This document shows positions 1 to 64,000 of a stretch of 64,000 nt of DNA, piece by piece. The notes beneath the pieces were generated by a model. The model did no database searches, was not told where the DNA came from, and saw only the letters and a list, made by a program, of their open reading frames with translations. This DNA comes from an uncultured Victivallales bacterium (GTDB lineage Bacteria > Verrucomicrobiota > Lentisphaeria > Victivallales > UBA1829), in contig CALXSJ010000006.1 of the NCBI GenBank assembly GCA_944391115.1, positions 62,001 to 126,000 on the forward strand, read 5' to 3'. A program made the translations under genes and the position numbers. Position 1 is the first letter of the stretch. Every line of letters begins with the position of its first letter.

Positions 1-336
1 TTCCGTTCCGCCTGTCTGAAAGAGACGCCTGTAGTGGTTGTGCACGGCGACGGAGAGGATTTTCTTGGCATCATCCTGCCCGACGATGTATTTGTCGAGT
101 TCCGCCTTGATTTCAGCGGGTTTCGGCAGAGGTTTCTTCGCCTGTTCCTGCAATGCCTCCTCGGCGGCCTTTTTCGCCCGTTTCTCCTCCTGCCCGAAAA
201 GACGTTCGCACTCCGCGACGCAGTCCTTGCAGATGTTGGCTCCGTTCGGCCCGATGACCAGCGGCCCCACTTCCGGCGTGAATCCTTTGCGGCCGCAGAA
301 CGCGCACTTCATATCGTCATTGCGATTGTTCGCCAT
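1..336 (-). CDS. clpX: ATP-dependent Clp protease ATP-binding subunit ClpX (N-terminal part)
   Basis: ClpX is the AAA+ unfoldase that recognises tagged substrates and feeds them to ClpP in the cytoplasm. Only the first 112 codons lie in the window; the gene runs off the left edge. The visible protein begins [18 protein letters not shown] and carries the four-cysteine zinc-binding domain (two C-x2-C pairs, the first in CAFC and the second in CKDC). A charged linker follows, then the start of the AAA+ region ([27 protein letters not shown]), which is diagnostic for ClpX. The start is the ATG at 336, preceded by an AGGAAAGGTGG ribosome binding site. It lies 24 bases downstream of clpP, in the classical tig-clpP-clpX order. 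Confidence 0.95.
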
Positions 337-360
337 CCCGGTTCCACCTTTCCTGAATCT

Positions 361-975
361 TCATTTCCCGTTCTGTTCCCGGACGCGGTGCGGGAGAATC
401 TGGTCCACAAGGCCGTATTTTTTCGCTTCCTCGGCGGACATGAAGAAATCGCGCTCCATATCCGTTTTGACCTTTTTGAGCGGATTGCCCGTTGTCGCTG
501 CGAGGATTTCCGCGAGAATGTCGTTCAGGCGGTTCGCCTCGCGGACCGCCAGCTTCATATCCTCGACTTTCCCCTCGGTTCCGCTGGAGACGGAATGGAT
601 CATGATCCGGGCGTTCGGGAGCGCATAGCGTTTTCCCGGCGCGCCCGCGCTGAGCAGAACCGCGCCCATGCTGGCGGCCTGCCCGACGCAGTAGGTCTTG
701 ACATCGCAGGAGAGCATCTGCATCACGTCGTAGATCGCCAGTCCGGCGGTGACGCTTCCCCCGGGGGAGCAGATGTACATGTCGATGTCCTTTTTGGGAT
801 CTTCGCTCTGAAGAAACAGCAGTTCGGCAATGACAAGGTTTGCGATGGAATCGTCGATCGGCGTTCCGAGCAGGACGATTCGGTCTTTCAGAAGACGGGA
901 GTAGATGTCATATCCGCGTTCCCCGTTGCCGGTCTGTTCCACCACCATGGGGATGGTCATTGAATTGCGCGTCAT
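361..975 (-). CDS. clpP: ATP-dependent Clp protease proteolytic subunit ClpP
   Basis: This is the serine peptidase that forms the tetradecameric proteolytic chamber of ClpXP/ClpAP. The protein has 204 residues, the usual length. The catalytic triad is visible by motif and spacing: Ser102 in [11 protein letters not shown], His127 in ARIMIHS and Asp176 in [10 protein letters not shown]. The spacings (25 and 49 residues) equal those of E. coli ClpP. The residues after the catalytic His read [16 protein letters not shown] where most ClpP proteins have MIHQP, a variant that changes the handle-region start but not the triad. The gene sits between tig and clpX, all on the minus strand and probably cotranscribed. 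Confidence 0.97.
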
Positions 976-1014
976 AAACTGTTCCTTTCAGAGTTGTTGC
1001 CGGGAAGCGGATTC

Positions 1015-2331
1015 TCAGGCCTTTGCCTGGGAGGCGATGAAGTCGATCACCTTGCCCATCAGGATGTCGGCCTGAATTTCCTCGTAGCCGCCGTTTTCGC
1101 CGAGCATTTTGCGGACGTCTTTTTCCTTGTATCCGAGATAGCTGCTCATATTGCGGATCTGGGTGTCCACTTCCGCTTCTCCGACCGTGATCTTTTCGTT
1201 TCCGGCGATCTTGCGGAGGATGAAGAACTTCTTCAGATATTTCCCGGCTTCGGCTTTTGCCTCCTCAATGTGTTTGTCCTTGTCCTTCTTGAAGGCTTCG
1301 ATATCCGCCTCGCTGCGGACAAGACGCTCCGCGATGCGGGAGAATTCGCGCTGGGAGGCGGAGGCGAGAATGCCCTTGGGAAGCGGGAAATCTTCGACCA
1401 TGCCGACGATGGTCTCGGCGGCTTTCGCCTTGACGGCTTCCTTGTGCATCAGCTCCAGTTCGCGTTCGGCGGTCTTCCGGATTTCCTCGTTCATCTTCTC
1501 GACAGTTCCCAGGCCGAGCTTTTCCGCCAGTTTCGCGTCATCCGCAACGGGAACCCGCCGCTGCGCCTCGAAAACCTTGACCTTGTATTCCACGCTTTTG
1601 CCCTGCAGATCCTTTTCCCTCCAGTCGGCGGGGAATTCCGCCTTGAAGGTGTATTCGCCATCCTTCTTCGCGCCGGTCAGAGCCGCGAGGACGCCGGGAA
1701 TCTGTTCCGGTTCGGAAAGCCAGATCCAGCTCTCCTCGGACTTGACGGCGCGCCGGAGGGAGGCGGGCGCGTCTTCCGCCGGAACGAAATCGGACTCGTA
1801 GGAGACCTTGAGCATGTCGCCCTTCTGCGCCGGTTCCTCGATGGTCACATAGTCGGCATACAGGTCCTTGAGATATTTCATGCGGTTTTCGATATGTTGC
1901 TCGAGCGTTTCGCCGTCCTCGACCTTGATTTCAAGCCCCTTGTATTCCGGCATCTTGAACTCGGGCGCGACTTCCACGTCAAGCGTGACGGCATATTCCC
2001 TGTCCGCCGCGGGAGCCTCTTTGGCGTCCATGCGCCCGAACGCGACGATGTCGGCGGATTTGTCGGAGGTCACTTTGGAGAACGCCGTCTGATGAAGCAG
2101 TCTGGTGACGTCGTCCGCAATGTAATCCTTGTATTTCGCCTTGATGAGGGAAAGCGGAGCTTTTCCTTTCCGGAAGCCGGGAACCTGCGCCTGTTTCGCG
2201 GTTTCGCGGGATGCCTGGTCGAATGCGCCGGCGACCGCTTCCTGCGGAAATTTGATTGTCACCTGGCGTGCGCAGGGTTCCGTTTCCTTCCAGTCAAGCT
2301 GGACCGCATCAAGCAATGAGTCGAGAGCCAT
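1015..2331 (-). CDS. tig: trigger factor, ribosome-associated chaperone/prolyl isomerase
   Basis: Trigger factor binds the ribosome exit tunnel and protects nascent chains. The 438-residue protein has the family length. The N-terminal ribosome-binding domain shows the signature loop VPGFRKGKAPLSLIKAKYKD around residues 49-68. A central FKBP-like region follows (roughly 150-250; note KKDGEYTFKAEFPADW), then a long alpha-helical C-terminal chaperone domain rich in Lys and Glu. The start MALDSLLDAVQLDWKETE is preceded by AAAGGTGAAAG. It is the first gene of the tig-clpP-clpX unit, 39 bases upstream of clpP. Confidence 0.96.
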   Translation of the reverse strand: MALDSLLDAVQLDWKETEPCARQVTIKFPQEAVAGAFDQASRETAKQAQVPGFRKGKAPLSLIKAKYKDYIADDVTRLLHQTAFSKVTSDKSADIVAFGRMDAKEAPAADREYAVTLDVEVAPEFKMPEYKGLEIKVEDGETLEQHIENRMKYLKDLYADYVTIEEPAQKGDMLKVSYESDFVPAEDAPASLRRAVKSEESWIWLSEPEQIPGVLAALTGAKKDGEYTFKAEFPADWREKDLQGKSVEYKVKVFEAQRRVPVADDAKLAEKLGLGTVEKMNEEIRKTAERELELMHKEAVKAKAAETIVGMVEDFPLPKGILASASQREFSRIAERLVRSEADIEAFKKDKDKHIEEAKAEAGKYLKKFFILRKIAGNEKITVGEAEVDTQIRNMSSYLGYKEKDVRKMLGENGGYEEIQADILMGKVIDFIASQAKA

Positions 2332-2350
2332 AATCGTCTTTCACCTTTGT

Positions 2351-2380
2351 TTTATGTTTCAATATTTGAGTTGTCTGCAA
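2351..2380 (-). promoter_or_regulatory. probable sigma70 promoter of tig-clpP-clpX
   Basis: Read on the minus strand, TTGCAG (2380-2375) and CATAAA (2356-2351) are separated by 18 bases, about 20 bases upstream of the tig start. The -35 element matches consensus at four positions and so does the -10. Supported only by sequence and position. Confidence 0.45.
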
Positions 2381-2689
2381 TATTAAATCAGAAAATATAA
2401 TCCGTGAACCTTTTTTTTCCAGCTCGCCAAACAGAAAAATAAGGATTTTTCTTTCCGTTGCGCGTGAGAGACGCTCCCGCGGACCGGGGAGGCGCGCGGC
2501 TTTTCCTCTCTCCTGCGCGGGAAAGATTTCCACGGGGAATTCTGCCGTTCCGGCATTCAGACTGATCGAAGCGCCGGAGCTGCCGCCATGCTGAAGCCCC
2601 GGATTCTCTTTTGCTGTTTTCCGGCGTCCGGAATGACGCCATTCGGGAAAATAAAGTGCCCGGTCATGCAGAAAAAAAGGGAAAAAAGC

Positions 2690-2719
2690 TTGACAATTCA
2701 TTGTCATGTGCTCTATTAA
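2690..2719 (+). promoter_or_regulatory. probable promoter of the LacI-type regulator operon
   Basis: TTGACA at 2690-2695, a perfect -35 box, is followed after 18 bases by TATTAA at 2714-2719. It lies about 55 bases upstream of the regulator start at 2773. Confidence 0.5.
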
Positions 2720-2732
2720 CAGCAGAAGAAAA

Positions 2733-2746
2733 GTTAACATGTAAAC
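2733..2746. promoter_or_regulatory. possible operator GTTAACATGTAAAC
   Basis: This near-palindrome (GTT-x-ACATGT-x-AAC, 12 of 14 positions symmetrical) sits just downstream of the -10 box and upstream of the regulator start. That is where an autoregulatory LacI-family repressor would be expected to bind. Inference only. Confidence 0.35.
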
Positions 2747-2772
2747 CATTAAGCGCTACTGGAGAACGATTC

Positions 2773-3852
2773 ATGCCGCGGCAGAGGGCGAACATCCGCG
2801 AAATTGCAAGGCTTGCGAAAGTTTCAGTTGCCGCCGTCTCCTATGCAATGCACGGGGATCCGCGCTCGAAGCTCTCCGAATCGAAGCGGAAGGAGATTCA
2901 GGCCATCTGCGCGCGGCTGCATTATCATCCGAATGAAAACGCCCGCCGGGTGTTCCGGAAAAAATCCGAGACGATCGCATTTTTCTTCCCGCCGCTTGTC
3001 GGGAATGTCTACCGGACCTTTGTGGATCAGAATTTCAGTTACAGCCTGATCGGCGCGCAGAATGAACTTGTGAGGCACGGGATGGATCTGCTTCTGGTGG
3101 AAGCCACGCCTTCCTTCGTCCGGGAGAAACGGTATCTGCGCCTCTGCCGGGGAGGGCTGATCGACGGCGCACTGCTCTGGGGCACTCTGGAGGACGATTC
3201 CTATGTGGAGGAGCTGTGCGGGGAGAACCTGCCCATGGTGATGCTCCAGTCGGACCTGGGAAACACCCTGAGCGTGACATGCGGCGACTATTCCGGAGTC
3301 CGGATGCTGACGGAACATGTGCTGCGCGCGGGGCACCGGAAGATTGCGGTGGTTTCCCCCCTGATGAGTTCCTATTACGCCAGACGTTTTCTCGGCGGAA
3401 TTGCCGACGCGCTTGCGGAGGCGGGACTTCATCCTCGCCATGTCACCGGGGCTTCCGGATTTGACGACACCGTTGCGGAACCGGCTGTCGCGGAAATTCT
3501 GGAATGCGCCGCGGATGCCACATGCATCATGGCGCCGAACGATATTGTGGCCTTCGGCTGCATCCGGGCTCTGCGGAAGCGTGGAATCCGGGTTCCCGGA
3601 GACATTTCCATTACCGGAGGCGCTGCGACGTTTTCTTCAGTGGATGAATTCCGGCTGGATGCGTTCCGGATTCCCTCCCGGGAGATCGGCGCGGCCGGAG
3701 CGCGCCTGCTTTGCGATCTGATCGCGGGGAAGGAATCCCTGAAAAGCATTGAGCTTCCCGTGGAGCCTGTCGCCGGTGATTCCGTCGCAGTCCCCGGGAG
3801 CGGGAGGAAGGCGGCAGCTTTGCGGCGCGTGTCGCGTGTGAAGACGTTCTGA
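2773..3852 (+). CDS. LacI-family transcriptional regulator
   Basis: This is a DNA-binding repressor or activator of the carbohydrate operon that follows. The 359-residue protein starts with a LacI-type helix-turn-helix (IREIARLAKVSVAAVSYAMH, residues 8-27) and a hinge region (SESKRKEIQAICARLHYHPN). A periplasmic-binding-protein-like effector domain follows, with typical elements such as GHRKIAVVSP and APNDIVAFGCIRALRKRGIR. The start at 2773 is chosen because the DNA-binding domain begins immediately there and GGAGA precedes it; an upstream extension would add an unrelated basic leader. It is the first gene of a run of same-strand genes reaching 12541, so the effector is probably a sugar or derivative handled by those enzymes. 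Confidence 0.9.
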   Translation: MPRQRANIREIARLAKVSVAAVSYAMHGDPRSKLSESKRKEIQAICARLHYHPNENARRVFRKKSETIAFFFPPLVGNVYRTFVDQNFSYSLIGAQNELVRHGMDLLLVEATPSFVREKRYLRLCRGGLIDGALLWGTLEDDSYVEELCGENLPMVMLQSDLGNTLSVTCGDYSGVRMLTEHVLRAGHRKIAVVSPLMSSYYARRFLGGIADALAEAGLHPRHVTGASGFDDTVAEPAVAEILECAADATCIMAPNDIVAFGCIRALRKRGIRVPGDISITGGAATFSSVDEFRLDAFRIPSREIGAAGARLLCDLIAGKESLKSIELPVEPVAGDSVAVPGSGRKAAALRRVSRVKTF

Positions 3853-3926
3853 CGGCGGAGATGGACCGCTGTTTTTTCTGAAATATTGTGAAACGGCAAT
3901 CAACAAAGGATATGACGGGAGCGAGT

Positions 3927-4937
3927 ATGGGAGAGATCTGCAGGGAACAGGGGAACAGGGAAACGGAACCGCGATTCCGGTCGGTGCAGGACAGCGACGC
4001 CGGGGCTTTCCCGGGGGTGCGCGAATCCGACGGGAAGAACGGATTTTGCAGCAGCTGCCTGCGGGAGGTGCGGAAGACGGAACAGATCGCAGCCATGTCC
4101 GTAGCGGTGGAACGCGGCGGGAAAATCCTTTACTCCTTTACGGACTCCGACGGGAGTTTGGAGAATTTTTCCGCGGACACACCGCTTGCCGTCATGTCGA
4201 TCACGAAGATTTTCACTTCCGCTCTTCTGATCGCGCTGATGGAGGAAGGACGCCTTTCCCTGTATGACAATGTGCGCCGTTTCATTCCGGAATTTCCGTT
4301 TGACGATGTCCTGATTCTGCACCTGATGACGCATACGTCCGGCCTGAGCGGCTATCTCAATTCCCCGGACGGCGGAAAAATTTTCTCAAGGCTGACCCGG
4401 GAATTTCCGCTGGACACGAATTTCAAATATTACAGCAGCGGATACGATATTCTCACGGAAGCGCTGGAGCGCATCACGGGAACGGATATCCGCGACTATG
4501 CGAAACAGCGGATATTCGATCCTCTGCGGATGAATTCGTCCGCGCTGGAGTCCCATACGGGAAAAGCCGGGATGATGTCGACTGCCGGCGATCTCATCCG
4601 GTTCTCCCGGCATATCCTGGAGATCCGCCGGACCGGGGTCGCCGGCATTCTGAAACCCTGCTCGGTGGAACTGATGTTCCGCGAGCACACGCGCGGACGC
4701 TACGACCGGACCCCGGCGTTTTTCAGAAAGAGTCAGACGCGGCGTTTCGGACGTTATTTCGGCGACTTGAATTCGGAGGAGGCGGTCGGACACGCCGGGG
4801 CCAGCGGCTGTTTTCTCCTTCTGGATCCGAAATACGATGCAATTCTCGTCATCCTGACCAACGGAAGCAGGACCATTCAGCTGAGCGACGAGAACTTCGC
4901 CAGAATCAACAATCTCCTGATGGGAAGTTTTCTGTAA
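3927..4937 (+). CDS. serine hydrolase, beta-lactamase/class C fold
   Basis: This is a cytoplasmic member of the serine beta-lactamase-like family, which includes esterases and D-aminopeptidases. The 336-residue protein shows the nucleophile motif S-x-x-K as SITK (residues 91-94), the second motif as YSSGYD (Tyr169) where YSN is usual, and a KTG-equivalent HAG near the C-terminus (GHAGASGCF). The stretch SLYDNVRRFIPEF followed by LMTHTSGLSGY is typical of class C esterase-like members. No signal peptide is visible. The start is uncertain: ATGs at 3888 and 3912 are also in frame, but only 3927 has a well-spaced GGGAG site. The carbohydrate-operon context suggests deacylation or ester cleavage on a glycan fragment (inference). 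Confidence 0.8.
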   Translation: MGEICREQGNRETEPRFRSVQDSDAGAFPGVRESDGKNGFCSSCLREVRKTEQIAAMSVAVERGGKILYSFTDSDGSLENFSADTPLAVMSITKIFTSALLIALMEEGRLSLYDNVRRFIPEFPFDDVLILHLMTHTSGLSGYLNSPDGGKIFSRLTREFPLDTNFKYYSSGYDILTEALERITGTDIRDYAKQRIFDPLRMNSSALESHTGKAGMMSTAGDLIRFSRHILEIRRTGVAGILKPCSVELMFREHTRGRYDRTPAFFRKSQTRRFGRYFGDLNSEEAVGHAGASGCFLLLDPKYDAILVILTNGSRTIQLSDENFARINNLLMGSFL

Positions 4938-5666
4938 ATGGAGCCGAAGGACAAACTCTCCTTTGTCGCGAAGGAAAGCGATCTCTCCTCGTTTGTGCGT
5001 CAGGCGGACGATTATGTGATTCTCTTCAAGGGCAACAGCATCACTTCGCACGGGATCAGGGAAAATCTGTGGGATCACGTTTCCGGCATGGCGGCCTCTT
5101 CGGCATCCATGGATTATGTCCATCGTTTCGCGGAGATGGTGCGCGGTTTTCTGCCGGGCAGGCGTATCAGAATTGTCATCGGGCGCGGCGGACGTCCGGC
5201 CCTCTCCGTTCAGGGGATTGACGCGGAGCGCGCGCTCCGGCCCGATCTGATTGTCATTCAGAACGGGGAGCATTCCGCGTTCCGCCCTGAAGTGGAAAAT
5301 TTCGGTTCCGCGCATGAGACGCTGGTCACCGCGCTGCAGCATGCCTTTCCGTCCGCGCTGATCCTCTCCGTCGGCATCTGGAATCCGCGCTGCCGGGAGG
5401 AATTTGCCTCCTGCTGCGCCCCGGAATATGACGAATGCGCGAAAGCGATTGAACAGATGCAGAGGCGGATCGCGGAAAAGACGGGAATCGGATTCGTTCC
5501 GGTTTCCCCCTATGAGAACGATCCATCCAATACCGGATACGGAAGTTCTCCGGGAGTCCGCTGGCATCCGAACGACAACGGCATGAAGTGCTATGCCGAG
5601 GCGCTTTTCCGTGTTTTCCTGCGGGAATTTGCGGAGAAACGTGCCGGAGACTGCAAATTTTTTTGA
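4938..5666 (+). CDS. SGNH/GDSL-like hydrolase, divergent catalytic blocks
   Basis: This 242-residue protein has the layout of an SGNH hydrolase (often carbohydrate esterases). Block I is VILFKGNSITSHGI, with GNS in place of GDS. A block III-like NGEHS follows the strand RPDLIVIQ. The C-terminal block is VRWHPNDNGM, where the Asp of the usual D-x-x-H is replaced by Val. The Ser and His are therefore present but the Asp is not in its usual place. The ATG directly follows the TAA of the previous gene, so translation is probably coupled. No signal peptide is seen. It may act with, or be a catalytically altered partner of, the second SGNH protein just downstream. Confidence 0.72.
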   Translation: MEPKDKLSFVAKESDLSSFVRQADDYVILFKGNSITSHGIRENLWDHVSGMAASSASMDYVHRFAEMVRGFLPGRRIRIVIGRGGRPALSVQGIDAERALRPDLIVIQNGEHSAFRPEVENFGSAHETLVTALQHAFPSALILSVGIWNPRCREEFASCCAPEYDECAKAIEQMQRRIAEKTGIGFVPVSPYENDPSNTGYGSSPGVRWHPNDNGMKCYAEALFRVFLREFAEKRAGDCKFF

Positions 5667-5686
5667 GGATAAACCAGGAGTGTTGC

Positions 5687-6991
5687 ATGAAAAACAATGT
5701 CAAGCTGGATGCAGAGGCGTGGAGCCTGCGGTTCAACGGGATTTCTCTGCGTCTGACACCGCCGCGTCCCGTCGGCGTATCCGATGAGATTTATGAAAAT
5801 CTGCCGCTCTTCCGGCGCGATGCCGCGCCGTGGTCGCAGGGCCGTCCGCTGCGCGGGATTGCCGCCTGCGAAGGCTGCCAGACCGGCGCATTGGATCCGG
5901 CGTCCGTGAAAGTCCGTTCCGAGAGCGGCGGGCGGTTCCTCCGCGGAAGGGATTACGATCTGGATCCCTTCTGGGGCGTGATCGGGCGTCTGGAGAACGG
6001 GCGCATCGGAGAAGGGGAGAGTGTCCGGATCAGTTACCGCTGTTTCCCGTCGCGTCTGGATTCCGTCGTCAGAGATTCCGCCGGACGTCTGCGCGTGGTG
6101 CGCGGGTGTCCCGCCGTGACGCTGCCGGAGCCGCCCCCGCTGGAGCCCGGCGAGGCGAGAATGCTCAATATTTTTTTTCACGGGGATTGCGCCCGGCTGA
6201 CGGAATCGATGCTCTATCCCGTTCAGGAAGCGGAAGCCTGCCGCAGTGTCCTTCCCCGGCAGTCCCCTCCGCCGGAGTTCATGGAAAAACTGCTCTCCGG
6301 GAAAAAGGTCCGGATTCTTGCGTGGGGTGACAGCGTGACAGAGGGGAAGTACCTGCCGGAGAAGGACCGCTGGCAGAATCAGTTCGTCGCCGCGCTTTCC
6401 GCGCTGTATCCGCATGCGGAAATCGAGCTGGAGACGCTCGGCTGGGGCGGGCGCACCATGTCCGCCTTTTTCGATGAGCCGCCGGGTTCGCCTTATCATT
6501 TTCAGGAACATGTTCTGGGGCGGAAACCGGATCTGGTGATTTCCGAATTCGTCAATGATGCCGGGCTTCCGCCGGAAAAGTGGCATGAGAATTTCGAGCG
6601 CGCCCTTTCCGACTTCCGTGGAAACGGAATGGAGTGGGTGATCCTGACTCCGCATTATGTTCGCTCCGACTGGATGAATTTCCCGGATCCCTCCGAACCG
6701 TCGGAAGATCCGCGCCCTTATGTGCATTTTATCCGTGAATTTGCCCGGAAGCACCGCATTCCGCTGGCGGATGCCTCCCTGCTTTACGGACATCTGCGGA
6801 AAGAGGGAATTCCCTATGAAATCCTGCTGGCCAACGGAATCAATCATCCGGACCGCCGCGGAATGGCGCTTTTCAGCAGAGCCCTGCTGGAACTCTTCCG
6901 CCCGCCGTGCGGCGAAAACGCGGAAAAACGCGGAAAAAACGGAATTGCGGAAAAGAAAAACACAATCTCAGACAAGGAGCATGAAAGATGA
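5687..6991 (+). CDS. SGNH/GDSL-family hydrolase with N-terminal beta-rich extension
   Basis: This is a predicted esterase or acylhydrolase of 434 residues. Residues about 1-200 form an unrecognised beta-rich region. The SGNH domain follows, with block I VRILAWGDSVTEGKYLP, block II GWGGRTMS, block III EFVND and the C-terminal NGINHPDRRG, in which Asn takes the place of the Asp of D-x-x-H. The start at 5687 has an AGGAG site six bases upstream. The gene ends in an ATGA overlap with the AraA-like isomerase gene, so the two are translationally coupled. No signal peptide is visible, so the enzyme is probably cytoplasmic and acts on small, imported sugar esters (inference). Confidence 0.82.
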   Translation: MKNNVKLDAEAWSLRFNGISLRLTPPRPVGVSDEIYENLPLFRRDAAPWSQGRPLRGIAACEGCQTGALDPASVKVRSESGGRFLRGRDYDLDPFWGVIGRLENGRIGEGESVRISYRCFPSRLDSVVRDSAGRLRVVRGCPAVTLPEPPPLEPGEARMLNIFFHGDCARLTESMLYPVQEAEACRSVLPRQSPPPEFMEKLLSGKKVRILAWGDSVTEGKYLPEKDRWQNQFVAALSALYPHAEIELETLGWGGRTMSAFFDEPPGSPYHFQEHVLGRKPDLVISEFVNDAGLPPEKWHENFERALSDFRGNGMEWVILTPHYVRSDWMNFPDPSEPSEDPRPYVHFIREFARKHRIPLADASLLYGHLRKEGIPYEILLANGINHPDRRGMALFSRALLELFRPPCGENAEKRGKNGIAEKKNTISDKEHER

Positions 6992-8451
6992 AAATCCCGC
7001 GCAGAAAACCGCTGACTGCCAATGTCGGCATGTTTTCCGTTTCCCTCGATACCTACTGGAGCCAGTTTCCCGGACTCCGGGAGGAGATGAATGCCAAAAG
7101 CGAAATTCTGAAGCGGAAGCTCGCCGCCAACAGTGTTGTCGTCCACGATTTCGGAATGATCGACAACGCGCAGGCGGCGTATGCGGCTCTGCCCGCGATC
7201 AAGGCCGCCGATCCGGATGTGCTGTTTGTGGATATGACCACCTACGGCACAAGCGCCGTTTTCGGGCCGATCATCCGCGAGATGCGCTGTCCCGTGGTGC
7301 TGGTGGCGCTGCAGGTGCTCAATGCGCTCGACTACGGGAACGCGACGACGTTCATGCAGCTCTGCAACGACGACATCTGCGCCGTGCCGGAATTCACAGG
7401 AGTCGCCGTCCGGATGGGAAAGCCGGTCTCGGATCTGATTGTCGGCCGTCTGGAAGGGGATGAGGACGCCGATGCGGAGATTGCCGCCTGGTGCCGCATT
7501 GCGCACGTCCGGCACGATCTCCGGAAGGCGCGTCTCGGGCACATGGGACATGTCCTGGAAGCGATGCTGGACATGCAGAGCGATCCGACCGCCCTGTCCG
7601 GAACCTTCGGCTGCCATATCGTCCAGTGCGAGCCGGACGAGATCATGACCGAGTTTGCGCCGCTGACGCGGGACGATCCCGCAGTGCGCGCGATGTCTGA
7701 CCGGATCCTGGACTTCTTCGATACGCCGGACCCCGGCTCCGATCCGCTGACGGAACGTCTCACGGACGAGGATCTCCTGACGGCTTCGCGGGCCGCCGTC
7801 GCGCTGGAGCGGTTCATTGAAAGGAAGAAGCTGGACGGGCTGGCTTATTACTACGAGGGCGCGCCGCAGTCCGCGATGCGGACGCTGGTCACCAATCTCA
7901 TCATCGGAAATTCCCTGCTGACCGGCGCGGGATTCCCGATGTGCGGGGAATTCGACATCAAGACCTGCATCGCCATGCTGATTATGGACCGTCTGGAGAT
8001 CGGCGGGAGCTTTGCCGAATTCCATCCGGTCGATTTCGCGCGGAATACCGTTCTCATCGGCCACGACGGACCGCACCACCTGAACATCGCGGACCGGAAG
8101 CCCGTCATCCGGAGTCTGAAGAAATACCACGGGAAACCTGGTTCCGGAGCTGGCGTGGAGTTCAACATCAAAGCCGGTCCGATCACGATGCTGAGCATCG
8201 GCGTGAAGGCGGACGGGCGTTTCAAGTTCGTGATCGCCGAGGGCGAGTCGCTCGCCCTTCCGATTCCGCCCACGGGCAATACGAATACGCACGGGGCTTT
8301 CCCTCCCGACGTCCGGACATTCCTCAAACGCTGGTGTCTGGAGGGGCCGACGCATCACTTCGCCCTGGGAATCGGGCATCATGCGGAAACCATTGCGAAA
8401 GTGGCGGAATCCTTCGGCGTGGAGTCCGTGATCGTGACAGAGGAGAAATAG
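6988..8451 (+). CDS. L-arabinose/L-fucose isomerase-family protein
   Basis: This 487-residue protein belongs to the AraA/FucI ketol isomerase superfamily. The early part (VGMFSVSLDTYWSQFPGL) resembles AraA N-termini. The metal-site residues expected for AraA can be matched: Glu321 in CGEFDIKT, Glu344 in FAEFHPVDF, His359 in LIGHDGPHH and a late His in THHFALGIGHH. The spacing is close to that of E. coli AraA (306, 333, 350, 450). The segment MGHVLEAMLDMQSDPTALS is also AraA-like. It would interconvert an aldose and a ketose in the cytoplasm. The true substrate cannot be read from sequence, since many such proteins in polysaccharide degraders are not arabinose isomerases. It overlaps the previous gene by four bases. 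Confidence 0.82.
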   Translation: MKIPRRKPLTANVGMFSVSLDTYWSQFPGLREEMNAKSEILKRKLAANSVVVHDFGMIDNAQAAYAALPAIKAADPDVLFVDMTTYGTSAVFGPIIREMRCPVVLVALQVLNALDYGNATTFMQLCNDDICAVPEFTGVAVRMGKPVSDLIVGRLEGDEDADAEIAAWCRIAHVRHDLRKARLGHMGHVLEAMLDMQSDPTALSGTFGCHIVQCEPDEIMTEFAPLTRDDPAVRAMSDRILDFFDTPDPGSDPLTERLTDEDLLTASRAAVALERFIERKKLDGLAYYYEGAPQSAMRTLVTNLIIGNSLLTGAGFPMCGEFDIKTCIAMLIMDRLEIGGSFAEFHPVDFARNTVLIGHDGPHHLNIADRKPVIRSLKKYHGKPGSGAGVEFNIKAGPITMLSIGVKADGRFKFVIAEGESLALPIPPTGNTNTHGAFPPDVRTFLKRWCLEGPTHHFALGIGHHAETIAKVAESFGVESVIVTEEK

Positions 8452-8454
8452 ACC

Positions 8455-10936
8455 ATGAAACTGCGCAATGTCATGCTTGAAATCAGTTCGAAGCCCTTCC
8501 GGGATCCGTCCGAAGAGACGATGCGGCATGTCTGCCGGACGATGTTTGAACAGTGGAAGGCGCTTTCCGACACGGCGGATGTCGTATCGGTGCTTCTGTG
8601 GATCTCCGACGGCAGCGAGATTCTCGAATATTCCGGACGGCCGGATCAGACTTTTGAATGGGCTTGCTGGCAGGGATGCGCAAACGCGCAAAAACCCGCG
8701 GAACGCAAGGCGGGCGAAGAGGAGACGGAGATGCAGAAGCGCAGTTTCTTCACGCATCCGCGCCGTTACATCCCCGATCCCGAACCGCGGACCTATGCAT
8801 GGCTCAAACGCCTGATTGAAGTCATCCGGGAGGAGGGAAACGCCGTCGCCGGCAGGCCGGTCCGGATCGGCGCGACCTTCGACATCGGACCCGAATTTGC
8901 CGTTTCCGAGTTCAAATACCGGACGCATCGCGAAATTCTGCGGAAGGGCATGACCGTCCGCTGCAATTCAACGCTTCATGCGGACGGGAAAGCGTATGCC
9001 GCGTTTCCCGGAGGAATCCCGGAGGGAACCGCCTTCGGCCATTTTCTGGGAAAACAGTTTTTCTGTTTCTCCCGGGATCTGGGATACGATTTCCTCTGGC
9101 TTTCCAACGGAATCGGTTTCGGCAGCGAACCCTGGAGCATCTGCGGGCCGCTGTTCGAAGATCATGTGTTCCATCCGGAACGCGCGGAAAAGGAAAAACA
9201 GACCATGCTGGACTTCTGGGAGGCGCTCTACGGCGCGAATCCCGGCATTGTGATTGAGACGCGCGGAAGCAATTATTCCTCCGGAATCGAGTTCGCCACG
9301 GAGGGCGCGCCGCTGCTGGAGCTTTACCGGAAGTATAAAATCGCGCCGCCGGTCAATTCCCCCTGGGCCGCACTGAATTTCAACACCGGCATGGAACTGG
9401 CCGCCTGGATGTCCCACGTCGCGGAACTTCCGGACGACCGTTTCCCGTTCCGCTTTTACGTGCACGATCCGTGGTTCTGCAACAGCCCGTGGCTCGACCG
9501 CTACGGGCGCGAGGCATGGGACCTGTATCTGCCGCTGAGTGTCGGCCGGATCGATGAAAACGGGAAAACCGCTGCGGCGAACTCCGTCGCCATCATCACC
9601 GTGGACGACTCCGACGGGAAAATGCCCCGCAAGGTGCCGCTGGAAGTGATTCCCCGCATCTTCGAGTCCTTCGAGTCGCTTCCGGATATGCCGGGGCCGC
9701 TGGTCTGGGTTTATCCGTTTGAGGAGTATGCCGCCTTTTCCACCGGCCGGGAGAAACGTCTGGAGGACGTTTACACGGAGGATTTCTTCCTTGCCGAAAC
9801 CATTCAGCACAGCCTGGCTCTGAACACCGTCGTCAGCACGGCGAATTTCCGGAAGCTTGTCAGGGAGAACGGGAAAATTTTCGAAGGACGCGTTCTGGTT
9901 CTTCCCGTTCTCGCTCTGGAGACAAACCGCGCCGCCGTATGCGCCGTCATGGAGCATGCGCCGAATGTTCTGGTGTACGGCTCCCTGCGCCGCGCCTCCC
10001 GGGAGACGCTGGAACTGCTGGGCCTGAAACGGAGCGCGGAGCTTTCCGGAACGGTGGAGGTGGAGACGCTCCTGGAGGAGGACCTCTTTGAGCAGGACGC
10101 TCCTGCGCGGCACGCGGAAGCGTATCCGCCCTTCGACGGCGGCGGACTCACTGAGGTCCCCGACGGTTCGGAGGACGTTGAAGTCTGCGCATGGGCCGTG
10201 AAGGACGGCGAAAGGCGCGTCCTTGCTTCCGTGCGGACTCTGGAAGGGGGAGGGCGGATTGCGTTTCTGCGTTCCGTCATGCCTTCGAAAAAGACGGTCG
10301 ATCCGGCGGATCCATGGTTTGAATACGCCGGTCAGGAGGAGTGCTTTCCCGTCGCGGTTCTGGCGCGGTGGCTGGCCGGGCAGCGGCTCGGCGGCTGGAA
10401 GATCCGGTTTTCCGCATTTTCGGGGTCCTCGAAACTGCACTGTTCGCCTTATCTGGTGAACAGCGTCATGCCGCGGGTCAGTATTCTCATGCAGCGGCAA
10501 TGCGGTCTGGTATTCCGTCTACGCCCGGAATACGGAGGCGTCCATCCGGACGAATTCTCCGCTCGGCGCGCCGGTCCTGACCGAAATGGAGACAAGAATC
10601 CTGAACGGCGACGCGCTCTGGCATCCGGGCCGCGCATGGCGCCGGGAATGCCGCTGCTTCATCCGGCAGGCGCAGGATTCCGTGATTTCCTCCAAAATCC
10701 AGACGTGCTATTATCCGGACTGCGCAGGGAGATACAATTATGCGGGGCTGCGGGATGCCGAGGTCCGCTTTTTCCCGCCCTCCGGCTGCGGGCGCGTGGA
10801 AGTGCAGTGGGGCGCGTCTCCGATTCCGGAATTGTCCGAGACCCTGCTGGAACCGGAATGGGAGGATACGTTCCTGGGACGCTGCATCGTGCTGAGGCAC
10901 ATCAGCGGCTATCTCAGTTTCGCGTGGATGAAATAG
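8455..10936 (+). CDS. large conserved protein of unknown function, interrupted by a frameshift near 10475
   Basis: I do not recognise this family. Read from ATG 8455, the first ~670 codons look like a genuine cytoplasmic enzyme (MKLRNVMLEISSKPFRD, then several W-rich, possibly TIM-barrel-like segments). Around 10460-10495 the reading frame becomes implausible and would run on to a stop at 11046. The +1 frame takes over with good protein sequence (SCSGNAVWYSVYARNTE onward) and ends at TAG 10934-10936. One surplus G in the GGG at 10475-10477 would explain this. The intact product would have about 826 residues. The gene follows the isomerase gene after three bases, so it belongs to the same operon. 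It could be a real mutation or a sequencing error. Confidence 0.7.
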
Positions 10937-11023
10937 GAAACGGGCATGACCCGCGGACGGGTTCGTGCGAGCCTGCCCGCGGGGAGTTTCGGCGATATCT
11001 TCGACAGGAAAGGAATTCGGAAG

Positions 11024-12541
11024 ATGGAAAAACAGTTTTACCTTGACAAGATCCGCGGCTGCTGGTTCGGAAAATGTCTGGCCGGAGCCGTCGGAATGCC
11101 CTTCGAAGGGGTTCCCTTCACCGTGGAGATGGAGGAGAAGGACATTCATTTGAGCGACGTGCCCAACGACGACCTTGAGATGCAGCTGATCTGGATGGAC
11201 GCGCTGAAGCGGTGCGGGACCGGTCTGACATCGCGCGATCTCGGCGACGTCTGGATGGAAAGAATCCCCCACGGCTGCGACGAATACAGCGTTGCGGTCC
11301 ACAATCTCCGGCACGGTCTCCGTCCGCCCGCCACCGGACGGTGCAACAACTTCTTTCATGACGGCATGGGCGCGACGATCCGTTCGGAAATCTGGGCTCT
11401 CGTGTTCCCGGAGCGGCCGGACGCCGTCGGGTATTTCGCGCAGCAGGATGCGGAGGTCGATCACTGGGGCGACGGAGTCCGCTGCGAAATCTTCATGGCG
11501 ATGGCGGAGGCGCACGCGTGCTGTCATTCGGATATCGAGGGTGCGCTCCGCTTCGCGCTGGCGCACATCGGCGACCGTTCCTCGCGGACTTTCCGGACTC
11601 TGAACCCTCTCTTCGAAGCCTATGACCGCGGCGTTCCGGAATCCGCCGCGCGCGACCGCCTTCTTCTGACCGTTCAGCGCAATTCCAACTTCACGGACTG
11701 CGTGATGAACCTCTGTTTCATCGTCCATTCGCTGCTCTACGGGAAAGGGGATTTTCTGGAGACCGTGCTGTCCGCCGTCCGCTTCGGAAGAGACACGGAC
11801 TGCACCGCCGCAAGCTGCGGCGCGTTTCTTGGAATTGCAAGGGGAATGGCGGCATTTCCTGAAAGATGGCGTTCCTGCGTTGCGGACAGGCTTTCGCTGA
11901 GCGATTATGTCTCATGCATTCCCGGCGTTCCGCTCACTCTGACGGCGCTGATCGAAAGAACAGCGGAACTGCATGAGGCGCTCTCCCCCCTCCTTCGCGC
12001 CGGAACTTATCCCTCTTACGTGCCATGGGAACCGGAAGCTCCGATGCCGGAGACGACGCATGCGGAATGGCTGATTCTCGATGCCGCCCGATGCGATGCC
12101 GCCGCAGTGGAGAAGGAGCTCCGTGAAACGGGAAAATGTCCGGAATCCCTGCGTTCCCGGATTGTTCCGTTTTCCACGTTTGTCATGGATTTGTCGGAAT
12201 TTGCGGACCGGGCGGGCACGCTGCATCTGTTTTCCTTCCTGCACGTGGAAAATGCCGGAGTCAATCCGGAGGGGATTGTCTTTTCCGCGACCGCGGATGT
12301 CGGGATGACGGTGTGGATGGACGGACGGCGCCTGATGAACTGTCACAACCGCCAGAAGATGCTGCCGTCATTCCATCGCGCGGAAGGCGGCTCCGCGTTC
12401 AGTCTGCCGCTGCAGCCGGGCTCCACGCATCTGTTCCATGTCACGCTTTACAACTGTCTTCCCCCCCTTCGGACCTGCCTGATGTTCGGCAATCTTTTCA
12501 ACGATCACCTGGACGGGTTCCGTTTTTCTCCGGATGCGTGA
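11024..12541 (+). CDS. ADP-ribosylglycohydrolase-fold protein with C-terminal beta-sandwich
   Basis: Residues 1 to about 320 follow the ADP-ribosylglycohydrolase (DraG/ARH) fold: IRGCWFGKCLAGAVGMPFEG at the N-terminus, the metal motif NDD (residues 48-50) and the C-terminal metal motif GRDTDC (255-260) followed by AASCGAFLGIARGMAAF. About 170 further residues look like a beta-sandwich (SATADVGMTVWMDGRRLM and LPLQPGSTHLFHVTLYN), the type of accessory domain found on glycoside-processing enzymes. ATG 11024 has an AGGAAAGGA site nine bases upstream. It is the last gene of the operon and is followed by a strong hairpin. The context favours cleavage of an N- or O-glycosidic bond in a sugar compound over protein de-ADP-ribosylation (inference). 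Confidence 0.82.
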   Translation: MEKQFYLDKIRGCWFGKCLAGAVGMPFEGVPFTVEMEEKDIHLSDVPNDDLEMQLIWMDALKRCGTGLTSRDLGDVWMERIPHGCDEYSVAVHNLRHGLRPPATGRCNNFFHDGMGATIRSEIWALVFPERPDAVGYFAQQDAEVDHWGDGVRCEIFMAMAEAHACCHSDIEGALRFALAHIGDRSSRTFRTLNPLFEAYDRGVPESAARDRLLLTVQRNSNFTDCVMNLCFIVHSLLYGKGDFLETVLSAVRFGRDTDCTAASCGAFLGIARGMAAFPERWRSCVADRLSLSDYVSCIPGVPLTLTALIERTAELHEALSPLLRAGTYPSYVPWEPEAPMPETTHAEWLILDAARCDAAAVEKELRETGKCPESLRSRIVPFSTFVMDLSEFADRAGTLHLFSFLHVENAGVNPEGIVFSATADVGMTVWMDGRRLMNCHNRQKMLPSFHRAEGGSAFSLPLQPGSTHLFHVTLYNCLPPLRTCLMFGNLFNDHLDGFRFSPDA

Positions 12542-12571
12542 CGGCGCGTCCCGAAGCTTCTGTTCCCGTTG

Positions 12572-12606
12572 AACCCCGGGGAAGGCATTCCGCCTTCCCC
12601 GGGGTT
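12572..12606. terminator. strong hairpin, probable terminator of the 2773-12541 operon
   Basis: A perfect 15-bp stem (AACCCCGGGGAAGGC and its complement) closes a five-base loop ATTCC, 30 bases after the stop of the ADP-ribosylglycohydrolase-fold gene. No U-rich tail follows, so it may act with Rho or as an RNA-end stabiliser. Confidence 0.65.
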
Positions 12607-12654
12607 GCCGTTTCCCGCCGTAATGAAAAATCATAATTTTTTTGATTCGGGGGG

Positions 12655-12683
12655 TTGACGATTGGGTTAAACTGGGTTATAAT
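12655..12683 (+). promoter_or_regulatory. near-consensus sigma70 promoter of the GntR-pseudopilin-DUF4838 cassette
   Basis: TTGACG (12655-12660), a 17-base spacer and a perfect TATAAT (12678-12683) lie 23 bases upstream of the GntR start at 12707. The spacer contains a direct repeat, GGGTTA twice, ten bases apart (one helical turn), which could be a regulator site. Confidence 0.8.
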
Positions 12684-12706
12684 GAAAACAACAACCGGGA
12701 GACTCC

Positions 12707-13750
12707 ATGAAACTGGCGGCGGAACAATCGCAATCGGCTCGGATCGCAACCATCATCCGGCAGGAGATTCAGGGAGGGCGTCTGCGCCCCGGCGAGAAGC
12801 TGGAGGCCGCCCGGACTCTTGCCGGACATTTTGACGTGGGGCGCCAGGTGATCCGTTCGGCGATCCGGATTCTGGAAAAGGAGAGCCTCGTCCGGACCGC
12901 TCCCGGCAGCGGCGTTTTTGTCCGGGACTACCTTCCCTCTTCCGCCGGCCGCCGGAGAATCCGCATCGGTTTTGTCAACTGGCACGATTCCCTGTCTGAA
13001 AATTTTCCCCTGCGCGCCTATCTGGAGCTTCTGCGGCAGGGGGAAACGAAAAACTGTGAAATTTTCCTGAACAATTCGCAGACGGAGCAGGAGCTGCTTC
13101 AGTGGTTCCGCAACTACAATCTGGACGGCCTGATCCTTTGCGGGTATATTGACGACAGACTGCTTCACGCGCTGAACAAGGCGCACGTCCTCTTTCTGAT
13201 TCTCGGCAACTATGCGCTTTCCGAACCGGCGAACTGTCTGGAGAAGGATGTCTTCCGCAGCGTGAAAACGGCGGTTTCACTTCTTCTGAAGCGTTATCAT
13301 TTCAAGCGGATCGCGTGCATCTTCGGCAATATGTTCGGACTTGGCCCGCGTCAGACTCTGGAGGCGCTGAAGGCTGCGGCGGCGGAAAACGGCCTTGCCT
13401 TTGACAGCAGCTTGTTTCTTCAGTCGGAATCCGGGGACGGTTATGCCTGCATGGAATATCTTTTCCGGGAAAAGCGCCTGGACGCCGGCGATATGGTTTA
13501 TTTGACGCCGACGACGTTCCATGGAGCGGCCCGCTCCATTTTCGAACGGAGCGTCGCCTCCTGCAACCGGCCTTATCTTTTTCTGGACATGCCGGTTTCC
13601 GACGTGCCCTATCCCGATCTGGTCGGATGTTTTCTTTATGAGGGCAATGCTCTGGCGGAACAGGCGCTGGATGCGTTTCTGGATCTTTATTACGGGCGAG
13701 TCCAGCGTCCATGGACGGGATGCGTGCAGTGCCGGACCGCCATATCATGA
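12707..13750 (+). CDS. GntR-family regulator with LacI-like effector domain
   Basis: The N-terminal 75 residues form a GntR winged helix (IATIIRQEIQGGRLRPGEKL, VGRQVIRSAIRILEKE, then the wing PGSGVFVRDY). Residues from about 85 to 347 resemble a periplasmic-binding-protein/LacI-type ligand domain (RRIRIGFVNWHDSL, LDGLILCGYID, KRIACIFGN), the AraR-like architecture. Such proteins usually repress until a sugar binds. The gene is transcribed from a near-consensus promoter and is followed 22 bases later by a pseudopilin gene and then a DUF4838 glycosidase, which it most likely controls together with itself. Confidence 0.88.
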   Translation: MKLAAEQSQSARIATIIRQEIQGGRLRPGEKLEAARTLAGHFDVGRQVIRSAIRILEKESLVRTAPGSGVFVRDYLPSSAGRRRIRIGFVNWHDSLSENFPLRAYLELLRQGETKNCEIFLNNSQTEQELLQWFRNYNLDGLILCGYIDDRLLHALNKAHVLFLILGNYALSEPANCLEKDVFRSVKTAVSLLLKRYHFKRIACIFGNMFGLGPRQTLEALKAAAAENGLAFDSSLFLQSESGDGYACMEYLFREKRLDAGDMVYLTPTTFHGAARSIFERSVASCNRPYLFLDMPVSDVPYPDLVGCFLYEGNALAEQALDAFLDLYYGRVQRPWTGCVQCRTAIS

Positions 13751-13772
13751 AAACACAGGAGGAATGGAGCAG

Positions 13773-14519
13773 ATGAATACGGGGTTTCGGAAGAGGAAAA
13801 AGGACGGAGCGTATTTTACATTGATCGAACTTCTCGTCGTGATTGCAATCATCGCCATTCTCGCGAGCATTCTCCTGCCCTCTTTGAACCGGGCGAAACA
13901 GAGCGCACAGACCGTCGCCTGTCTGAACCAGCAGAAACAGATTGCCTTCGGGATGCTTTCCTATGGGAACGATTTCAAATCCTGGGCTCCCGGGGAGTCG
14001 TTTGTTTACGGGCTTTCCCAATGGCATATCATCCGTTTCCTGTCCCGTCCGAATCCCTCGGTCAATCCCCCTTCGAGTTATCCTTACTGCTATCTCGGGT
14101 ATGTGCCAGCCAGGTATGGAGAGAAAAAAGGCATCTGGCTTTGCCCGGGGACCATCTGGCAATGGCAGACAGATCCGACATACGCAGGGTTCATGACGAA
14201 TTACACGATACCCTCTTTCGCTTCCGACAGCTCGGTGGCTTATGACAGCGGCTTTGTCCGTCTGGACAGCATCAGGAAACCTTCCCGCCGCGGCTGGCTC
14301 TGCGATGCCTGGTGCCCGACCAATTATTTCGTGTCGCGGCATAAAGGAAACACCGCCATCAACTTTGCATTCATCGACGGTCATCTTGAATCCGTGATGC
14401 GCAGGAATATTCTCATTGCGGATTATTCGGGAACCTCCTCCATCGGAATGCAGGCAGTGAATGCGGGACAGCATCCTTTCACCATTAATGTCTCGAAATA
14501 CCCGTTTCTGTCATACTGA
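13773..14519 (+). CDS. type II secretion-like pseudopilin (prepilin-type N-terminal domain)
   Basis: This 248-residue protein has a short basic leader (MNTGFRKRKKDGAY), then the class III signal/transmembrane helix [18 protein letters not shown] with the conserved Glu at +5. A globular domain follows that ends in RHKG...FIDGHLESV, a variant of the H-x9-DG signature (11 residues here between His and Asp-Gly). The residue before the processed Phe is Tyr rather than Gly. The protein would sit in the inner membrane, with the globular domain in the periplasm. ATG 13773 is preferred because AGGAGG lies ten bases upstream; ATG 13764 is only one base from it. It lies between the GntR gene and a DUF4838 glycosidase gene. 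Confidence 0.9.
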   Translation: MNTGFRKRKKDGAYFTLIELLVVIAIIAILASILLPSLNRAKQSAQTVACLNQQKQIAFGMLSYGNDFKSWAPGESFVYGLSQWHIIRFLSRPNPSVNPPSSYPYCYLGYVPARYGEKKGIWLCPGTIWQWQTDPTYAGFMTNYTIPSFASDSSVAYDSGFVRLDSIRKPSRRGWLCDAWCPTNYFVSRHKGNTAINFAFIDGHLESVMRRNILIADYSGTSSIGMQAVNAGQHPFTINVSKYPFLSY

Positions 14520-14606
14520 GGCGCGAAGCTGAAATTTCCGTGGCGGAACGTTCCCGCTTCAAGACTTGAAAATCAACAATCCAAATTCAGGAAAGGATCA
14601 TAAAAA

Positions 14607-17537
14607 ATGAATCTGAGATGCGGAATGCTCGTTTTTCTTCTGTTCTCCGCGGCGCCGGGAGGCTTTGCCGTGGAATCGCTGGAACTTGTGAAGGACGGAA
14701 AAGCCCGGGCGGCGTTTCTTCTCCCTTCGCATGCCGGGGAGACGGAAAAGCTTGCCGCAAAAGAGTTTGCCGATTATGTGCAGCGGATTACCTCCGTGAA
14801 AATTCCCGTGACGGAAAAGGCGCCGGAAGGAATGATCCCGATCCATTCTGTCCTGAGTTCCTCCCCCGACGTTCCGGAACGTCTGAAGGCCTCGGTGAAA
14901 CGTCTGGAATATGACGGTTTTGTGCTTGATGTTTCCGGAGAGGGCGTCTGGATTGTCAGTGCGAAAAAACGCGGGCTTCTGTACGGCGTCTATCATCTGC
15001 TGCGGGAATACGGCGGAGTGATCTGGTTTCATCCCGATCCGACGGAGGAGGGGGAGTTCGTCCCGCATGCCCCGGTTTTCCGGATTCCGTTTCAGACGAC
15101 CGTGAAAAATCCCGCCTTTGAATACCGCCGTTTCGGCCTGAACGGCGGATCCCTGAAAAACGACCATGTCCATACCTGGTTCCTGCGCAACGGGATGCAG
15201 CTGTTCGTCAATTCCGATATCCCGAAACTCCGGGTGTTTGACCCGATTTACAAGGAGGGCGGGCACGATATGACCACGCTGCTCGTCGGATATGCCGGGA
15301 CAAACCGGGAAATGAAGGCGGCTGAGCAGAAACTCTACCGGGAACATCCCGAATATTTCGGACTGGATTCCAAAGGCATCCGCAGAATCGGCGGCAACAA
15401 TGTCCGGAATGCTGTGCAGCCGTGCACCGGCAACCCGGAGGTCCTGAAACGGATGGCGGCTCACGCGCTTCAGCGCATTGCGCGCTTCCGGGGGGCGGAA
15501 AACATCCGGACTCTCTGCAATGACGATCATCCCAGCTGGTGCCTGTGTGAAAACTGCAGGAAGCTGGACGATCCCGCCGCGCCGCGCTCGAACCGCCATG
15601 CGGACCGGTGGTGGCATTTCGTCAACTACATGGCGCAGCGCATCCTGACGCCCGGACATCCGGAGAACAAACTGAACGCACTGGTCTATCAGACTTTCCG
15701 CTATCCGCCGAAAACGGTCAAGCCGGATCCGCGCGTTTTCATCACCATCTGCCCCCATCAGCGCTGTTACATCCACTCCCTGAACGATCCTTCCTGCCCG
15801 GTCAACGCCGGCGGCTTCCGTCAGATGTTCGAGGAATGGCACAAGGCGGGCATGCGGAGCGACACCTTTGAATATCACACGCAGCTTCCCGGCGCCACGC
15901 GCTACCTGCCGATGGAACGGGCGTGGGTCCGGGACCTCCAGTATTACAAGAGCCTGAACATGGCCGGATTCGGATTCATCACCCGTGCCGCGCTCAGCGA
16001 TTTCGGGCCGAGAAAAAGCCCGTTCAACGACCATATGTGGATGTCCCTCTGGCAGCAGCACTGGCTGACCGCATATTATTCCTGGAACATCGATGCGGAT
16101 TTTGATACGGTGAGCGAGAAAATCAACTCACGCTACTACGGTCCCGCATGGCGTTATATGAAACCCTACCGGGAGGAGCTGACCAGGGCTCTTTACGCTC
16201 CGAAGGTGCATATGGGCTACGGGACGCCGGACACCGCGCTCGGACGCTGCGGGGAAAGCGCGGGACTTTTCGATCGCCTTCACGGTTATCTCGACCGGGC
16301 CGAGCAGGCCGCAGAAGGCGACAGGCTTCTGCTCAAGCGCATCGGGCGCGACCGTCTGTTCCTGAAGCTCAGCTGGGAGGACGCCTGCGACCAGTACAAG
16401 CAGATCAAACAGAAGGAATATTCGGCAAAACGCCTTTCCGGAACACTCCAGATCGACGGCCGGCTGGATGAGGACGCGTGGCGCACGGCGCAGGTCATTA
16501 CCGATTTCAAAAAAGCTCCGCAGGATGAGGCCGTCGGCAAAACTCCCGCCGATCCGCAGACGTTTGTGCGGATCCTCCATGACAATGACAATCTCTATTT
16601 CGGCATCGAGGCGATGAAGCCGAAAAACGGGAAAACCCTGGATGTCGCAACCTCCGACGGCATCCCCGGCGCCATGAAGGGGAGCCATATTGAAATCTTT
16701 CTCACGCCGCCGGAACTGAACGGGAAGTATTATCATTTCGGATTCACCCGCAACGGGAGAAGTTTCCAGGCCCTGACCGATTCCCCCGCCACCCGGGATG
16801 AGAAGGTCAGAATCAATTTCCAGTTCAAAATCACGGATGCGCCCGACCGCTGGATCGCGGAGGTGAAGGCGCCGGTAAGGAAAATCTCCGGCGGAATCCG
16901 GGAGGGATCCACCTGGAAGCTCAATATCGGGCGCGCGGCTCTGAACAACGAAGGGAAAATGGAATATTCCTCCATGTGCGCGGGTCTCTTCCACGGTTCC
17001 TCCGGGCATCGCACGATGGCGTTCGGTGAACGCGGCGCGATCGTCAAGAACGGCGATTTTGAGGAGACCGGGAAGCCCCGCATCAAAAAGCATCTGAAGA
17101 AACACTGGGAATACCGTTCCGGCACCGTGCCGCTGCAGTGGTGGCTCAATGAGGGGAATACCGGCACGATTGAAGTCCGGACGGGGGATGCGGCTTCCGG
17201 GAATTCCTACATCCGGGTTGCCGGGCTCAATTCCTTTGTCGAACAGCCCATGACCATTCCTGCGGACCGTCCGGAACGCTACGCCTTTACCATGCGGGTC
17301 CGGGGCAGGGGCGAACTGCTGGTCCGTATCCGGAACCGCCTGGGGAAATATTCCGGGAATGCGCTGCGGGAGATCGATTCCGAGCAGTGGATTCCGGTCA
17401 GCGGAGTCATCGACCACGTTCCGGACGGACGGGATATGTTCACGCTCCGGATTACGGGAACGCTTGACATTGACGATGTCCGGGTCGAGGCCGAGGCTCC
17501 CGAGGAGATGCCGGACGCGTCCAAGCACCAGAGCTAG
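14607..17537 (+). CDS. secreted DUF4838 glycosidase candidate with two carbohydrate-binding-like domains
   Basis: This is a 976-residue exported protein. Residues 1-21 form a signal peptide (MNLRCGMLVFLLFSAAPGG...). A GH67/GH20-type N-terminal domain follows (AAKEFADYVQRITSVKIPV; RGLLYGVYHLLREYGGVIWF). The DUF4838 catalytic-like core runs to about 600 and contains the cluster WCLCENCRKL (Cys312, 314, 317). Residues about 612-800 match a family-9-like carbohydrate-binding module (LQIDGRLDEDAWRTAQVI; NDNLYFGIEA; HIEIFLTPP). From about 814 a jelly-roll CBM begins (NGDFEETG) and ends at DIDDVRVEAE. It probably acts on extracellular or periplasmic glycans, but the activity of this family is not settled. 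AAAGGATC precedes the start. Confidence 0.87.
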   Translation: MNLRCGMLVFLLFSAAPGGFAVESLELVKDGKARAAFLLPSHAGETEKLAAKEFADYVQRITSVKIPVTEKAPEGMIPIHSVLSSSPDVPERLKASVKRLEYDGFVLDVSGEGVWIVSAKKRGLLYGVYHLLREYGGVIWFHPDPTEEGEFVPHAPVFRIPFQTTVKNPAFEYRRFGLNGGSLKNDHVHTWFLRNGMQLFVNSDIPKLRVFDPIYKEGGHDMTTLLVGYAGTNREMKAAEQKLYREHPEYFGLDSKGIRRIGGNNVRNAVQPCTGNPEVLKRMAAHALQRIARFRGAENIRTLCNDDHPSWCLCENCRKLDDPAAPRSNRHADRWWHFVNYMAQRILTPGHPENKLNALVYQTFRYPPKTVKPDPRVFITICPHQRCYIHSLNDPSCPVNAGGFRQMFEEWHKAGMRSDTFEYHTQLPGATRYLPMERAWVRDLQYYKSLNMAGFGFITRAALSDFGPRKSPFNDHMWMSLWQQHWLTAYYSWNIDADFDTVSEKINSRYYGPAWRYMKPYREELTRALYAPKVHMGYGTPDTALGRCGESAGLFDRLHGYLDRAEQAAEGDRLLLKRIGRDRLFLKLSWEDACDQYKQIKQKEYSAKRLSGTLQIDGRLDEDAWRTAQVITDFKKAPQDEAVGKTPADPQTFVRILHDNDNLYFGIEAMKPKNGKTLDVATSDGIPGAMKGSHIEIFLTPPELNGKYYHFGFTRNGRSFQALTDSPATRDEKVRINFQFKITDAPDRWIAEVKAPVRKISGGIREGSTWKLNIGRAALNNEGKMEYSSMCAGLFHGSSGHRTMAFGERGAIVKNGDFEETGKPRIKKHLKKHWEYRSGTVPLQWWLNEGNTGTIEVRTGDAASGNSYIRVAGLNSFVEQPMTIPADRPERYAFTMRVRGRGELLVRIRNRLGKYSGNALREIDSEQWIPVSGVIDHVPDGRDMFTLRITGTLDIDDVRVEAEAPEEMPDASKHQS

Positions 17538-17542
17538 CGCAT

Positions 17543-17566
17543 CCGCCGCGCGGATCCGCGCAGCGG
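17543..17566. terminator. GC-rich palindromic hairpin after the DUF4838 gene
   Basis: A 24-base imperfect palindrome centred on CGGATCCG (one mismatch per arm) starts six bases after the stop codon of the DUF4838 gene. It can fold into a short stem and may end transcription between the convergent genes. No U tract follows, so the assignment is tentative. Confidence 0.4.
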
Positions 17567-17770
17567 AGGAATCCCGTGAAAAGCGCAAATTCGCGCCGGT
17601 TTTGAAAAAAGTATCTGAAGAAAGGCCTGTTTTCCGATTCCGTCGCGGGAAGAGGGAAACAGGCCGTAATGCTGTTTCCGGAATGGGAGAAAACTGTTTC
17701 GGTCCGACTGAGTGCGGAGGTTCTCTGTCTGCGGGGCTGCATGGAATCCGTGATGGCCGCGGTGTTTTTT

Positions 17771-18487
17771 TTATCGGATTTTTGTCGGATAAGCCTCCGG
17801 ATTTTTGATGAACTGGCTGATTTTTATATTCTTCGCCGAGCCGTCGCAAAACAGCAGATTGTTATTTCCGATATGGCGGTATGCCGCCGCGCCGTTGCTT
17901 CCAGCCGCGTTGGCGGGATTGGAGAGGTAGAAGCCGTCATTCATGGCTGCAACAGTGGTTTCTCCCAGCAGATAGAGCTGGGACGGAAACTTTATCGCAG
18001 TGATTTTCATCAGGGAACTGATTCCTGTCCAGATCGTGCCGCTGTTGACTGCGCCGGCCCCCTGGTTGTACATCCCGTAGTGCGCATAGGAGACTTCCGG
18101 ATGGCTTTTGAGCTGACTGGGGCAGTAAAAGACCGATTTTGCCGGCAGCTTGTCCACAAAGCGGCCGTTGAAATTCATTTCGCCTTCATTGGCATAAGGT
18201 TTCAGCATGGTCACCCAGATATAATGGTCTGTTGTGGCCGATTCATTGTTCCATACTCCGGAATAACAGGCGGGAAGCCAGTCTTTGAAATCCATGAAAT
18301 ATTGCGTCCATGCAATGCCGATCTGTTTCAGGTTGGAGGTGCACGCAATCCCCTTTGCTTTTTCTTTTGCCTGGTTCAAGGCAGGAAGGAGCATGCTTGC
18401 CAGAATCGCGATGATCGCAATGACAATGAGGAGCTCTATCAATGTGAAAAGGCTTTTGTTTTTCAGAAAAATTTGCCGTGCAGTCAT
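17771..18487 (-). CDS. type II secretion-like pseudopilin with H-x9-DG motif
   Basis: This 238-residue protein begins with a leader ([13 protein letters not shown]) and [19 protein letters not shown] with Glu at +5. Next comes the conserved [20 protein letters not shown] region, and a globular domain ends with [14 protein letters not shown], exactly His, nine residues, Asp-Gly. The residue before the mature Phe is Leu, not Gly. Its ATG overlaps the TGA of the upstream secreted protein gene by four bases, so the two are translationally coupled. It is the last gene of the 22636-17771 operon. Confidence 0.9.
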
Positions 18488-21294
18488 TTTTCATTCCTCG
18501 CTTGACAGACTAATGTTACCGCATAGGAGAAAGTCTTCAGCGGTTTCAGCAGCCGTGTTTTCGTAATCACTTCCGCCGTTTGTGTTTTTCCCAGATACAG
18601 GTTGGCGGACTGAATCACGGACGGTGGAAAGCGCAGGGATACGGACGACCCGTCGGAATAATATCCCGTCAGGTCGTTTCCGGGAAGTTTTCCTTTGTAT
18701 TCGGCGGGTGTCCGGGCTCCGGATGTTTTGAAATCCGGACCGAAGAAGTTGTTGTTTTTCAAAAGATTCAGTTTTTCTCCGCCGGAAGTGAATTTCATAT
18801 TATTCACGGGATAACACATCCTGAACCACTGGGCGCAGCGGATCATTTCGCCGGAAAGATTCCGCAGAGAGGTTTTGACCTGGATTGCGGGGGAAGCGGC
18901 ATCGAAAGTAAATGTTTTTTCCATGTAGAAGCGTTTCTGAAGAGTTCCCAGACGAACCACTGCAGTTCCTTCGTCGGTGATCGTGCTCTCCACAGGAACA
19001 AAGCGGAGGTGGGAACCGCGGAAATGCTGTGCGAGGATCTCGGGGGAATAAACCAGAGTCCATGCTCCTCCGCTGCCGAAATCCCAGCCTGCCGACGGGG
19101 ACCGGGCTGAGAGGATTTCTGCGCCTCCGGCATTTTTCCATTCAATAATCAGACCGGAGTCCAGGGACAGAACGACGCTTTGCGAGAGAGTCCGGATCCG
19201 GACGGCGTCTTTTTCCACCGTGATGACGGAATTGTGCCACTCTCTGGATTTTGCCGGCTGTTCCAGAATCTTCTGATATCTTTCCGCTGCGGCAACAATT
19301 TCCCCGGTGCTTTGTGTTTCCGTCTTTTCCCGGTTTCCCGCAGCCGCCGTTCCACGAATTTCCTGTTTTCTGAGTCCGTTCAGAGCGGGTTTTGCTTCCG
19401 AAATCAGAACGAATTTCGCATCTTCCGCAGGAACCGTGACTTTGAAATAACGCAGAAATTCCGCTTTATTCCAGCGTTCCCTGCCGTTGAAAGTATAGAG
19501 TGTTTTTCCCGCCCTGTCGGAAACGTAGAAGTTTTCCAGCGGGCCGGAATACATCACTTCCGCGAGGATGGGAATTGTTCTATGATAGTTCATCAGGGTA
19601 ATCAGCAGATCCCTGTTGAGGCTGCGCGCGGTAAACGCCAGCGAACCGTCCAGCCATTCGTCTTCCTGTTTTCTGTTCCATGCTGAATTGACTCTGACGG
19701 ACACGGGCGGATCCTGTTCCCCTTTCCGGAAGAAATCCTCATAGACGGCGATTTCTCCCATTGCCCGCGCGGCTTCCGTAAAAATCATGCCGTCATAGTA
19801 AATTCCGGCATAATGCAGGATCATGGTTCCGCCGAGAGAGGCCGCCGTCAGGATCTTGAGCCTGTTTTCCCGGGGAGAAACCGTTTCGCTTTGCGGAAGG
19901 TAGCCGGAGCCCTCCCCGATTCCGCGGTCCAGAGAAAGAGTGACGCCCAGCGGTTTTCTCAGATGTCTGCGCTGTTCCTTCATCCTTTCAACATACATCT
20001 TCCCGTTCGCGGAATAGGCGCTGACCAGGTGGCAGTCAAGCAGCGGATCATAGTCTCTGGGATCCTGCGGACAGCCTTTCAGTTCGGTGAACAGTTTTTC
20101 CGGATTGCTGAAACTGTAGAAATAATTATAGGCGGCAACTTTCGAACGCGGAAACTTCTTCCGGTAGGACTCCACGACGAGTCCGTCGGCTTTTGCCTGC
20201 ACCATGCACAGGTGGCGGAGCCATTGTTTTCCGCAGTTTTTCCGCACCGCATCCGGGGAAGTCAGAGTCTTCCGGTCGAGCTTGAACTCCTTGGCAAAGG
20301 CATCCAGGCATTCGGAACAGAAACAGGCGTCGTTCCAGTATCCGAAAGGTTCACTGTCCAGAATGAGCAGATCGCCGTCCTGAATGGAAAGTGTGTCAAA
20401 CGCGCAGACTTTTTCAAGCAGCTTCTGATTCCGGAAGGCCGCAGTGGGACAGTGATGTTTCATGGATTTTCTGCCGTCATGCATTTCTCCCGGCTTGATC
20501 TCTATTCCCTTCGCAAGACTGCGCGGATACCGGAGCGGAGAGTAAAAATACTGGCAATGCATGCGCCATCCCATTTCCCGCAATCTGTTCTCCACGGAAA
20601 AATTATGCGGCAGATTTCTGGAATCCAGCGCCCTGGAATCCAGACCGGAGTTCCGGTATTTCAAACTGATTTTCCTGAGAAGTTCCGGGCTGCGGACATT
20701 CAGATGCCAGAGCTGCACGAAATTCAGCAGCGTTACATGCCCCGGCATCCGCGTTTTCCGTATGGGGGGCAGAAACTTCAGCGCAAAGGAGTCTCCGGCG
20801 ATCCTGGCGCCGCCGCACTCCAGGGAATAAGAAATCGGATATTCCCTGTCCGGCTGAAATGCCGCTGGTTCAAAGAAAAAACTGATCTCCTTTTTGGAGC
20901 AGTAGGAGACACTTCTGTTGATGGCCAGAAAATCATCCAGCTCGCAGACATACTGCATACCGCCGCCGGTCTGCCGTTTCCTGATCGGAAGGCTGAATTC
21001 GGTCCTGCAGCCGTTTTTGAGCGTATATTGCGGAAGAATCTCCTCCACTTTCACTTCGGACGGCACAAGAACGGAGAGCCGGGCGTTGCGGAACGGCTTT
21101 GCGCTATCGGGGGATGTGACGATTTTAAACGTCAGATTGCAGGGCGATCCTGCGATGGAGTGGAACTGCCGTTTGTATCCGGGCCAGACCAGAATATTGC
21201 CGTCCACCGGCTCCGCGAACAGCTGAATGTCCTGCGCTCCGCTTTCCGCCCCCGACAGCAGAATGAAAAGTGCAGCAAGAAATCCCGCAGACAT
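18484..21294 (-). CDS. large secreted protein, putative glycoside hydrolase of unknown family
   Basis: This is a 936-residue exported protein with a signal peptide at the start ([20 protein letters not shown]). I cannot assign a family with confidence. The central part looks like a TIM-barrel hydrolase: [14 protein letters not shown] is followed by CFCSEC (a C-x-C-x2-C cluster as in the DUF4838 proteins of this window), then [11 protein letters not shown] and [14 protein letters not shown]. The C-terminal third is beta-rich. ATG 21294 was chosen because it starts the signal peptide and is preceded by AAGGTGAAGG; an upstream in-frame ATG would bury it. It lies four bases after the small carbohydrate-binding-like gene and overlaps the pseudopilin gene. 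Confidence 0.68.
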
Positions 21295-21298
21295 ACCT

Positions 21299-21886
21299 TC
21301 ACCTTTCCAATGCGGCTTTGAAGTTCCGAAGCTGAACGGTGCCGTCCCAGATGTCGAATCCTGCATAATAACTCCGGAGAACCTCCGGATCCGTATCTGT
21401 TTTCGGCGCGGCTTTTATGATGTATTCCCTGGAAAGAGTCTTCCATTCCGTGGTACAGGGAAGCTTCCAGCAGATCCATTGATTCGCCCTGCCGCCGATA
21501 TTCCAGAGAATCACGCCCATTTTCGCGTGATCGGGGCTGCGGTAATCAACGGATATTCTGATCTTCGTTCCCGGTTTCGCATGGAATTTCTCCGCGTTGT
21601 AGACCAGGCCGCGCACCTCTTTGCAATTGGGTTTCGCGCAGGTGCAGCGTCCGGCTGCAACCGAGAGGTATTTTCCCTTGTCATCGCGTTCCACCTTCAG
21701 CGCGGGAGTCAGATTGCGGTTCAGCGTGAGCCAGCCGATGATGCTGCCGCCGGAAGACGGAGCGCTGAAATCCGCATTCACCAGCTTGATCTTCCGGAAA
21801 GCCGGTGCACTCTCCTCCTGGGAAAAAGCGAGTGCGGTGATGAAAAACACAGTTGCGATCGTCGGAAGGAGTCCGGCTGTTCTCAT
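21299..21886 (-). CDS. small secreted carbohydrate-binding-like protein
   Basis: This 195-residue protein has an N-terminal signal peptide (MRTAGLLPTIATVFFITALA). A single beta-sandwich-like domain follows: VNADFSAPS at the start, KPGTKIRISVDYRS in the middle and GTVQLRNFKAALE at the end. This is the pattern of family 4/9-like carbohydrate-binding modules. There is a Cys-rich insert, CTCAKPNCKEV. The start at 21886 has AAAGGA eight bases upstream. It lies between the HAD gene and the large secreted protein gene in one operon, and probably helps to hold the same glycan (inference). Confidence 0.68.
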   Translation of the reverse strand: MRTAGLLPTIATVFFITALAFSQEESAPAFRKIKLVNADFSAPSSGGSIIGWLTLNRNLTPALKVERDDKGKYLSVAAGRCTCAKPNCKEVRGLVYNAEKFHAKPGTKIRISVDYRSPDHAKMGVILWNIGGRANQWICWKLPCTTEWKTLSREYIIKAAPKTDTDPEVLRSYYAGFDIWDGTVQLRNFKAALER

Positions 21887-21940
21887 GCTTTGAATCCTTT
21901 CTTTTTTCATCAATGATATTTTGCTGGGAACGGATGCCCG

Positions 21941-22636
21941 TCAATTTGCCGCAATGGAATCCGCCAATATTTTCAGGGAACGGACAAAGATTCCCCCGTT
22001 TTTGAAAAGAACGGGCTGCGTCTGTGTCCGGCACAGGATGGCGCAGCAGCGGATGCCCGCCTTTTGCGCAGGATAAAGATCCCGTTCCGGGTCGTCGCCG
22101 ATCATCATGGTGGTCTCCGGATCATAGTTGTGGCGCTTCAGAATGTTCGGGAAAAAGTGTTCCGAGAATTTTCCTTCCGGATCATGGAATTCATTGCCGG
22201 AATGGAACGCGGAAAGATATGGACACCCGTGCCTGTCGGCGAGTCCGGCGACAGAGAGCTTGGCAAGTGTCATGAAGCGCGAATTCGTCGTTGCGGAACA
22301 GACCCGGATTCCTTTCTGCTTCATGGCGCGCAGAAAGGCGACGGTGTCTTCGGGGATGACGATGCTTTTTGCCAGTTCGCGATGCAGGGCGTCAAAATAG
22401 GCGTCCGGATCCACCTGGAGCCCGGGCAGAAATTCGGAGAGACAGTGTATGCCGGGGTCGCCGCAATCCCGGATCATCTGCTCCGCAGCTGCCGCGTTGA
22501 CGGCATGGCGTTCCATGACAAGTCTTTTCAGGATTTCCATCGGATCAGATTCCGCGGTCTTTGTTCCGGCGGAGGAAATGTCCGTCATGGTGCCGTCCAC
22601 ATCCATCAGAATGGTTTGCAGTGTCATCTTTTTCAC
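21941..22636 (-). CDS. HAD-superfamily hydrolase, phosphoglycolate phosphatase-like
   Basis: This is a cytoplasmic phosphatase of 231 residues. The HAD motifs are complete: motif I DVDGTMTD (Asp12 and Asp14), motif II SATTNS, a Lys in the FPNILKRHN region, and motif IV MIGDDPERDLYPAQKAG. A helical cap lies between motifs I and II (subclass I). It would dephosphorylate a small metabolite, perhaps a sugar phosphate. The start is taken as GTG 22636, four bases after AGGAA; ATG 22627 is an alternative. It is the first gene behind a consensus promoter with an operator-like palindrome and leads the operon down to 17771. Confidence 0.82.
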   Translation of the reverse strand: MKKMTLQTILMDVDGTMTDISSAGTKTAESDPMEILKRLVMERHAVNAAAAEQMIRDCGDPGIHCLSEFLPGLQVDPDAYFDALHRELAKSIVIPEDTVAFLRAMKQKGIRVCSATTNSRFMTLAKLSVAGLADRHGCPYLSAFHSGNEFHDPEGKFSEHFFPNILKRHNYDPETTMMIGDDPERDLYPAQKAGIRCCAILCRTQTQPVLFKNGGIFVRSLKILADSIAAN

Positions 22637-22654
22637 GAGATTCCTGAAAATTAG

Positions 22655-22668
22655 AGTATAAATATACT
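22655..22668. promoter_or_regulatory. palindromic operator AGTATA-AA-TATACT
   Basis: A perfect 6-2-6 inverted repeat is placed about four to seventeen bases downstream of the predicted transcription start of the HAD operon. This is a typical position for repression. The divergent GntR-family gene at 22848 is the likeliest binder. Confidence 0.6.
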
Positions 22669-22678
22669 ACACTTTTCT

Positions 22679-22707
22679 ATTATAATGATATTTTCCATTC
22701 TTGTCAA
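22679..22707 (-). promoter_or_regulatory. consensus sigma70 promoter of the HAD-to-pseudopilin operon
   Basis: On the minus strand TTGACA (22707-22702), exactly 17 bases and TATAAT (22684-22679) give a perfect match at both boxes. It fires toward the HAD gene, whose start lies about 40 bases downstream. Confidence 0.85.
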
Positions 22708-22847
22708 GGGGGGAACTCGAAAAAAGAATAATTATTTCCCGGAATGTTTTTTATTCGAAAATTATAAAAAAAACTTGAAAACTTGAAATGGTATGTTATC
22801 TTCAGATCAGAACTGTAACCATTTTATGTTGCAATAATATCGGATGC

Positions 22848-23891
22848 ATGAGCATGTATCAGTATCTCATACCGGAACGTCTGCTGCGCGGTTCGCCGAA
22901 ACCGATTTATACACAGATGTATGAACAGTTGAAACGCGAAGTGGTCCTGGGCGATTATCCGCCCGGAAAACGCTTTTATTCCTACCGTAAGCTCAAAGAC
23001 ATCTATAAAACGGAACTGCGCACGATTGCCGCCGCCGTTGATCTGCTGGTGGAGGACGGACTGCTGGAAAAACGGGGCACCAGCGGACTTTATGCAACAG
23101 GTTCGAAGAATATTTCGGATGTGGGGAATGTATGGTATGCCGTCCTGTCGGAGCAATGCTATCATCCGTTCTTTTTCAATGTTCTACTGGGACTCTCCAA
23201 CGAAGCGGAAAAATACGGGTTGCATGTCGTGGTTCGAATCGGACGGGACAAGGAGGAGTTCCTCCGCTGGTTTCAGCCGCATTCCGGCGAGGGACTGATT
23301 ATGACCGGGGAAGTCAGCGACGCTCTTCTCAAAGCCGCCGGAGCGAAATGCGGCAACCATGTCATCGCGGTGGGAAATTATGATCTCCGCAGCGATTTCG
23401 GCCGCGTGATGAGCAACTGTTACGGCGTGGTCTGCGATTCTCTCCGGATTGCCGCAAAGCGGGGCTGCAGACGCTTCGCGCTGATTATCGGCTCCCGCGA
23501 ATATCTGATCTCCCGCACTCTGCAGGAGGCGCTTGCCGAATGTGCCGCGGAATGCGGGGCGGAAACAAAATGCCTGGAAGAACTCAATGAAAACGGATAT
23601 CCTGCCATGAAACGACTGGAAGATTTCCGCCCGGACTGCATTCTGATGACGGATCCGGCGTTTTCGGGCGTCTGGGAATACATGCTTGAGCATTCGCTGA
23701 AATGTCCGGAGGATCTTTTCCTGATCCGGTACGGCAGGGAGAAGAATGACCACACCCTGCCCGGACGCGCCGCAATCGAGGTCGGCGGCGACAGCGTGCG
23801 GCACGGAGCCGCCGCGCTGCAGATGCTTCTGAAAGACAGCAAGGATACCATAAAGCTTGATCTGGAAATGAAATGCATGTTCAAGGAGTGA
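22848..23891 (+). CDS. GntR-family regulator with ligand-binding C-terminal domain
   Basis: This is a 347-residue regulator. The N-terminus shows the GntR winged helix (PIYTQMYEQLKREVVLGDYP, YSYRKLKDIYKTELRTIAAA, LLEKRGTSGLYATG). The rest resembles a LacI-type effector domain (LLGLSNEAEKYGLHVVVRIG; RFALIIGSREYLI; DCILMTDPAF). ATG 22848 or 22854 is likely; no good ribosome binding site is visible and an upstream in-frame ATG at 22788 adds a Cys-rich, unrelated leader. It is divergent from the HAD operon, which carries the palindrome at 22655, and is followed four bases later by the zinc-PLC-like gene, so it probably controls both directions. Confidence 0.86.
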   Translation: MSMYQYLIPERLLRGSPKPIYTQMYEQLKREVVLGDYPPGKRFYSYRKLKDIYKTELRTIAAAVDLLVEDGLLEKRGTSGLYATGSKNISDVGNVWYAVLSEQCYHPFFFNVLLGLSNEAEKYGLHVVVRIGRDKEEFLRWFQPHSGEGLIMTGEVSDALLKAAGAKCGNHVIAVGNYDLRSDFGRVMSNCYGVVCDSLRIAAKRGCRRFALIIGSREYLISRTLQEALAECAAECGAETKCLEELNENGYPAMKRLEDFRPDCILMTDPAFSGVWEYMLEHSLKCPEDLFLIRYGREKNDHTLPGRAAIEVGGDSVRHGAAALQMLLKDSKDTIKLDLEMKCMFKE

Positions 23892-23895
23892 AACA

Positions 23896-25125
23896 ATGCC
23901 GGATTCCGCAACGCACTGCCGTCTGACGGAGAGCGCTCTGGCGCTGATCCCTTTTGAAACCGGAGACAATGCCGGCCTGATCCGGGATTACTGCAATTAT
24001 CCGGATCTCTATTTTTCCGAGCCGGAAAAACTGGCTCCCTATACCTTTTTCCGGGACGGAGTCCAGTTTCATTATCTTCCGGATACCCCCTGCAATGAAC
24101 TTTACCGTTACTGGAGCGCCGACCCGGAACACGGCATTCACAGAAGCCGTCCGTTCATCAATGAAAACTTTCTCCATGCCTGTGCCGGATTCAGGCATTA
24201 CATCTCGGAAACCGTGCGCCGTTTCAGACTCGGCGACCGGGAGGAAGGGAAAAAATACCTGGGGGTCCTGCTTCATGTGCTGGAGGATTCCGCATTCGGG
24301 CTTCATGCACTGGAGGGACCCGGCGGGACGGACGTGTTCGTTTTGAACCGTCTGATGGAATCGCCGCTGCTCCCTCTGGAGTTTCTTACGGAGATCCGCT
24401 GTCCGGATCTTGATCCGCCGCCGTATGTCGCCCGCAGTCTGGGAAACAGCGTGGACGAGGCGGTCATGCGCCTCTATGCCGCATACTGCCGTGCGGCCGG
24501 AGATTCCAGAAAATGCTGTTTTTCCTTTGTCATGAACTGCCTGCGGAACCAAAGAGAAGGCAATCCGCCACTGATCCGGAGAATGTTTGACAATGCGGTA
24601 TGCCTGTGCGCGGATGTGATTGCAACGGTTTATCTGCTTGCCGCCGGAACAGAAACGCCGCCCCGCTCCTGTCTCCTTTCCGATCTGGAACCGTATCGGT
24701 TCCCGGTCGGCGGATTCGGCGCCTACCGTTTCCGCTTCTGGGAAACGGACCGGGCATACGGATCGGACGGCGCGGTGCTTCCTCTGAAGCTGGAAGGGGA
24801 ACATGGAGAATGTGTTTTTTCCCATGGCCTTTCCTGCGGCACGCATTACCATGGGGACTTATGCTACCGGATCGCCTCCGGAGTGTTCCGCTCGTTTGCG
24901 TGCACGGTCGGACTGCATCCTGCCTCTCCCGCGCAGGGATGGATTTCTCTGGACATCATCAACCGGGGCACTGTGGCGGAGAGCTTTCAGATCGGGCCGG
25001 AGTGCCGCTCCCGCGCAGTTCGTGTCAATGCTCCGTCCGGAGACTTCGGATTTCGTTTCCGTTCTCTGCCGGGGAACGGGATTGTTGTGGTCGGGGATCC
25101 CGTTTTTCTTCCTGAAAAGGCATGA
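23896..25125 (+). CDS. zinc-phospholipase-C-like domain fused to an NPCBM-type domain
   Basis: This 409-residue protein has no signal peptide. Residues 1 to about 200 resemble the all-helical zinc-dependent phospholipase C/S1-P1 nuclease fold: THCRLTESALALIP with an early His, NYPDLYFSEP, VQFHYLPD and the helix LLHVLEDSAFGLHALEG, which supplies the His and Asp metal ligands. Residues about 270-409 resemble an NPCBM carbohydrate-binding domain (FSHGLSCGTHYHGDLCYRI; FACTVGLHPASPAQGWISLD; GIVVVGDPVF). This combination is not one I know. It sits directly behind the GntR gene. The substrate is unknown; a phosphodiester on a glycan or glycolipid would fit both domains (inference). Confidence 0.62.
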   Translation: MPDSATHCRLTESALALIPFETGDNAGLIRDYCNYPDLYFSEPEKLAPYTFFRDGVQFHYLPDTPCNELYRYWSADPEHGIHRSRPFINENFLHACAGFRHYISETVRRFRLGDREEGKKYLGVLLHVLEDSAFGLHALEGPGGTDVFVLNRLMESPLLPLEFLTEIRCPDLDPPPYVARSLGNSVDEAVMRLYAAYCRAAGDSRKCCFSFVMNCLRNQREGNPPLIRRMFDNAVCLCADVIATVYLLAAGTETPPRSCLLSDLEPYRFPVGGFGAYRFRFWETDRAYGSDGAVLPLKLEGEHGECVFSHGLSCGTHYHGDLCYRIASGVFRSFACTVGLHPASPAQGWISLDIINRGTVAESFQIGPECRSRAVRVNAPSGDFGFRFRSLPGNGIVVVGDPVFLPEKA

Positions 25126-25192
25126 CAGCGCATCCGCTTTCTGCAATACCGGGCGGAGAGCATCCGGCACGAAGGAAAAGCGGATTCCCGTG

Positions 25193-25221
25193 TTGCAAAA
25201 GCGCCGGTTCCGTGTTATAAT
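25193..25221 (+). promoter_or_regulatory. probable promoter of the AraC-type gene
   Basis: TTGCAA (25193-25198), 17 bases and TATAAT (25216-25221) lie about 130 bases upstream of the AraC start. The long leader between 25228 and 25353 shows no clear structure. Confidence 0.65.
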
Positions 25222-25353
25222 ACCCGCGGGCCGGAATGGAGAGAACGGGGGTGTCGGCTTTCGCACGGGAGCCGGAACCCCGGGGAGCGTGAAGACGCTT
25301 CCCCTCATTCCAGTATTGTCTTTCTGGAAATTTCCATCCACAGGAACGCGATC

Positions 25354-26226
25354 ATGGCGGAAAACAGATGCGGCTTTATTTCCGCGGAGGAAGAGCGCTA
25401 CAACACAACGCTGTATGAGAGCAGCTTGAAGCTTGCTTTCAATATCGGGGATTTTCAGGCATCTCTGGAATCCACGCTTTACTGTTACGGGATCAGCGTG
25501 CGTCCTGACGAGGAACAGTATCTGCATGTGGCGTCTCCGTTTTCCCGCTTCTGGTTTTTTGAAGAGAACGGCGCGGTCATCCGCTACGAAGACGACGGAA
25601 CCGTTTTTCTGCTGCGGCCCGGCCAGCGTTATGTGGTCACGCCGGGACATCCGTTTCATATCACCTATCTGCCGGGCTCTGTCCTGTATTACGCTCATTT
25701 CTCGATGCTCGACTGGACGGGGCAGCGTCTCTTCCGTCATGCGCCGCGTCTGCTGGAATGCGAGACCTCCCTGCCGGAAACCATTCTGAAATCGACTTGG
25801 TCGGCGCGCTGCGCGGGCGGCGCGCTTTCCCTGCTCCTTCATATCGGCGTCCGTTATCTCTTTCAGGACTGGGGAAAACTGCGCGGCGAATATGAACTCT
25901 GCGCCAGGTTCAAACCCGTGTTCGAGCTGATTGCCCGGACTCCTCCCGCACAGCTGCGGGTCGGGATTCTGGCGGACAGCATGCATATGACGCAGGCCGC
26001 GTTTTCGCGGAGTTTCCGCGCGGTCATGGGAATTTCCCCGAAGGATTTCCTGCGGAAATATTATCTGGACCGTGCGGATGAGCTTCTCTGTTTTTCCGGC
26101 TCGTCCATATCTGAAACCGCCCGTCTTCTGGGACACGACGACATTCATAATTTCTTTCATGCCTTCAAACGCATTGCGGGAGTTTCTCCCGCGGAATACC
26201 GTTCCAATCGCGGAAAGAACTCCTGA
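25354..26226 (+). CDS. AraC-family transcriptional regulator
   Basis: This 290-residue regulator has an N-terminal cupin-like sensing half (residues about 30-130; LLRPGQRYVVTPGHPFHITY) and a C-terminal pair of helix-turn-helix motifs: VGILADSMHMTQAAFSRSFR and ISETARLLGHDDIHNFFHAF, followed by the family signature FKRIAGVSPAEYR. AraC-type proteins usually activate sugar-utilisation genes. The next gene on the same strand is a DUF4838 glycosidase with its own promoter flanked by an inverted repeat, a likely target. Confidence 0.9.
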   Translation: MAENRCGFISAEEERYNTTLYESSLKLAFNIGDFQASLESTLYCYGISVRPDEEQYLHVASPFSRFWFFEENGAVIRYEDDGTVFLLRPGQRYVVTPGHPFHITYLPGSVLYYAHFSMLDWTGQRLFRHAPRLLECETSLPETILKSTWSARCAGGALSLLLHIGVRYLFQDWGKLRGEYELCARFKPVFELIARTPPAQLRVGILADSMHMTQAAFSRSFRAVMGISPKDFLRKYYLDRADELLCFSGSSISETARLLGHDDIHNFFHAFKRIAGVSPAEYRSNRGKNS

Positions 26227-26274
26227 GCTCTGACGGTTTTGCTTCGCCGCCGCCTTCTGGAACTCATGCAATCA

Positions 26275-26303
26275 TAAAATTACACTAAATAGCAATAATT
26301 TTA
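26275..26303. promoter_or_regulatory. inverted repeat TAAAATTA-N13-TAATTTTA upstream of promoter
   Basis: Two perfect 8-base arms lie 13 bases apart and end five bases before the -35 box at 26308. This is the classical location for an activator site, possibly for the AraC-type protein encoded just upstream. Confidence 0.45.
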
Positions 26304-26307
26304 CAGT

Positions 26308-26335
26308 TGCCGGAATCCTGGTTTCTCATTATAAT
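26308..26335 (+). promoter_or_regulatory. probable promoter of the DUF4838-led operon
   Basis: TTGCCG (26308-26313), a 16-base spacer and TATAAT (26330-26335) lie about 100 bases upstream of the start at 26439. The weak -35 and adjacent inverted repeat suggest activator dependence. Confidence 0.6.
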
Positions 26336-26438
26336 TAATAGCGTGAAATTCAAGTGTTTTCCAGATGGGGAGGACGGATTCCCATCCCCGAACCGAGAAG
26401 AAAAATTGATTTGTTACACAAAGATGAAGGAGCGTTCA

Positions 26439-28874
26439 ATGAAAATGACGGGAAGTCTCATCATTCTGTTTGCGGCTTGTGTTCTCTCCGCCGCTGATAT
26501 CGTCAAGGACGGGAAGAGTCTGGCGACGATTCTTATCCCGAGGGAATCCCCCCGCACCGTTGTTTTTGCCGCGGGAGAGCTGCGGGAGCATCTGGAGAAA
26601 ATGACGGGGGCCGGCATCCCGCTGTCATGGAGCGATCCGGACCGGAGGAATCCTGCCTTTATTCTGGAGATCCGTCCGGAAAAGGAATGGAAGGGAAGGG
26701 AGTCCGCGCAGGCTTTCCGGATTGCGGAAACGGAAAAACCCGCTCCGCAGGTCAGGATCGCGGGCAATACCGGACTTGCGGTCGTTTACGGAGTTTACCG
26801 TTATCTGCACTCTCTGGGTGTCCGCTGGTTCGAGCCTGGAGCGGAGGGTTGTGAGATCCCGCGGAAGAAGACGATTGCCGTGAAGAAAGGTGTCAGAAGC
26901 GAATCTCCCGCAGTGCTTTCCCGCTGCATGGATTTTTCCAATATCTGGCAGGTGATTTATCCCGTGGCGGATCACCGGAAAGATCCGGACGGGTGGAAAA
27001 ATTTCCAGAAAACGGTTCATTATGAATATGATCTCTGGCTTCTCCGCAATCTGATGCATTTTGAACGCACCATTCACGATGAACATCTGTTCGATTTCAA
27101 CAGAAAACCTGGAATCAAGGGGCATTCTCTCTATCCGCATTGCGGGCTCAGCCCTGCCCTGTTCGCCAAGGAACCGGAACGCTTTGCCATGGTCACGCGG
27201 AATTACGTCAAACAGCGGATCTGGAAAGATGCCCAGCCATGTTTTACGAATGAGAAGAATATCCGGACCGCCATCCGGACCGCGGTGGACTATTATCGGA
27301 AAATGGAGAAATCAAAGGATCGGCGCAATACGGATCTGGATGAAATCATGGATGTTTCCATGGCGCTTGCGGACGGACCCGGGATCTGCGAATGCCCGGA
27401 ATGCCGGAAAGTCGGCGGGGACGGACCATACTGGAGAGACCGTCTTGTCTGGCATTTCATGAATCGCGTTGCAAAAGGGCTGCGGGAAGAGGTTCCCCAT
27501 GGAATGATCTCCCTGTTTGCCCCTTACCTGGAATTGAAGCGTCCGCCGGAAGGAGTCAGGATCGAACCGAATATTGTCGCGATAGCCTGCCGGACTCAGG
27601 CATGGCACAATACTCCGGACGCAGGGAAGACTGCTCCGTTTTCCCGGGAATATCTTGAAAATGTCAGGGCCACGCAGAAGGCCGGAGCGCAGATCGCCAC
27701 CTACGATTATATCTACTGGGGTGCGACACCGCAGACCATGGATGTCCTGGACGCCGTGAAATCTTATCAGCGAGACTGGAAGGTCTCCCGCCAGTATCAT
27801 CTGGAGGTCATGGAGCGCGGACCCCATGTTTATCCGTTCCTCTGGGCGATTGCGCAGAGTGTCTGGGACGGGAAACAGGATCCGAGAGAGCGCTTTGCCT
27901 ATTATCTTGAAAATTTCTACGGAAAGGAAAACGGCAGACTGCTCCTCAATCTTTTTCTTGCCATACAGAAAAACAGTCAAAAACTGAACCGCATTACATT
28001 CGGATGTCTGAATGCTCTCTCCGTCATGCTTCCGGATGAAATGAAAAAACAGTGGTGCTCAGCGCTGGCTGAGGCAGAACGGAATGCCACAGGAATCCAT
28101 GCCGCGCGCATGCGGCGTTTCCGTAAGGCATTTGAGTTCCAGATCAAACTGGGAGAGGCTTACCGGACTTATCTTGACGCATTGGTCAGCCGGACTCCGG
28201 AATCGGTCGGCCGATTCCGCCGGAAAGCGGAAGAGGCGCGGAGATTCTGGGATGCGGAAAAGCTTGAGTATACCTTTTACTCCAACTCCGCTGTCAGCGG
28301 AATCCGAATGCTGAAACGGCTTGAAACTGCAAAATTTGATCCTGTAGTCCCGGTTCCGCGCAAGCTGACGGACGAGGAGAGGTATCAGGAGGTTTTTTCC
28401 GGACTCGACACCCTGCCGCCGCGGTCCGCCGGGTTCCGCTTTCTTCCCGATGTCTGGAATTTCATGATTGATCTCCGGGATTCCGGGCTGGAAAACGGCT
28501 GGCACAAACCGGCGTTCGATGATTCGAAATGGTTTCCGCTTTCCTCATCCAATTTTATTGAGGAGCAGGGATTTCCTGAATTTGAAGGCCGCTTCTGGTA
28601 CCGTGTGAAGTTCACGGTGCCGCGAGAGTTCGAGGGGAAAAAGATCACACTCCGGATCGGCTCGCTGGATGATGACGGGGATATCTACATCAATGGGAAA
28701 CTGGCATTTTCCCGCACGGATGCTTCCGGCTGGGACAAATCTTTTGCATTCGACGCCACCGGATTCCTGTTCCCGGGAAAAGAGAATGTGATTGCGATTC
28801 GCGGATATGACAACATCGGAGCCGGCGGACTGTGGCGTCCCTCGGCAATTTATACTGGAGAAAACAGACAATGA
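26439..28874 (+). CDS. secreted DUF4838 glycosidase candidate with C-terminal galactose-binding-like domain
   Basis: This is an 811-residue exported protein with signal peptide [20 protein letters not shown]. An alpha-glucuronidase-like N-terminal domain follows ([40 protein letters not shown]). The DUF4838 core has the cluster CECPEC (Cys317, 319, 322). The C-terminal 150 residues form a sugar-binding jelly roll as in GH2 N-domains ([32 protein letters not shown]). ATG 26439 has AAGGAG six bases upstream; an earlier in-frame ATG would not give a signal peptide. Its stop lies 50 bases before the pseudopilin start. It is likely active on periplasmic or extracellular glycans. Confidence 0.87.
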
Positions 28875-28924
28875 ATGCAGATTGCCCGCTGCAGAGCAGA
28901 GAATGTCGGGAAAGGATGATTTGC

Positions 28925-29652
28925 ATGAATCCATTTGCGAGGCAGAATTTGCGGCAGCTCCGTGGGGAGGGGACCGGGAGATTCAGAGCAGAATTTACTC
29001 TGATAGAGCTCCTTGTAGTGATTGCGATCATTGCCATTCTTGCGGCCATGCTTCTGCCCGCTCTCGCCAGAGCGCGTGATGTCGCGCATCGGATCTCCTG
29101 TCTGTCCAGAGAACGTCAGATCGGCGCCATGATTCTGATGTATGCGGATTCCAGCAATATGCAGATCCCGCCGGCGCTGGATCAGTCGCCCGCAAGATAT
29201 GTCACCGGTTTTACGTGGATTTCCAAAATGCTGCATGCCAATGGTGACAAGCTCGTTTCCGATGGATGTGGAAGTACGGAGTACACGAACAAACTGTTTG
29301 AGTGTCCGAAGATCACGGAATGGCGTGCTCCCATCTACCGCTGGCTCTATAATGCCAAGCTTGGAGGAATGCAGGGGCCCGACGGGTCTCCGAACGAACC
29401 GTCGGGCCCCTGCATCGTCTGAAAAAAATATCCCGGACCTGCATCTTTCTGGAAGGTGTGACAAATCAGGGTTCTTTTACCAACGCATTGCAGCTCCAGC
29501 CGTATTATGAGTATAGAAGAGCGGAATACCGCCATGAAAACGGCGCGAATCTGTTGTATGCGGACGGCCATGCGAGTTATGAAAAACCGACAGCCGAGGG
29601 CATGAGCATCTCTCAGGTCGCGCGTCAGGATGTCTCAACAATGTATGAATAA
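28925..29652 (+). pseudogene. type II secretion-like pseudopilin, frameshifted within an inverted repeat
   Basis: The N-terminal half has leader [20 protein letters not shown], then [19 protein letters not shown] with Glu at +5, and stays open to a stop at 29420-29422. The C-terminal half continues in another frame from before 29407 ([17 protein letters not shown]) and ends with YRHENGANLLYADGH, a perfect H-x9-DG motif, at TAA 29650-29652. The PLHRLKKI stretch aligns with [10 protein letters not shown] of the pseudopilin at 36931, which confirms that the two halves are one gene. The break lies inside a 17-bp inverted repeat (29369-29415). ATG 28925 follows AAAGGA at eight bases; an ATG at 28871 overlaps the preceding stop. 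It may be a real lesion or a sequencing error. Confidence 0.78.
29369..29415. repeat. 17-bp perfect inverted repeat inside the pseudopilin gene
   Basis: The arms at 29369-29385 and 29399-29415 are exact complements with a 13-base loop and are very GC-rich (core CAGGGGCCCGACGG). The structure coincides with the frameshift in the pseudopilin gene. Such a stem is a known cause of polymerase slippage, both in cells and in sequencing. Confidence 0.9.
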
Positions 29653-29664
29653 GGATCTCACAGC

Positions 29665-32259
29665 ATGAAAAAAATCTGTTTCTGGTTTCTAGCTCTGTGT
29701 CCCGTGATTCTCTCCGCAGGAGAAAATTTCTTTGCAGACGGGAATACCGTATGGGCGGTTGATACGGAGAACTCTGCGCATGAGACGATCCGCTACGCGG
29801 AACGGGAGCTGAAGAATGCGTTGTTCAAAATATCCGGTGTGAAGTTTCCGTCGTCTGGAACGGCGGAACACAGGATCGTTCTGAAAGTGGACCCCGCCAT
29901 GCCGGCAGACCGGATCTCCATACGGACCCGGGACGGGAAACTGCTGCTTGCCGGCGGTTCCGAACGCTCCGTACTCTATGCGGTATACACATTTCTCCAG
30001 AAATATCTGGGTGTCCGCTGGCTTTGGCCGGGAGCATCGGGGGAATTCATGCCGCGCAAGGATCGATGGACTCTTCCGGAGATCAATTTTTCCTATCAGC
30101 CGCCAATCAAATACCGTGCTCTGCATCAGACCGGAGACGCTCCGGCGGACAAAGAGGGTTTCCGTGACTGGATGGCCCGGAATTTTTCCACAAATCACTG
30201 GAATGGCGTGAAAAATGACAGAAAAGACAGGGCGCGCGGATTCTATGTCGCCTGGGGTGCCCATGCGGCATGCGTCCCCCAGAGATATTTCAGGCAGCAT
30301 CCGGAATATTTCGCCTTGACCAACGGGATCCGCCATAATATGCAGTTCTGCTTTTCGAACCCGGATGCAATCAAACTGGCGGCAAAAGAGATTGCAGGAG
30401 ATCTCCGGTTACGGAAACCGGAAATCGTGATGCTATTCCCGTCGGACAACCATCAGCTTTGCGAATGTTCCTCATGTTCCGCCATGAAAGGATCGGACAA
30501 ATGGTTCCGCTGTTTCGACAGTCTTGTGAAAATTCTGAAAAAAAGATTTCCAAAAGTGGAATTTCTGAGCTGCGCCTACATGGGATTCATGGATCCTCCC
30601 TCCAGACTGCCTCAGGACTCGCCGTTCACGATACTGACGACATACCGGCGCTGCAATCTCCATAAACTGGATTCCGACTGCCCTCACAATCAGCGGGAAG
30701 CGGCATGGATCAGAGAGTGGGCGAACAAGGGAACCTCCATCGGATTTTACAATTACGAGTTCTGCATATTTCATTGGAAAGAAGGACTTCTGACCCCATT
30801 TTATTCCCTGATCGACGAGAATCTGAAAATGGCGGCGCGCCTGAAGAGTCCGCTTGTGACGACGGAAGTCTGGCAGGGCGGTCCGAAACAGGCGCTTCGT
30901 GACGTGGCATATATGAAAAACCGTCTTGCCGTCTATCTCTATGCCCAGCTGATGTGGAATCCCTCCGCAGACTGCGACGCCCTGATCCGCGACTGGTGCC
31001 AAACGGTTTACGGCAAAGGTGCCGATCCGCTCTACCGCTATTTCAAGCGCATTGACAAACAGTGGACCTCCATGAAAATCCACTGCGGGATTGGAGAATT
31101 TCCTTCCAGATTTGCTGACAGTTTTGTCACTCCGGAACTTTATGCGGAGGTCCGATCCCTTTTTCTTGAAGCGGACCGGCTGAACGGTGGAAAAACCGAT
31201 GCGGTGGAATATGAAAAATATCTGTTCGGACAATGGATGCGCATTGCGCCTCCGAAACCGGGAACCATTCTGTCCCGCATCAAAGACGAAACTTCGCAGG
31301 GCAACCGGATCGGCCGTCTCCCCGTTCGTGCGGCATGGAATGAAAAGAACCTGTTTTTCCACGGGGTGAAACTTCCGTTCGAAGCGGAGATTACTCCGTT
31401 GTTTGCGGAAAAACCTTTCCGCTTCTCCGTTGACGGGAACGGAAAGCGGAGTTCCTCGCCCGCATCTCCCTCGCAATGGTCATGGAACAAAACAAGTGTT
31501 TCCATTCCTGTTTCGATTTTTAACGCCCTGCCGGAGCCCGGATTCTACTGGGGACTCCGCATCCGCAGCGGAGGTCAGGCATGGCCGGCGGATAAAAATT
31601 CTCCCGGATCCATGATTTTTTTCAACAGGGAGAAGGAGGACCGGACAATTCTCTGGAGCAAGGGCGAGAGCCGCTATGACAAGGCCATGGCAAAACAGTT
31701 TGCCGAAATGGGATGGAACTTCGATTTCGCAACCAGGGAACAGATGGAATCCGGGAATCACTCCGTCTATGTCTTCTGCACTGACAAGTGCGAGGGGGGA
31801 TTCGCCCCTGAAATGTGGCCGAAGATCTGGGAGAAAGTCAGAAACGGCGCAATGCTTGTCATACAGCCTCTCCGGCTGGATTTCAAAAAGATCACCGATG
31901 ACGAAACTCTGCTCTTCCGTATCCATGGAATCGGGAAGACTCTGCTGAGCGACCGCAAACCGGAGTATCTGCGGGGCGACTGGCTGAAGAACCCGTTCAA
32001 TCTTCAGAGGGAATTCAACCTCTGCATCACCCCAGCCTATACGGCGGTGCCTCAGCGGCCGGACGCATGGCAGATTCTCGCGAATCAGCCGAAAAGCTCC
32101 AGGGAGAAAAAGACGCGCGAACCATTCATTCTCTTCCGGCCTTACGGCAAGGGGTTTGTCGTGGTGTTCTGCACTCTGAATTACGGAGCCTTTTCACCGG
32201 CGGTTCTGATCGGAAACCTGTATGAAAACAGGGAGGCGCTCCGCGGAAAAAGTCTCTGA
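29665..32259 (+). CDS. secreted DUF4838 glycosidase candidate with C-terminal ThuA/amidotransferase-like domain
   Basis: This is an 864-residue exported protein with signal peptide MKKICFWFLALCPVILSAGE. The GH67-like N-terminal domain includes RYAERELKNALFKISGVKFP and YAVYTFLQKYLGVRWLWPGA. The DUF4838 core has CECSSC (Cys266, 268, 271). Residues about 659-864 form a separate alpha/beta domain (RTILWSKGESRYDKAMAKQF ... FILFRPYGKGFVVV ... NLYENREALRGKSL). That domain is paralogous to the whole next gene and looks like a ThuA/class I amidotransferase fold. The gene follows the pseudopilin after 12 bases and continues the operon. Its probable role is degradation of an extracytoplasmic glycan. Confidence 0.85.
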   Translation: MKKICFWFLALCPVILSAGENFFADGNTVWAVDTENSAHETIRYAERELKNALFKISGVKFPSSGTAEHRIVLKVDPAMPADRISIRTRDGKLLLAGGSERSVLYAVYTFLQKYLGVRWLWPGASGEFMPRKDRWTLPEINFSYQPPIKYRALHQTGDAPADKEGFRDWMARNFSTNHWNGVKNDRKDRARGFYVAWGAHAACVPQRYFRQHPEYFALTNGIRHNMQFCFSNPDAIKLAAKEIAGDLRLRKPEIVMLFPSDNHQLCECSSCSAMKGSDKWFRCFDSLVKILKKRFPKVEFLSCAYMGFMDPPSRLPQDSPFTILTTYRRCNLHKLDSDCPHNQREAAWIREWANKGTSIGFYNYEFCIFHWKEGLLTPFYSLIDENLKMAARLKSPLVTTEVWQGGPKQALRDVAYMKNRLAVYLYAQLMWNPSADCDALIRDWCQTVYGKGADPLYRYFKRIDKQWTSMKIHCGIGEFPSRFADSFVTPELYAEVRSLFLEADRLNGGKTDAVEYEKYLFGQWMRIAPPKPGTILSRIKDETSQGNRIGRLPVRAAWNEKNLFFHGVKLPFEAEITPLFAEKPFRFSVDGNGKRSSSPASPSQWSWNKTSVSIPVSIFNALPEPGFYWGLRIRSGGQAWPADKNSPGSMIFFNREKEDRTILWSKGESRYDKAMAKQFAEMGWNFDFATREQMESGNHSVYVFCTDKCEGGFAPEMWPKIWEKVRNGAMLVIQPLRLDFKKITDDETLLFRIHGIGKTLLSDRKPEYLRGDWLKNPFNLQREFNLCITPAYTAVPQRPDAWQILANQPKSSREKKTREPFILFRPYGKGFVVVFCTLNYGAFSPAVLIGNLYENREALRGKSL

Positions 32260-32358
32260 GAATTATAACATGAAACATGGATGTTTGGAACCGGAGAAAC
32301 AAGGAAACGGTTCTGCTTACAGCAATTATCACGAAAAAAAATGGGAAAGGATTCAGAC

Positions 32359-33090
32359 ATGAAAAACAAACTTTCACTTGCGTGTCTCATTTGTGCCGGG
32401 GCATTGACTTTTGGCGGCAGCGCATTCGCACAGGAACAGACCGGCGCTGCCGGAAAGAGCGTGCTTTTCGTGGAGAACGAGGCAAAGTGGGCAAAGGGCA
32501 ATACCCCTCAGATTAAAAAGCAGCTGGAAGAGGCCGGCTGGAAATTTGAGCTTGCGACTCCGGAGCGCATCATGAAGGAAAACCATCCTGTTTATCTCTT
32601 CAGTTTTGCCAGCCTGGATTTGCAGAAAGGACGATACTGCGATATATGGGAAACTCTCTGGAACAAGGTGAAAGCCGGAGCTGTGGTTGTTTTTCAGCCC
32701 ATCAATCATTTCAGTTTCGTGAAGATTTCCGAAGATGAAACACTGGATCTCCGTGTCCGCGGGATTGAAAAAACCGATCCGAAAGACCGGACGGCGGCCT
32801 ATCTTCCGGGGGATTGGCTGAAAAAACCATGTGATCTTGAAAAGGAATTCAAAAAGTGCATGACCCCTGCCTATGTGGCAATTCCGGACAGTCCGGAAGT
32901 GTGGCAGGTCCTCGCGACTCAGCCGAGAAGTTCGGAAGAGAAAAATGTGCGTGATCCCTTCATCCTGTTTCGTCCTTACGGAAAAGGCTTTATTGTGGTC
33001 ATGGGGCCTACGAATCATTCGTTTTCCATCGGTGTCTTTCTCACAAATCTGTATGAAAACCGGGATGCTCTCCGCGGAAAAAGTCTTTAA
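32359..33090 (+). CDS. secreted stand-alone copy of the preceding protein's C-terminal domain
   Basis: This 243-residue protein has signal peptide MKNKLSLACLICAGALTFGG, likely cut after AFA. The mature part aligns along its whole length with residues about 659-864 of the preceding DUF4838 protein: LPGDWLKKPCDLEKEFKKCM, DPFILFRPYGKGFIVV and the identical ending NLYENRDALRGKSL against NLYENREALRGKSL. The pattern of strands (KSVLFVENEAKW; VKAGAVVVFQP) suggests a ThuA-like/class I amidotransferase fold without an obvious catalytic Cys. The function is unknown. ATG 32359 has AAAGGA eight bases upstream. It lies in the same operon, between the DUF4838 gene and the GH32-like gene. Confidence 0.75.
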   Translation: MKNKLSLACLICAGALTFGGSAFAQEQTGAAGKSVLFVENEAKWAKGNTPQIKKQLEEAGWKFELATPERIMKENHPVYLFSFASLDLQKGRYCDIWETLWNKVKAGAVVVFQPINHFSFVKISEDETLDLRVRGIEKTDPKDRTAAYLPGDWLKKPCDLEKEFKKCMTPAYVAIPDSPEVWQVLATQPRSSEEKNVRDPFILFRPYGKGFIVVMGPTNHSFSIGVFLTNLYENRDALRGKSL

Positions 33091-33117
33091 TCAGATGTTC
33101 TGTCAATGGAAGAAAAC

Positions 33118-34425
33118 ATGAATCACTGGAAACCGAACGGGAATTTTTTTGTCGGAGACTGCATGCCTTTCTTCAGGGACGGAGTCTTTCATCTGTATTA
33201 TCTCCTGGATGTCGGGCATCACAATCATCCGGTGGTCGGGCATCTCGGCGGACACCAGTTCGCCCATGCCGTGAGCACGGATCTGGTCCACTGGACGCAT
33301 CTGCCGATCGCCCTGGGACTGGATTTCAAAAACGGCGAATGCAGCAACTGCACGGGATCCATGCTGGAATACCGGGGAAGGATCTTCGCGTTCTACGCTC
33401 TGCGCTCCCGGAGCTTTTCCGGGGAGGAGCTCCGCATTGCCGTCAGTGACGACGGTGGAACTTCCTTTGTCAGATGGGATCTTCCGGAACTTCCCGTCCC
33501 GTCGGAGAGCTGCGGCAACTTCCGCGATCCCAAGGCTTTCATCGGCCCGGACGGACGGGTTCATCTTCTGATCTCGTCCGGAGCTCTGGAGTCCGGCGGT
33601 GACACTCCCGTCCGGATCGGCGAAGTCCTGCATTTTTCCACGGACGATCTGATTCATTACCGCCGCGAGGAATCATTCCTGCGCTCCCTGTTCATTCCGG
33701 AATGCTGCGACTATTTCCAGTGGGAGGGTCTTTATTACTTTACCTACAACTCCAGATGGGAAACCAGCGTGCGCTGTTCGGAACATCCCCTTGGGCCGTG
33801 GAGAATTCCCTCCATGGACATCCCAGCGTCCCGCTACTGCTGCGTGATGAAAACCGCGCCGTGGAAGGACGGGCGGAGGATCGGCGTCGGCTGGGTCCCG
33901 ACCTGGGAGAACGGCCCGCTTTTCGGAGGGCGGACCGTTTTCCGAGAACTGGTCCGGGAACGGGACGGTTCCATCGGGACCGCGTTTGTCGAGGAGATGA
34001 TTCCGCGGAATCCCCTCCTTGCGCTTGAACGCGTCCTTTTGAAAGGCTCCTGCGGAATCTCCGTGCGCCAGATCGGCGTGTTTCCCCATTCTTTCCGTCT
34101 GGACGGCTCCATCCGCTTCCGGCCGGGAACGGCGGAATTCGGCATGATCGTCATGGATCAGGAGCAGATTTACCGGCGTTTCATTTCCTTCGATCCGCAG
34201 TCGGGGATCGTCGAACTGGATGATTCCACAAGAATCCGGCAGGTGAAGATGGACGGCGGAGAAGTCTCCTTCCGCCTTGTCCGGACGGCGGATGTGCTCG
34301 ACCTGGAAATCAATGGAAGGCGGACCGTGGTATCGTCCCATCTGGATTTCCCGGAGAGCAGCGTGGCGCTCTATGTCCGGGACGGGGAGGCGGATTTCAG
34401 CGGTCTGAAATCATTTGTGTGTTAG
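33118..34425 (+). CDS. GH32-family-like glycoside hydrolase
   Basis: This is a 435-residue five-bladed beta-propeller enzyme of the GH32 type. The motifs appear in order: HWKPNGNFFVGDCMPFFRDG at the N-terminus, with the Asp of GDCMPF in the nucleophile place; FRDPKAFIG, the RDP motif; and IPECCDYF, the EC motif with the acid/base Glu. A C-terminal beta-sandwich follows. No signal peptide is visible, so it is probably cytoplasmic. GH32 enzymes act on fructosides, but this subgroup with the GD-x-MPF variant is poorly characterised. ATG 33118 follows GGAAG at five bases; ATG 33106 has no site. The kinase gene begins four bases after its stop. Confidence 0.8.
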   Translation: MNHWKPNGNFFVGDCMPFFRDGVFHLYYLLDVGHHNHPVVGHLGGHQFAHAVSTDLVHWTHLPIALGLDFKNGECSNCTGSMLEYRGRIFAFYALRSRSFSGEELRIAVSDDGGTSFVRWDLPELPVPSESCGNFRDPKAFIGPDGRVHLLISSGALESGGDTPVRIGEVLHFSTDDLIHYRREESFLRSLFIPECCDYFQWEGLYYFTYNSRWETSVRCSEHPLGPWRIPSMDIPASRYCCVMKTAPWKDGRRIGVGWVPTWENGPLFGGRTVFRELVRERDGSIGTAFVEEMIPRNPLLALERVLLKGSCGISVRQIGVFPHSFRLDGSIRFRPGTAEFGMIVMDQEQIYRRFISFDPQSGIVELDDSTRIRQVKMDGGEVSFRLVRTADVLDLEINGRRTVVSSHLDFPESSVALYVRDGEADFSGLKSFVC

Positions 34426-34429
34426 AATC

Positions 34430-35755
34430 ATGTACGTGCTGGGGCTGGATATCGGAACGACAAAAAGCGCGGCTGTGCTGCTCGAACGGAAAAGCGGTTG
34501 CCCGGCTGCGTTTTCTTCGCAGGCGAACGGCGCGGGAACGGGACGGCAGTCCGTCCCCGCGATTCTGGAATCTCTTGCGGAGGCCGTGCGCGGACTTCCG
34601 GAGGAAAAACGGCGGCGGGTCGGACTGATCGGAATCACGGGACAGATGCACGGCGTCGTCTGCTGGGGCGGGAAACGGAATCCGGTATTTGAAAACTGGC
34701 AGAGCACGCTGGCGGCGGAGTCCGGAGTCCTTGAGAACGTGCGCCGTCTGCCGGGATGTGAGGCGCTCTGCGGCGGATACGGATTCGCGACACTGGCGGT
34801 TCCCGGTTTCTGCAAGGGGTTTCTGCATGCCGGGACCGTCATGGATTATCTCGGTGCGCAGCTGACCGGGACGGAACGCTCCGTCATGGAATGTTCGAAC
34901 GCCGCCTCCTGGGGCTTGTGGGATTTCTCCGTGTCCGGCTGGGACCGGAAGGCGGTGGCGCATTTGGGGATTCCGCCGGGACTTCTCCCGCGTCCCGTCG
35001 CCGGCGGATTTCCGCTTGGCGGAGTCTGTCCGGAATGGGCGCGCCGCCTGGGAATTCCGGAAGGAGCCCGCGTCATGGTTCCGATCGGAGACAATCCGGC
35101 GGCGGTCATCGGAAGCGGCGGTTCGCCGGAAACCGATCTTTTCCTGACAGTCGGGACCGGCGCGCAGCTGGCGTTTCACTCCGCCCGCCCGGAAGAGATG
35201 CGCCGCCCCGGGATGTTTGAACGGCGTCCATTTCCTGCGGGAGGGAGTCTTTTTGTCGGGGCCGTGCTCTGCGGCGGAAAAGCCGTGGAAATTCTCGCCC
35301 GCTTTCTGGCGGATGTGCTGAGACACTTTTCCGCGGACATCCCGATGGAGGAGATCTACCGGAAAATTGCCGGGTGCGGCACTGTTCCGGCCGCGGCTCC
35401 TCTGCGGGTCTCAACCCGTTTCATGGGAGAGCGGGCCGCTCCCGCACTCCGGGGGGAAATCCATAATATCTGTGTGGAGAACTTATCCTTTCAGGAACTC
35501 TGCCGCGCATGGCATGCCGGACTCCTGGACTCCCTGCTGGACGGCCTGCCGCCGGAGATCGCCCGTTCCCGCCGCCGGATTGTCGTGAATGGAAATGCGG
35601 TCCGGAAATCCCCCCTGATGCTCCGGCTGCTGCGGGAACGGATGCCGGAACACGAAATCCTGCTGCCCGATACACGGGAGGAAGCCGCATGCGGCGCGGC
35701 GCTTTACGCCATGCGGAGCGGAAAGCGGAAGTGCCCCGTAAACTTTCCATGGTGA
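34430..35755 (+). CDS. FGGY-family carbohydrate kinase
   Basis: This 441-residue kinase phosphorylates a sugar or ketose in the cytoplasm. The N-terminal phosphate-binding loop is LGLDIGTTKSAAVLLE, and GITGQMHGVVCWGG matches the xylulokinase/sedoheptulokinase signature. The likely catalytic Asp lies in VMVPIGDNPAAVIGSGG, and GTGAQLAFH and RFMGERAAP are typical of the C-terminal half. The start at 34430 lies four bases after the preceding stop, without a strong ribosome binding site, suggesting coupling. As the last gene of the AraC-linked operon it probably traps the sugar released by the GH32-like enzyme. Substrate unknown. Confidence 0.86.
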   Translation: MYVLGLDIGTTKSAAVLLERKSGCPAAFSSQANGAGTGRQSVPAILESLAEAVRGLPEEKRRRVGLIGITGQMHGVVCWGGKRNPVFENWQSTLAAESGVLENVRRLPGCEALCGGYGFATLAVPGFCKGFLHAGTVMDYLGAQLTGTERSVMECSNAASWGLWDFSVSGWDRKAVAHLGIPPGLLPRPVAGGFPLGGVCPEWARRLGIPEGARVMVPIGDNPAAVIGSGGSPETDLFLTVGTGAQLAFHSARPEEMRRPGMFERRPFPAGGSLFVGAVLCGGKAVEILARFLADVLRHFSADIPMEEIYRKIAGCGTVPAAAPLRVSTRFMGERAAPALRGEIHNICVENLSFQELCRAWHAGLLDSLLDGLPPEIARSRRRIVVNGNAVRKSPLMLRLLRERMPEHEILLPDTREEAACGAALYAMRSGKRKCPVNFPW

Positions 35756-35867
35756 ATTTCCTCTCCCGTACTTCTCCGTCCGCCCGGCATTGCCTGCATT
35801 CCTTGCGGTGAACGGAGACATTTTCCGGAAAAATACGGAAAATCTTTTCCTTGGCGCTTGCAATACT

Positions 35868-35899
35868 GATTTATACGAGTATGGTATCTCGTGTAAATC
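35868..35899. promoter_or_regulatory. 12-bp inverted repeat, probable LacI-type operator
   Basis: GATTTATACGAG and CTCGTGTAAATC, 11 of 12 positions complementary, are separated by eight bases and end 22 bases before the LacI-family gene. They overlap a plausible promoter (TTGCAA at 35858-35863 and TATGGT at 35880-35885, 16-base spacer). Autoregulation by the LacI protein is the simplest reading. Confidence 0.65.
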
Positions 35900-35920
35900 A
35901 AAAGGCCGGGATGTTTTTCC

Positions 35921-36931
35921 ATGGTGACAATGAGCGACATCGCCCGTGCGGCCGGAGTCAGCCGCCTCACGGTATCGGCGGTCCTGAACGACAGGCGGGG
36001 TGCGGTCAGGATCAGCGACTCCACGCGCGAACGGGTGATTGCGGTTGCAAGACAGATGAACTACCGCCACAATGCCCTGGCGTCCGCCGTAAGAAAAGGG
36101 CGGACGGACATCATCGGCATCCTGGGGTGTTTTGAAGGCAATTACGGCCTGGAAATGATTAACGGGCTTGTCGATGCCGCAGAGGAAACAGGTTTTTCCT
36201 GCAAGTTCCGTTTCACGGGGAAGCGCAGCGGCATTCTGGAGAATCTGATTTCCTGCCTGGAATACCGGGCCTGCGGAATCATCTGCCGTTCCGGCGACGC
36301 GCAGGTATTGACTGTTCTCCGGAATGAACTGGAAAGAGAGGGAATTCCTCTTGTCCTTCTGGACAGCTGCGCTTCGGCGGACTGGTGTTCCCGTGTCAAT
36401 TCGGATGACTTTGCCGGAGGGCGGAATGCCGCCGGGTTCCTGCTGAACCATTCCGGAAGCCGGATTCTCTATGCGGCATACTGCGACTCCGACGGCATTC
36501 CTTATGCAAAATGGCGCAAGGACGGTTTTGAGTCTGCGCTGGGCCGGCCTCTCCGATCCTCCGAGATGCTTGTCTTTCAAAACCGCGGGGACATCGACGA
36601 TCAGGAAAACTCCGGGATTGCGGCTCGGATCCGCGCCTTTCAGCCGTCCGCCATTTTCTGCGACAGCGATTACATTGCGCTGAAGATTCTTGCCATTCTC
36701 GGAGAATTGCGCCTTTCCGTTCCGGACGATGTTTCCGTCATGGGGTTCGGCGGATTCGACTTTTCCCCTCTCGCGTCCCCGCCTCTGACGACCGTTCAGC
36801 AGCCCTTTGCTGAAATGGGGCGGAACGCGGTGCTGGAATTGAAGCGTCTTCTGGATGGCGGCGCAGTGCGGGACGTGTTTCTGGACACAAAACTGGTTAT
36901 TCGGAAATCGGCGAAGAAGGGAGTGGAATAA
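35921..36931 (+). CDS. LacI-family transcriptional regulator
   Basis: This 336-residue regulator has the LacI helix-turn-helix [20 protein letters not shown] (residues 4-23) and hinge ([20 protein letters not shown]). The effector domain carries the family landmarks [34 protein letters not shown] and the C-terminal [23 protein letters not shown] 35921 and 35930 are both possible. It is preceded by a 12-bp inverted repeat. Its stop overlaps the pseudopilin ATG by one base (TAATG), so regulator, pseudopilin, DUF4838 and GHL6-like genes are probably one transcript. Confidence 0.93.
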
Positions 36932-37650
36932 TGGGAAAGGCGAGGAATGAATTCCGCAGTCACCGGAGATATTTCACACTGATCGAGCTTCTTGTCGTAA
37001 TTGCGATCATCGCCATTTTGAGCGCGATGCTGCTCCCGGCGCTGCAGAGCGCCCGGGAGAAGGCAAGAGGGATTCTGTGCGTGAACAATCTGAAGCAGCA
37101 TGCTCTGGTGTCCAATCTCTACATGGACGCCTATCAGGGATACATGCCGCATGTCAACGACACGCGTATTCCGGCCGGGCCTTACTGGCCCTCCCGTTTC
37201 GTTGACGCCGGCTATATGCGGCAGCGTTCCGGCGGCCAGACGGTCCAGGAATTTTTCCTGCGCAACAGCTGGCTGCGCTGTCCGGCGGGGGCGGAAGTCT
37301 CCGGAAAAACCACTGCGGAATGGGAGCGTTACGGACTGAACAACCGGATCTTCGGCTCTCTCAGCGGCGGGATTCCCGTTTATGTGAAACCGCTTCATTC
37401 CCTGGAAAAGATCAAAAAGGAGCAAACCCTTTCCGGAAAACCGCATCATTATGTATTCGTGTGCAGCGCATTCTGGAAGGAGGACAGATGGATCCAGTAT
37501 TTCAATGCCGACGTCAGCAGCGCGGGCACGAAGCCGGGAATCGGCCTCTGGCACAACCGGAGCGCCAATGTCACATGGCTTGACGGCAGCGTCTCTTCCG
37601 TGAGACCTGCCGAGCTGGATCCCGGAGCATACAGAATCTGCTGGAAATAA
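36931..37650 (+). CDS. type II secretion-like pseudopilin with H-x9-DG motif
   Basis: This 239-residue protein has basic leader [14 protein letters not shown], then [19 protein letters not shown] with Glu at +5 and [20 protein letters not shown]. The globular domain ends with [15 protein letters not shown], exactly His, nine residues, Asp-Gly. The residue before the mature Phe is Tyr where prepilin peptidase substrates normally have Gly. The start overlaps the stop of the LacI gene. It is followed by a DUF4838 gene, repeating the arrangement seen at 12707-17537. Confidence 0.92.
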
Positions 37651-37722
37651 TTCCGTGTCGGGAACTTGAATGTGCATGTTGAATGGAAATGAACTGCCGG
37701 CGTTGCCGGAAAGGGGGACTGC

Positions 37723-40605
37723 ATGATGAAATGGATTCCGGCGTTTGCGCTCTGCTTCAGCGGAATGCTTCTGTCTGCCGGAGAAGCTTTTTTTCCGCTG
37801 TTTCAGGATGGGAAGGCGGCGGCTGAGATTGTCGTCGTCCCGGAGGCGGAAACGCATGTTGCCGCATTCAACCGGGCCTTGAAACGGTGCGGGGGAGCGG
37901 AACTGGCGCTGCGGCGCGGGGAACGGCGTCCCGGGGTTCCTTCGATTGTTTTTGAGATTACGGAGAAACCGATTGACCGGGATGACGCCTTTTCCATTGT
38001 TTTCCCCGACCCGCTGACGCTGAAGATCATTGCCTCTCCCCGTTCCGTGCGCTGGGCCCTGAATGCGATTCTGGAACAATACGCTGGCGTGGTTTTCTGT
38101 TTCCCCGGCGAACGCGGGGCGCATTATCCGCGGAGGACGGACATCCGGATTCCGGTGCGCGGCTTCCGGGATGATGCGGATCTGAAACTTTCCCGCTTCT
38201 TTACGAGAGAAGACCGGGAATGGCTTCTGAACATGAACGGCAAGGAACTTGGCCGGATCGACTTCGTGATCGGACACAATGTCGGGCTGACCGTTCTGCC
38301 GCCGTCGAAATATGCCTGCGCCCGGTGGAGAGAGAAGATCATGCCGCTCCGGAACGGGAAACGCCTTGCATCGCCCCCCCGGGACACGCACGGCTGGCAG
38401 CCGTGTTACAGCAGTCCGGACGCCGTTTCCGAAGCGGTGAAGAATATCTCCGCGTTTCTTGCCGGGCATCCCGGGACGAAATTCTTTTCCATTTCCGCCA
38501 ATGACATCGGCGGCTATTGCGAGTGTTCCGCCTGCGTCCGGGCGAACGGGGGAGTGCGGAAGAACCGTTACAACCGCCGTCTCCGGAACTGGTCCGACGT
38601 CTACTTCAAGTGGTGCAACGCCGTTGTGTCGGAAGTTTCCGGAAAGTTTCCGGAAGTCTATTTCGGGACGCTGGCTTACTCCGAGACCTCCGAACCGCCT
38701 TCGTTCAAACTGCATGACCGGATCGTGGTTGCCATTCCGACGGATCTGCATGCCCTGATGAAAAAAGGGCGCATGGAGGAGGTCCGGAGCATTTACGAGG
38801 CCTGGAGCGGAAAAGCCGCGAACCTGGGAATCTGGGAATATGGATTTGCCGCAGGCGATTATTCCATTCCCCGCCTGCCGTGGAAACTGTATTCCGCGGG
38901 TCTGCGGATGCTGAAGGCGAACAGGGGCGGTTTTTTCTTCTGCGAGAGCGCGCCTTTGACCGGCGAGGGGCCGAAACGCTGGCTTTATCTGAAAATGGCG
39001 TGGGATGTCGACGCCGATCCGGACCGTCTTCTCCGGATATGGTGCGCCGCATGCGTGGGGGAAAAGGCGGGAAGGCTTCTGGAACGCTATTATCGCTGGA
39101 CGCATGACTTCTGGACTTCCGAACAGGTGAACCGGACTCCCTGGGCGCGGACGGCGGGACTTTATTTCGCGCGCGGCCTGACGGAATCTTATCTGCTTGC
39201 TCTCGGAAAGGAGGATCTCGCCGGATGCCGCAGACTCATGGAGGCGATGTTCGAGGAGGCGAAACGTTCCGGAGATCCCGATCAGCGGTACCGCGCGGAA
39301 CGTCTGCTGCGCTTCTACGATTTTCATGAATGCATGGCCCTCCTCGGCGGGGGCGGGCTCGTACCGCTTGATTCTTCGAAAAGGCTGCCTCCCGATGCGC
39401 TGATGAACCTCCGGAGCGCCGGGGAGGTCTGCGCTCTGCTGGACGCCATGCCCGGAATCCTGCGGCGTCTTGCCCGTCTTCCGGAAATCATCGCCGAACT
39501 CAATCGCGACGGGTTCAGCGGAACGCTGGAAAGCAGGAGAATTCCCGTGGGAAGGAATATCCCGGGCGTTTTCCTGAATCCCGTATTCCGCTGGAGGCGG
39601 GACCCCTCCGTCCGCGCCGCCATCCGGAAGACGGCGGAGAATCCGGAACTTCCCGCCGGAGCCCGACGGCAGCTCTCCGATATTCTCCGCTTTGAAAAAC
39701 TTCCCGAACTGATCGCGCCCGCGGACGACGCAGAGGAACTTGCCCTGTGGGACATTACCCGTCCGGGCATGCTGGTGGAGCTGGACCATTCCACGGGAAA
39801 ACGCCGGATCAAGGTGACAAAACAGAGCGGCTGGGCCGCCGTCCGGCGCAAGATTCCCGAGGCGGATCCTTATCACAGCTATGCGGTGGAGCTTACCGTT
39901 TCCGCTCCTCCGGAGAATGTCGCCGGAAATGCGAACAGCCGCCTGATCCTCTGTTCCTCCCCGAATTTCGATTATACGACGCGCAGCTCGCATTCCACGG
40001 AATTTTATCCGCAGTTCCCTGGGAAAAAGGTGAAAATGTCCATCGCCGCCACGTTCCCGGGCGATGTCTACGGCGGCTATTTTTATGTGATCTGGAACGG
40101 GCTCGAGCAGGGAAGGCATTTTTTCATCGAAGACATCCATGTCCGGGAACTGGGAGGGGATCCCCCGTGTGAAGAGCATTCCGTCGCAGGATGGAGAACG
40201 GACGGGAGGAAGGAAGGCGTTGTGCGGACGCCGGACGGAATCGCCGTCCGGAACATTGCGGGGATCACGCCGCTTGTTTCCGAAACGGAATTTCCCGTGT
40301 GTCCGGGAACCCGTTTCCGGATTGTCGCTCCCGTGAAAGGGAAGGGGGTTTTCCGGATCGGCATTGCGGCATTCGACGGGAACGGCCGCCATCTGGGAAA
40401 TCTTCACGGCCGTCTGATTCAGGCGAACCAGGCGGACCGGAGCCGGAATGCAAAATGGGAGGAGACTCTCCCTTCCGCCGGACGTTTCCGGGAGGTGAGG
40501 CGGATTGCCGTCCGCCTTGAGATGCGCCGCGGCGGCATGGAGTTCGGACCGGTCAGGATTCTTTTTTTCAAAGCGGAAAAATCAAACGGAGAGGTTCCGG
40601 AATGA
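37723..40605 (+). CDS. secreted DUF4838 glycosidase candidate
   Basis: This is a 960-residue exported protein; the signal peptide is MMKWIPAFALCFSGMLLSAG (ATG 37723 or 37726). A GH67-like N-terminal domain (residues about 25-130; RSVRWALNAILEQYAGVVFC) is followed by the DUF4838 core with CECSAC (Cys266, 268, 271). The C-terminal third (from about 670) is beta-rich, with two probable carbohydrate-binding-like domains (ALWDITRPGMLVELDHSTGK; FRIVAPVKGKGVFRIGIAAF). Its stop overlaps the start of the GHL6-like gene in ATGA. It probably attacks an extracytoplasmic glycan. Confidence 0.85.
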   Translation: MMKWIPAFALCFSGMLLSAGEAFFPLFQDGKAAAEIVVVPEAETHVAAFNRALKRCGGAELALRRGERRPGVPSIVFEITEKPIDRDDAFSIVFPDPLTLKIIASPRSVRWALNAILEQYAGVVFCFPGERGAHYPRRTDIRIPVRGFRDDADLKLSRFFTREDREWLLNMNGKELGRIDFVIGHNVGLTVLPPSKYACARWREKIMPLRNGKRLASPPRDTHGWQPCYSSPDAVSEAVKNISAFLAGHPGTKFFSISANDIGGYCECSACVRANGGVRKNRYNRRLRNWSDVYFKWCNAVVSEVSGKFPEVYFGTLAYSETSEPPSFKLHDRIVVAIPTDLHALMKKGRMEEVRSIYEAWSGKAANLGIWEYGFAAGDYSIPRLPWKLYSAGLRMLKANRGGFFFCESAPLTGEGPKRWLYLKMAWDVDADPDRLLRIWCAACVGEKAGRLLERYYRWTHDFWTSEQVNRTPWARTAGLYFARGLTESYLLALGKEDLAGCRRLMEAMFEEAKRSGDPDQRYRAERLLRFYDFHECMALLGGGGLVPLDSSKRLPPDALMNLRSAGEVCALLDAMPGILRRLARLPEIIAELNRDGFSGTLESRRIPVGRNIPGVFLNPVFRWRRDPSVRAAIRKTAENPELPAGARRQLSDILRFEKLPELIAPADDAEELALWDITRPGMLVELDHSTGKRRIKVTKQSGWAAVRRKIPEADPYHSYAVELTVSAPPENVAGNANSRLILCSSPNFDYTTRSSHSTEFYPQFPGKKVKMSIAATFPGDVYGGYFYVIWNGLEQGRHFFIEDIHVRELGGDPPCEEHSVAGWRTDGRKEGVVRTPDGIAVRNIAGITPLVSETEFPVCPGTRFRIVAPVKGKGVFRIGIAAFDGNGRHLGNLHGRLIQANQADRSRNAKWEETLPSAGRFREVRRIAVRLEMRRGGMEFGPVRILFFKAEKSNGEVPE

Positions 40606-42773
40606 CACATCTTGCAGAGGACCGCAGAGAGATCTTTCTCAATCTTTTTTATCCGGAACGGATTCGCGGGTTTGACGTCGACGCATGGGTCGCGCATTAC
40701 GCGGCGGAGGGGGCGACTTCATTCTGTCTGGACATCAAGGATCAGGCTTATGTCTATTACGACTCGCGCCATGCGCCGAAATGGAGCATTCTCGGGGCGC
40801 GCGATTTCGCCAGGGAGCTTTCCTGCGCCGTCCGGAAACGCGGACTCAAATGGAGCGCCTACATCGCGCCGTCGGAATTCGCATTTCTGGACGGGGAACC
40901 GGACACGGCGGACTGGCAGGTGCGCTTCGAGGACGGTTCCACCCCTCCGGAAACCGTATGGAACCGGAAACGCTACTGCTGGAATTCCCCCTATGCGGAT
41001 CTCCTGCTGCGGATTCTCGGAGAGATCGCCGCGGAATATCATCCGGACGGTTTTTATCTGGACGGCGTCGCATGGCCGTGGTTTTATGAAAGGCCGCTCT
41101 GCTACTGCCGTTTCTGCCGGGAGCGGTTCCGGCGCGAATACGGTGCGGAAATTCCCGGGAGCGCGGAAAAGGAGAGTGAAACTTTTGTAAAATTCATTCT
41201 GGCGCGGAGGAAATGGAACTCCGAAATCGCCGGAAGGATCCGGGAGACCGTCAATGCCGTCGATCCGGAAATCACGCTTGTGACGAACTGTGTTTTTTCC
41301 TTCCACGACTGGACATGTTCCACACAGCCGGAAACCGCGCGGCATTTCGATTTCATGTGCGCGGAGGATCCGCCGTCCCTCTTCCGGAACGAACGGCTGC
41401 CGCGTCTGTTTTCGCCCGGAGACACGCTGCTTCTGAAGGCGGCTCTCCTGCGCATGCTGGCGGGCGGCAGGCAGGGCGAGTTCTACTCCAGCTATCACGC
41501 AGACGTGCCGATGGAGGAAATCCTGCTCAATCTTGATCTCTATTCCGCCGCGGGCATGCGCACATCATTTTCCCCGCTGAGAAAGGATTCCCGGATCCTG
41601 CTGGAGCGTCTGCGGCGGATCGAGCCGTGGATCCGCGGACTGGCCCCCGCTCCGGAAATTGCCGTCCACCTCGGCGAGGACACAAGAATCGGCGGTTTCC
41701 GGACGCAAACTCTCCTTCCGGAGATTCCCGGCGCGGATTCGGATCCTTTTTTTCAGGAACCTCTCGCCTTTTTCCGGTGCGGACTGGATCTGCATCTGCC
41801 GCTGGAGTTTGTATCCGATTCCGACCTGGAGCATGACAATCTGCATGGGGCGCGTATCCTGGTTCTCCCGGACAGCATGGTGCTTCCCGCGGGATTTGCC
41901 GCCTCCTTCCGATCGAAGGTGGAAAGCGGATGGAATGTGCTTGCATCCATGGAGACCAATACGAAAAACAGATTCGGCGCGACTCTTTCCGATGAGCCGC
42001 TGTTCCCCGGTTCGGGATTGCGTCTGGCCGGACGCGTCCGGACGCCGAAGCCGTGGTTCCTGCGCCGGAAGGACGGGAAACTCGAATTCCAGGAACCGGT
42101 CCCCGATGCGCGCGCCGTCTATCTCTCCTTCACGGAGGGGGAGGCGGAGGAATGGATCGGCGAAAACGTCGCTTCCCATGCCGCGGCGCTTGGTTTCCGG
42201 ACCGAAGACCGGCAGGCGCATTGTCTCCGGAACGATCCCCGATCCGTGCACTGGCCTGCGGAGGCGGTGATTCTGGAAGCGGACCGGAACTGGAAGGTGC
42301 TGGCATTCCTGAAATATCTGGATGAAGAGAGCGGGGAGTGGAAGCAGTCTCCCGGCATTGTGGAACGGAAATTCGGCAAAGGGCGGATCATTTATCTGGC
42401 CTTGGGCTTCTCGCTGAAAAACGGATGTCATCCTCTCTGGCGCCGGACCCTGATGGAACAGCTCCTCCGCCGGCTTTCCGGAGAGGAGCCGCAGATCCGG
42501 ATTCAGGCTCCGCCGTGCGTCAAAGCCGTCTTTTTCCGGCAGGGGAGGACGCGGATCATCCACCTCGTGAACGAACTCTCCCCGCAGGGGGGAGACGCGT
42601 ATGCCGAGGAGCGCATTCCGGTCTCCCTGGATCTCTTTCTGAACGGACCGGCCCCTTCCGACGTCTCCTTTCCCGTTCTTGAAGACGGCGCCCGGGCGGA
42701 TTTGAGCGCGGACTCTTCCCATTATCACTGCACCGGGCTGAAACGGCGGATGGTGGTCCGGATTTCCGGATGA
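40602..42773 (+). CDS. GHL6-like putative glycoside hydrolase, cytoplasmic
   Basis: This 723-residue protein has no signal peptide. Residues 1 to about 350 resemble the hypothetical glycosyl hydrolase 6 TIM-barrel group: FDVDAWVAHYAAEGATSFCL, YHPDGFYLDGVAWPWF and CYCRFCRERFRREYG, again a C-x-C-x2-C cluster just after the barrel strand carrying Asp. The middle part (about 390-620) resembles the beta-galactosidase trimerisation domain (LHGARILVLPDSMVL; KFGKGRIIYLALGF), and the C-terminus is a small beta domain. It overlaps the secreted DUF4838 gene by four bases and so is coupled to it. It may finish cytoplasmic breakdown of the oligosaccharides released outside (inference). Confidence 0.75.
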   Translation: MTHLAEDRREIFLNLFYPERIRGFDVDAWVAHYAAEGATSFCLDIKDQAYVYYDSRHAPKWSILGARDFARELSCAVRKRGLKWSAYIAPSEFAFLDGEPDTADWQVRFEDGSTPPETVWNRKRYCWNSPYADLLLRILGEIAAEYHPDGFYLDGVAWPWFYERPLCYCRFCRERFRREYGAEIPGSAEKESETFVKFILARRKWNSEIAGRIRETVNAVDPEITLVTNCVFSFHDWTCSTQPETARHFDFMCAEDPPSLFRNERLPRLFSPGDTLLLKAALLRMLAGGRQGEFYSSYHADVPMEEILLNLDLYSAAGMRTSFSPLRKDSRILLERLRRIEPWIRGLAPAPEIAVHLGEDTRIGGFRTQTLLPEIPGADSDPFFQEPLAFFRCGLDLHLPLEFVSDSDLEHDNLHGARILVLPDSMVLPAGFAASFRSKVESGWNVLASMETNTKNRFGATLSDEPLFPGSGLRLAGRVRTPKPWFLRRKDGKLEFQEPVPDARAVYLSFTEGEAEEWIGENVASHAAALGFRTEDRQAHCLRNDPRSVHWPAEAVILEADRNWKVLAFLKYLDEESGEWKQSPGIVERKFGKGRIIYLALGFSLKNGCHPLWRRTLMEQLLRRLSGEEPQIRIQAPPCVKAVFFRQGRTRIIHLVNELSPQGGDAYAEERIPVSLDLFLNGPAPSDVSFPVLEDGARADLSADSSHYHCTGLKRRMVVRISG

Positions 42774-42878
42774 AAATGCGGCGCGGCATTCCGGACCGGC
42801 GCCGTGCGGCGTTCTTCCGGAAACCGGGCGTTTTGCGGCCCGGAAATGAAAAAACAGAGAAGAACACATGCTTTCCGC

Positions 42879-42906
42879 TTGATAAAACGGAACGTTCCGT
42901 TATAGT
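42879..42906 (+). promoter_or_regulatory. promoter of the epimerase gene with operator in the spacer
   Basis: TTGATA (42879-42884), 16 bases and TATAGT (42901-42906) lie about 32 bases upstream of the ATG at 42939. The spacer is almost entirely the 16-bp palindrome listed separately. Confidence 0.7.
42886..42901. promoter_or_regulatory. 16-bp perfect palindrome AACGGAACGTTCCGTT
   Basis: This is a perfect palindrome with a central CG, the form typical of LacI-family operators, lying between the -35 and -10 boxes. Binding there would block RNA polymerase. Confidence 0.7.
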
Positions 42907-42938
42907 ATTTTCCAGGAAACATGATGGAGGAGATGGCT

Positions 42939-43898
42939 ATGACAGATGTTCTGATTATCGGCGGGAACCGTTTTCTGGGGAAGACAATTGCGGAGGCGTT
43001 TCTGCGGTCCGGCGCATACCGGGTTTATGAGCTGAACCGGGGAACCCGGCCTCCGAATGAAGGGATCGCGGGACAGTTCCGCTGCGACAAGAGCGACCGC
43101 GAGGCGTTCGGTAAGATTCTTTCCTCCCGCTCCTGGGATGTGATTGTCGACACGATCCTGAAAGATGACGATCTGGAATTTGTGATCGACGCCCTGAAAG
43201 GCCGCGTCGGACATTTCATTCATACGGGATCCATCGGTGTTTACGGTGACGCCCGGAGAATTCCCGCGCCGGAATGGCTGCCCATGGCGAAGGGGGATCT
43301 CTCCGAGGAGATTGTCTTCAATGACAAGATCGCCCAGGATCAGGTGCTGATGCGGGCTTTTCAGGAAAAAGGCTTTCCCGCCACGATTCTGCGGATGAGC
43401 AACGTCTACGGGCCGGGGGATGTGCCTCTTGACGGGTGGGGCGGGCGCAATCCGCTTTTCTTCCAGATGATTCTCGAAGGCAGAACACTTCCGATTCCGG
43501 AGAACGGCCGCGCGCTGCTGCAGCCGGGACATGTGCAGGATCTGGGAAGGGCCTTCCTGCATGCGGCGAAACGTCCCGCGTCGATCGGCCAGATTTACAA
43601 CATCTGCGGAAGCTGGAGCCTGATGCTCAAGGATTACGTCCGTCTTCAGGCGAAGATTCTCGGGCGCGAAGTCCGGATGGAATATGTGTCCCAGGAGGAG
43701 CTGCTGAAGCGTTTCCCGAAGATCAGCGTGTACGGGCTGCGTTTTGTCTGCCAGCACATGTGCGCGGAGATTGCCAAGGCGGAACGGGAGCTTGACTGGC
43801 GTCCGGAAATTCCGCTGGAATCCGGGCTCCGGGACAATTTCCGGTGGATGTTTGAAAAAGGCCTGCTCCGGGAGAGCGCCGCCCCGCAGGCGGATTGA
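42939..43898 (+). CDS. NAD-dependent epimerase/dehydratase-family protein (extended SDR-like)
   Basis: This 319-residue Rossmann-fold protein starts MTDVLIIGGNRFLGKTIAEA, an NAD(P)-binding motif of the form GG-x-x-F-L-G. Other family landmarks are HTGSIGVYG (the Ser region), LRMSNVYGPGD and LQPGHVQDLGRAFLHAAKRP. The catalytic Tyr of Y-x3-K is not evident: the equivalent region reads EEIVFNDKIAQDQ, with Lys but no Tyr four residues before it. It may therefore be a non-classical or redox-altered member. ATG 42939 follows GGAGGAG at six bases. It is transcribed alone from a promoter holding a 16-bp operator. Confidence 0.8.
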   Translation: MTDVLIIGGNRFLGKTIAEAFLRSGAYRVYELNRGTRPPNEGIAGQFRCDKSDREAFGKILSSRSWDVIVDTILKDDDLEFVIDALKGRVGHFIHTGSIGVYGDARRIPAPEWLPMAKGDLSEEIVFNDKIAQDQVLMRAFQEKGFPATILRMSNVYGPGDVPLDGWGGRNPLFFQMILEGRTLPIPENGRALLQPGHVQDLGRAFLHAAKRPASIGQIYNICGSWSLMLKDYVRLQAKILGREVRMEYVSQEELLKRFPKISVYGLRFVCQHMCAEIAKAERELDWRPEIPLESGLRDNFRWMFEKGLLRESAAPQAD

Positions 43899-44195
43899 GC
43901 CTTTTCCCGCCTTGCCGAGGATTCTGCCGCCGTTAGCGGGAAAAGCAGTTTTCCCGTTTCCCCCTGACGGCAGACCGCTTTGTCCGGGAATCCGGAAGGA
44001 CCGTTCCGCCTTTCCGCGGATAACTGCCGCCGCCGATGAGGAACCGGCCCCGTTTCCGCTTCCCGGCGTGACGGCGAGGAGACTGCCGTCCGTGTCTCGG
44101 GAGCCGGGCGTATTCCAGGAGTTTCGGCTGTCTGTTTGCAATATGATCCTTTTTTCGGAAAAGAACAGGGCTTTCTGCAAAAGCGTTCAACGATT

Positions 44196-45050
44196 TTATA
44201 AAGCGGCATTTCCGTTTCCGGGGAATTCCCGGGATCCGCGGCTCTGATAGCGGTTCCGGTAGAGAACCGGAGGACAGGAGTAAAAGCGCCGGAAGGCTTT
44301 GGAGAAATGATAGCGGTCCGCATATCCGGTTGCGGCGGCGATTTCCTCAATGCTCATGCCGGAGTCAATCAGCAGACGCCTTGCTGCTTCCATGCGCTGG
44401 TTCAGGAGATAATGCTTCGGCGTGGTGCCGGTTTCATGCTGGAAAAGCCGGTAAAAATTGTTTGCCGACATTCCGATCCGTCTGCAGATGGCCAGATTCC
44501 CGGAAAGCGAGGCGAACTCCTGATTCATGATCTCCACTGCGCGGCGGATCCGCGCGTCCAGAACGGTTCCGCCCGGTGGGAGAAAGGCGGTTTCCGGAAT
44601 CCGCAGCAGATAGTCGTAAACCAGCAGCCGGAATGCCAGAGCGCGTGCAGTTCCCGTCCGGCACCGGAGAAGCCGCGGAAGACATTTCGCCGCGTGGAAT
44701 GCCGGGAAACGGAGAATCTTCCTTTGAACGCGGTCGAAGGGCGCTCCCGCGTCGAAATGAAAATAAAGATGCTGAAACGGATTCCGCGATTCCGTGGAAA
44801 AGGTGGTGTAGGGGGGGATCAGGAACAGATCGGATGGATTCATTTCCATTTTCATCCCGTTTGCCGTCAGCGCCGCGCCGGATTTCCTGTTCCAGTAGAG
44901 GAGCCAGCTTCCCAGATTGACATTGGCGTGATTCCAGGATTCTATCTCTGCAAAACCGAATGCGGAAATTCTGATGTCGAACGGGGGATAGGGGGTCCGG
45001 GGAAGGAGGTTTTCGGTATGATTTGACATGAAAAATCCAGCTTTTGACAT
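44196..45050 (-). CDS. AraC-family transcriptional regulator
   Basis: This 284-residue regulator has an N-terminal cupin-like half (SDLFLIPPYTTFSTES, FQHLYFHFDAGAPF). The C-terminal double helix-turn-helix is LAICRRIGMSANNFYRLFQ and SIEEIAAATGYADRYHFSKA, ending in FRRFYSCPPVLYR. The start may be ATG 45050 or ATG 45029; the second has GGA at a suitable distance. It is divergent from the uncharacterised gene at 45135, its likely target, with an AT-rich promoter region between them (TATAAT at 45073-45078 on the plus strand). The end faces the epimerase gene; the 297-base convergent gap shows no clear feature. Confidence 0.9.
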   Translation of the reverse strand: MSKAGFFMSNHTENLLPRTPYPPFDIRISAFGFAEIESWNHANVNLGSWLLYWNRKSGAALTANGMKMEMNPSDLFLIPPYTTFSTESRNPFQHLYFHFDAGAPFDRVQRKILRFPAFHAAKCLPRLLRCRTGTARALAFRLLVYDYLLRIPETAFLPPGGTVLDARIRRAVEIMNQEFASLSGNLAICRRIGMSANNFYRLFQHETGTTPKHYLLNQRMEAARRLLIDSGMSIEEIAAATGYADRYHFSKAFRRFYSCPPVLYRNRYQSRGSREFPGNGNAAL

Positions 45051-45134
45051 TTATTTTATATGATTCTCTTATTATAATATATACATGAAAAGACATTCTT
45101 CAATTCCTCAAACCAAAGAAAAGGATTGCAAACG

Positions 45135-46154
45135 ATGAAGATCAGTGCGGAACAGCGTCACAGGCTTGATCTGGCGATCGAGAGACTGTTCTCCAAATGC
45201 CAAGAGGTCCGGAAACGGAGGACCGTGAAACTCGGGGAGACGGCCGCGCCCCGGCCCGCGGACTACGTGGAGGATGATCCGCTCTGCGGGAAGGTCGATA
45301 CGGAATGGGTGAAGGACATCGAACCGGAGAATTCCGCTCTGGACGCCGTGATTCTGGAGCTCCTCCATGCCGCGCCCCGCCCGGACACCTCCTCCCTTGT
45401 GAAGCTCGGGGATGACAATCTCTGGGTCTGGGGCGGACCGACTCCCTACTGGGGCGGAAGCATGGCCGACGACACGCTCGTGAAGGGGGCGGATTACTTC
45501 CATGCGAAAAATGTCGTGTATGTCTACGGTCCGACCAGCGACAAGATGCTTGCCCTGCACGGCAAGTACAAAAGGATGCTCTGCCAGATCAATGCGAACT
45601 GCCGCACGCCCGGCGCACAGGAAGGCGGCTCCGACGAGCGGAATGCGGAAATCCTCAGCCGCCTTTCCCTCCGGTATCCCAATATCGTCGGAGCGATGTG
45701 CGATGATGTGACCACGAACTATATGAAAATTGTCCTTCCGGAACGTTTCGAGGCCTGCTACAGGGCATTGAAGAAGCACAATCCTTCGCTCCGGATGTAC
45801 GGGGTCGTTTACACGCACGAACTGGACATAAAGGATTTCTCCTACATCCAGCCTTATATGGACGTGGTCAACCTCTGGTTCTGGCACAAGGATGAGATCC
45901 TCGAATATGATGAAAAAATCGAACTGTGCCGCAGAGCGTTTCCCGGCAAGCCGATCATTCAGGGCGTTTTCCTCCATGAATACGGGAGGAGCGACACCGG
46001 AAACCTTCCCGAACTTCTGACCTATCAGCTCGACAAGGCGCGCGAATACATGACCCGCGGGATTGTGGAGGGGGTCATTCTCCTCGGCGACCGTGAAATC
46101 AAGAAATGGCCGGAATCCGCGGAAGCGGTCCGGAGATATCTGGAAAACCAGTGA
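45135..46154 (+). CDS. uncharacterised 339-residue protein, AraC-linked
   Basis: I do not recognise this family. The protein has no signal peptide or membrane segment and looks like a soluble TIM-barrel-type enzyme: NLWVWGGPTPYWGGSMADD, NVVYVYGPTSDKML, IVGAMCDDVTTNYMK, LRMYGVVYTHEL, VVNLWFWHKDEIL, IIQGVFLHEYG and IVEGVILLGDREI alternate like barrel strands and helices. The paired acidic residues in MCDDV and the Glu in LHEYG could be catalytic. ATG 45135 follows AAGGA at nine bases. It is divergent from an AraC regulator and is ended by a hairpin terminator, so it forms a one-gene regulated unit, probably in carbohydrate metabolism (inference). Confidence 0.7.
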   Translation: MKISAEQRHRLDLAIERLFSKCQEVRKRRTVKLGETAAPRPADYVEDDPLCGKVDTEWVKDIEPENSALDAVILELLHAAPRPDTSSLVKLGDDNLWVWGGPTPYWGGSMADDTLVKGADYFHAKNVVYVYGPTSDKMLALHGKYKRMLCQINANCRTPGAQEGGSDERNAEILSRLSLRYPNIVGAMCDDVTTNYMKIVLPERFEACYRALKKHNPSLRMYGVVYTHELDIKDFSYIQPYMDVVNLWFWHKDEILEYDEKIELCRRAFPGKPIIQGVFLHEYGRSDTGNLPELLTYQLDKAREYMTRGIVEGVILLGDREIKKWPESAEAVRRYLENQ

Positions 46155-46179
46155 ACGTTTCCCCCCGCGGAAACATGGG

Positions 46180-46215
46180 GCGGCAGGTCCGGAGAAACTT
46201 CCGCGGATCTGCCGC
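46180..46215 (+). terminator. hairpin terminator after the 45135 gene
   Basis: A 12-bp stem (GCGGCAGGTCCG against CGGATCTGCCGC, one G-U pair) with a 12-base loop is followed by CTTT. It starts 26 bases after the stop codon. Confidence 0.65.
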
Positions 46216-46385
46216 TCTTTCCGTGCCGGGGAGCGGATGCGCCGGGAGGACGTGGTTTTCCGGGGAATCTCGCAGGCGGCCGCAGCGGACCGTGGGATGG
46301 TTCATTTCCGACATGTTTGCGTCAATTTTCCACATGGATTCCTCGTTTTTCCGGCGGATTTTCCGGAAAAGCTCTGGATTTCTCC

Positions 46386-46412
46386 CCGGAATCCGTCTAT
46401 ATTAAATTCCGG
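46386..46412. promoter_or_regulatory. inverted repeat around the probable uxaC -10 box
   Basis: CCGGAAT (46386-46392) and ATTCCGG (46406-46412) flank TATATT (46398-46403), a possible -10 box about 42 bases before the uxaC ATG. The -35 is weak (TGGATT at 46375). A repressor site is possible. Confidence 0.35.
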
Positions 46413-46444
46413 AATGACGCAATATAAGACAAAGGATGCTCATT

Positions 46445-47812
46445 ATGGCTTTTCTGGATGAAAAATACCTGATTGGAAATGATGTCGGCGCCCAGCTCTT
46501 CGAGTCTGTGAAGGGGCTTCCGGTCATTGACGCGCACAACCACGCGGATGTCGCGGAGATCGCGGCGAACAAACCTTACACCGATCCGTGGCAGCTCTGC
46601 GCGGCGACCGACCACTATGTGTGGGAGATGCTCCGCAAGCGCAATGTTCCGGAAGAGTTCATCACCGGGAAGACTGCTTCGAACAAGGAAAAGTGGATGA
46701 AACTTGCCTCCGTTTTTCCGGAGTTCGTCGGCAATCCGGTTTACGAGTGGATTCACCTGGATCTGCGGCGCAGCCTCGGCATTGAAAACGCCCTGCTGTC
46801 CGCGGAAACTGCGGAGGAGATCTGGAGCAAGGCTGTGGCCGCGCTGGAATCGCGCCTTCCGCAGACGCTTGTCAAGGCGCAGAATATCGAGGCGATGTGC
46901 TCCACGGACGATCCCGTTGACACGCTGGAGCATCATGAAGCTGCGAACAGGGCGCTTGGGCGTCAGGTGATCCGTCCGACCTGGCGGCCGGACAAGGCGG
47001 TCAACATCTATCAGTCCACCTTTCCCGCGTATGTCGGAAAACTTGCCGCCCGCTTCGGCATGAAGATCGTTTCGATCGACGATCTTGTGGATGCGCTGCG
47101 GCAGTCGCATGAATACTTCGAGGCGCGCGGCTGTGTCGCCAGCGACCACGGCATTCAGTATCCGCTTTCCGGCGACGCGTCGAAGGAGGAGGCCGACCGC
47201 GCGTTCCGCATGGCGATGGAGGGGGGAAAACTCACGCAGGCGGAGATCGACGCCTACATGTCTTATCTGACCGTTCAGGTCGCGGAGATGGACGCGAAGG
47301 CGAACTGGGTGTTCCAGATGCACATCGGCGCGGTCCGCGACGTCCGCGACGTGCTGTTCCGCAGTCTCGGTCCCGATGTCGGCGGCGACGTCTCCGATCA
47401 TATGATAGACATTGTCCGTCCGCTCTGCCGTTTCCTCAACAAGTTCGACAACCGCCTCAAGGTGGTGCTTTACTGCCTCGACCCGCATCATCAGGCGTCG
47501 CTTGCGACCGTCGCCCGGGCATTCGGTAGAATGGTCCGCCTCGGTTCCGGCTGGTGGTTCAACGATACGCCCGTCGGCATGCGCCGGCAGCTTGAGTATA
47601 TCGGTTCCGTCGATCTGCTTTACAATTTCGCCGGCATGGTTTCCGATTCCCGCAAGATCCTTTCCTACGCGTCGCGTTTCGAGATGTTCCGCCGCGTGCT
47701 CTGCGATGTTGTCGGCACGTTTGTGCTGCGCGGGCAGATGCCGCAGAATCTCGCGGAGAAACTGGTCCGCCGGATGTCCTATGAAGGTCCCAAATCGTTT
47801 TACGGTTTATAA
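46445..47812 (+). CDS. uxaC: glucuronate (uronate) isomerase
   Basis: UxaC converts D-glucuronate to D-fructuronate or D-galacturonate to D-tagaturonate in the cytoplasm. The 455-residue protein follows the family from end to end: FLDEKYLIGNDVGAQLFESV, the metal-binding VIDAHNHAD (His31, His33), WQLCAATDHYVWEMLRKR, AMCSTDDPVDTLEHH, QMHIGAVRD, GWWFNDTPVGMRRQLEYIGS and GMVSDSRKILSYASRFEMFR. ATG 46445 follows AAAGGA at eight bases. It is 24 bases upstream of nagB and probably cotranscribed. Confidence 0.96.
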   Translation: MAFLDEKYLIGNDVGAQLFESVKGLPVIDAHNHADVAEIAANKPYTDPWQLCAATDHYVWEMLRKRNVPEEFITGKTASNKEKWMKLASVFPEFVGNPVYEWIHLDLRRSLGIENALLSAETAEEIWSKAVAALESRLPQTLVKAQNIEAMCSTDDPVDTLEHHEAANRALGRQVIRPTWRPDKAVNIYQSTFPAYVGKLAARFGMKIVSIDDLVDALRQSHEYFEARGCVASDHGIQYPLSGDASKEEADRAFRMAMEGGKLTQAEIDAYMSYLTVQVAEMDAKANWVFQMHIGAVRDVRDVLFRSLGPDVGGDVSDHMIDIVRPLCRFLNKFDNRLKVVLYCLDPHHQASLATVARAFGRMVRLGSGWWFNDTPVGMRRQLEYIGSVDLLYNFAGMVSDSRKILSYASRFEMFRRVLCDVVGTFVLRGQMPQNLAEKLVRRMSYEGPKSFYGL

Positions 47813-47836
47813 ACAATCAACCAGGAGAAAGACTCA

Positions 47837-48634
47837 ATGGAAGTCATCATCATGCCGACGGCGGAGAAGGCCGAACAGCTTGCCGCCGCGATCATCGCCG
47901 ACGCTCTGCGTCAGAAACCCAACCTGACACTTGGTCTCGCGACCGGCGCCACGATGGAGAACCTCTACCACAAGCTCGCCGAAATGAACAAGAAGGGCGA
48001 GCTGGACTTCTCCCTCTGCAAGACCTTCAATCTTGACGAATATGTCGGTCTTCCCGCCGAGGACAGAAACTCCTACCGCTACTACATGAACTATCATCTC
48101 TTCGACCGGATCAACATCGACAAGCGCAACACGCATCTCGAAGACGGCATGGCCCAGGATCTTGAATTCGAGTGCGCGGAATACGAGCGTCTTATGGAAG
48201 AGGCCGGCGGCGTCGATCTCCAGCTTCTCGGTATCGGGCTTTCCGGCCACATCGGCTTCAACGAGCCGACCTCCAGCTTCTCCTCCCGCACCCGCGCGGT
48301 CAACCTGACTCCCGTCACGATGGCGCAGAACGGCCCCTATTTCGATCCCGCCAAGGGCGAGAAAATGCCGACGCGCGCGCTGACCATGGGCGTGGGAACC
48401 GTGCTTGACGCCAAGAGCCTGCTGATGCTTGTCACCGGCACGCGTAAAGCCGACATCATTGCAAAGGCGATCGAAGGGCCGATGACCTCGATGGTCTCCG
48501 GTTCCGCGATTCAGCTCCATCCGGACTGCACCGTGATCGTCGACGAGGAAGCCGCTGCGAAGCTGACGCTCAAGGATTATTACAGATCCGCGTTTGCGAA
48601 TGATCCGAAATGGGATGCCTATCGCAAGATCTGA
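47837..48634 (+). CDS. nagB: glucosamine-6-phosphate deaminase
   Basis: NagB converts glucosamine 6-phosphate to fructose 6-phosphate and ammonia. The 265-residue protein has the family length and active-site residues: LGLATGATM phosphate loop, FNLDEYVGL with Asp67, and LSGHIGFNEPTSSF with His138 and Glu143. NSYRYYMNYHLFD and the allosteric-type GTRKADIIAKAIEGP are also present. It follows uxaC closely and is ended by a U-tailed terminator. The pairing of uronate and hexosamine enzymes suggests use of glycosaminoglycan-type or similar mixed polymers (inference). Confidence 0.97.
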   Translation: MEVIIMPTAEKAEQLAAAIIADALRQKPNLTLGLATGATMENLYHKLAEMNKKGELDFSLCKTFNLDEYVGLPAEDRNSYRYYMNYHLFDRINIDKRNTHLEDGMAQDLEFECAEYERLMEEAGGVDLQLLGIGLSGHIGFNEPTSSFSSRTRAVNLTPVTMAQNGPYFDPAKGEKMPTRALTMGVGTVLDAKSLLMLVTGTRKADIIAKAIEGPMTSMVSGSAIQLHPDCTVIVDEEAAAKLTLKDYYRSAFANDPKWDAYRKI

Positions 48635-48657
48635 GTTTTTTTTCAGATGCATTCACG

Positions 48658-48693
48658 AAAGCCGTTTAGTTTTTCGACTGAACGGCTTTTTTT
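48658..48693 (+). terminator. intrinsic terminator of uxaC-nagB
   Basis: A 12-bp stem (AAAGCCGTTTAG with CTGAACGGCTTT, one G-U pair) and an eight-base loop are followed by a T run, 24 bases after the nagB stop. Confidence 0.9.
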
Positions 48694-48819
48694 CATGCCC
48701 CGTGGCATTGGCAGCGCGGCAACCTGCCGTTTTTCCCTTGAAAAATCGGATTTCCGGACTATTGTGCCTTCGGATGACTGGGATTTCTTTCCCCGGGAGA
48801 GACACAAGGAGCAATGGAC

Positions 48820-50070
48820 ATGAGTGCGGAAATCGACTGGAAAAGCATCATCTGCCGCGGCGTGGAATCCGACGAACTGGATTACAAGGCCGCTCAGGAC
48901 TGGCGGAAACTGCCGCGTTCCGGCAAGGCGAAATTTGTCCGCCACTGTCTGGCGATGGCGAACACCAAAGGCGGTTACGTCGTGGTCGGCGTTGGCGAGG
49001 ACGCCTCCGGACAGCCCGCCGTCTACACCGGACTCACCCCGGAAGAGGCGCAGTCCTTCGACCCGACGGCGGTGGGGAGCTTCATCAACCGCTACGCCGA
49101 TCCGCAGATCGATTTTACCATAGAACGGCCTGTCGTTGACGGGAAACGCTATGCCGTATTTGTGATCCGCCGTTTCCGCGCGCTGCCGCACGTCTGCGCC
49201 GCCGGGCTGGACCACGAGCTGCTTCAGGGCGTCTTCTACATCCGCACCGCCGACGCTTCCAGCCGTCCGGCATACCGTTCCAGTGAAATCCACGGGATCA
49301 TCCAGCGCGCCATGCGCAACCAGCGCGAACAGCTCGGACGCATGATCCGCGGCCTTCTCTACGAAACCCACAACACCTCCGTGCAGGCGGAGGAGGGGCA
49401 GAGTCATTTTGCCGAGGAGCTTGCGCATTCCCGGAGTTTCTTCCGGAAACGGCGCGGCGCCTCTTCCGCGGGAAGCTGCACCCTGGATTTTTCGATCACG
49501 CCGAATGAATATGTCCCGGAACGTTTCACGCTGAGCGAACTCCGGCATCAGGCGCAGGCGGCCTATGATTTCCGTCCGAATTCCTCCTTCATCGAGCCGG
49601 GGGATCTGCGCGAGGCATATGGGACAAATGTCTCTCTGCGCTTCGCCTCCTCCGCCTGCCCGCGCGGCTGGCAGCTTTACCAGTCGGGTCTGTTCCATTT
49701 CTGTGCGTCCTATCCGCTCCGCGGGGGAGTGGACTACCGCTTTCTGGTGGACTTTTTCGCCGACGCGGTGCAGTTTCTTGCCGGACTTTACGCGGGGCTC
49801 GGTTTTGACGAGCAGACGTTGCAGATCGCCTTCTCCCTGGACAATGCGGAAAATCTGGAATTGAAAATCGGGGACGGCGCAGTCGAGCATTACATCTGCC
49901 GCATTCCGGAGATTACGGTCTGCCGGACGCGGAGCGCCGCAGACCTGGCCAGCGATGCCGCTTTTCATGCGGAAAGCCTGCTCCGCTCCGTCTGCGAACG
50001 CTTCAACCTCCCGGACGGCTGTCTCCGGACCGCCGCGCGATTGATCCAGCAGCATCTGGGCCGTCCCTGA
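48820..50070 (+). CDS. AlbA_2 (Schlafen-type) ATP-binding-like domain protein
   Basis: This is a 416-residue protein. Residues 1 to about 150 match the AlbA_2/Schlafen putative DNA- or nucleotide-binding domain: ESDELDYKAAQDWRKLPR, HCLAMANTKGGYVVVGVGED and VFVIRRFRALPHVC, then FYIRTADASSRPAY. The remaining 260 residues are not recognised and look like a mixed alpha/beta domain. Proteins of this type are often called transcriptional regulators, but the function is not known. ATG 48820 lies eight bases after AAGGAG; ATG 48814 is only two bases away. It is a single-gene unit between two hairpin terminators. Confidence 0.75.
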   Translation: MSAEIDWKSIICRGVESDELDYKAAQDWRKLPRSGKAKFVRHCLAMANTKGGYVVVGVGEDASGQPAVYTGLTPEEAQSFDPTAVGSFINRYADPQIDFTIERPVVDGKRYAVFVIRRFRALPHVCAAGLDHELLQGVFYIRTADASSRPAYRSSEIHGIIQRAMRNQREQLGRMIRGLLYETHNTSVQAEEGQSHFAEELAHSRSFFRKRRGASSAGSCTLDFSITPNEYVPERFTLSELRHQAQAAYDFRPNSSFIEPGDLREAYGTNVSLRFASSACPRGWQLYQSGLFHFCASYPLRGGVDYRFLVDFFADAVQFLAGLYAGLGFDEQTLQIAFSLDNAENLELKIGDGAVEHYICRIPEITVCRTRSAADLASDAAFHAESLLRSVCERFNLPDGCLRTAARLIQQHLGRP

Positions 50071-50089
50071 GTTCCCCGGACACGGAAAA

Positions 50090-50124
50090 CCCCTGCCGGA
50101 ACCGTTTCCGTTCCGCGGCAGGGG
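50090..50124. terminator. bidirectional hairpin between the AlbA_2 gene and serS
   Basis: A nine-base stem CCCCTGCCG/CGGCAGGGG, extended inward by GGAAC/GTTCC past a small bulge, lies between two convergent genes. It is followed by CTTCTT on the plus strand. Confidence 0.65.
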
Positions 50125-50191
50125 CTTCTTCGGCGCCTGCACTCTTTCCGGGAATGACATATCTCCGGAAAGAGGCGTTTCTGCGGCGCGC

Positions 50192-51478
50192 TTATTTCAT
50201 CGGTTCGATCGTGTCGAATCCGCAATAGGGCCGCAGCACTTCCGGAATGTTCACGGACCCGTCCGCGCGCAGATGATTCTCCAGAAAAGCGATCAGCATC
50301 CGGGGCGGCGCGACGACCGTGTTGTTCAGCGTATGGGCGAAATACTTCTTTCCGTCTTTTCCGTTGACGCGGATTTTCAGACGGCGCGCCTGCGCGTCTC
50401 CGAGCGTCGAGCAGGAGCCGACTTCGAAATATTTCTTCTGGCGCGGCGACCACGCCTCGACGTCGAGGGATTTCACCTTCAGATCGGCGAGATCGCCCGA
50501 GCAGCATTCGAGCGTCCGCACCGGAATCTCCATCGAGCGGAAGAAGTCGACCGTGTTCTTCCAGAGCCGGTTGAACCAGTGCATGCTCTCCTCCGGCTTG
50601 CAGATGACGATCATCTCCTGCTTTTCGAACTGGTGGATGCGGTAGACTCCGCGCTCCTCGACGCCGTGCGCGCCCTTCTCCTTGCGGAAGCAGGGCGAAT
50701 AGCTCGTGAGCGTCAGCGGAAGCGTGTCCTCCGGCAGGATCTGGTCGATGAACTTTCCGATCATCGAGTGTTCGCTCGTGCCGATCAGGAAGAGATCCTC
50801 CCCCTCGATCTTGTACATCATCGAATCCATTTCAGCAAAGCTCATGACGCCCGAAACGACGTTGGAACGGATCATGAACGGCGGCACGCAGTAGGTGAAG
50901 CCGCGCTTGACCATGAAGTTGCGCGCATAGGTCAGGATCGCGGAGTGGAGCAGCGCGACGGGGCCCGTCAGATAATAGAAGCCGTTCCCCGCGACACGGC
51001 GCGCGCTGTCGAGATCCAGCCCGCCGAGCTTTTCCATGATGTCCGTGTGATAGGGGATTTCGAAATCGGGCACCTTCGGTTCGCCGAAACGTTCGACCTC
51101 GACATTTTCGGAGTCGTCCTTTCCGATCGGGACGGATGCGTCGATGATGTTCGGGATGACCATCATCGCGTTCAGGATCTCCTCGTCGACCTTTCCCTGT
51201 TCCGCCGTGAGTTCGGTGATCCGGTCCCCGTCGAGAGCGACCTCCTTTTTGACGGCCTCTGCCTCGTCGCGTTTTCCCTGTCCCATCAGCGCGCCGATCC
51301 GCTTCGACGCGGCGTTGCGTTTTGCGCGGAGCTGTTCGACTTCGGTTTTGATGGCGCGGTTGCGGCGGTCGAGTTCCAGAACCTTGTCCACGAGCGCGAG
51401 CTTGCCGTCCTGGAATTTCTTCCGGATGTTCTCTTTCACAAGTTCCGGATTTTCGCGGATCAGCTTGATATCCAGCAT
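50192..51478 (-). CDS. serS: seryl-tRNA synthetase
   Basis: SerRS charges tRNA-Ser. The 428-residue class II synthetase has the N-terminal coiled-coil arm (residues about 25-105, RRNRAIKTEVEQLRAKRNAA) that grips the long variable arm of tRNA-Ser. The catalytic domain has motif 2 CFRKEKGAHGVEERGVYRIH followed by QFEKQEM, the serine-site LIGTSEHSM, and motif 3 LNNTVVAPPRMLIAFLENH. The start MLDIKLIRENPELVKENI is canonical. The C-terminus, IPEVLRPYCGFDTIEPMK, is usual for bacteria. Confidence 0.98.
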   Translation of the reverse strand: MLDIKLIRENPELVKENIRKKFQDGKLALVDKVLELDRRNRAIKTEVEQLRAKRNAASKRIGALMGQGKRDEAEAVKKEVALDGDRITELTAEQGKVDEEILNAMMVIPNIIDASVPIGKDDSENVEVERFGEPKVPDFEIPYHTDIMEKLGGLDLDSARRVAGNGFYYLTGPVALLHSAILTYARNFMVKRGFTYCVPPFMIRSNVVSGVMSFAEMDSMMYKIEGEDLFLIGTSEHSMIGKFIDQILPEDTLPLTLTSYSPCFRKEKGAHGVEERGVYRIHQFEKQEMIVICKPEESMHWFNRLWKNTVDFFRSMEIPVRTLECCSGDLADLKVKSLDVEAWSPRQKKYFEVGSCSTLGDAQARRLKIRVNGKDGKKYFAHTLNNTVVAPPRMLIAFLENHLRADGSVNIPEVLRPYCGFDTIEPMK

Positions 51479-51539
51479 AATGACAATCTCCTTGATTCAA
51501 AAAAATCTGTTTTCCGGAGCGAATCCGATGTTCCGTGCC

Positions 51540-53261
51540 TCAGAACTGGGGCAGCGGGAACGCCTTCGTGAAGGCGCGGACCTCGTCTCCGATTCTCGCG
51601 AGCGCGGCATCGTCGTCCTTCGCCGCGACGGCGCGGTCGATGAAGTCCGCGATGCGGAGCATTTCCGGCTCCTTCATGCCGCGCGTCGTGACGGCGGGCG
51701 TGCCGATTCGGACGCCGCTGGTGACCATCGGCTTCTCCGGGTCGAACGGGATCATGTTCTTGTTCAGGGTGATCCGCGCCTTGTCGCAGGCGATCTGCAC
51801 CTCTTTTCCGGTCGCGTGCTTCGGGCGGAGATCGACGAGCATCAGGTGGTTGTCAGTGCCGCCGGAGACGATCCGGAAACCCTTGTCCTTGAGCGCCTGT
51901 GCGAGAACGGAGGCGTTTTTGACGAGCTGGCGCTGATACTCCTTGAACGCGGGGCTCATCGCCTCTTTGAAGCAGATGGCTTTTGCGGCGATCACGTGCA
52001 TGAGCGGGCCGCCCTGGAGTCCGGGGAAGACCCTGGAATTGATCGCCTTGATGTATTTCTCCTTGCAGAGGATGAGTCCGGAGCGCGGGCCGCGCAGCGT
52101 CTTGTGGGTCGTGGTCGTGACGACGTCGCAGTACGGCACCGGGGAGGGGTGGACGCCCGCGGCGACCAGTCCGGCGATGTGCGCCATGTCGACGAAGAGA
52201 AACGCGTTCGCCTTGTCCGCGATCTGGCGCAGTCTGGCGAAGTCGATGATTCTGGGATAGGCGGAGGCGCCGGCAAGGATCATGCGGGGCTTGCATTCCA
52301 TTGCGAGACGCTCCACTTCGTCGTAGTCGATCATCTCCGTTTCCGGGGAGACGCCGTAGGGAACGATGTTGAAGAGTTTTCCCGAGAAGTTCATCGGGTG
52401 TCCGTGGGTCAGGTGTCCGCCGTGGTCGAGGCTCATCGAGAGCACGGTGTCCCCGGGATTGAGCAGCGCGAAGTAGACCGCCATGTTCGCCTGGCTTCCG
52501 GCGTGCGGCTGGACGTTCGCGGCCTCTGCGCCGAAGAGTTCGCAGGCGCGGGCGATGGCGATTTTCTCCACCTCGTCGACGAATTCGCATCCGCCGTAGT
52601 AGCGTCTTCCCGGATAGCCTTCCGCGTATTTGTTGGTCAGGACGGAACCCTGGGCGGCGCGGATCGCCGTGCTGGTGAAGTTTTCCGAGGCGATCAGTTC
52701 GATTCCGTCGTTCTGGCGGTCGGCCTCCCTGTCGATCCAGGCGGCGATTTCGGGATCGGCGGAGCGGACGGCCGCGATGTCGTCGTAGGTCTGGCGCTCG
52801 AGTTTTTCCAGACGGTTGATGTGTCTGCGGTCGTTGGAGAACGGCGTGGAGACCCAGGTGGTGATGATCTCCTTGATCGCGTTGAAGTCGAGATAGTCCG
52901 CCGGGATCACCAGCACATTGGAGACGTTGTGTTCGCGCGAGGCCTTTGCGACTTTCGCGGAGTAGGCGACCACGGCGCGCACGTTGTGGAAGCGGTTCGC
53001 GTCGATGCCCATGCCGACGCCGGAGCGGCAGAGCAGAATGCCGCAGGCGAGCTCGCCCTTCGAGACGGCGCGTGCCATCGGCGAGCCGAAATCCGGATAG
53101 TCGTCGGCGGGATCCAGCGCGAACGGGCCGAAATCGACGGGCTCGAATCCGGTTTCCGCGAGAAAGGCCGCGATCTGTTTCTTGAGTTCGAATCCGCCGT
53201 GATCGGAAGCGATTCCGATTTTTCCTCTGGGAGAAGTCTGCCAGTCTGTGATTTTCTGCAT
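51540..53261 (-). CDS. glyA: fusion of ribose-5-phosphate isomerase B-like domain and serine hydroxymethyltransferase
   Basis: This single 573-residue open frame has two complete domains. Residues about 11-150 are RpiB/LacAB-type: [29 protein letters not shown] with the catalytic-type Cys78, and [15 protein letters not shown]. Residues about 155-573 are a full [65 protein letters not shown] and the PLP lysine in [14 protein letters not shown] (Lys387). The sequence continues through [20 protein letters not shown] with no stop or start signal between the domains, so the fusion is real in this DNA. SHMT makes glycine and methylene-THF; RpiB interconverts pentose phosphates. It ends 61 bases downstream of serS and lies 13 bases after the phosphatase gene. 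Confidence 0.94.
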
Positions 53262-53274
53262 GGTCTGCGTTTCC

Positions 53275-53751
53275 TTATGGGTTATTTGATTCCGTTGATT
53301 TTTCTTTCGTCAGGAGCGCGAAGAGATTGTCCAGCGCGCCCTTCATTTCCGTAAAACAGCTCCCGTAAAGCTCTTCCGATCCGCCGAAGGGATCCGCCAC
53401 GTCCGCGCCGGGGCGCGACGCGAATTCCAGAAGAAGACGGGTTTTCGCCAGCGCCGCCGGATCGAGCGCGCCGATCTGAATGCGGTGGGACCGCGTCATG
53501 ACGACAATGGTGTCCGCTTCGGCGATCATCTCGTGCGTCAGCTGCCGGTTGCGGAATCCGGAGAGGTCGATGCCATGGCGCTTCATCGTGGCGACCGCGT
53601 TTTCCGAAGCCGGATGCCCGCCGCCCGCGAAAAGTCCGGCGGAAAGAACCGTAATGCCGTCCCGGTGCGTTTTTTCGCAGAGATGCTTCAGATAGCCTTC
53701 GCACATCGGGCTTCTGCAGGTGTTTCCGGTGCATACAAACAATACGTTCAT
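53275..53751 (-). CDS. low-molecular-weight protein-tyrosine/arginine phosphatase
   Basis: This 158-residue phosphatase has the P-loop [11 protein letters not shown] (C-x5-R, Cys7 to Arg13) and the general-acid loop [13 protein letters not shown] (Asp120). The Thr at position 11 in the loop is the feature associated with arginine phosphatases such as Ywl[18 protein letters not shown] and IVVMTRSHR are normal family segments. It is the first gene of a probable transcript continuing into the rpiB-glyA fusion 13 bases later. The substrate is unknown: either protein phospho-arginine or phospho-tyrosine. Confidence 0.9.
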
Positions 53752-53865
53752 TGCGAGAAATCCACTTTATTTTTGCGAAACGCACTTTCAAGTTCGCGTT
53801 TCCGGGTCTATTTTATATCGGAACAAGTAATATATCACAGCAGGAAGGAAATTTCATCAGCGATT

Positions 53866-54498
53866 ATGGATAAAAATGCGAAAACCTTGGAAGATATTTT
53901 TATTTTAAACGACAAAGACCTGCTTCTCGCCGATTTCCTGACGCTTCCGGAAGGAAAAGACGTGGAACTGGACCTCGGCTGCGGAAAAGGCGGATTCGCC
54001 GCCGCGCTGGCGCGGAGTCAGCCGGAGCGGATCATTCTCGCCGCGGACGTGATGCTGGGGCGTCTGCGCAAGGTGAGGAAAAAACTCAACCGCGCACAGG
54101 CGGGAAATGCGTATCTTCTGCGGGTCGAGGCGCGGCATCTCCTCGGGCGGATTCTGCCGGACCGCTGTCTTGCGCGCATTCACATCCTCTGCCCGGACCC
54201 GTGGCCGAAACTCCGTCACCGGGGACACCGGCTGCTCTGCGCCGATTTCATGATGTCGATCAACCGCGTCCTCCGGGAGAACGGCGTGTTCCATTTTTCG
54301 ACGGACGATCCGGAATACCGCGACGCCGTCGTCCGGCAGGTCATGGACTCGGAACTCTTCGCCCCCGCGCCCGCTTCGGTTCTGGATGACGTGCGGGAGT
54401 TCAAGACGGAATTCGAGCGCGACTGGCTGGCGCAGGGAAAAACCGTCACCCATCTTGCCTGGCGCGCTCTGAAAAACCCGTTTCATGGCGCACACTGA
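53866..54498 (+). CDS. trmB: tRNA (guanine-N7-)-methyltransferase
   Basis: TrmB makes m7G46 in tRNA using SAM. The 210-residue protein shows motif I VELDLGCGKGGFAAALAR, RIILAADVMLGRLRKVRKK, the diagnostic HILCPDPWPKLRHRGHRLL and the C-terminal TEFERDWLAQGKTVTHLAW. ATG 53866 was chosen because the homologous region begins just after it. The nearest purine-rich site AGGAAGGAA is 16 bases upstream, rather far, so initiation at a non-ATG codon slightly upstream cannot be excluded. It is divergent from the phosphatase gene. Confidence 0.92.
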   Translation: MDKNAKTLEDIFILNDKDLLLADFLTLPEGKDVELDLGCGKGGFAAALARSQPERIILAADVMLGRLRKVRKKLNRAQAGNAYLLRVEARHLLGRILPDRCLARIHILCPDPWPKLRHRGHRLLCADFMMSINRVLRENGVFHFSTDDPEYRDAVVRQVMDSELFAPAPASVLDDVREFKTEFERDWLAQGKTVTHLAWRALKNPFHGAH

Positions 54499-54539
54499 GC
54501 TTCTTTTCTTTCCTCCGCGCTTCTTCCGGAAAAACAAAA

Positions 54540-54582
54540 CCTTCCGCCTGCGGCCGTTTCGAACCGGACGCTCCGCGGAAGG
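54540..54582. terminator. hairpin between trmB and purQ
   Basis: CCTTCCGC (54540-54547) pairs with GCGGAAGG (54575-54582) across a 27-base interior that can pair further. It is positioned between the convergent trmB and purQ genes. Confidence 0.45.
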
Positions 54583-54602
54583 CTGTTCTGTGTTGTGATT
54601 GC

Positions 54603-55415
54603 TTACAGAAGATGTTCGGCGGCGAATGCCACCGCGTTGTCGAATATGATTTTCCCTTCACCCCATTCGGGGAGTTTTCCCTCCAGTTTCCGCGCCTGCC
54701 AGTCGGGGGCGTTGAAGGGGGAGAGAAACGCTTCGGGATGCGGCATCAGGCCGAAAATCCGCCCTGTGGGATCGCAGATTCCGGCAATGTCGTTGATGGA
54801 GCCGTTCGGATTTTCCGGAAACCCTTTCGCTTTTGAGCCGTCGGGAGCCGCATAACGGAGCGCGACGAGATTTTCCGTTTCGATCCGCGCGATGACCTCC
54901 TCGTCCGCGACGAACTTTCCTTCCCCGTGACGCACGGGCAGTCGGAGCGTCCCGATGCCCTTGGTGAACACGCAGGGGGACTTCTCGTTGGCGCGCAGCG
55001 TGACCCAGTCGTCGCGGAAGACGCCGGAATCGTTGTGCGTCAGAGCCGCCTGCTGTTCGAAATACTTTCCGTCCAGCGCGGGGGCGAGCCCGAGCCGGGT
55101 CAGGGTCTGGAAGCCGTTGCAGATGCCGATCACGAGTTTCCCCGCCTTGACGAACGCATGGATGTCGTCGCTGAGGCGGAACTTCAGGCGGTTGGCGAAC
55201 ACCGTGCCGGAACCGAGATGGTCGCCGAAGGCAAAGCCGCCGATGAATGCGAGGATATGGAACTCGTCGAGTTTTCTTCTGCCGTTGAGCAGATCGTTCA
55301 GATGAATCTGTTCCGCCGTGGCTCCGGCGGATTCGAAGGCGGCGGCGGTCTCCTTTTCGCAGTTCAGTCCGACGCCCGTGATAATCAAAGCCTTGACTTT
55401 AGAATAATCCGTCAT
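54603..55415 (-). CDS. purQ: phosphoribosylformylglycinamidine synthase glutaminase subunit PurQ
   Basis: PurQ supplies ammonia from glutamine to PurL in purine synthesis. The 270-residue protein is a class I amidotransferase: ALIITGVGLNCEKETAAAFE at the N-terminus, FIGGFAFGDHLGSGTVFANR, the nucleophile elbow IGICNGFQTLTRLGL with its Cys, LPVRHGEGKF, and the His-Glu pair in FGLMPHPEAFLSPF. ATG 55415 is preferred because it starts the domain and follows GGAG at eight bases; the frame stays open upstream, but that extension is unrelated. No purL or purS is adjacent. Confidence 0.92.
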   Translation of the reverse strand: MTDYSKVKALIITGVGLNCEKETAAAFESAGATAEQIHLNDLLNGRRKLDEFHILAFIGGFAFGDHLGSGTVFANRLKFRLSDDIHAFVKAGKLVIGICNGFQTLTRLGLAPALDGKYFEQQAALTHNDSGVFRDDWVTLRANEKSPCVFTKGIGTLRLPVRHGEGKFVADEEVIARIETENLVALRYAAPDGSKAKGFPENPNGSINDIAGICDPTGRIFGLMPHPEAFLSPFNAPDWQARKLEGKLPEWGEGKIIFDNAVAFAAEHLL

Positions 55416-55660
55416 GTCATGTTCTCCACTTGAATCGACAATTACCGTTGAAATGTACCGTTGCAATGGCGTTTTTGCAAACGCGGAAGGAAAAAAAGCG
55501 GAGAATCTCGCAGATGCCGCCATGGGGGGCGCTCTTTTCTCCCCCCCTTCAAATTTTGCGATATCTCCCGAAAATCGGGAAGAGAAACTTGATTTTCCGC
55601 ATTTCCGCATGTAAATTTCGTCTGTCCGGCACGAAGCGCGGACAGAAACGGAGTCTCCCC

Positions 55661-55894
55661 ATGCTCAGCCTTACTGAAATTCTTGTTATTTTCATTGCCA
55701 TTCTTCTTTTGTTCGGGGCGAAACGGATCCCGGAAATCGCCCGCGCCCTCGGCCGTGCCAGCCATGAATTCAAAAAAGCCAAGGACGACATCATCAATGA
55801 AACCGAGGAACTCCGGGACGCGGCCGAAAAAAGGGCGGCTCTCGAGGACCGGGTGTCCGAAAAGACGCGGGATGGGAAAAAAGACTCCGAGTGA
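55661..55894 (+). CDS. tatA: twin-arginine translocase subunit TatA/TatE family
   Basis: TatA forms the protein-conducting assembly of the Tat pathway. The 77-residue protein has an N-terminal membrane helix (MLSLTEILVIFIAILLLFG), the hinge GAKRIPEIARALGRA with the conserved Phe-Gly before it, an amphipathic helix and a charged tail. It lies 12 bases upstream of tatC and two genes before a Tat-signal-bearing protein. Confidence 0.93.
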   Translation: MLSLTEILVIFIAILLLFGAKRIPEIARALGRASHEFKKAKDDIINETEELRDAAEKRAALEDRVSEKTRDGKKDSE

Positions 55895-55906
55895 CGGGAG
55901 ATTTTC

Positions 55907-56656
55907 ATGCGTGACGCAAAGGAACTCTCCTTTCTGGAACATCTGGATGTCCTGCGCGGTGTTCTTTTCAAAATCATCGGCGTCTTTGCCGTTCTGTGCG
56001 TTCCCGCGTGGTTCTGCGTGCCTCCTGTTGTGAAATGGCTGCTTGCGTATGCGGCGCCGGAAGGGTTCAAACTGCATTACTTTTCCCTGATGGAGCCGTT
56101 TTTCGTTCAGCTGAAAGTCATGCTGGTTCTGGCGTTTTTCGCATCGCTGCCTTTTTCGCTGTATTATCTTTGGGGATTTGTTGCGCCCGGGCTGACCGAG
56201 CGGGAGCGCCGGGGAGCAGGGGCTCCGCTGCTGCTGAGTTTTTTTCTCGCGCTGGCGGGAGCGGCGTTCGGCATTCTGCTGATCGTTCCGGTGATCGTCA
56301 GGTTTTCCCTGTCGTTCCAGGGGGAGAACATGGCGCCGGTGATCGGGATCGAAAGTTTCATGTCGATGATCCTGCTTTCGGCGCTGGCGTGCGCGGTCTT
56401 GTTCCAGTTTCCGGTGCTGCTGCTGATTCTTCTGTCGCTGGGCGTCATTGATCTGGAATGGGCGCGGCGGCAGCGTCCGGTCGTGATTGTCGCGATTCTG
56501 ACTGTGGCGGCGATCGTCACACCGCCGGATGTGCTCAGCCAGGTGCTGGTGGCTCTGCCGACTTATCTGCTGTATGAGGCCAGTCTGCTCGTTTTCCGTT
56601 TCCGGCGGAAACCGGATGAGAGTCTGGATGTCTATGAGGAAGAACTGAAAAGGTAA
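55907..56656 (+). CDS. tatC: Sec-independent protein translocase TatC
   Basis: TatC is the polytopic receptor for twin-arginine signal peptides. The 249-residue protein has the diagnostic N-terminus ELSFLEHLDVLRGVLFK, six hydrophobic segments, FFVQLKVMLVLAFFASLPF, LYYLWGFVAPGLTERERR and VIVAILTVAAIVTPPDVLSQ. ATG 55907 has a GGGAG site upstream. It is downstream of tatA and 22 bases before the DUF362 gene, forming a transporter-substrate operon. Confidence 0.96.
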   Translation: MRDAKELSFLEHLDVLRGVLFKIIGVFAVLCVPAWFCVPPVVKWLLAYAAPEGFKLHYFSLMEPFFVQLKVMLVLAFFASLPFSLYYLWGFVAPGLTERERRGAGAPLLLSFFLALAGAAFGILLIVPVIVRFSLSFQGENMAPVIGIESFMSMILLSALACAVLFQFPVLLLILLSLGVIDLEWARRQRPVVIVAILTVAAIVTPPDVLSQVLVALPTYLLYEASLLVFRFRRKPDESLDVYEEELKR

Positions 56657-56678
56657 ATCAACCTGCAAGGAGTCGAGT

Positions 56679-57641
56679 ATGAACAGACGTGATTTTCTGA
56701 AAACCACAGCGGCGCTCGCGGCCCTCGGCGCCGCGGCCAGAGCTGGAAAACTGTTTGCGGCCTCCCCGAAAACGGCCGCGGGAACCTCCGCAGCCGGTTC
56801 CGGAATGCCGGACATGGTGGCGATCAAAGGCGGAGAGCCTGCGCAGATGTTTGACATGGGAATCCGGGAACTTGGCGGAATGGGCCGCTTTGTCAAAAAA
56901 GGCCAGACTGTCGTCATCAAGCCGAACATCGGCTGGGACAAAACGCCTGAACTGGGCGCCAACACGAATCCGGAGCTGGTGCGGCGTGTCATCGAGCACT
57001 GCAGGGAGGCGGGCGCCTCCAAAATCTATGTGTTTGACACGACATGCAGTCCGTGGGAACTGAGCTACAAGAGCAGCGGAATCGCGGAAGCCGCGGAAAA
57101 GGCCGGCGCGATCGTGATCGGCGGAGACAGTGCGAAAGACAAATCCTATCTCGACAACAATTATGTGGATGTTGAACTTCCCAATGCGAAAAGCCTGAAG
57201 AAAATGAAGATGCACCGCCTCATCAGGGAGTGTGACGTGTTCATCAACATCCCCGTTCTGAAACATCACGGCGGCGCGCACATGACCTGCTGCATGAAGA
57301 ACCTGATGGGGATCGTATCCAAGGACACCCAGCGTTATTTCCACAGCCGCGGGCTGCATCAGTGCATTGCGGAGGTCTGCGCCTACCGCAAACCCGATCT
57401 GAACATCGTGGACGCCTACCGTGTCATGACGAAACGCGGACCGCGCGGCGTCGATCTCAGCGACGTCGTCATCATGAAATACCAGATGCTCGGCACCGAC
57501 CCCGTGGCGCTTGACACCGCCGCGGCACGGCTCATCAAGTTCAAGCTGAACCGCATCGGACACATCCGCATCGGAGAATCTCTCGGCGTCGGCACGACGA
57601 AACTCGGCAGCCTGAACATCAAACGGATCACGGTATCATGA
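56679..57641 (+). CDS. Tat-exported DUF362 family protein
   Basis: This 320-residue protein has a twin-arginine signal (MNRRDFLKTTAALAALGAAA, Arg3-Arg4) and a DUF362 domain: VVIKPNIGWDK, ASKIYVFDTTCSPWELSYK, VFINIPVLKHHGGAHMTCCM, KNLMGI and MLGTDPVALDTAAARLI. DUF362 proteins often sit with ferredoxins in anaerobes; their biochemical role is not established. The gene directly follows tatC and overlaps the NapH-like gene in ATGA, so export machinery, substrate and iron-sulfur partner are cotranscribed. Confidence 0.9.
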   Translation: MNRRDFLKTTAALAALGAAARAGKLFAASPKTAAGTSAAGSGMPDMVAIKGGEPAQMFDMGIRELGGMGRFVKKGQTVVIKPNIGWDKTPELGANTNPELVRRVIEHCREAGASKIYVFDTTCSPWELSYKSSGIAEAAEKAGAIVIGGDSAKDKSYLDNNYVDVELPNAKSLKKMKMHRLIRECDVFINIPVLKHHGGAHMTCCMKNLMGIVSKDTQRYFHSRGLHQCIAEVCAYRKPDLNIVDAYRVMTKRGPRGVDLSDVVIMKYQMLGTDPVALDTAAARLIKFKLNRIGHIRIGESLGVGTTKLGSLNIKRITVS

Positions 57642-59128
57642 AATGGAAGCTTCCGGCATGGCCGCGCGCCCTGCGGATCGCCGTCGCGGGAGTCGTTCTG
57701 ATCGCGCTGACGGGGGGGATCTGGTTCTTTCCCGGGCATGAGGCAGTTTTCGTCTCCCAGTTCGGTTCCAGTCTGCTTGCGCTGATCTCCTCGTTTTCGC
57801 TGGGGGCGCTTGCCGCCGTTCTGGCGGTTGCCGTTCTGACGCTGCTCGTCGGGAGAATCTATTGTTCGGTGCTCTGTCCGCTGGGGATTCTGCAGGATCT
57901 TCTGATGGTGTTCAAGCGGCGTTTCGCCTTTCAGGGAACGTACCGCAGGATCAAGTATCCCGTGTTGGCGCTTCTGGCCGGACTGGCATGCGGCGGACTG
58001 ATGCTGCCGCTGGCGTTTCTGATGCCGTCGGCAAATTTTGTTTCGATCGTGAACAATGTGTTCCGCGAGGTCTGCGCAAAGGTTTTCTACTGCTTTGATC
58101 TTCCGATCGGGGCCGTGACCGTTCATCCCGCGCTCGGCGGATTCATCAGCGCGTGGATTGTTTTCATCCTGCTTGCCGCGGCGGTGCGCTGGCGCGGGAG
58201 GATCTACTGCAACACGCTCTGTCCGGTCGGCGCGCTTCTCTCGCTTGTTTCGCGCTTTTCCCGGTGGAAAATCACGATTGCGGACAACTGTGTTTCCTGC
58301 GGCGCGTGCGAACGCGTCTGCAAGAGCGGATGCATCGATTCCGGAAACCGCCGCGTTGTCAATGAAAACTGCGTCATGTGTCTGAACTGTCTCGGACAAT
58401 GCAAATTCTCGGCGCTGAAGTTTACGCATCCGTCCGCCGCGAAGATCACCGGCGCGGAAGTGCAATCCTCTTCCCGGCGCAATTTCCTGATCGCAGGCGG
58501 CGCGCTGGTTGCGGGGGCTGCCGCGGGGAAGGCCGCGCACGCGCTTGGCGGAAAACGGCATGAGCCGAATGCCTGCGCTCCTGCGATGCCGCCCGGCGCG
58601 GTTTCCTATGAGCGTTTCTCCGCGCGATGCGTCTCCTGCGGACTCTGCATTGCCGCGTGCAAGGGACATGTGCTCGCCCATGCGGCGGATCAGTACGGGC
58701 TGCGGGGATTTCTCCAGCCGTACATGCGTTTTTCCGGCGGGGCATGCGAATTCAACTGCAATGAATGCATGAAGGTCTGTCCGGTCGGCGCGCTTGACAG
58801 GCTGACGCTGGAAGAAAAAAAACACTGGCGCGTGGGGCTTGCCCGCTATACGCGGACGCACTGCATCTCCTATGTGGACGGCACCGACTGCGGCGCGTGC
58901 GCGGAGCACTGTCCGGTCGGCGCGCTGGAGATGGTGCCCTACAAGGAAACGACCCTGCCGAAGGTGAACGAATCGCTCTGCATCGGCTGCGGCGCATGCG
59001 AGAACATCTGTCCCGCCCGTCCGGTCAAGGCGATCCGCATCGACGGCGTTCCGGAACAGCGGTTTGTGGAAAAACCGCTTGCGACGCAGTCGGCGGTTCT
59101 GGATTCCGAAGAGGATTTCCCCTTCTAG
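57638..59128 (+). CDS. polytopic polyferredoxin, NapH/NapG-like fusion
   Basis: This is a 496-residue membrane iron-sulfur protein. The N-terminal part (to about 205) has about five membrane helices and two NapH-type motifs, YCSVLCPLG and YCNTLCPVG. Next come two ferredoxin motifs (CVSCGACERVC and CVMCLNCLGQC), then an internal twin-arginine sequence SSRRNFLIAGGALVAGAAAG (residues 277-296). The C-terminal NapG-like ferredoxin part has CVSCGLCIAAC, CNECMKVCP, CGACAEHCP and CIGCGACENICP. It probably moves electrons between the quinone pool or membrane and a periplasmic partner such as the DUF362 protein, with which it overlaps. Confidence 0.88.
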   Translation: MKWKLPAWPRALRIAVAGVVLIALTGGIWFFPGHEAVFVSQFGSSLLALISSFSLGALAAVLAVAVLTLLVGRIYCSVLCPLGILQDLLMVFKRRFAFQGTYRRIKYPVLALLAGLACGGLMLPLAFLMPSANFVSIVNNVFREVCAKVFYCFDLPIGAVTVHPALGGFISAWIVFILLAAAVRWRGRIYCNTLCPVGALLSLVSRFSRWKITIADNCVSCGACERVCKSGCIDSGNRRVVNENCVMCLNCLGQCKFSALKFTHPSAAKITGAEVQSSSRRNFLIAGGALVAGAAAGKAAHALGGKRHEPNACAPAMPPGAVSYERFSARCVSCGLCIAACKGHVLAHAADQYGLRGFLQPYMRFSGGACEFNCNECMKVCPVGALDRLTLEEKKHWRVGLARYTRTHCISYVDGTDCGACAEHCPVGALEMVPYKETTLPKVNESLCIGCGACENICPARPVKAIRIDGVPEQRFVEKPLATQSAVLDSEEDFPF

Positions 59129-59333
59129 TCTCCGGAGAGGAAAGGACATGTTTTTCACGGGATGCGGAATCCGCGGAGAGGTTTCCGCCTGTGCGTCTTC
59201 GCTGCCGCATACTTTGCCGGTTCAGGGGATTTTTCTGTTTTTTCCCGGAGGGACTTGAAAAAAGTCTTTCCCTGCGGTAAGTTAACGGAATTGTCATTTG
59301 CAGTCACGGGACATAGATGAGGATTTCAAAGAG

Positions 59334-59906
59334 ATGAAAGACAGCATTCTGGTGCAATTTCTCAGGAAGCCGCTGACAACCGGCGCAATCTGTCCGAGTT
59401 CCCGCGAATTGTCCAGAACGCTGACCGAATGCGTTCATATCGAAGACGCGCGCAATATCGCCGAGCTCGGTCCCGGAACGGGCGCCATTACGGCGGCGAT
59501 TCTTGCTGCCATGCATCCGGAGGCGCATTTTTTCGCCGTGGAGCTCAATGAAGCGGTGATTCCCGCATTCCGGCGGCGTTTCCCGCATGTCAGGCTTTAC
59601 AACGACAGCGCGGCGAATCTTGGAAAGATCATGAAGCTCGAGTCCGTATCCCGGCTGGACGTCATTCTCTCAGGGCTTCCGTGGGCCTCCTTTCCGGATC
59701 ATCTCCAGGAGGAGATCCTGCACGCGGTTCTGGAGGCTCTTCCGGACGGCGGCTACTTCACGACATTCGCCTATCTGCAGGGGACATGGCTTCCGACCGG
59801 GATCAAATTCCGCCGCCGTCTGGAAAAATATTTCTCCCATGTGGAAAAATCCCGGATCGTCTGGGGCAATATTCCGCCTGCGTTCGCCTACCGCTGCCGG
59901 AAATGA
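59334..59906 (+). CDS. SAM-dependent methyltransferase, phospholipid N-methyltransferase-like
   Basis: This is a 190-residue class I methyltransferase. The segment GAICPSSRELSRTLTECV, motif I NIAELGPGTGAITAAILA, AHFFAVELNEAVIPAFRRR, VILSGLPWASFPDHLQEEIL and the ending IVWGNIPPAFAYRCRK match the PmtA-like/rRNA adenine methyltransferase-related group common next to membrane-lipid genes. The N-terminus FLRKPLTTGAICPSS is characteristic. ATG 59334 is used; the frame is open to a TTG at 59298, but without a better site. The substrate, lipid or other, is not certain. Confidence 0.82.
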   Translation: MKDSILVQFLRKPLTTGAICPSSRELSRTLTECVHIEDARNIAELGPGTGAITAAILAAMHPEAHFFAVELNEAVIPAFRRRFPHVRLYNDSAANLGKIMKLESVSRLDVILSGLPWASFPDHLQEEILHAVLEALPDGGYFTTFAYLQGTWLPTGIKFRRRLEKYFSHVEKSRIVWGNIPPAFAYRCRK

Positions 59907-59967
59907 CGGGGGCTTTCCATCCCGTCTTCCGCATCCGAAATAAAATCAAAAAATTCGGGAATCGGAT

Positions 59968-59995
59968 TTGCATATTTTCCGATCCATGCTAAGAT
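59968..59995 (+). promoter_or_regulatory. possible promoter for the 60036 gene
   Basis: TTGCAT (59968-59973), a 16-base spacer and TAAGAT (59990-59995). If used, transcription starts near 60002, downstream of the in-frame ATG at 59994, which argues for a later translation start. Confidence 0.4.
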
Positions 59996-60035
59996 GTATC
60001 AATTGTTTTGCAATGTGCATAGTGAGGTCGGAGCG

Positions 60036-60458
60036 TTGGAAGAGACATTCAAACAGAGAAATCCGGGTTTTTCCGCGGCGCGTCTGCTCCGGCGTTACTC
60101 CCTGCTGCTGACCGTGACGGCCGTGATGTTCGCATTTTTCGTTCCCCGGTATGAAGCGCGCGCCATGGACCCTGTGACGATCGCCATTCTTGCGCCGATC
60201 GCCATTCAGGTCGGCAAGGCCATGATGCCATATCTGATCAAGGCGATCTCCAACATGGGGCGCATGGGGCTCAAGGCAGGTGTGGAAATCATCAACATCT
60301 TCCGGCTTCCCCTGGGAATCATTCAGCTGACGCTGCTGGCTCCGTTCGGCATGTTTTACTCCGGGCTCCAGAACACGGTGATCGGGTTCATCGCGCCATT
60401 TAAGATGGCGTTTTACATCCTTCTGCTGCCGGTGTCGGCCTTCGGCATAGGCTTGTAG
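60036..60458 (+). CDS. small predicted exported/membrane protein of unknown function
   Basis: About 140 residues, not recognised. A basic stretch and a hydrophobic segment (LLRRYSLLLTVTAVMFAFFV) look like a signal peptide cut near EARA. Three further apolar stretches, among them ILAPIAIQVGKAMMPYLIKA and GIIQLTLLAPFGMFY, suggest a small membrane or pore-like protein. TTG 60036 is proposed because GAGGTCGGAG precedes it and a promoter covers the ATG at 59994; the longer form from 59994 remains possible. It is upstream of the DUF721 gene. Confidence 0.55.
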   Translation: MEETFKQRNPGFSAARLLRRYSLLLTVTAVMFAFFVPRYEARAMDPVTIAILAPIAIQVGKAMMPYLIKAISNMGRMGLKAGVEIINIFRLPLGIIQLTLLAPFGMFYSGLQNTVIGFIAPFKMAFYILLLPVSAFGIGL

Positions 60459-60491
60459 CGTCCTTGTACCCCCATTGTGTACCGGCGGCTT

Positions 60492-60983
60492 ATGAAACTC
60501 AGGAAAAAAACACTGGATGCCATTCATTCCATTCTGACGGACTGGCACGGCGCCGATGAGGCCGGCAATGTCATGGTCGAATTCCATCCCCGTCCGCTGG
60601 GAATCGGCGTTCTTGTGGACAGTGTCGTGGCGAAGGCGCTTCCTCCCTGGGAACGGAATCTGAACGAGCTGCGTTTGTCCTGGACGGAGATTGCGGGAGC
60701 TGAAACGGCGCGCCGCTGCCGGGTGTCGCACCTGAATGAGGGAGTTCTTTACATCGAGGTGTTTCATCCCGCTTACCGGATGGCTCTCGACACTCCGAAA
60801 ATCAAAACCGTTCTGTTGGAAAAGGCCCGTGCGCGCCTCGGCGGCGCGAACTGCCGCGAGCTGAAATTCATTCCTGTCGGGAGAAGCGCTCCCGCGCCTT
60901 CGCTCCGGACGGAAAAAGGCGCACCCTCCAGGAAGGAAAGGACAAAGGGCGGAATCACGCCGGATCTTCCTTTGCAGGACTGA
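60492..60983 (+). CDS. DUF721 (DciA-like) family protein
   Basis: This 163-residue protein has a central DUF721 domain (residues about 60-130): LNELRLSWTEIAGAETARRC, VSHLNEGVLYIEVFHPAYRM and LLEKARARLGG match the pattern of DciA, the helicase-loading protein of bacteria lacking DnaC. The C-terminus is basic and low-complexity. ATG 60492 is used; GTG 60477 is an alternative start. Assignment as DciA proper is uncertain because the family is diverse and no dnaA/dnaN neighbour is seen. Confidence 0.75.
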   Translation: MKLRKKTLDAIHSILTDWHGADEAGNVMVEFHPRPLGIGVLVDSVVAKALPPWERNLNELRLSWTEIAGAETARRCRVSHLNEGVLYIEVFHPAYRMALDTPKIKTVLLEKARARLGGANCRELKFIPVGRSAPAPSLRTEKGAPSRKERTKGGITPDLPLQD

Positions 60984-61037
60984 CCGCAGGCCGGTCTTGT
61001 CCGCGTTCCCGCCTTTCCCGGCCGCCCTGTCCGGGGG

Positions 61038-61064
61038 CAGGACGGCTTCAGGACGGCTTCAGGA
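61038..61064. repeat. short tandem repeat at the 3' end of the Na/Pi gene
   Basis: The 11-base unit CAGGACGGCTT occurs twice in tandem followed by a partial copy. It overlaps the stop codon of the minus-strand transporter gene (61061-61059). No function is evident. Confidence 0.7.
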
Positions 61065-63551
61065 GGGATTCTGCACGCCTTTCAGACTGTTTGCCGTTTG
61101 TTTTGCGGCGTTTTTCAGCCGGCTGATTCCAAGGAAATTCTTCTGGATCGCCTCGGAGCGTTCCGCGATGTTGGTCAGGTGCGAGGAGACCTTTTCCAGC
61201 TCCGCGAGAAGCTCGATATAAATGACTCCCGTGACCGCGCTGCATTCTCCGGTGGCGAGCCGTTCGACATGCTTGGCTTCCAGTTCCGCGGAGAGGCGGA
61301 TCACTTCGCGCCCGTCCTTCAGGGCCAGTTCGACTTTCAGGGGATCATGCGCGTCCAGGGTGGAGATGACCGCTTTCGCCTGTTCTTTCAGAATGCCGTA
61401 AATCCAGTTGAGATCCTGAATGGCGCTGTCGGAAAGTCTGGCTTCCGCCTGGTTCAGGCGGATTGTCAGGTTCAGGATGCTGTCGGTGTGATCGGCGATC
61501 CGCTCCGCATCGTTCGTGCAGTGCAGCAGCAGCGGGATGATCTGCGACTGCGGTTCGGAGAGTTCGCGCCGGGTCAGCTGCACCAGATAATTTGTCATTT
61601 CCAGCTGCCATCGGTCGATTTTCTCTTCTTTTCTGGCGAGATTCCGGAAGCGTTCCTCGTTCACATTGTCCGGGATGAAGTGCTGTTCCGTGGCGATGGC
61701 GACCATTTTCCAGGATTTTTTCAGCATTCTCCGCAGGAAGCGTCCCGCCTGTTCCAGGGCGACGGAAGGCGTGTCGAGCAGATGCGGTTCCAGATACTGG
61801 ATCTTGACTTTTTCCGAACGGATCGGAATGACCCACTCGCAGACTTTCGCCATCGTTGCGACGAAGGGCAGCAGAAGCAGTGTCGTAATCACGTTGAACA
61901 GCGTATGGGCGTTGGCGATGTGGCGCGGCAGATTCTGCGGGATTGCGGCGAAGGCGTCTCCGGCGGTGAACTTGTCGACCAGATAGAAGAAGACCGGCAC
62001 GCCGCTGTCCCCCCACTGGATGTAGAAGCTCGCCCCGATGACGAAGACGCCGAAGAAGTTGAACAGCGTGTGCGCGAGCGCGGCCTGTTTCGCGATCCGG
62101 TTTGCGGTGAGCGCCGCCAGCTGGGCCGTGACCGTCGTGCCGATGTTGGAGCCGAGCACCAGCGCAATCGCCGTGTAAAGATTGATGAGTCCGCTTGCTC
62201 CGAGCGCGAGAATGATGCCGGTCGCCGCCGAACTGCTCTGAATGACCATGGTCACGACCATCCCGATTCCGATTGCTCCGAGGAGTGCTGCGAAGGGCAT
62301 GTATCCGCCGGGCGGAGGCGCGCAGTCGAAGGTGCCGAAGAAGGCCGTGAAGGAGGGAAATTCTCCGATGAGCTTGAGTTCCGAGCTCATGATGCCCATG
62401 CCGAAGAAGAGCATTCCGAAACCGAGCACCGTTTCGCCCCAGCCGCGCAGGTATTTCCATGTGACGAACATCAGCAGAAGCCCGAGGATGATCGCAGGCA
62501 TGATGATGCTGGAGACGTCGAAGGCGATGATCTGCGCCGTGATCGTGGTTCCGATGTTGGCGCCGAAGATGATGCCGATCGACTGCACCAGGTTCAGGAG
62601 TCCCGCGTTGACGAAGCCGATCACCATGACCGTCGTCGCGCTGGAGGACTGGATGACCGCGGTGACGAAGGTCCCCGCGACGACCGCCACATAACGGTTG
62701 CTGGAGAAGAAGTGGAGAATGCTGCGCATCCGCTCTCCGGCGGCTTTATGAAGTCCGTCGCTCATGAGCTTCATGCCGAAGACGAAGATTGCGAGTCCGC
62801 CGAAAACGTTCATGAAGAGTGTGTAGACGTTGACGCCGAGTTCCGTCACGCCGATTCCGCGGACTGTGGCATTGGATTGCGTGGCGCCGACTTCAATGTT
62901 GAAATTGTATTTCCCGGTTTTCTTTCCGAGCTTGACTTCCGTGCGCGCCACTCCGCCTGCATCCGTCAGGACTGTTTTCTGCGAGAGGTTCGCGCCCGCG
63001 CCGGCGGAGGTTGGCATCGGAGTGAAGTAGACCGCCGCGCCTTCCACCGGTTTCCCTTCGGAGGAGACGACTGTGACGGTCAGCGGCTTCGGCAGCGTCT
63101 TCCCCGCACGCCCTTCCTGATCGGTTCCCGCGATTTTGATTCCAGTGATGAAGCGCACGGTGATCGCCTTGTCCGGTGCGTCAGCGGGAATGACCCGGAG
63201 ATACTGGTCGCCTGTTTTTCTTCCCGCCATGACTTCGATTTTGGCGAGTCCTCCCTCGTCGGAGACGGCCTCCTTCGCGGAGAGACGCAGATCGGAGCCG
63301 TCGACGGTTTCGAAAAGCACCTTCCGTCCGGACGCCGGCGGAGGATTGCCCGGATCGCTGAAAAGTCCGTTTCCGGGAACGGCGGTCAGAAGAATGTAAA
63401 GGGGTTTTGCAAATTTTTCGCCCGGCAGGGCGCATTGTCCACCGCCCAGAAAGACGGAAGCCTTGTCGGCTTTGACGTTGCGCGCATCATTGCAGCCGGG
63501 GAATACGCAGAGCGCAGCGGCCAGTGTCAGCAGAAGTCCGATTGTTTTCAC
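61059..63551 (-). CDS. Na/Pi cotransporter with lipoprotein N-terminus, Ig-like repeats and PhoU-like domain
   Basis: This is an 830-residue protein. A GTG start at 63551, nine bases after GGAG, gives a lipoprotein signal MKTIGLLLTLAAALCVFPGC (lipobox Cys20). Residues about 30-230 hold two Big/Ig-like repeats (GLAKIEVMAGRKTGDQYLRV and GVARTEVKLGKKTGKYNFNI). The NptA/Na-Pi cotransporter core has two inverted halves, each with the QSSSA signature (at about 301 and 438) and GANIGTT/GSNIGTT. From about 600 to the end is a PhoU-like helical region (LLLHCTNDAERIADHTDSIL). It would import phosphate with sodium. The lipoprotein-type extracytoplasmic extension is unusual. An upstream ATG at 63617 would spoil the signal peptide. 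Confidence 0.88.
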   Translation of the reverse strand: MKTIGLLLTLAAALCVFPGCNDARNVKADKASVFLGGGQCALPGEKFAKPLYILLTAVPGNGLFSDPGNPPPASGRKVLFETVDGSDLRLSAKEAVSDEGGLAKIEVMAGRKTGDQYLRVIPADAPDKAITVRFITGIKIAGTDQEGRAGKTLPKPLTVTVVSSEGKPVEGAAVYFTPMPTSAGAGANLSQKTVLTDAGGVARTEVKLGKKTGKYNFNIEVGATQSNATVRGIGVTELGVNVYTLFMNVFGGLAIFVFGMKLMSDGLHKAAGERMRSILHFFSSNRYVAVVAGTFVTAVIQSSSATTVMVIGFVNAGLLNLVQSIGIIFGANIGTTITAQIIAFDVSSIIMPAIILGLLLMFVTWKYLRGWGETVLGFGMLFFGMGIMSSELKLIGEFPSFTAFFGTFDCAPPPGGYMPFAALLGAIGIGMVVTMVIQSSSAATGIILALGASGLINLYTAIALVLGSNIGTTVTAQLAALTANRIAKQAALAHTLFNFFGVFVIGASFYIQWGDSGVPVFFYLVDKFTAGDAFAAIPQNLPRHIANAHTLFNVITTLLLLPFVATMAKVCEWVIPIRSEKVKIQYLEPHLLDTPSVALEQAGRFLRRMLKKSWKMVAIATEQHFIPDNVNEERFRNLARKEEKIDRWQLEMTNYLVQLTRRELSEPQSQIIPLLLHCTNDAERIADHTDSILNLTIRLNQAEARLSDSAIQDLNWIYGILKEQAKAVISTLDAHDPLKVELALKDGREVIRLSAELEAKHVERLATGECSAVTGVIYIELLAELEKVSSHLTNIAERSEAIQKNFLGISRLKNAAKQTANSLKGVQNPS

Positions 63552-63897
63552 AGTGATTTTCTCCGGAAGGTTGTTGTTTCCTGAAAATATAATCCTTTTT
63601 TCACGGGACTCAAACACTCCCGCGTTCTTCTAACGGAATTTTAACACTTTCCGGGATTCCGGGAAGGGAAGGGGGGCGGAGGAGATTTTTCCGGAAAAAT
63701 TTTCCCCTTCCGGTCCGGGGATGTCAAGTTGGAAAAAATCGAAAAAAATAATTTTTTTTCCTTAATTTTTCTTGTATTTGGGCTCGTGCGAGTACATAGT
63801 AGCGCCGGATTTGTGTATCAAGTGCATTCCCGCGGGGTGCGCGGAAAAAGTGTGTAATATTTTAAGTTGTTGTATATTAGAGGTTTAGGAGATGCGA
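63552..63897. other. intergenic region between divergent transporter and lipoprotein genes
   Basis: These 346 bases include a very A/T-rich tract (about 63725-63775). There is no open frame with recognisable content. A weak promoter toward the right-hand gene may be TTGTAT at 63772 with CATAGT at 63795. The segment from 63800 to 63885 is a possible untranslated leader without an obvious riboswitch. Confidence 0.5.
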
Positions 63898-64000
63898 ATG
63901 CGGAAGAATAATTCCTTGCTTGTCATGATTCCCGTCCTGTTTGCGCTGATTGCCGTGAGCGGCTGCAAATCCTCCGAGGATTATGCGGCGGAACGCGGGA
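63898..64000 (+). CDS. lipoprotein, N-terminal fragment
   Basis: Only 34 codons are visible before the window ends. They encode a clear lipoprotein signal, MRKNNSLLVMIPVLFALIAV then SGC with the lipid-modified Cys, followed by KSSEDYAAERG. ATG 63898 lies six bases after AGGAG; ATG 63892 abuts that site and is less likely. Outer-membrane efflux (TolC-like) lipoproteins of related bacteria can begin this way, but too little is present to decide. Confidence 0.75.
   Translation, partial: MRKNNSLLVMIPVLFALIAVSGCKSSEDYAAERG

Follow-up and report, generated by a model that had tools for sequence, protein, structure and literature searches.

A DUF4838 gene is followed by a separate gene for its C-terminal domain

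Near the middle of the window (the whole 64,000-nucleotide stretch of DNA that was analysed), a gene for a large DUF4838 protein is followed after a gap of 99 bp by a short gene whose product corresponds to the C-terminal domain of its neighbour (Table 1). Both frames were present where the original prediction had placed them, and the motifs FILFRPYGKGF and NLYENR-x-ALRGKSL are common to the fused and the free copy. The DUF4838 region (PF16126) was recognised at 138.5 bits and E 3.5e-40, far above the Pfam cut-off of 26.6, which makes the fused protein a member of this family. As predicted, residues 658-864 of the fused protein and the free product are homologous over their whole length. BLASTP aligned the two products over 234 columns with 46% identity (204 bits, E 8e-65), a MAFFT alignment of the two domain segments gave 50% identity, and their Smith-Waterman score of 520 compares with a mean of 31, a standard deviation of 5.5 and a maximum of 68 for shuffled sequences (n=1000). 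At the DNA level, similarity was detectable across the final 369 bp (69% identity). The last ~38 bp, of which about 35 of 38 are identical as counted by eye, are unusually similar and stand above the remainder of the pair, through either constraint or a short conversion tract.

The free product starts with a signal-peptide-like stretch ending in SAFA-QEQ and the fused protein has a hydrophobic, signal-peptide-like N-terminus, so that both products look exported; the predicted signal peptide of the free product agrees with the earlier description of an independent secreted protein. A purine-rich GGGAAAGG is located about 8-15 bp upstream of the ATG of the free gene, while a longer alternative frame starting at 32281 would render the signal peptide internal. 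A promoter and terminator scan, the figures of which were near chance level, returned nothing resembling a promoter or terminator on the coding strand between the two genes.

Table 1. Features of the fused and free-standing gene pair and of the surrounding cassette (window coordinates).
Feature	Coordinates	Strand	Evidence and remarks
AraC-family regulator	25354..26226	+	Pfam; 57% identical homolog starts the contig-3 cassette (tblastn)
Prepilin-like protein, N-terminal methylation motif	28832..29422	+	Upstream of fused gene; Pfam; homologs in several related loci (tblastn)
Fused gene, 864 aa	29665..32259	+	ORF; signal-peptide-like hydrophobic N-terminus, DUF4838 region, low-confidence linker, C-terminal domain
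DUF4838 region, residues 121-460 of fused protein	30025..31044	+	Pfam; Foldseek with full model
Stretch linking barrel to C-terminal domain, residues 529-657 of fused protein	31249..31635	+	pLDDT <50 at 529-658; gaps relative to relatives
Fused copy of shared domain, residues 658-864	31636..32256	+	BLASTP, MAFFT, AlphaFold
Free-standing gene, 243 aa	32359..33090	+	Signal peptide (about residues 1-24), then shared domain
Mature free domain (modelled part)	32431..33087	+	AlphaFold pLDDT 86.6, pTM 0.86
GH32 N-terminal-domain (GH32N) protein	33106..34425	+	Pfam E 1.8e-18; starts 15 bp past free gene
FGGY-family sugar kinase	34415..35755	+	Pfam; overlaps end of GH32N gene

The pair lies in a cassette that recurs elsewhere in the genome. 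An AraC regulator, a prepilin-like protein, the fused gene, the free gene and GH32N are common to the window and a locus on contig 3, while a contig-11 locus holds the prepilin-like, fused, GH32N and kinase genes and lacks a free copy. The GH32N homologs downstream of the contig-3 and contig-11 genes are 62-63% identical to that of the window, and the kinase homolog at contig 11 is 35% identical (tblastn). Prepilin-like proteins with an N-terminal methylation motif repeatedly adjoin DUF4838 or GH genes, at window positions 28832-29422 and 36931-37650 and at L009, L010, L044, L045, L051, L052 and L056.

The shared domain belongs to an uncatalogued, patchily distributed family

The shared domain matched no Pfam or NCBIfam model, and a search of PDB sequences likewise gave no family. 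It is an uncatalogued and patchily distributed family: whole-genome profile searches detected it in 22 of 198 genomes of the class, in 20 of 137 of the order and in 19 of 388 drawn from the phylum. When named genomes were scanned with the free protein alone no match was obtained, while a tighter alignment yielded eight named loci, the carriers being one Planctomycetota MAG and otherwise MAGs of Lentisphaeria, some of them recovered from the colon of sheep and the cecum of roe deer. A search with the domain alone had been proposed as a way to see its architectures, and in it the domain almost always formed the C-terminal end of a large DUF4838-type protein, with the free form confined to one genus. 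In the large carrier frames that were scanned, DUF4838 was accompanied by a CBM9-like stretch, the CBM9 matches in the linker region of these relatives being below the cut-off. The corresponding region of the window protein (31249-31635) is much shorter, as seen from alignment gaps.

Most DUF4838 proteins do not have this C-terminal domain. This genome has at least 29 DUF4838 matches, among which five intact proteins carry the domain (in the window, on contigs 1, 3 and 11, and at a second contig-6 locus). A first look gave 63 DUF4838 candidates here and up to 144 in one relative, and several genomes of the same family had none. The window itself contains four DUF4838 genes (14607-17537, 26307-28874, 29665-32259 and 37723-40605).

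The predicted fold resembles the trimerization domain of GH42 enzymes

The free protein was modelled by AlphaFold with good confidence (pLDDT 86.6, pTM 0.86). The full-length fused model was weaker (pLDDT 70) because it does not resolve residues 529-658, where pLDDT falls below 50. The models of the fused and the free domain have an identical order of strands and helices; different folds for the two segments, which would have spoken against a common origin, were not seen. The best PDB match of the free model in Foldseek was the GH42 structure 5e9a (E 1.1e-6, TM-score 0.58 by query length), and further GH42 structures (4oif, 5dfa, 5xb7 and 3tts) were matched, this family filling most of the top ranks. 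They were followed by GATase1-like and ThuA-like proteins and by other sugar enzymes, including homotrimeric Op5Man5, with TM-scores that were moderate throughout (about 0.5-0.58). The models and these matches agree with the ThuA/class I amidotransferase-like fold that had been proposed from the sequence. The modelled DUF4838 barrel itself resembles GH115, GH138, GH84 and GH20 enzymes (best E 8.7e-15, Foldseek with the full model) and is plausibly a glycosidase barrel.

The absence of an evident catalytic Cys, also part of the original prediction, extends to the family as aligned. In an alignment of 38 domains no Cys column is conserved (at most 5 of 38 rows), nor is any His column, and acidic columns are weakly conserved; the Cys-His-Glu triad of class I glutamine amidotransferases was not found in the shared domain, and amidotransferase activity was judged unlikely since this triad is missing. 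The invariant or near-invariant positions are instead a Gly-Ala pair, an Arg, a Trp, a GKG turn and an Asn near the C-terminus.

Profile comparisons reached only faint similarities. Against GH42 domain B hhalign gave P 0.0034 (column-shuffled controls 0.08-0.76), and against 16 ThuA proteins a probability of 48.5% and P 1.8e-4. Neither window copy matched PF08532 in Pfam, of 33 members one gave a hit at E 0.24, short of the cut-off, and the domain had no match to PF06283 (ThuA) or to a GATase family. Judged from its model, the shared domain is domain B-like by fold, yet outside PF08532 and PF06283 as these are defined.

With GH42 domain B the family shares not only its best structural matches but also its place C-terminal to a glycosidase-type barrel, the motifs NG(A/G)xxxxxSY and GKGxVxxxx (compared by eye) and the lack of an amidotransferase triad. 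It differs in being joined to DUF4838 proteins via a CBM9-like region, in the window protein via the stretch 529-658 that is not resolved in the model, and in occurring also as a free, secreted protein; a glycosidase-type barrel is attached in the fused copy only, the free copy having none. Like the fused protein, Op5Man5 and Bs164 carry a GH42-type domain B on another catalytic barrel, but their barrel families differ from DUF4838, and excerpts of their descriptions do not mention a separate free copy of domain B. ThuA (PF06283) and GATase1-like proteins, finally, are, like the free copies, stand-alone proteins with the same general fold, and they show weak profile similarity, but the present domain is mostly fused to DUF4838 proteins and its free copies are secreted.

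Free copies arose repeatedly next to fused genes

Genuine free secreted copies numbered three in this genome plus one ortholog in a sister species, G001. Besides the window copy, one lies on contig 3 (L009:5888-6610), 80 bp past its fused neighbour and ahead of a GH32N gene, and one on contig 1 (L044:2048-2761), where a fused gene in divergent orientation lies about 5 kb away. The contig-1 copy is the one with an ortholog, at a similar location in G001; an ortholog of the window copy was not found. All three genes of this genome are intact and have signal peptides, and every free copy found adjoins or sits near a fused gene, while most fused proteins occur without a free copy. No genuine free copy was found outside this genus in the class, order and phylum genome sets. 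Three look-alikes were rejected: G109 L046:6587-7378 is the frameshifted remnant of a fused gene, G347 L103:6264-6767 is a fragment at a contig edge, and L102:5133-5804 on contig 3 is a remnant behind a decayed CBM9-like stretch. The latter forms part of a decayed fused gene (L102:4850-5804) that sits downstream of an intact DUF4838 gene and in which the domain is no longer in frame with the CBM9-like stretch.

The duplication had been called recent, and here the original prediction failed. For the window pair dS was about 1.7 and dN 0.42 over 210 aligned codons; by comparison, dS is 0.21 between the fused gene of contig 1 and its ortholog in G001. The window duplication is therefore old.

A maximum-likelihood tree placed the free and fused copies of the window as sisters (support 100/100), and likewise those of contig 3 (99/96), the two clades lying well apart. 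When the G109 remnant is omitted, the supported branches require the free state to have changed three times. The AU test rejected a tree constrained to unite the free copies of the window and contig 3 (p 9.2e-5), and with it a single origin for these two, as well as a tree in which all four free copies form one group (p 1.05e-4). For the contig-1 copy the test allowed either its own fused neighbour (AU p 0.39) or the free copy of contig 3 (p 0.11) as sister. Free copies thus arose at least two times independently, perhaps three, the remaining alternative being an old, domain-wide gene conversion. That the free form originated repeatedly in a single lineage speaks for its usefulness. Between this genome and G001, the free orthologs of contig 1 have a dN of 0.077 and a dS of 0.69 (dN/dS about 0.11); the contig-1 gene, the sole free copy with an ortholog, is therefore selectively maintained, under purifying selection.

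A possible partner of the parent enzyme in trans

The reading that we put forward, which we rate at slightly under an even chance, is that a GH42-type oligomerization domain has separated from its parent enzyme more than once, each time giving a secreted protein that partners this enzyme in trans. The shared domain would be a non-catalytic member of the class I amidotransferase fold, of the oligomerization type known as domain B in GH42, in the GH5 enzyme Op5Man5 and in GH164. The suggestion that the domain is a dimerisation module gains strength from its modelled fold, because the structures that it matches best are glycosidase trimerization domains. Op5Man5 is described as a homotrimeric GH5 exo-beta-1,4-mannosidase from a verrucomicrobial termite symbiont, in which domain B makes its contacts exclusively with the catalytic domain of the adjacent monomer and there are no B-B contacts (PMC8233224); in Bs164 (GH164), the domain B contact apparently helps to position active-site residues (PMC7105311). 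A detached domain B could therefore dock in trans. In the fused DUF4838 protein, the domain would most likely pack onto the catalytic barrel of the protomer next to it. The free copy, a duplicate reduced to a signal peptide and the domain, would most likely bind the same surface in trans and might complete, cap or modulate the oligomer outside the cytoplasm. Export of both products, closeness of the genes, repeated origin beside the parents and purifying selection are consistent with a partner protein that is functional, and the emergence of the fused-plus-free arrangement at least twice suggests that the free domain cooperates with the enzyme. Against this reading count the faint sequence similarity to GH42 domain B, the moderate TM-scores, the stretch between barrel and domain that sets the protein apart from GH42, the many fused proteins without a free copy and the restriction of the free form to a single genus. 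The duplication within a family of the GH42 domain B type is real, old and repeated, and the functional proposal is a plausible hypothesis. The more far-reaching version, in which domain budding has turned the DUF4838 oligomerization domain into a dissociable quaternary-structure subunit, repeatedly released as a secreted protein able to assemble in trans with the enzyme from which it came, or to regulate it, is a more tentative idea.

Separate origins could be mimicked by later within-locus gene conversion of a single ancestral fused-plus-free pair. The alike cassettes of the window and contig 3 and the highly similar 3' end of the window pair would suit this, but within-locus copies are only 47-49% identical without a long stretch of high identity (window and contig 3), so that conversion would need to have been ancient and to have covered the whole domain. 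The two loci moreover have their fused domains in separate supported clades and a single clade of free copies was rejected (p 1e-4), which leaves this history improbable. We give about the same small weight to the view that the free copy has no current role, being a leftover of tandem duplication and internal deletion retained by chance. Decayed relatives do exist, namely the contig-3 remnant and the frameshifted G109 gene, and the free copies are restricted to one genus; against chance retention speak the three intact genes with their signal peptides, the constraint on the contig-1 copy and the conservation of amino acids in the window pair, where dN is well below dS.

The domain could also be a glycan-binding accessory module, the free copy then being a sugar-binding protein, secreted or periplasmic, that collects substrate for the same pathway. 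Its position after a CBM9-like region in relatives, the GH32N and sugar-kinase genes at the loci and its conserved Trp, Tyr and Arg positions are in accordance with this, but the fold is that of GH42 domain B, GATase and ThuA rather than of a beta-sandwich CBM, and we consider such a function unlikely. That the domain is itself an enzyme of ThuA-like or amidotransferase-like type, and the free copy a stand-alone enzyme, seems very improbable: such folds occur among the structural matches and the ThuA profile similarity is weak but present, whereas the alignment lacks a conserved Cys or His column, has weakly conserved acidic columns and comes without a GATase or ThuA match in Pfam.

The in-trans partner reading bears on a family with almost no literature, mentioned by a single paper among those searched, yet with dozens of copies in these gut-type bacteria. 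An uncatalogued accessory domain that has a known structural counterpart and a free form offers a handle on the assembly of DUF4838 proteins, and raises the question whether a separate copy of the oligomerization domain can act as a control on the glycosidase oligomer to which that domain belongs.

Two further observations concern neighbouring features. In aligned DUF4838 proteins, FP-x-D followed by CxCxxC is nearly invariant (about residues 259-271 of the window fused protein) and may form a metal or disulfide site next to an Asp that is a catalytic candidate. The product of window 40602-42773, a GHL6/fucosidase-like protein with a weak match to the GH42 trimerization domain (E 0.0055), may be a second nearby protein that combines a barrel with an amidotransferase fold.
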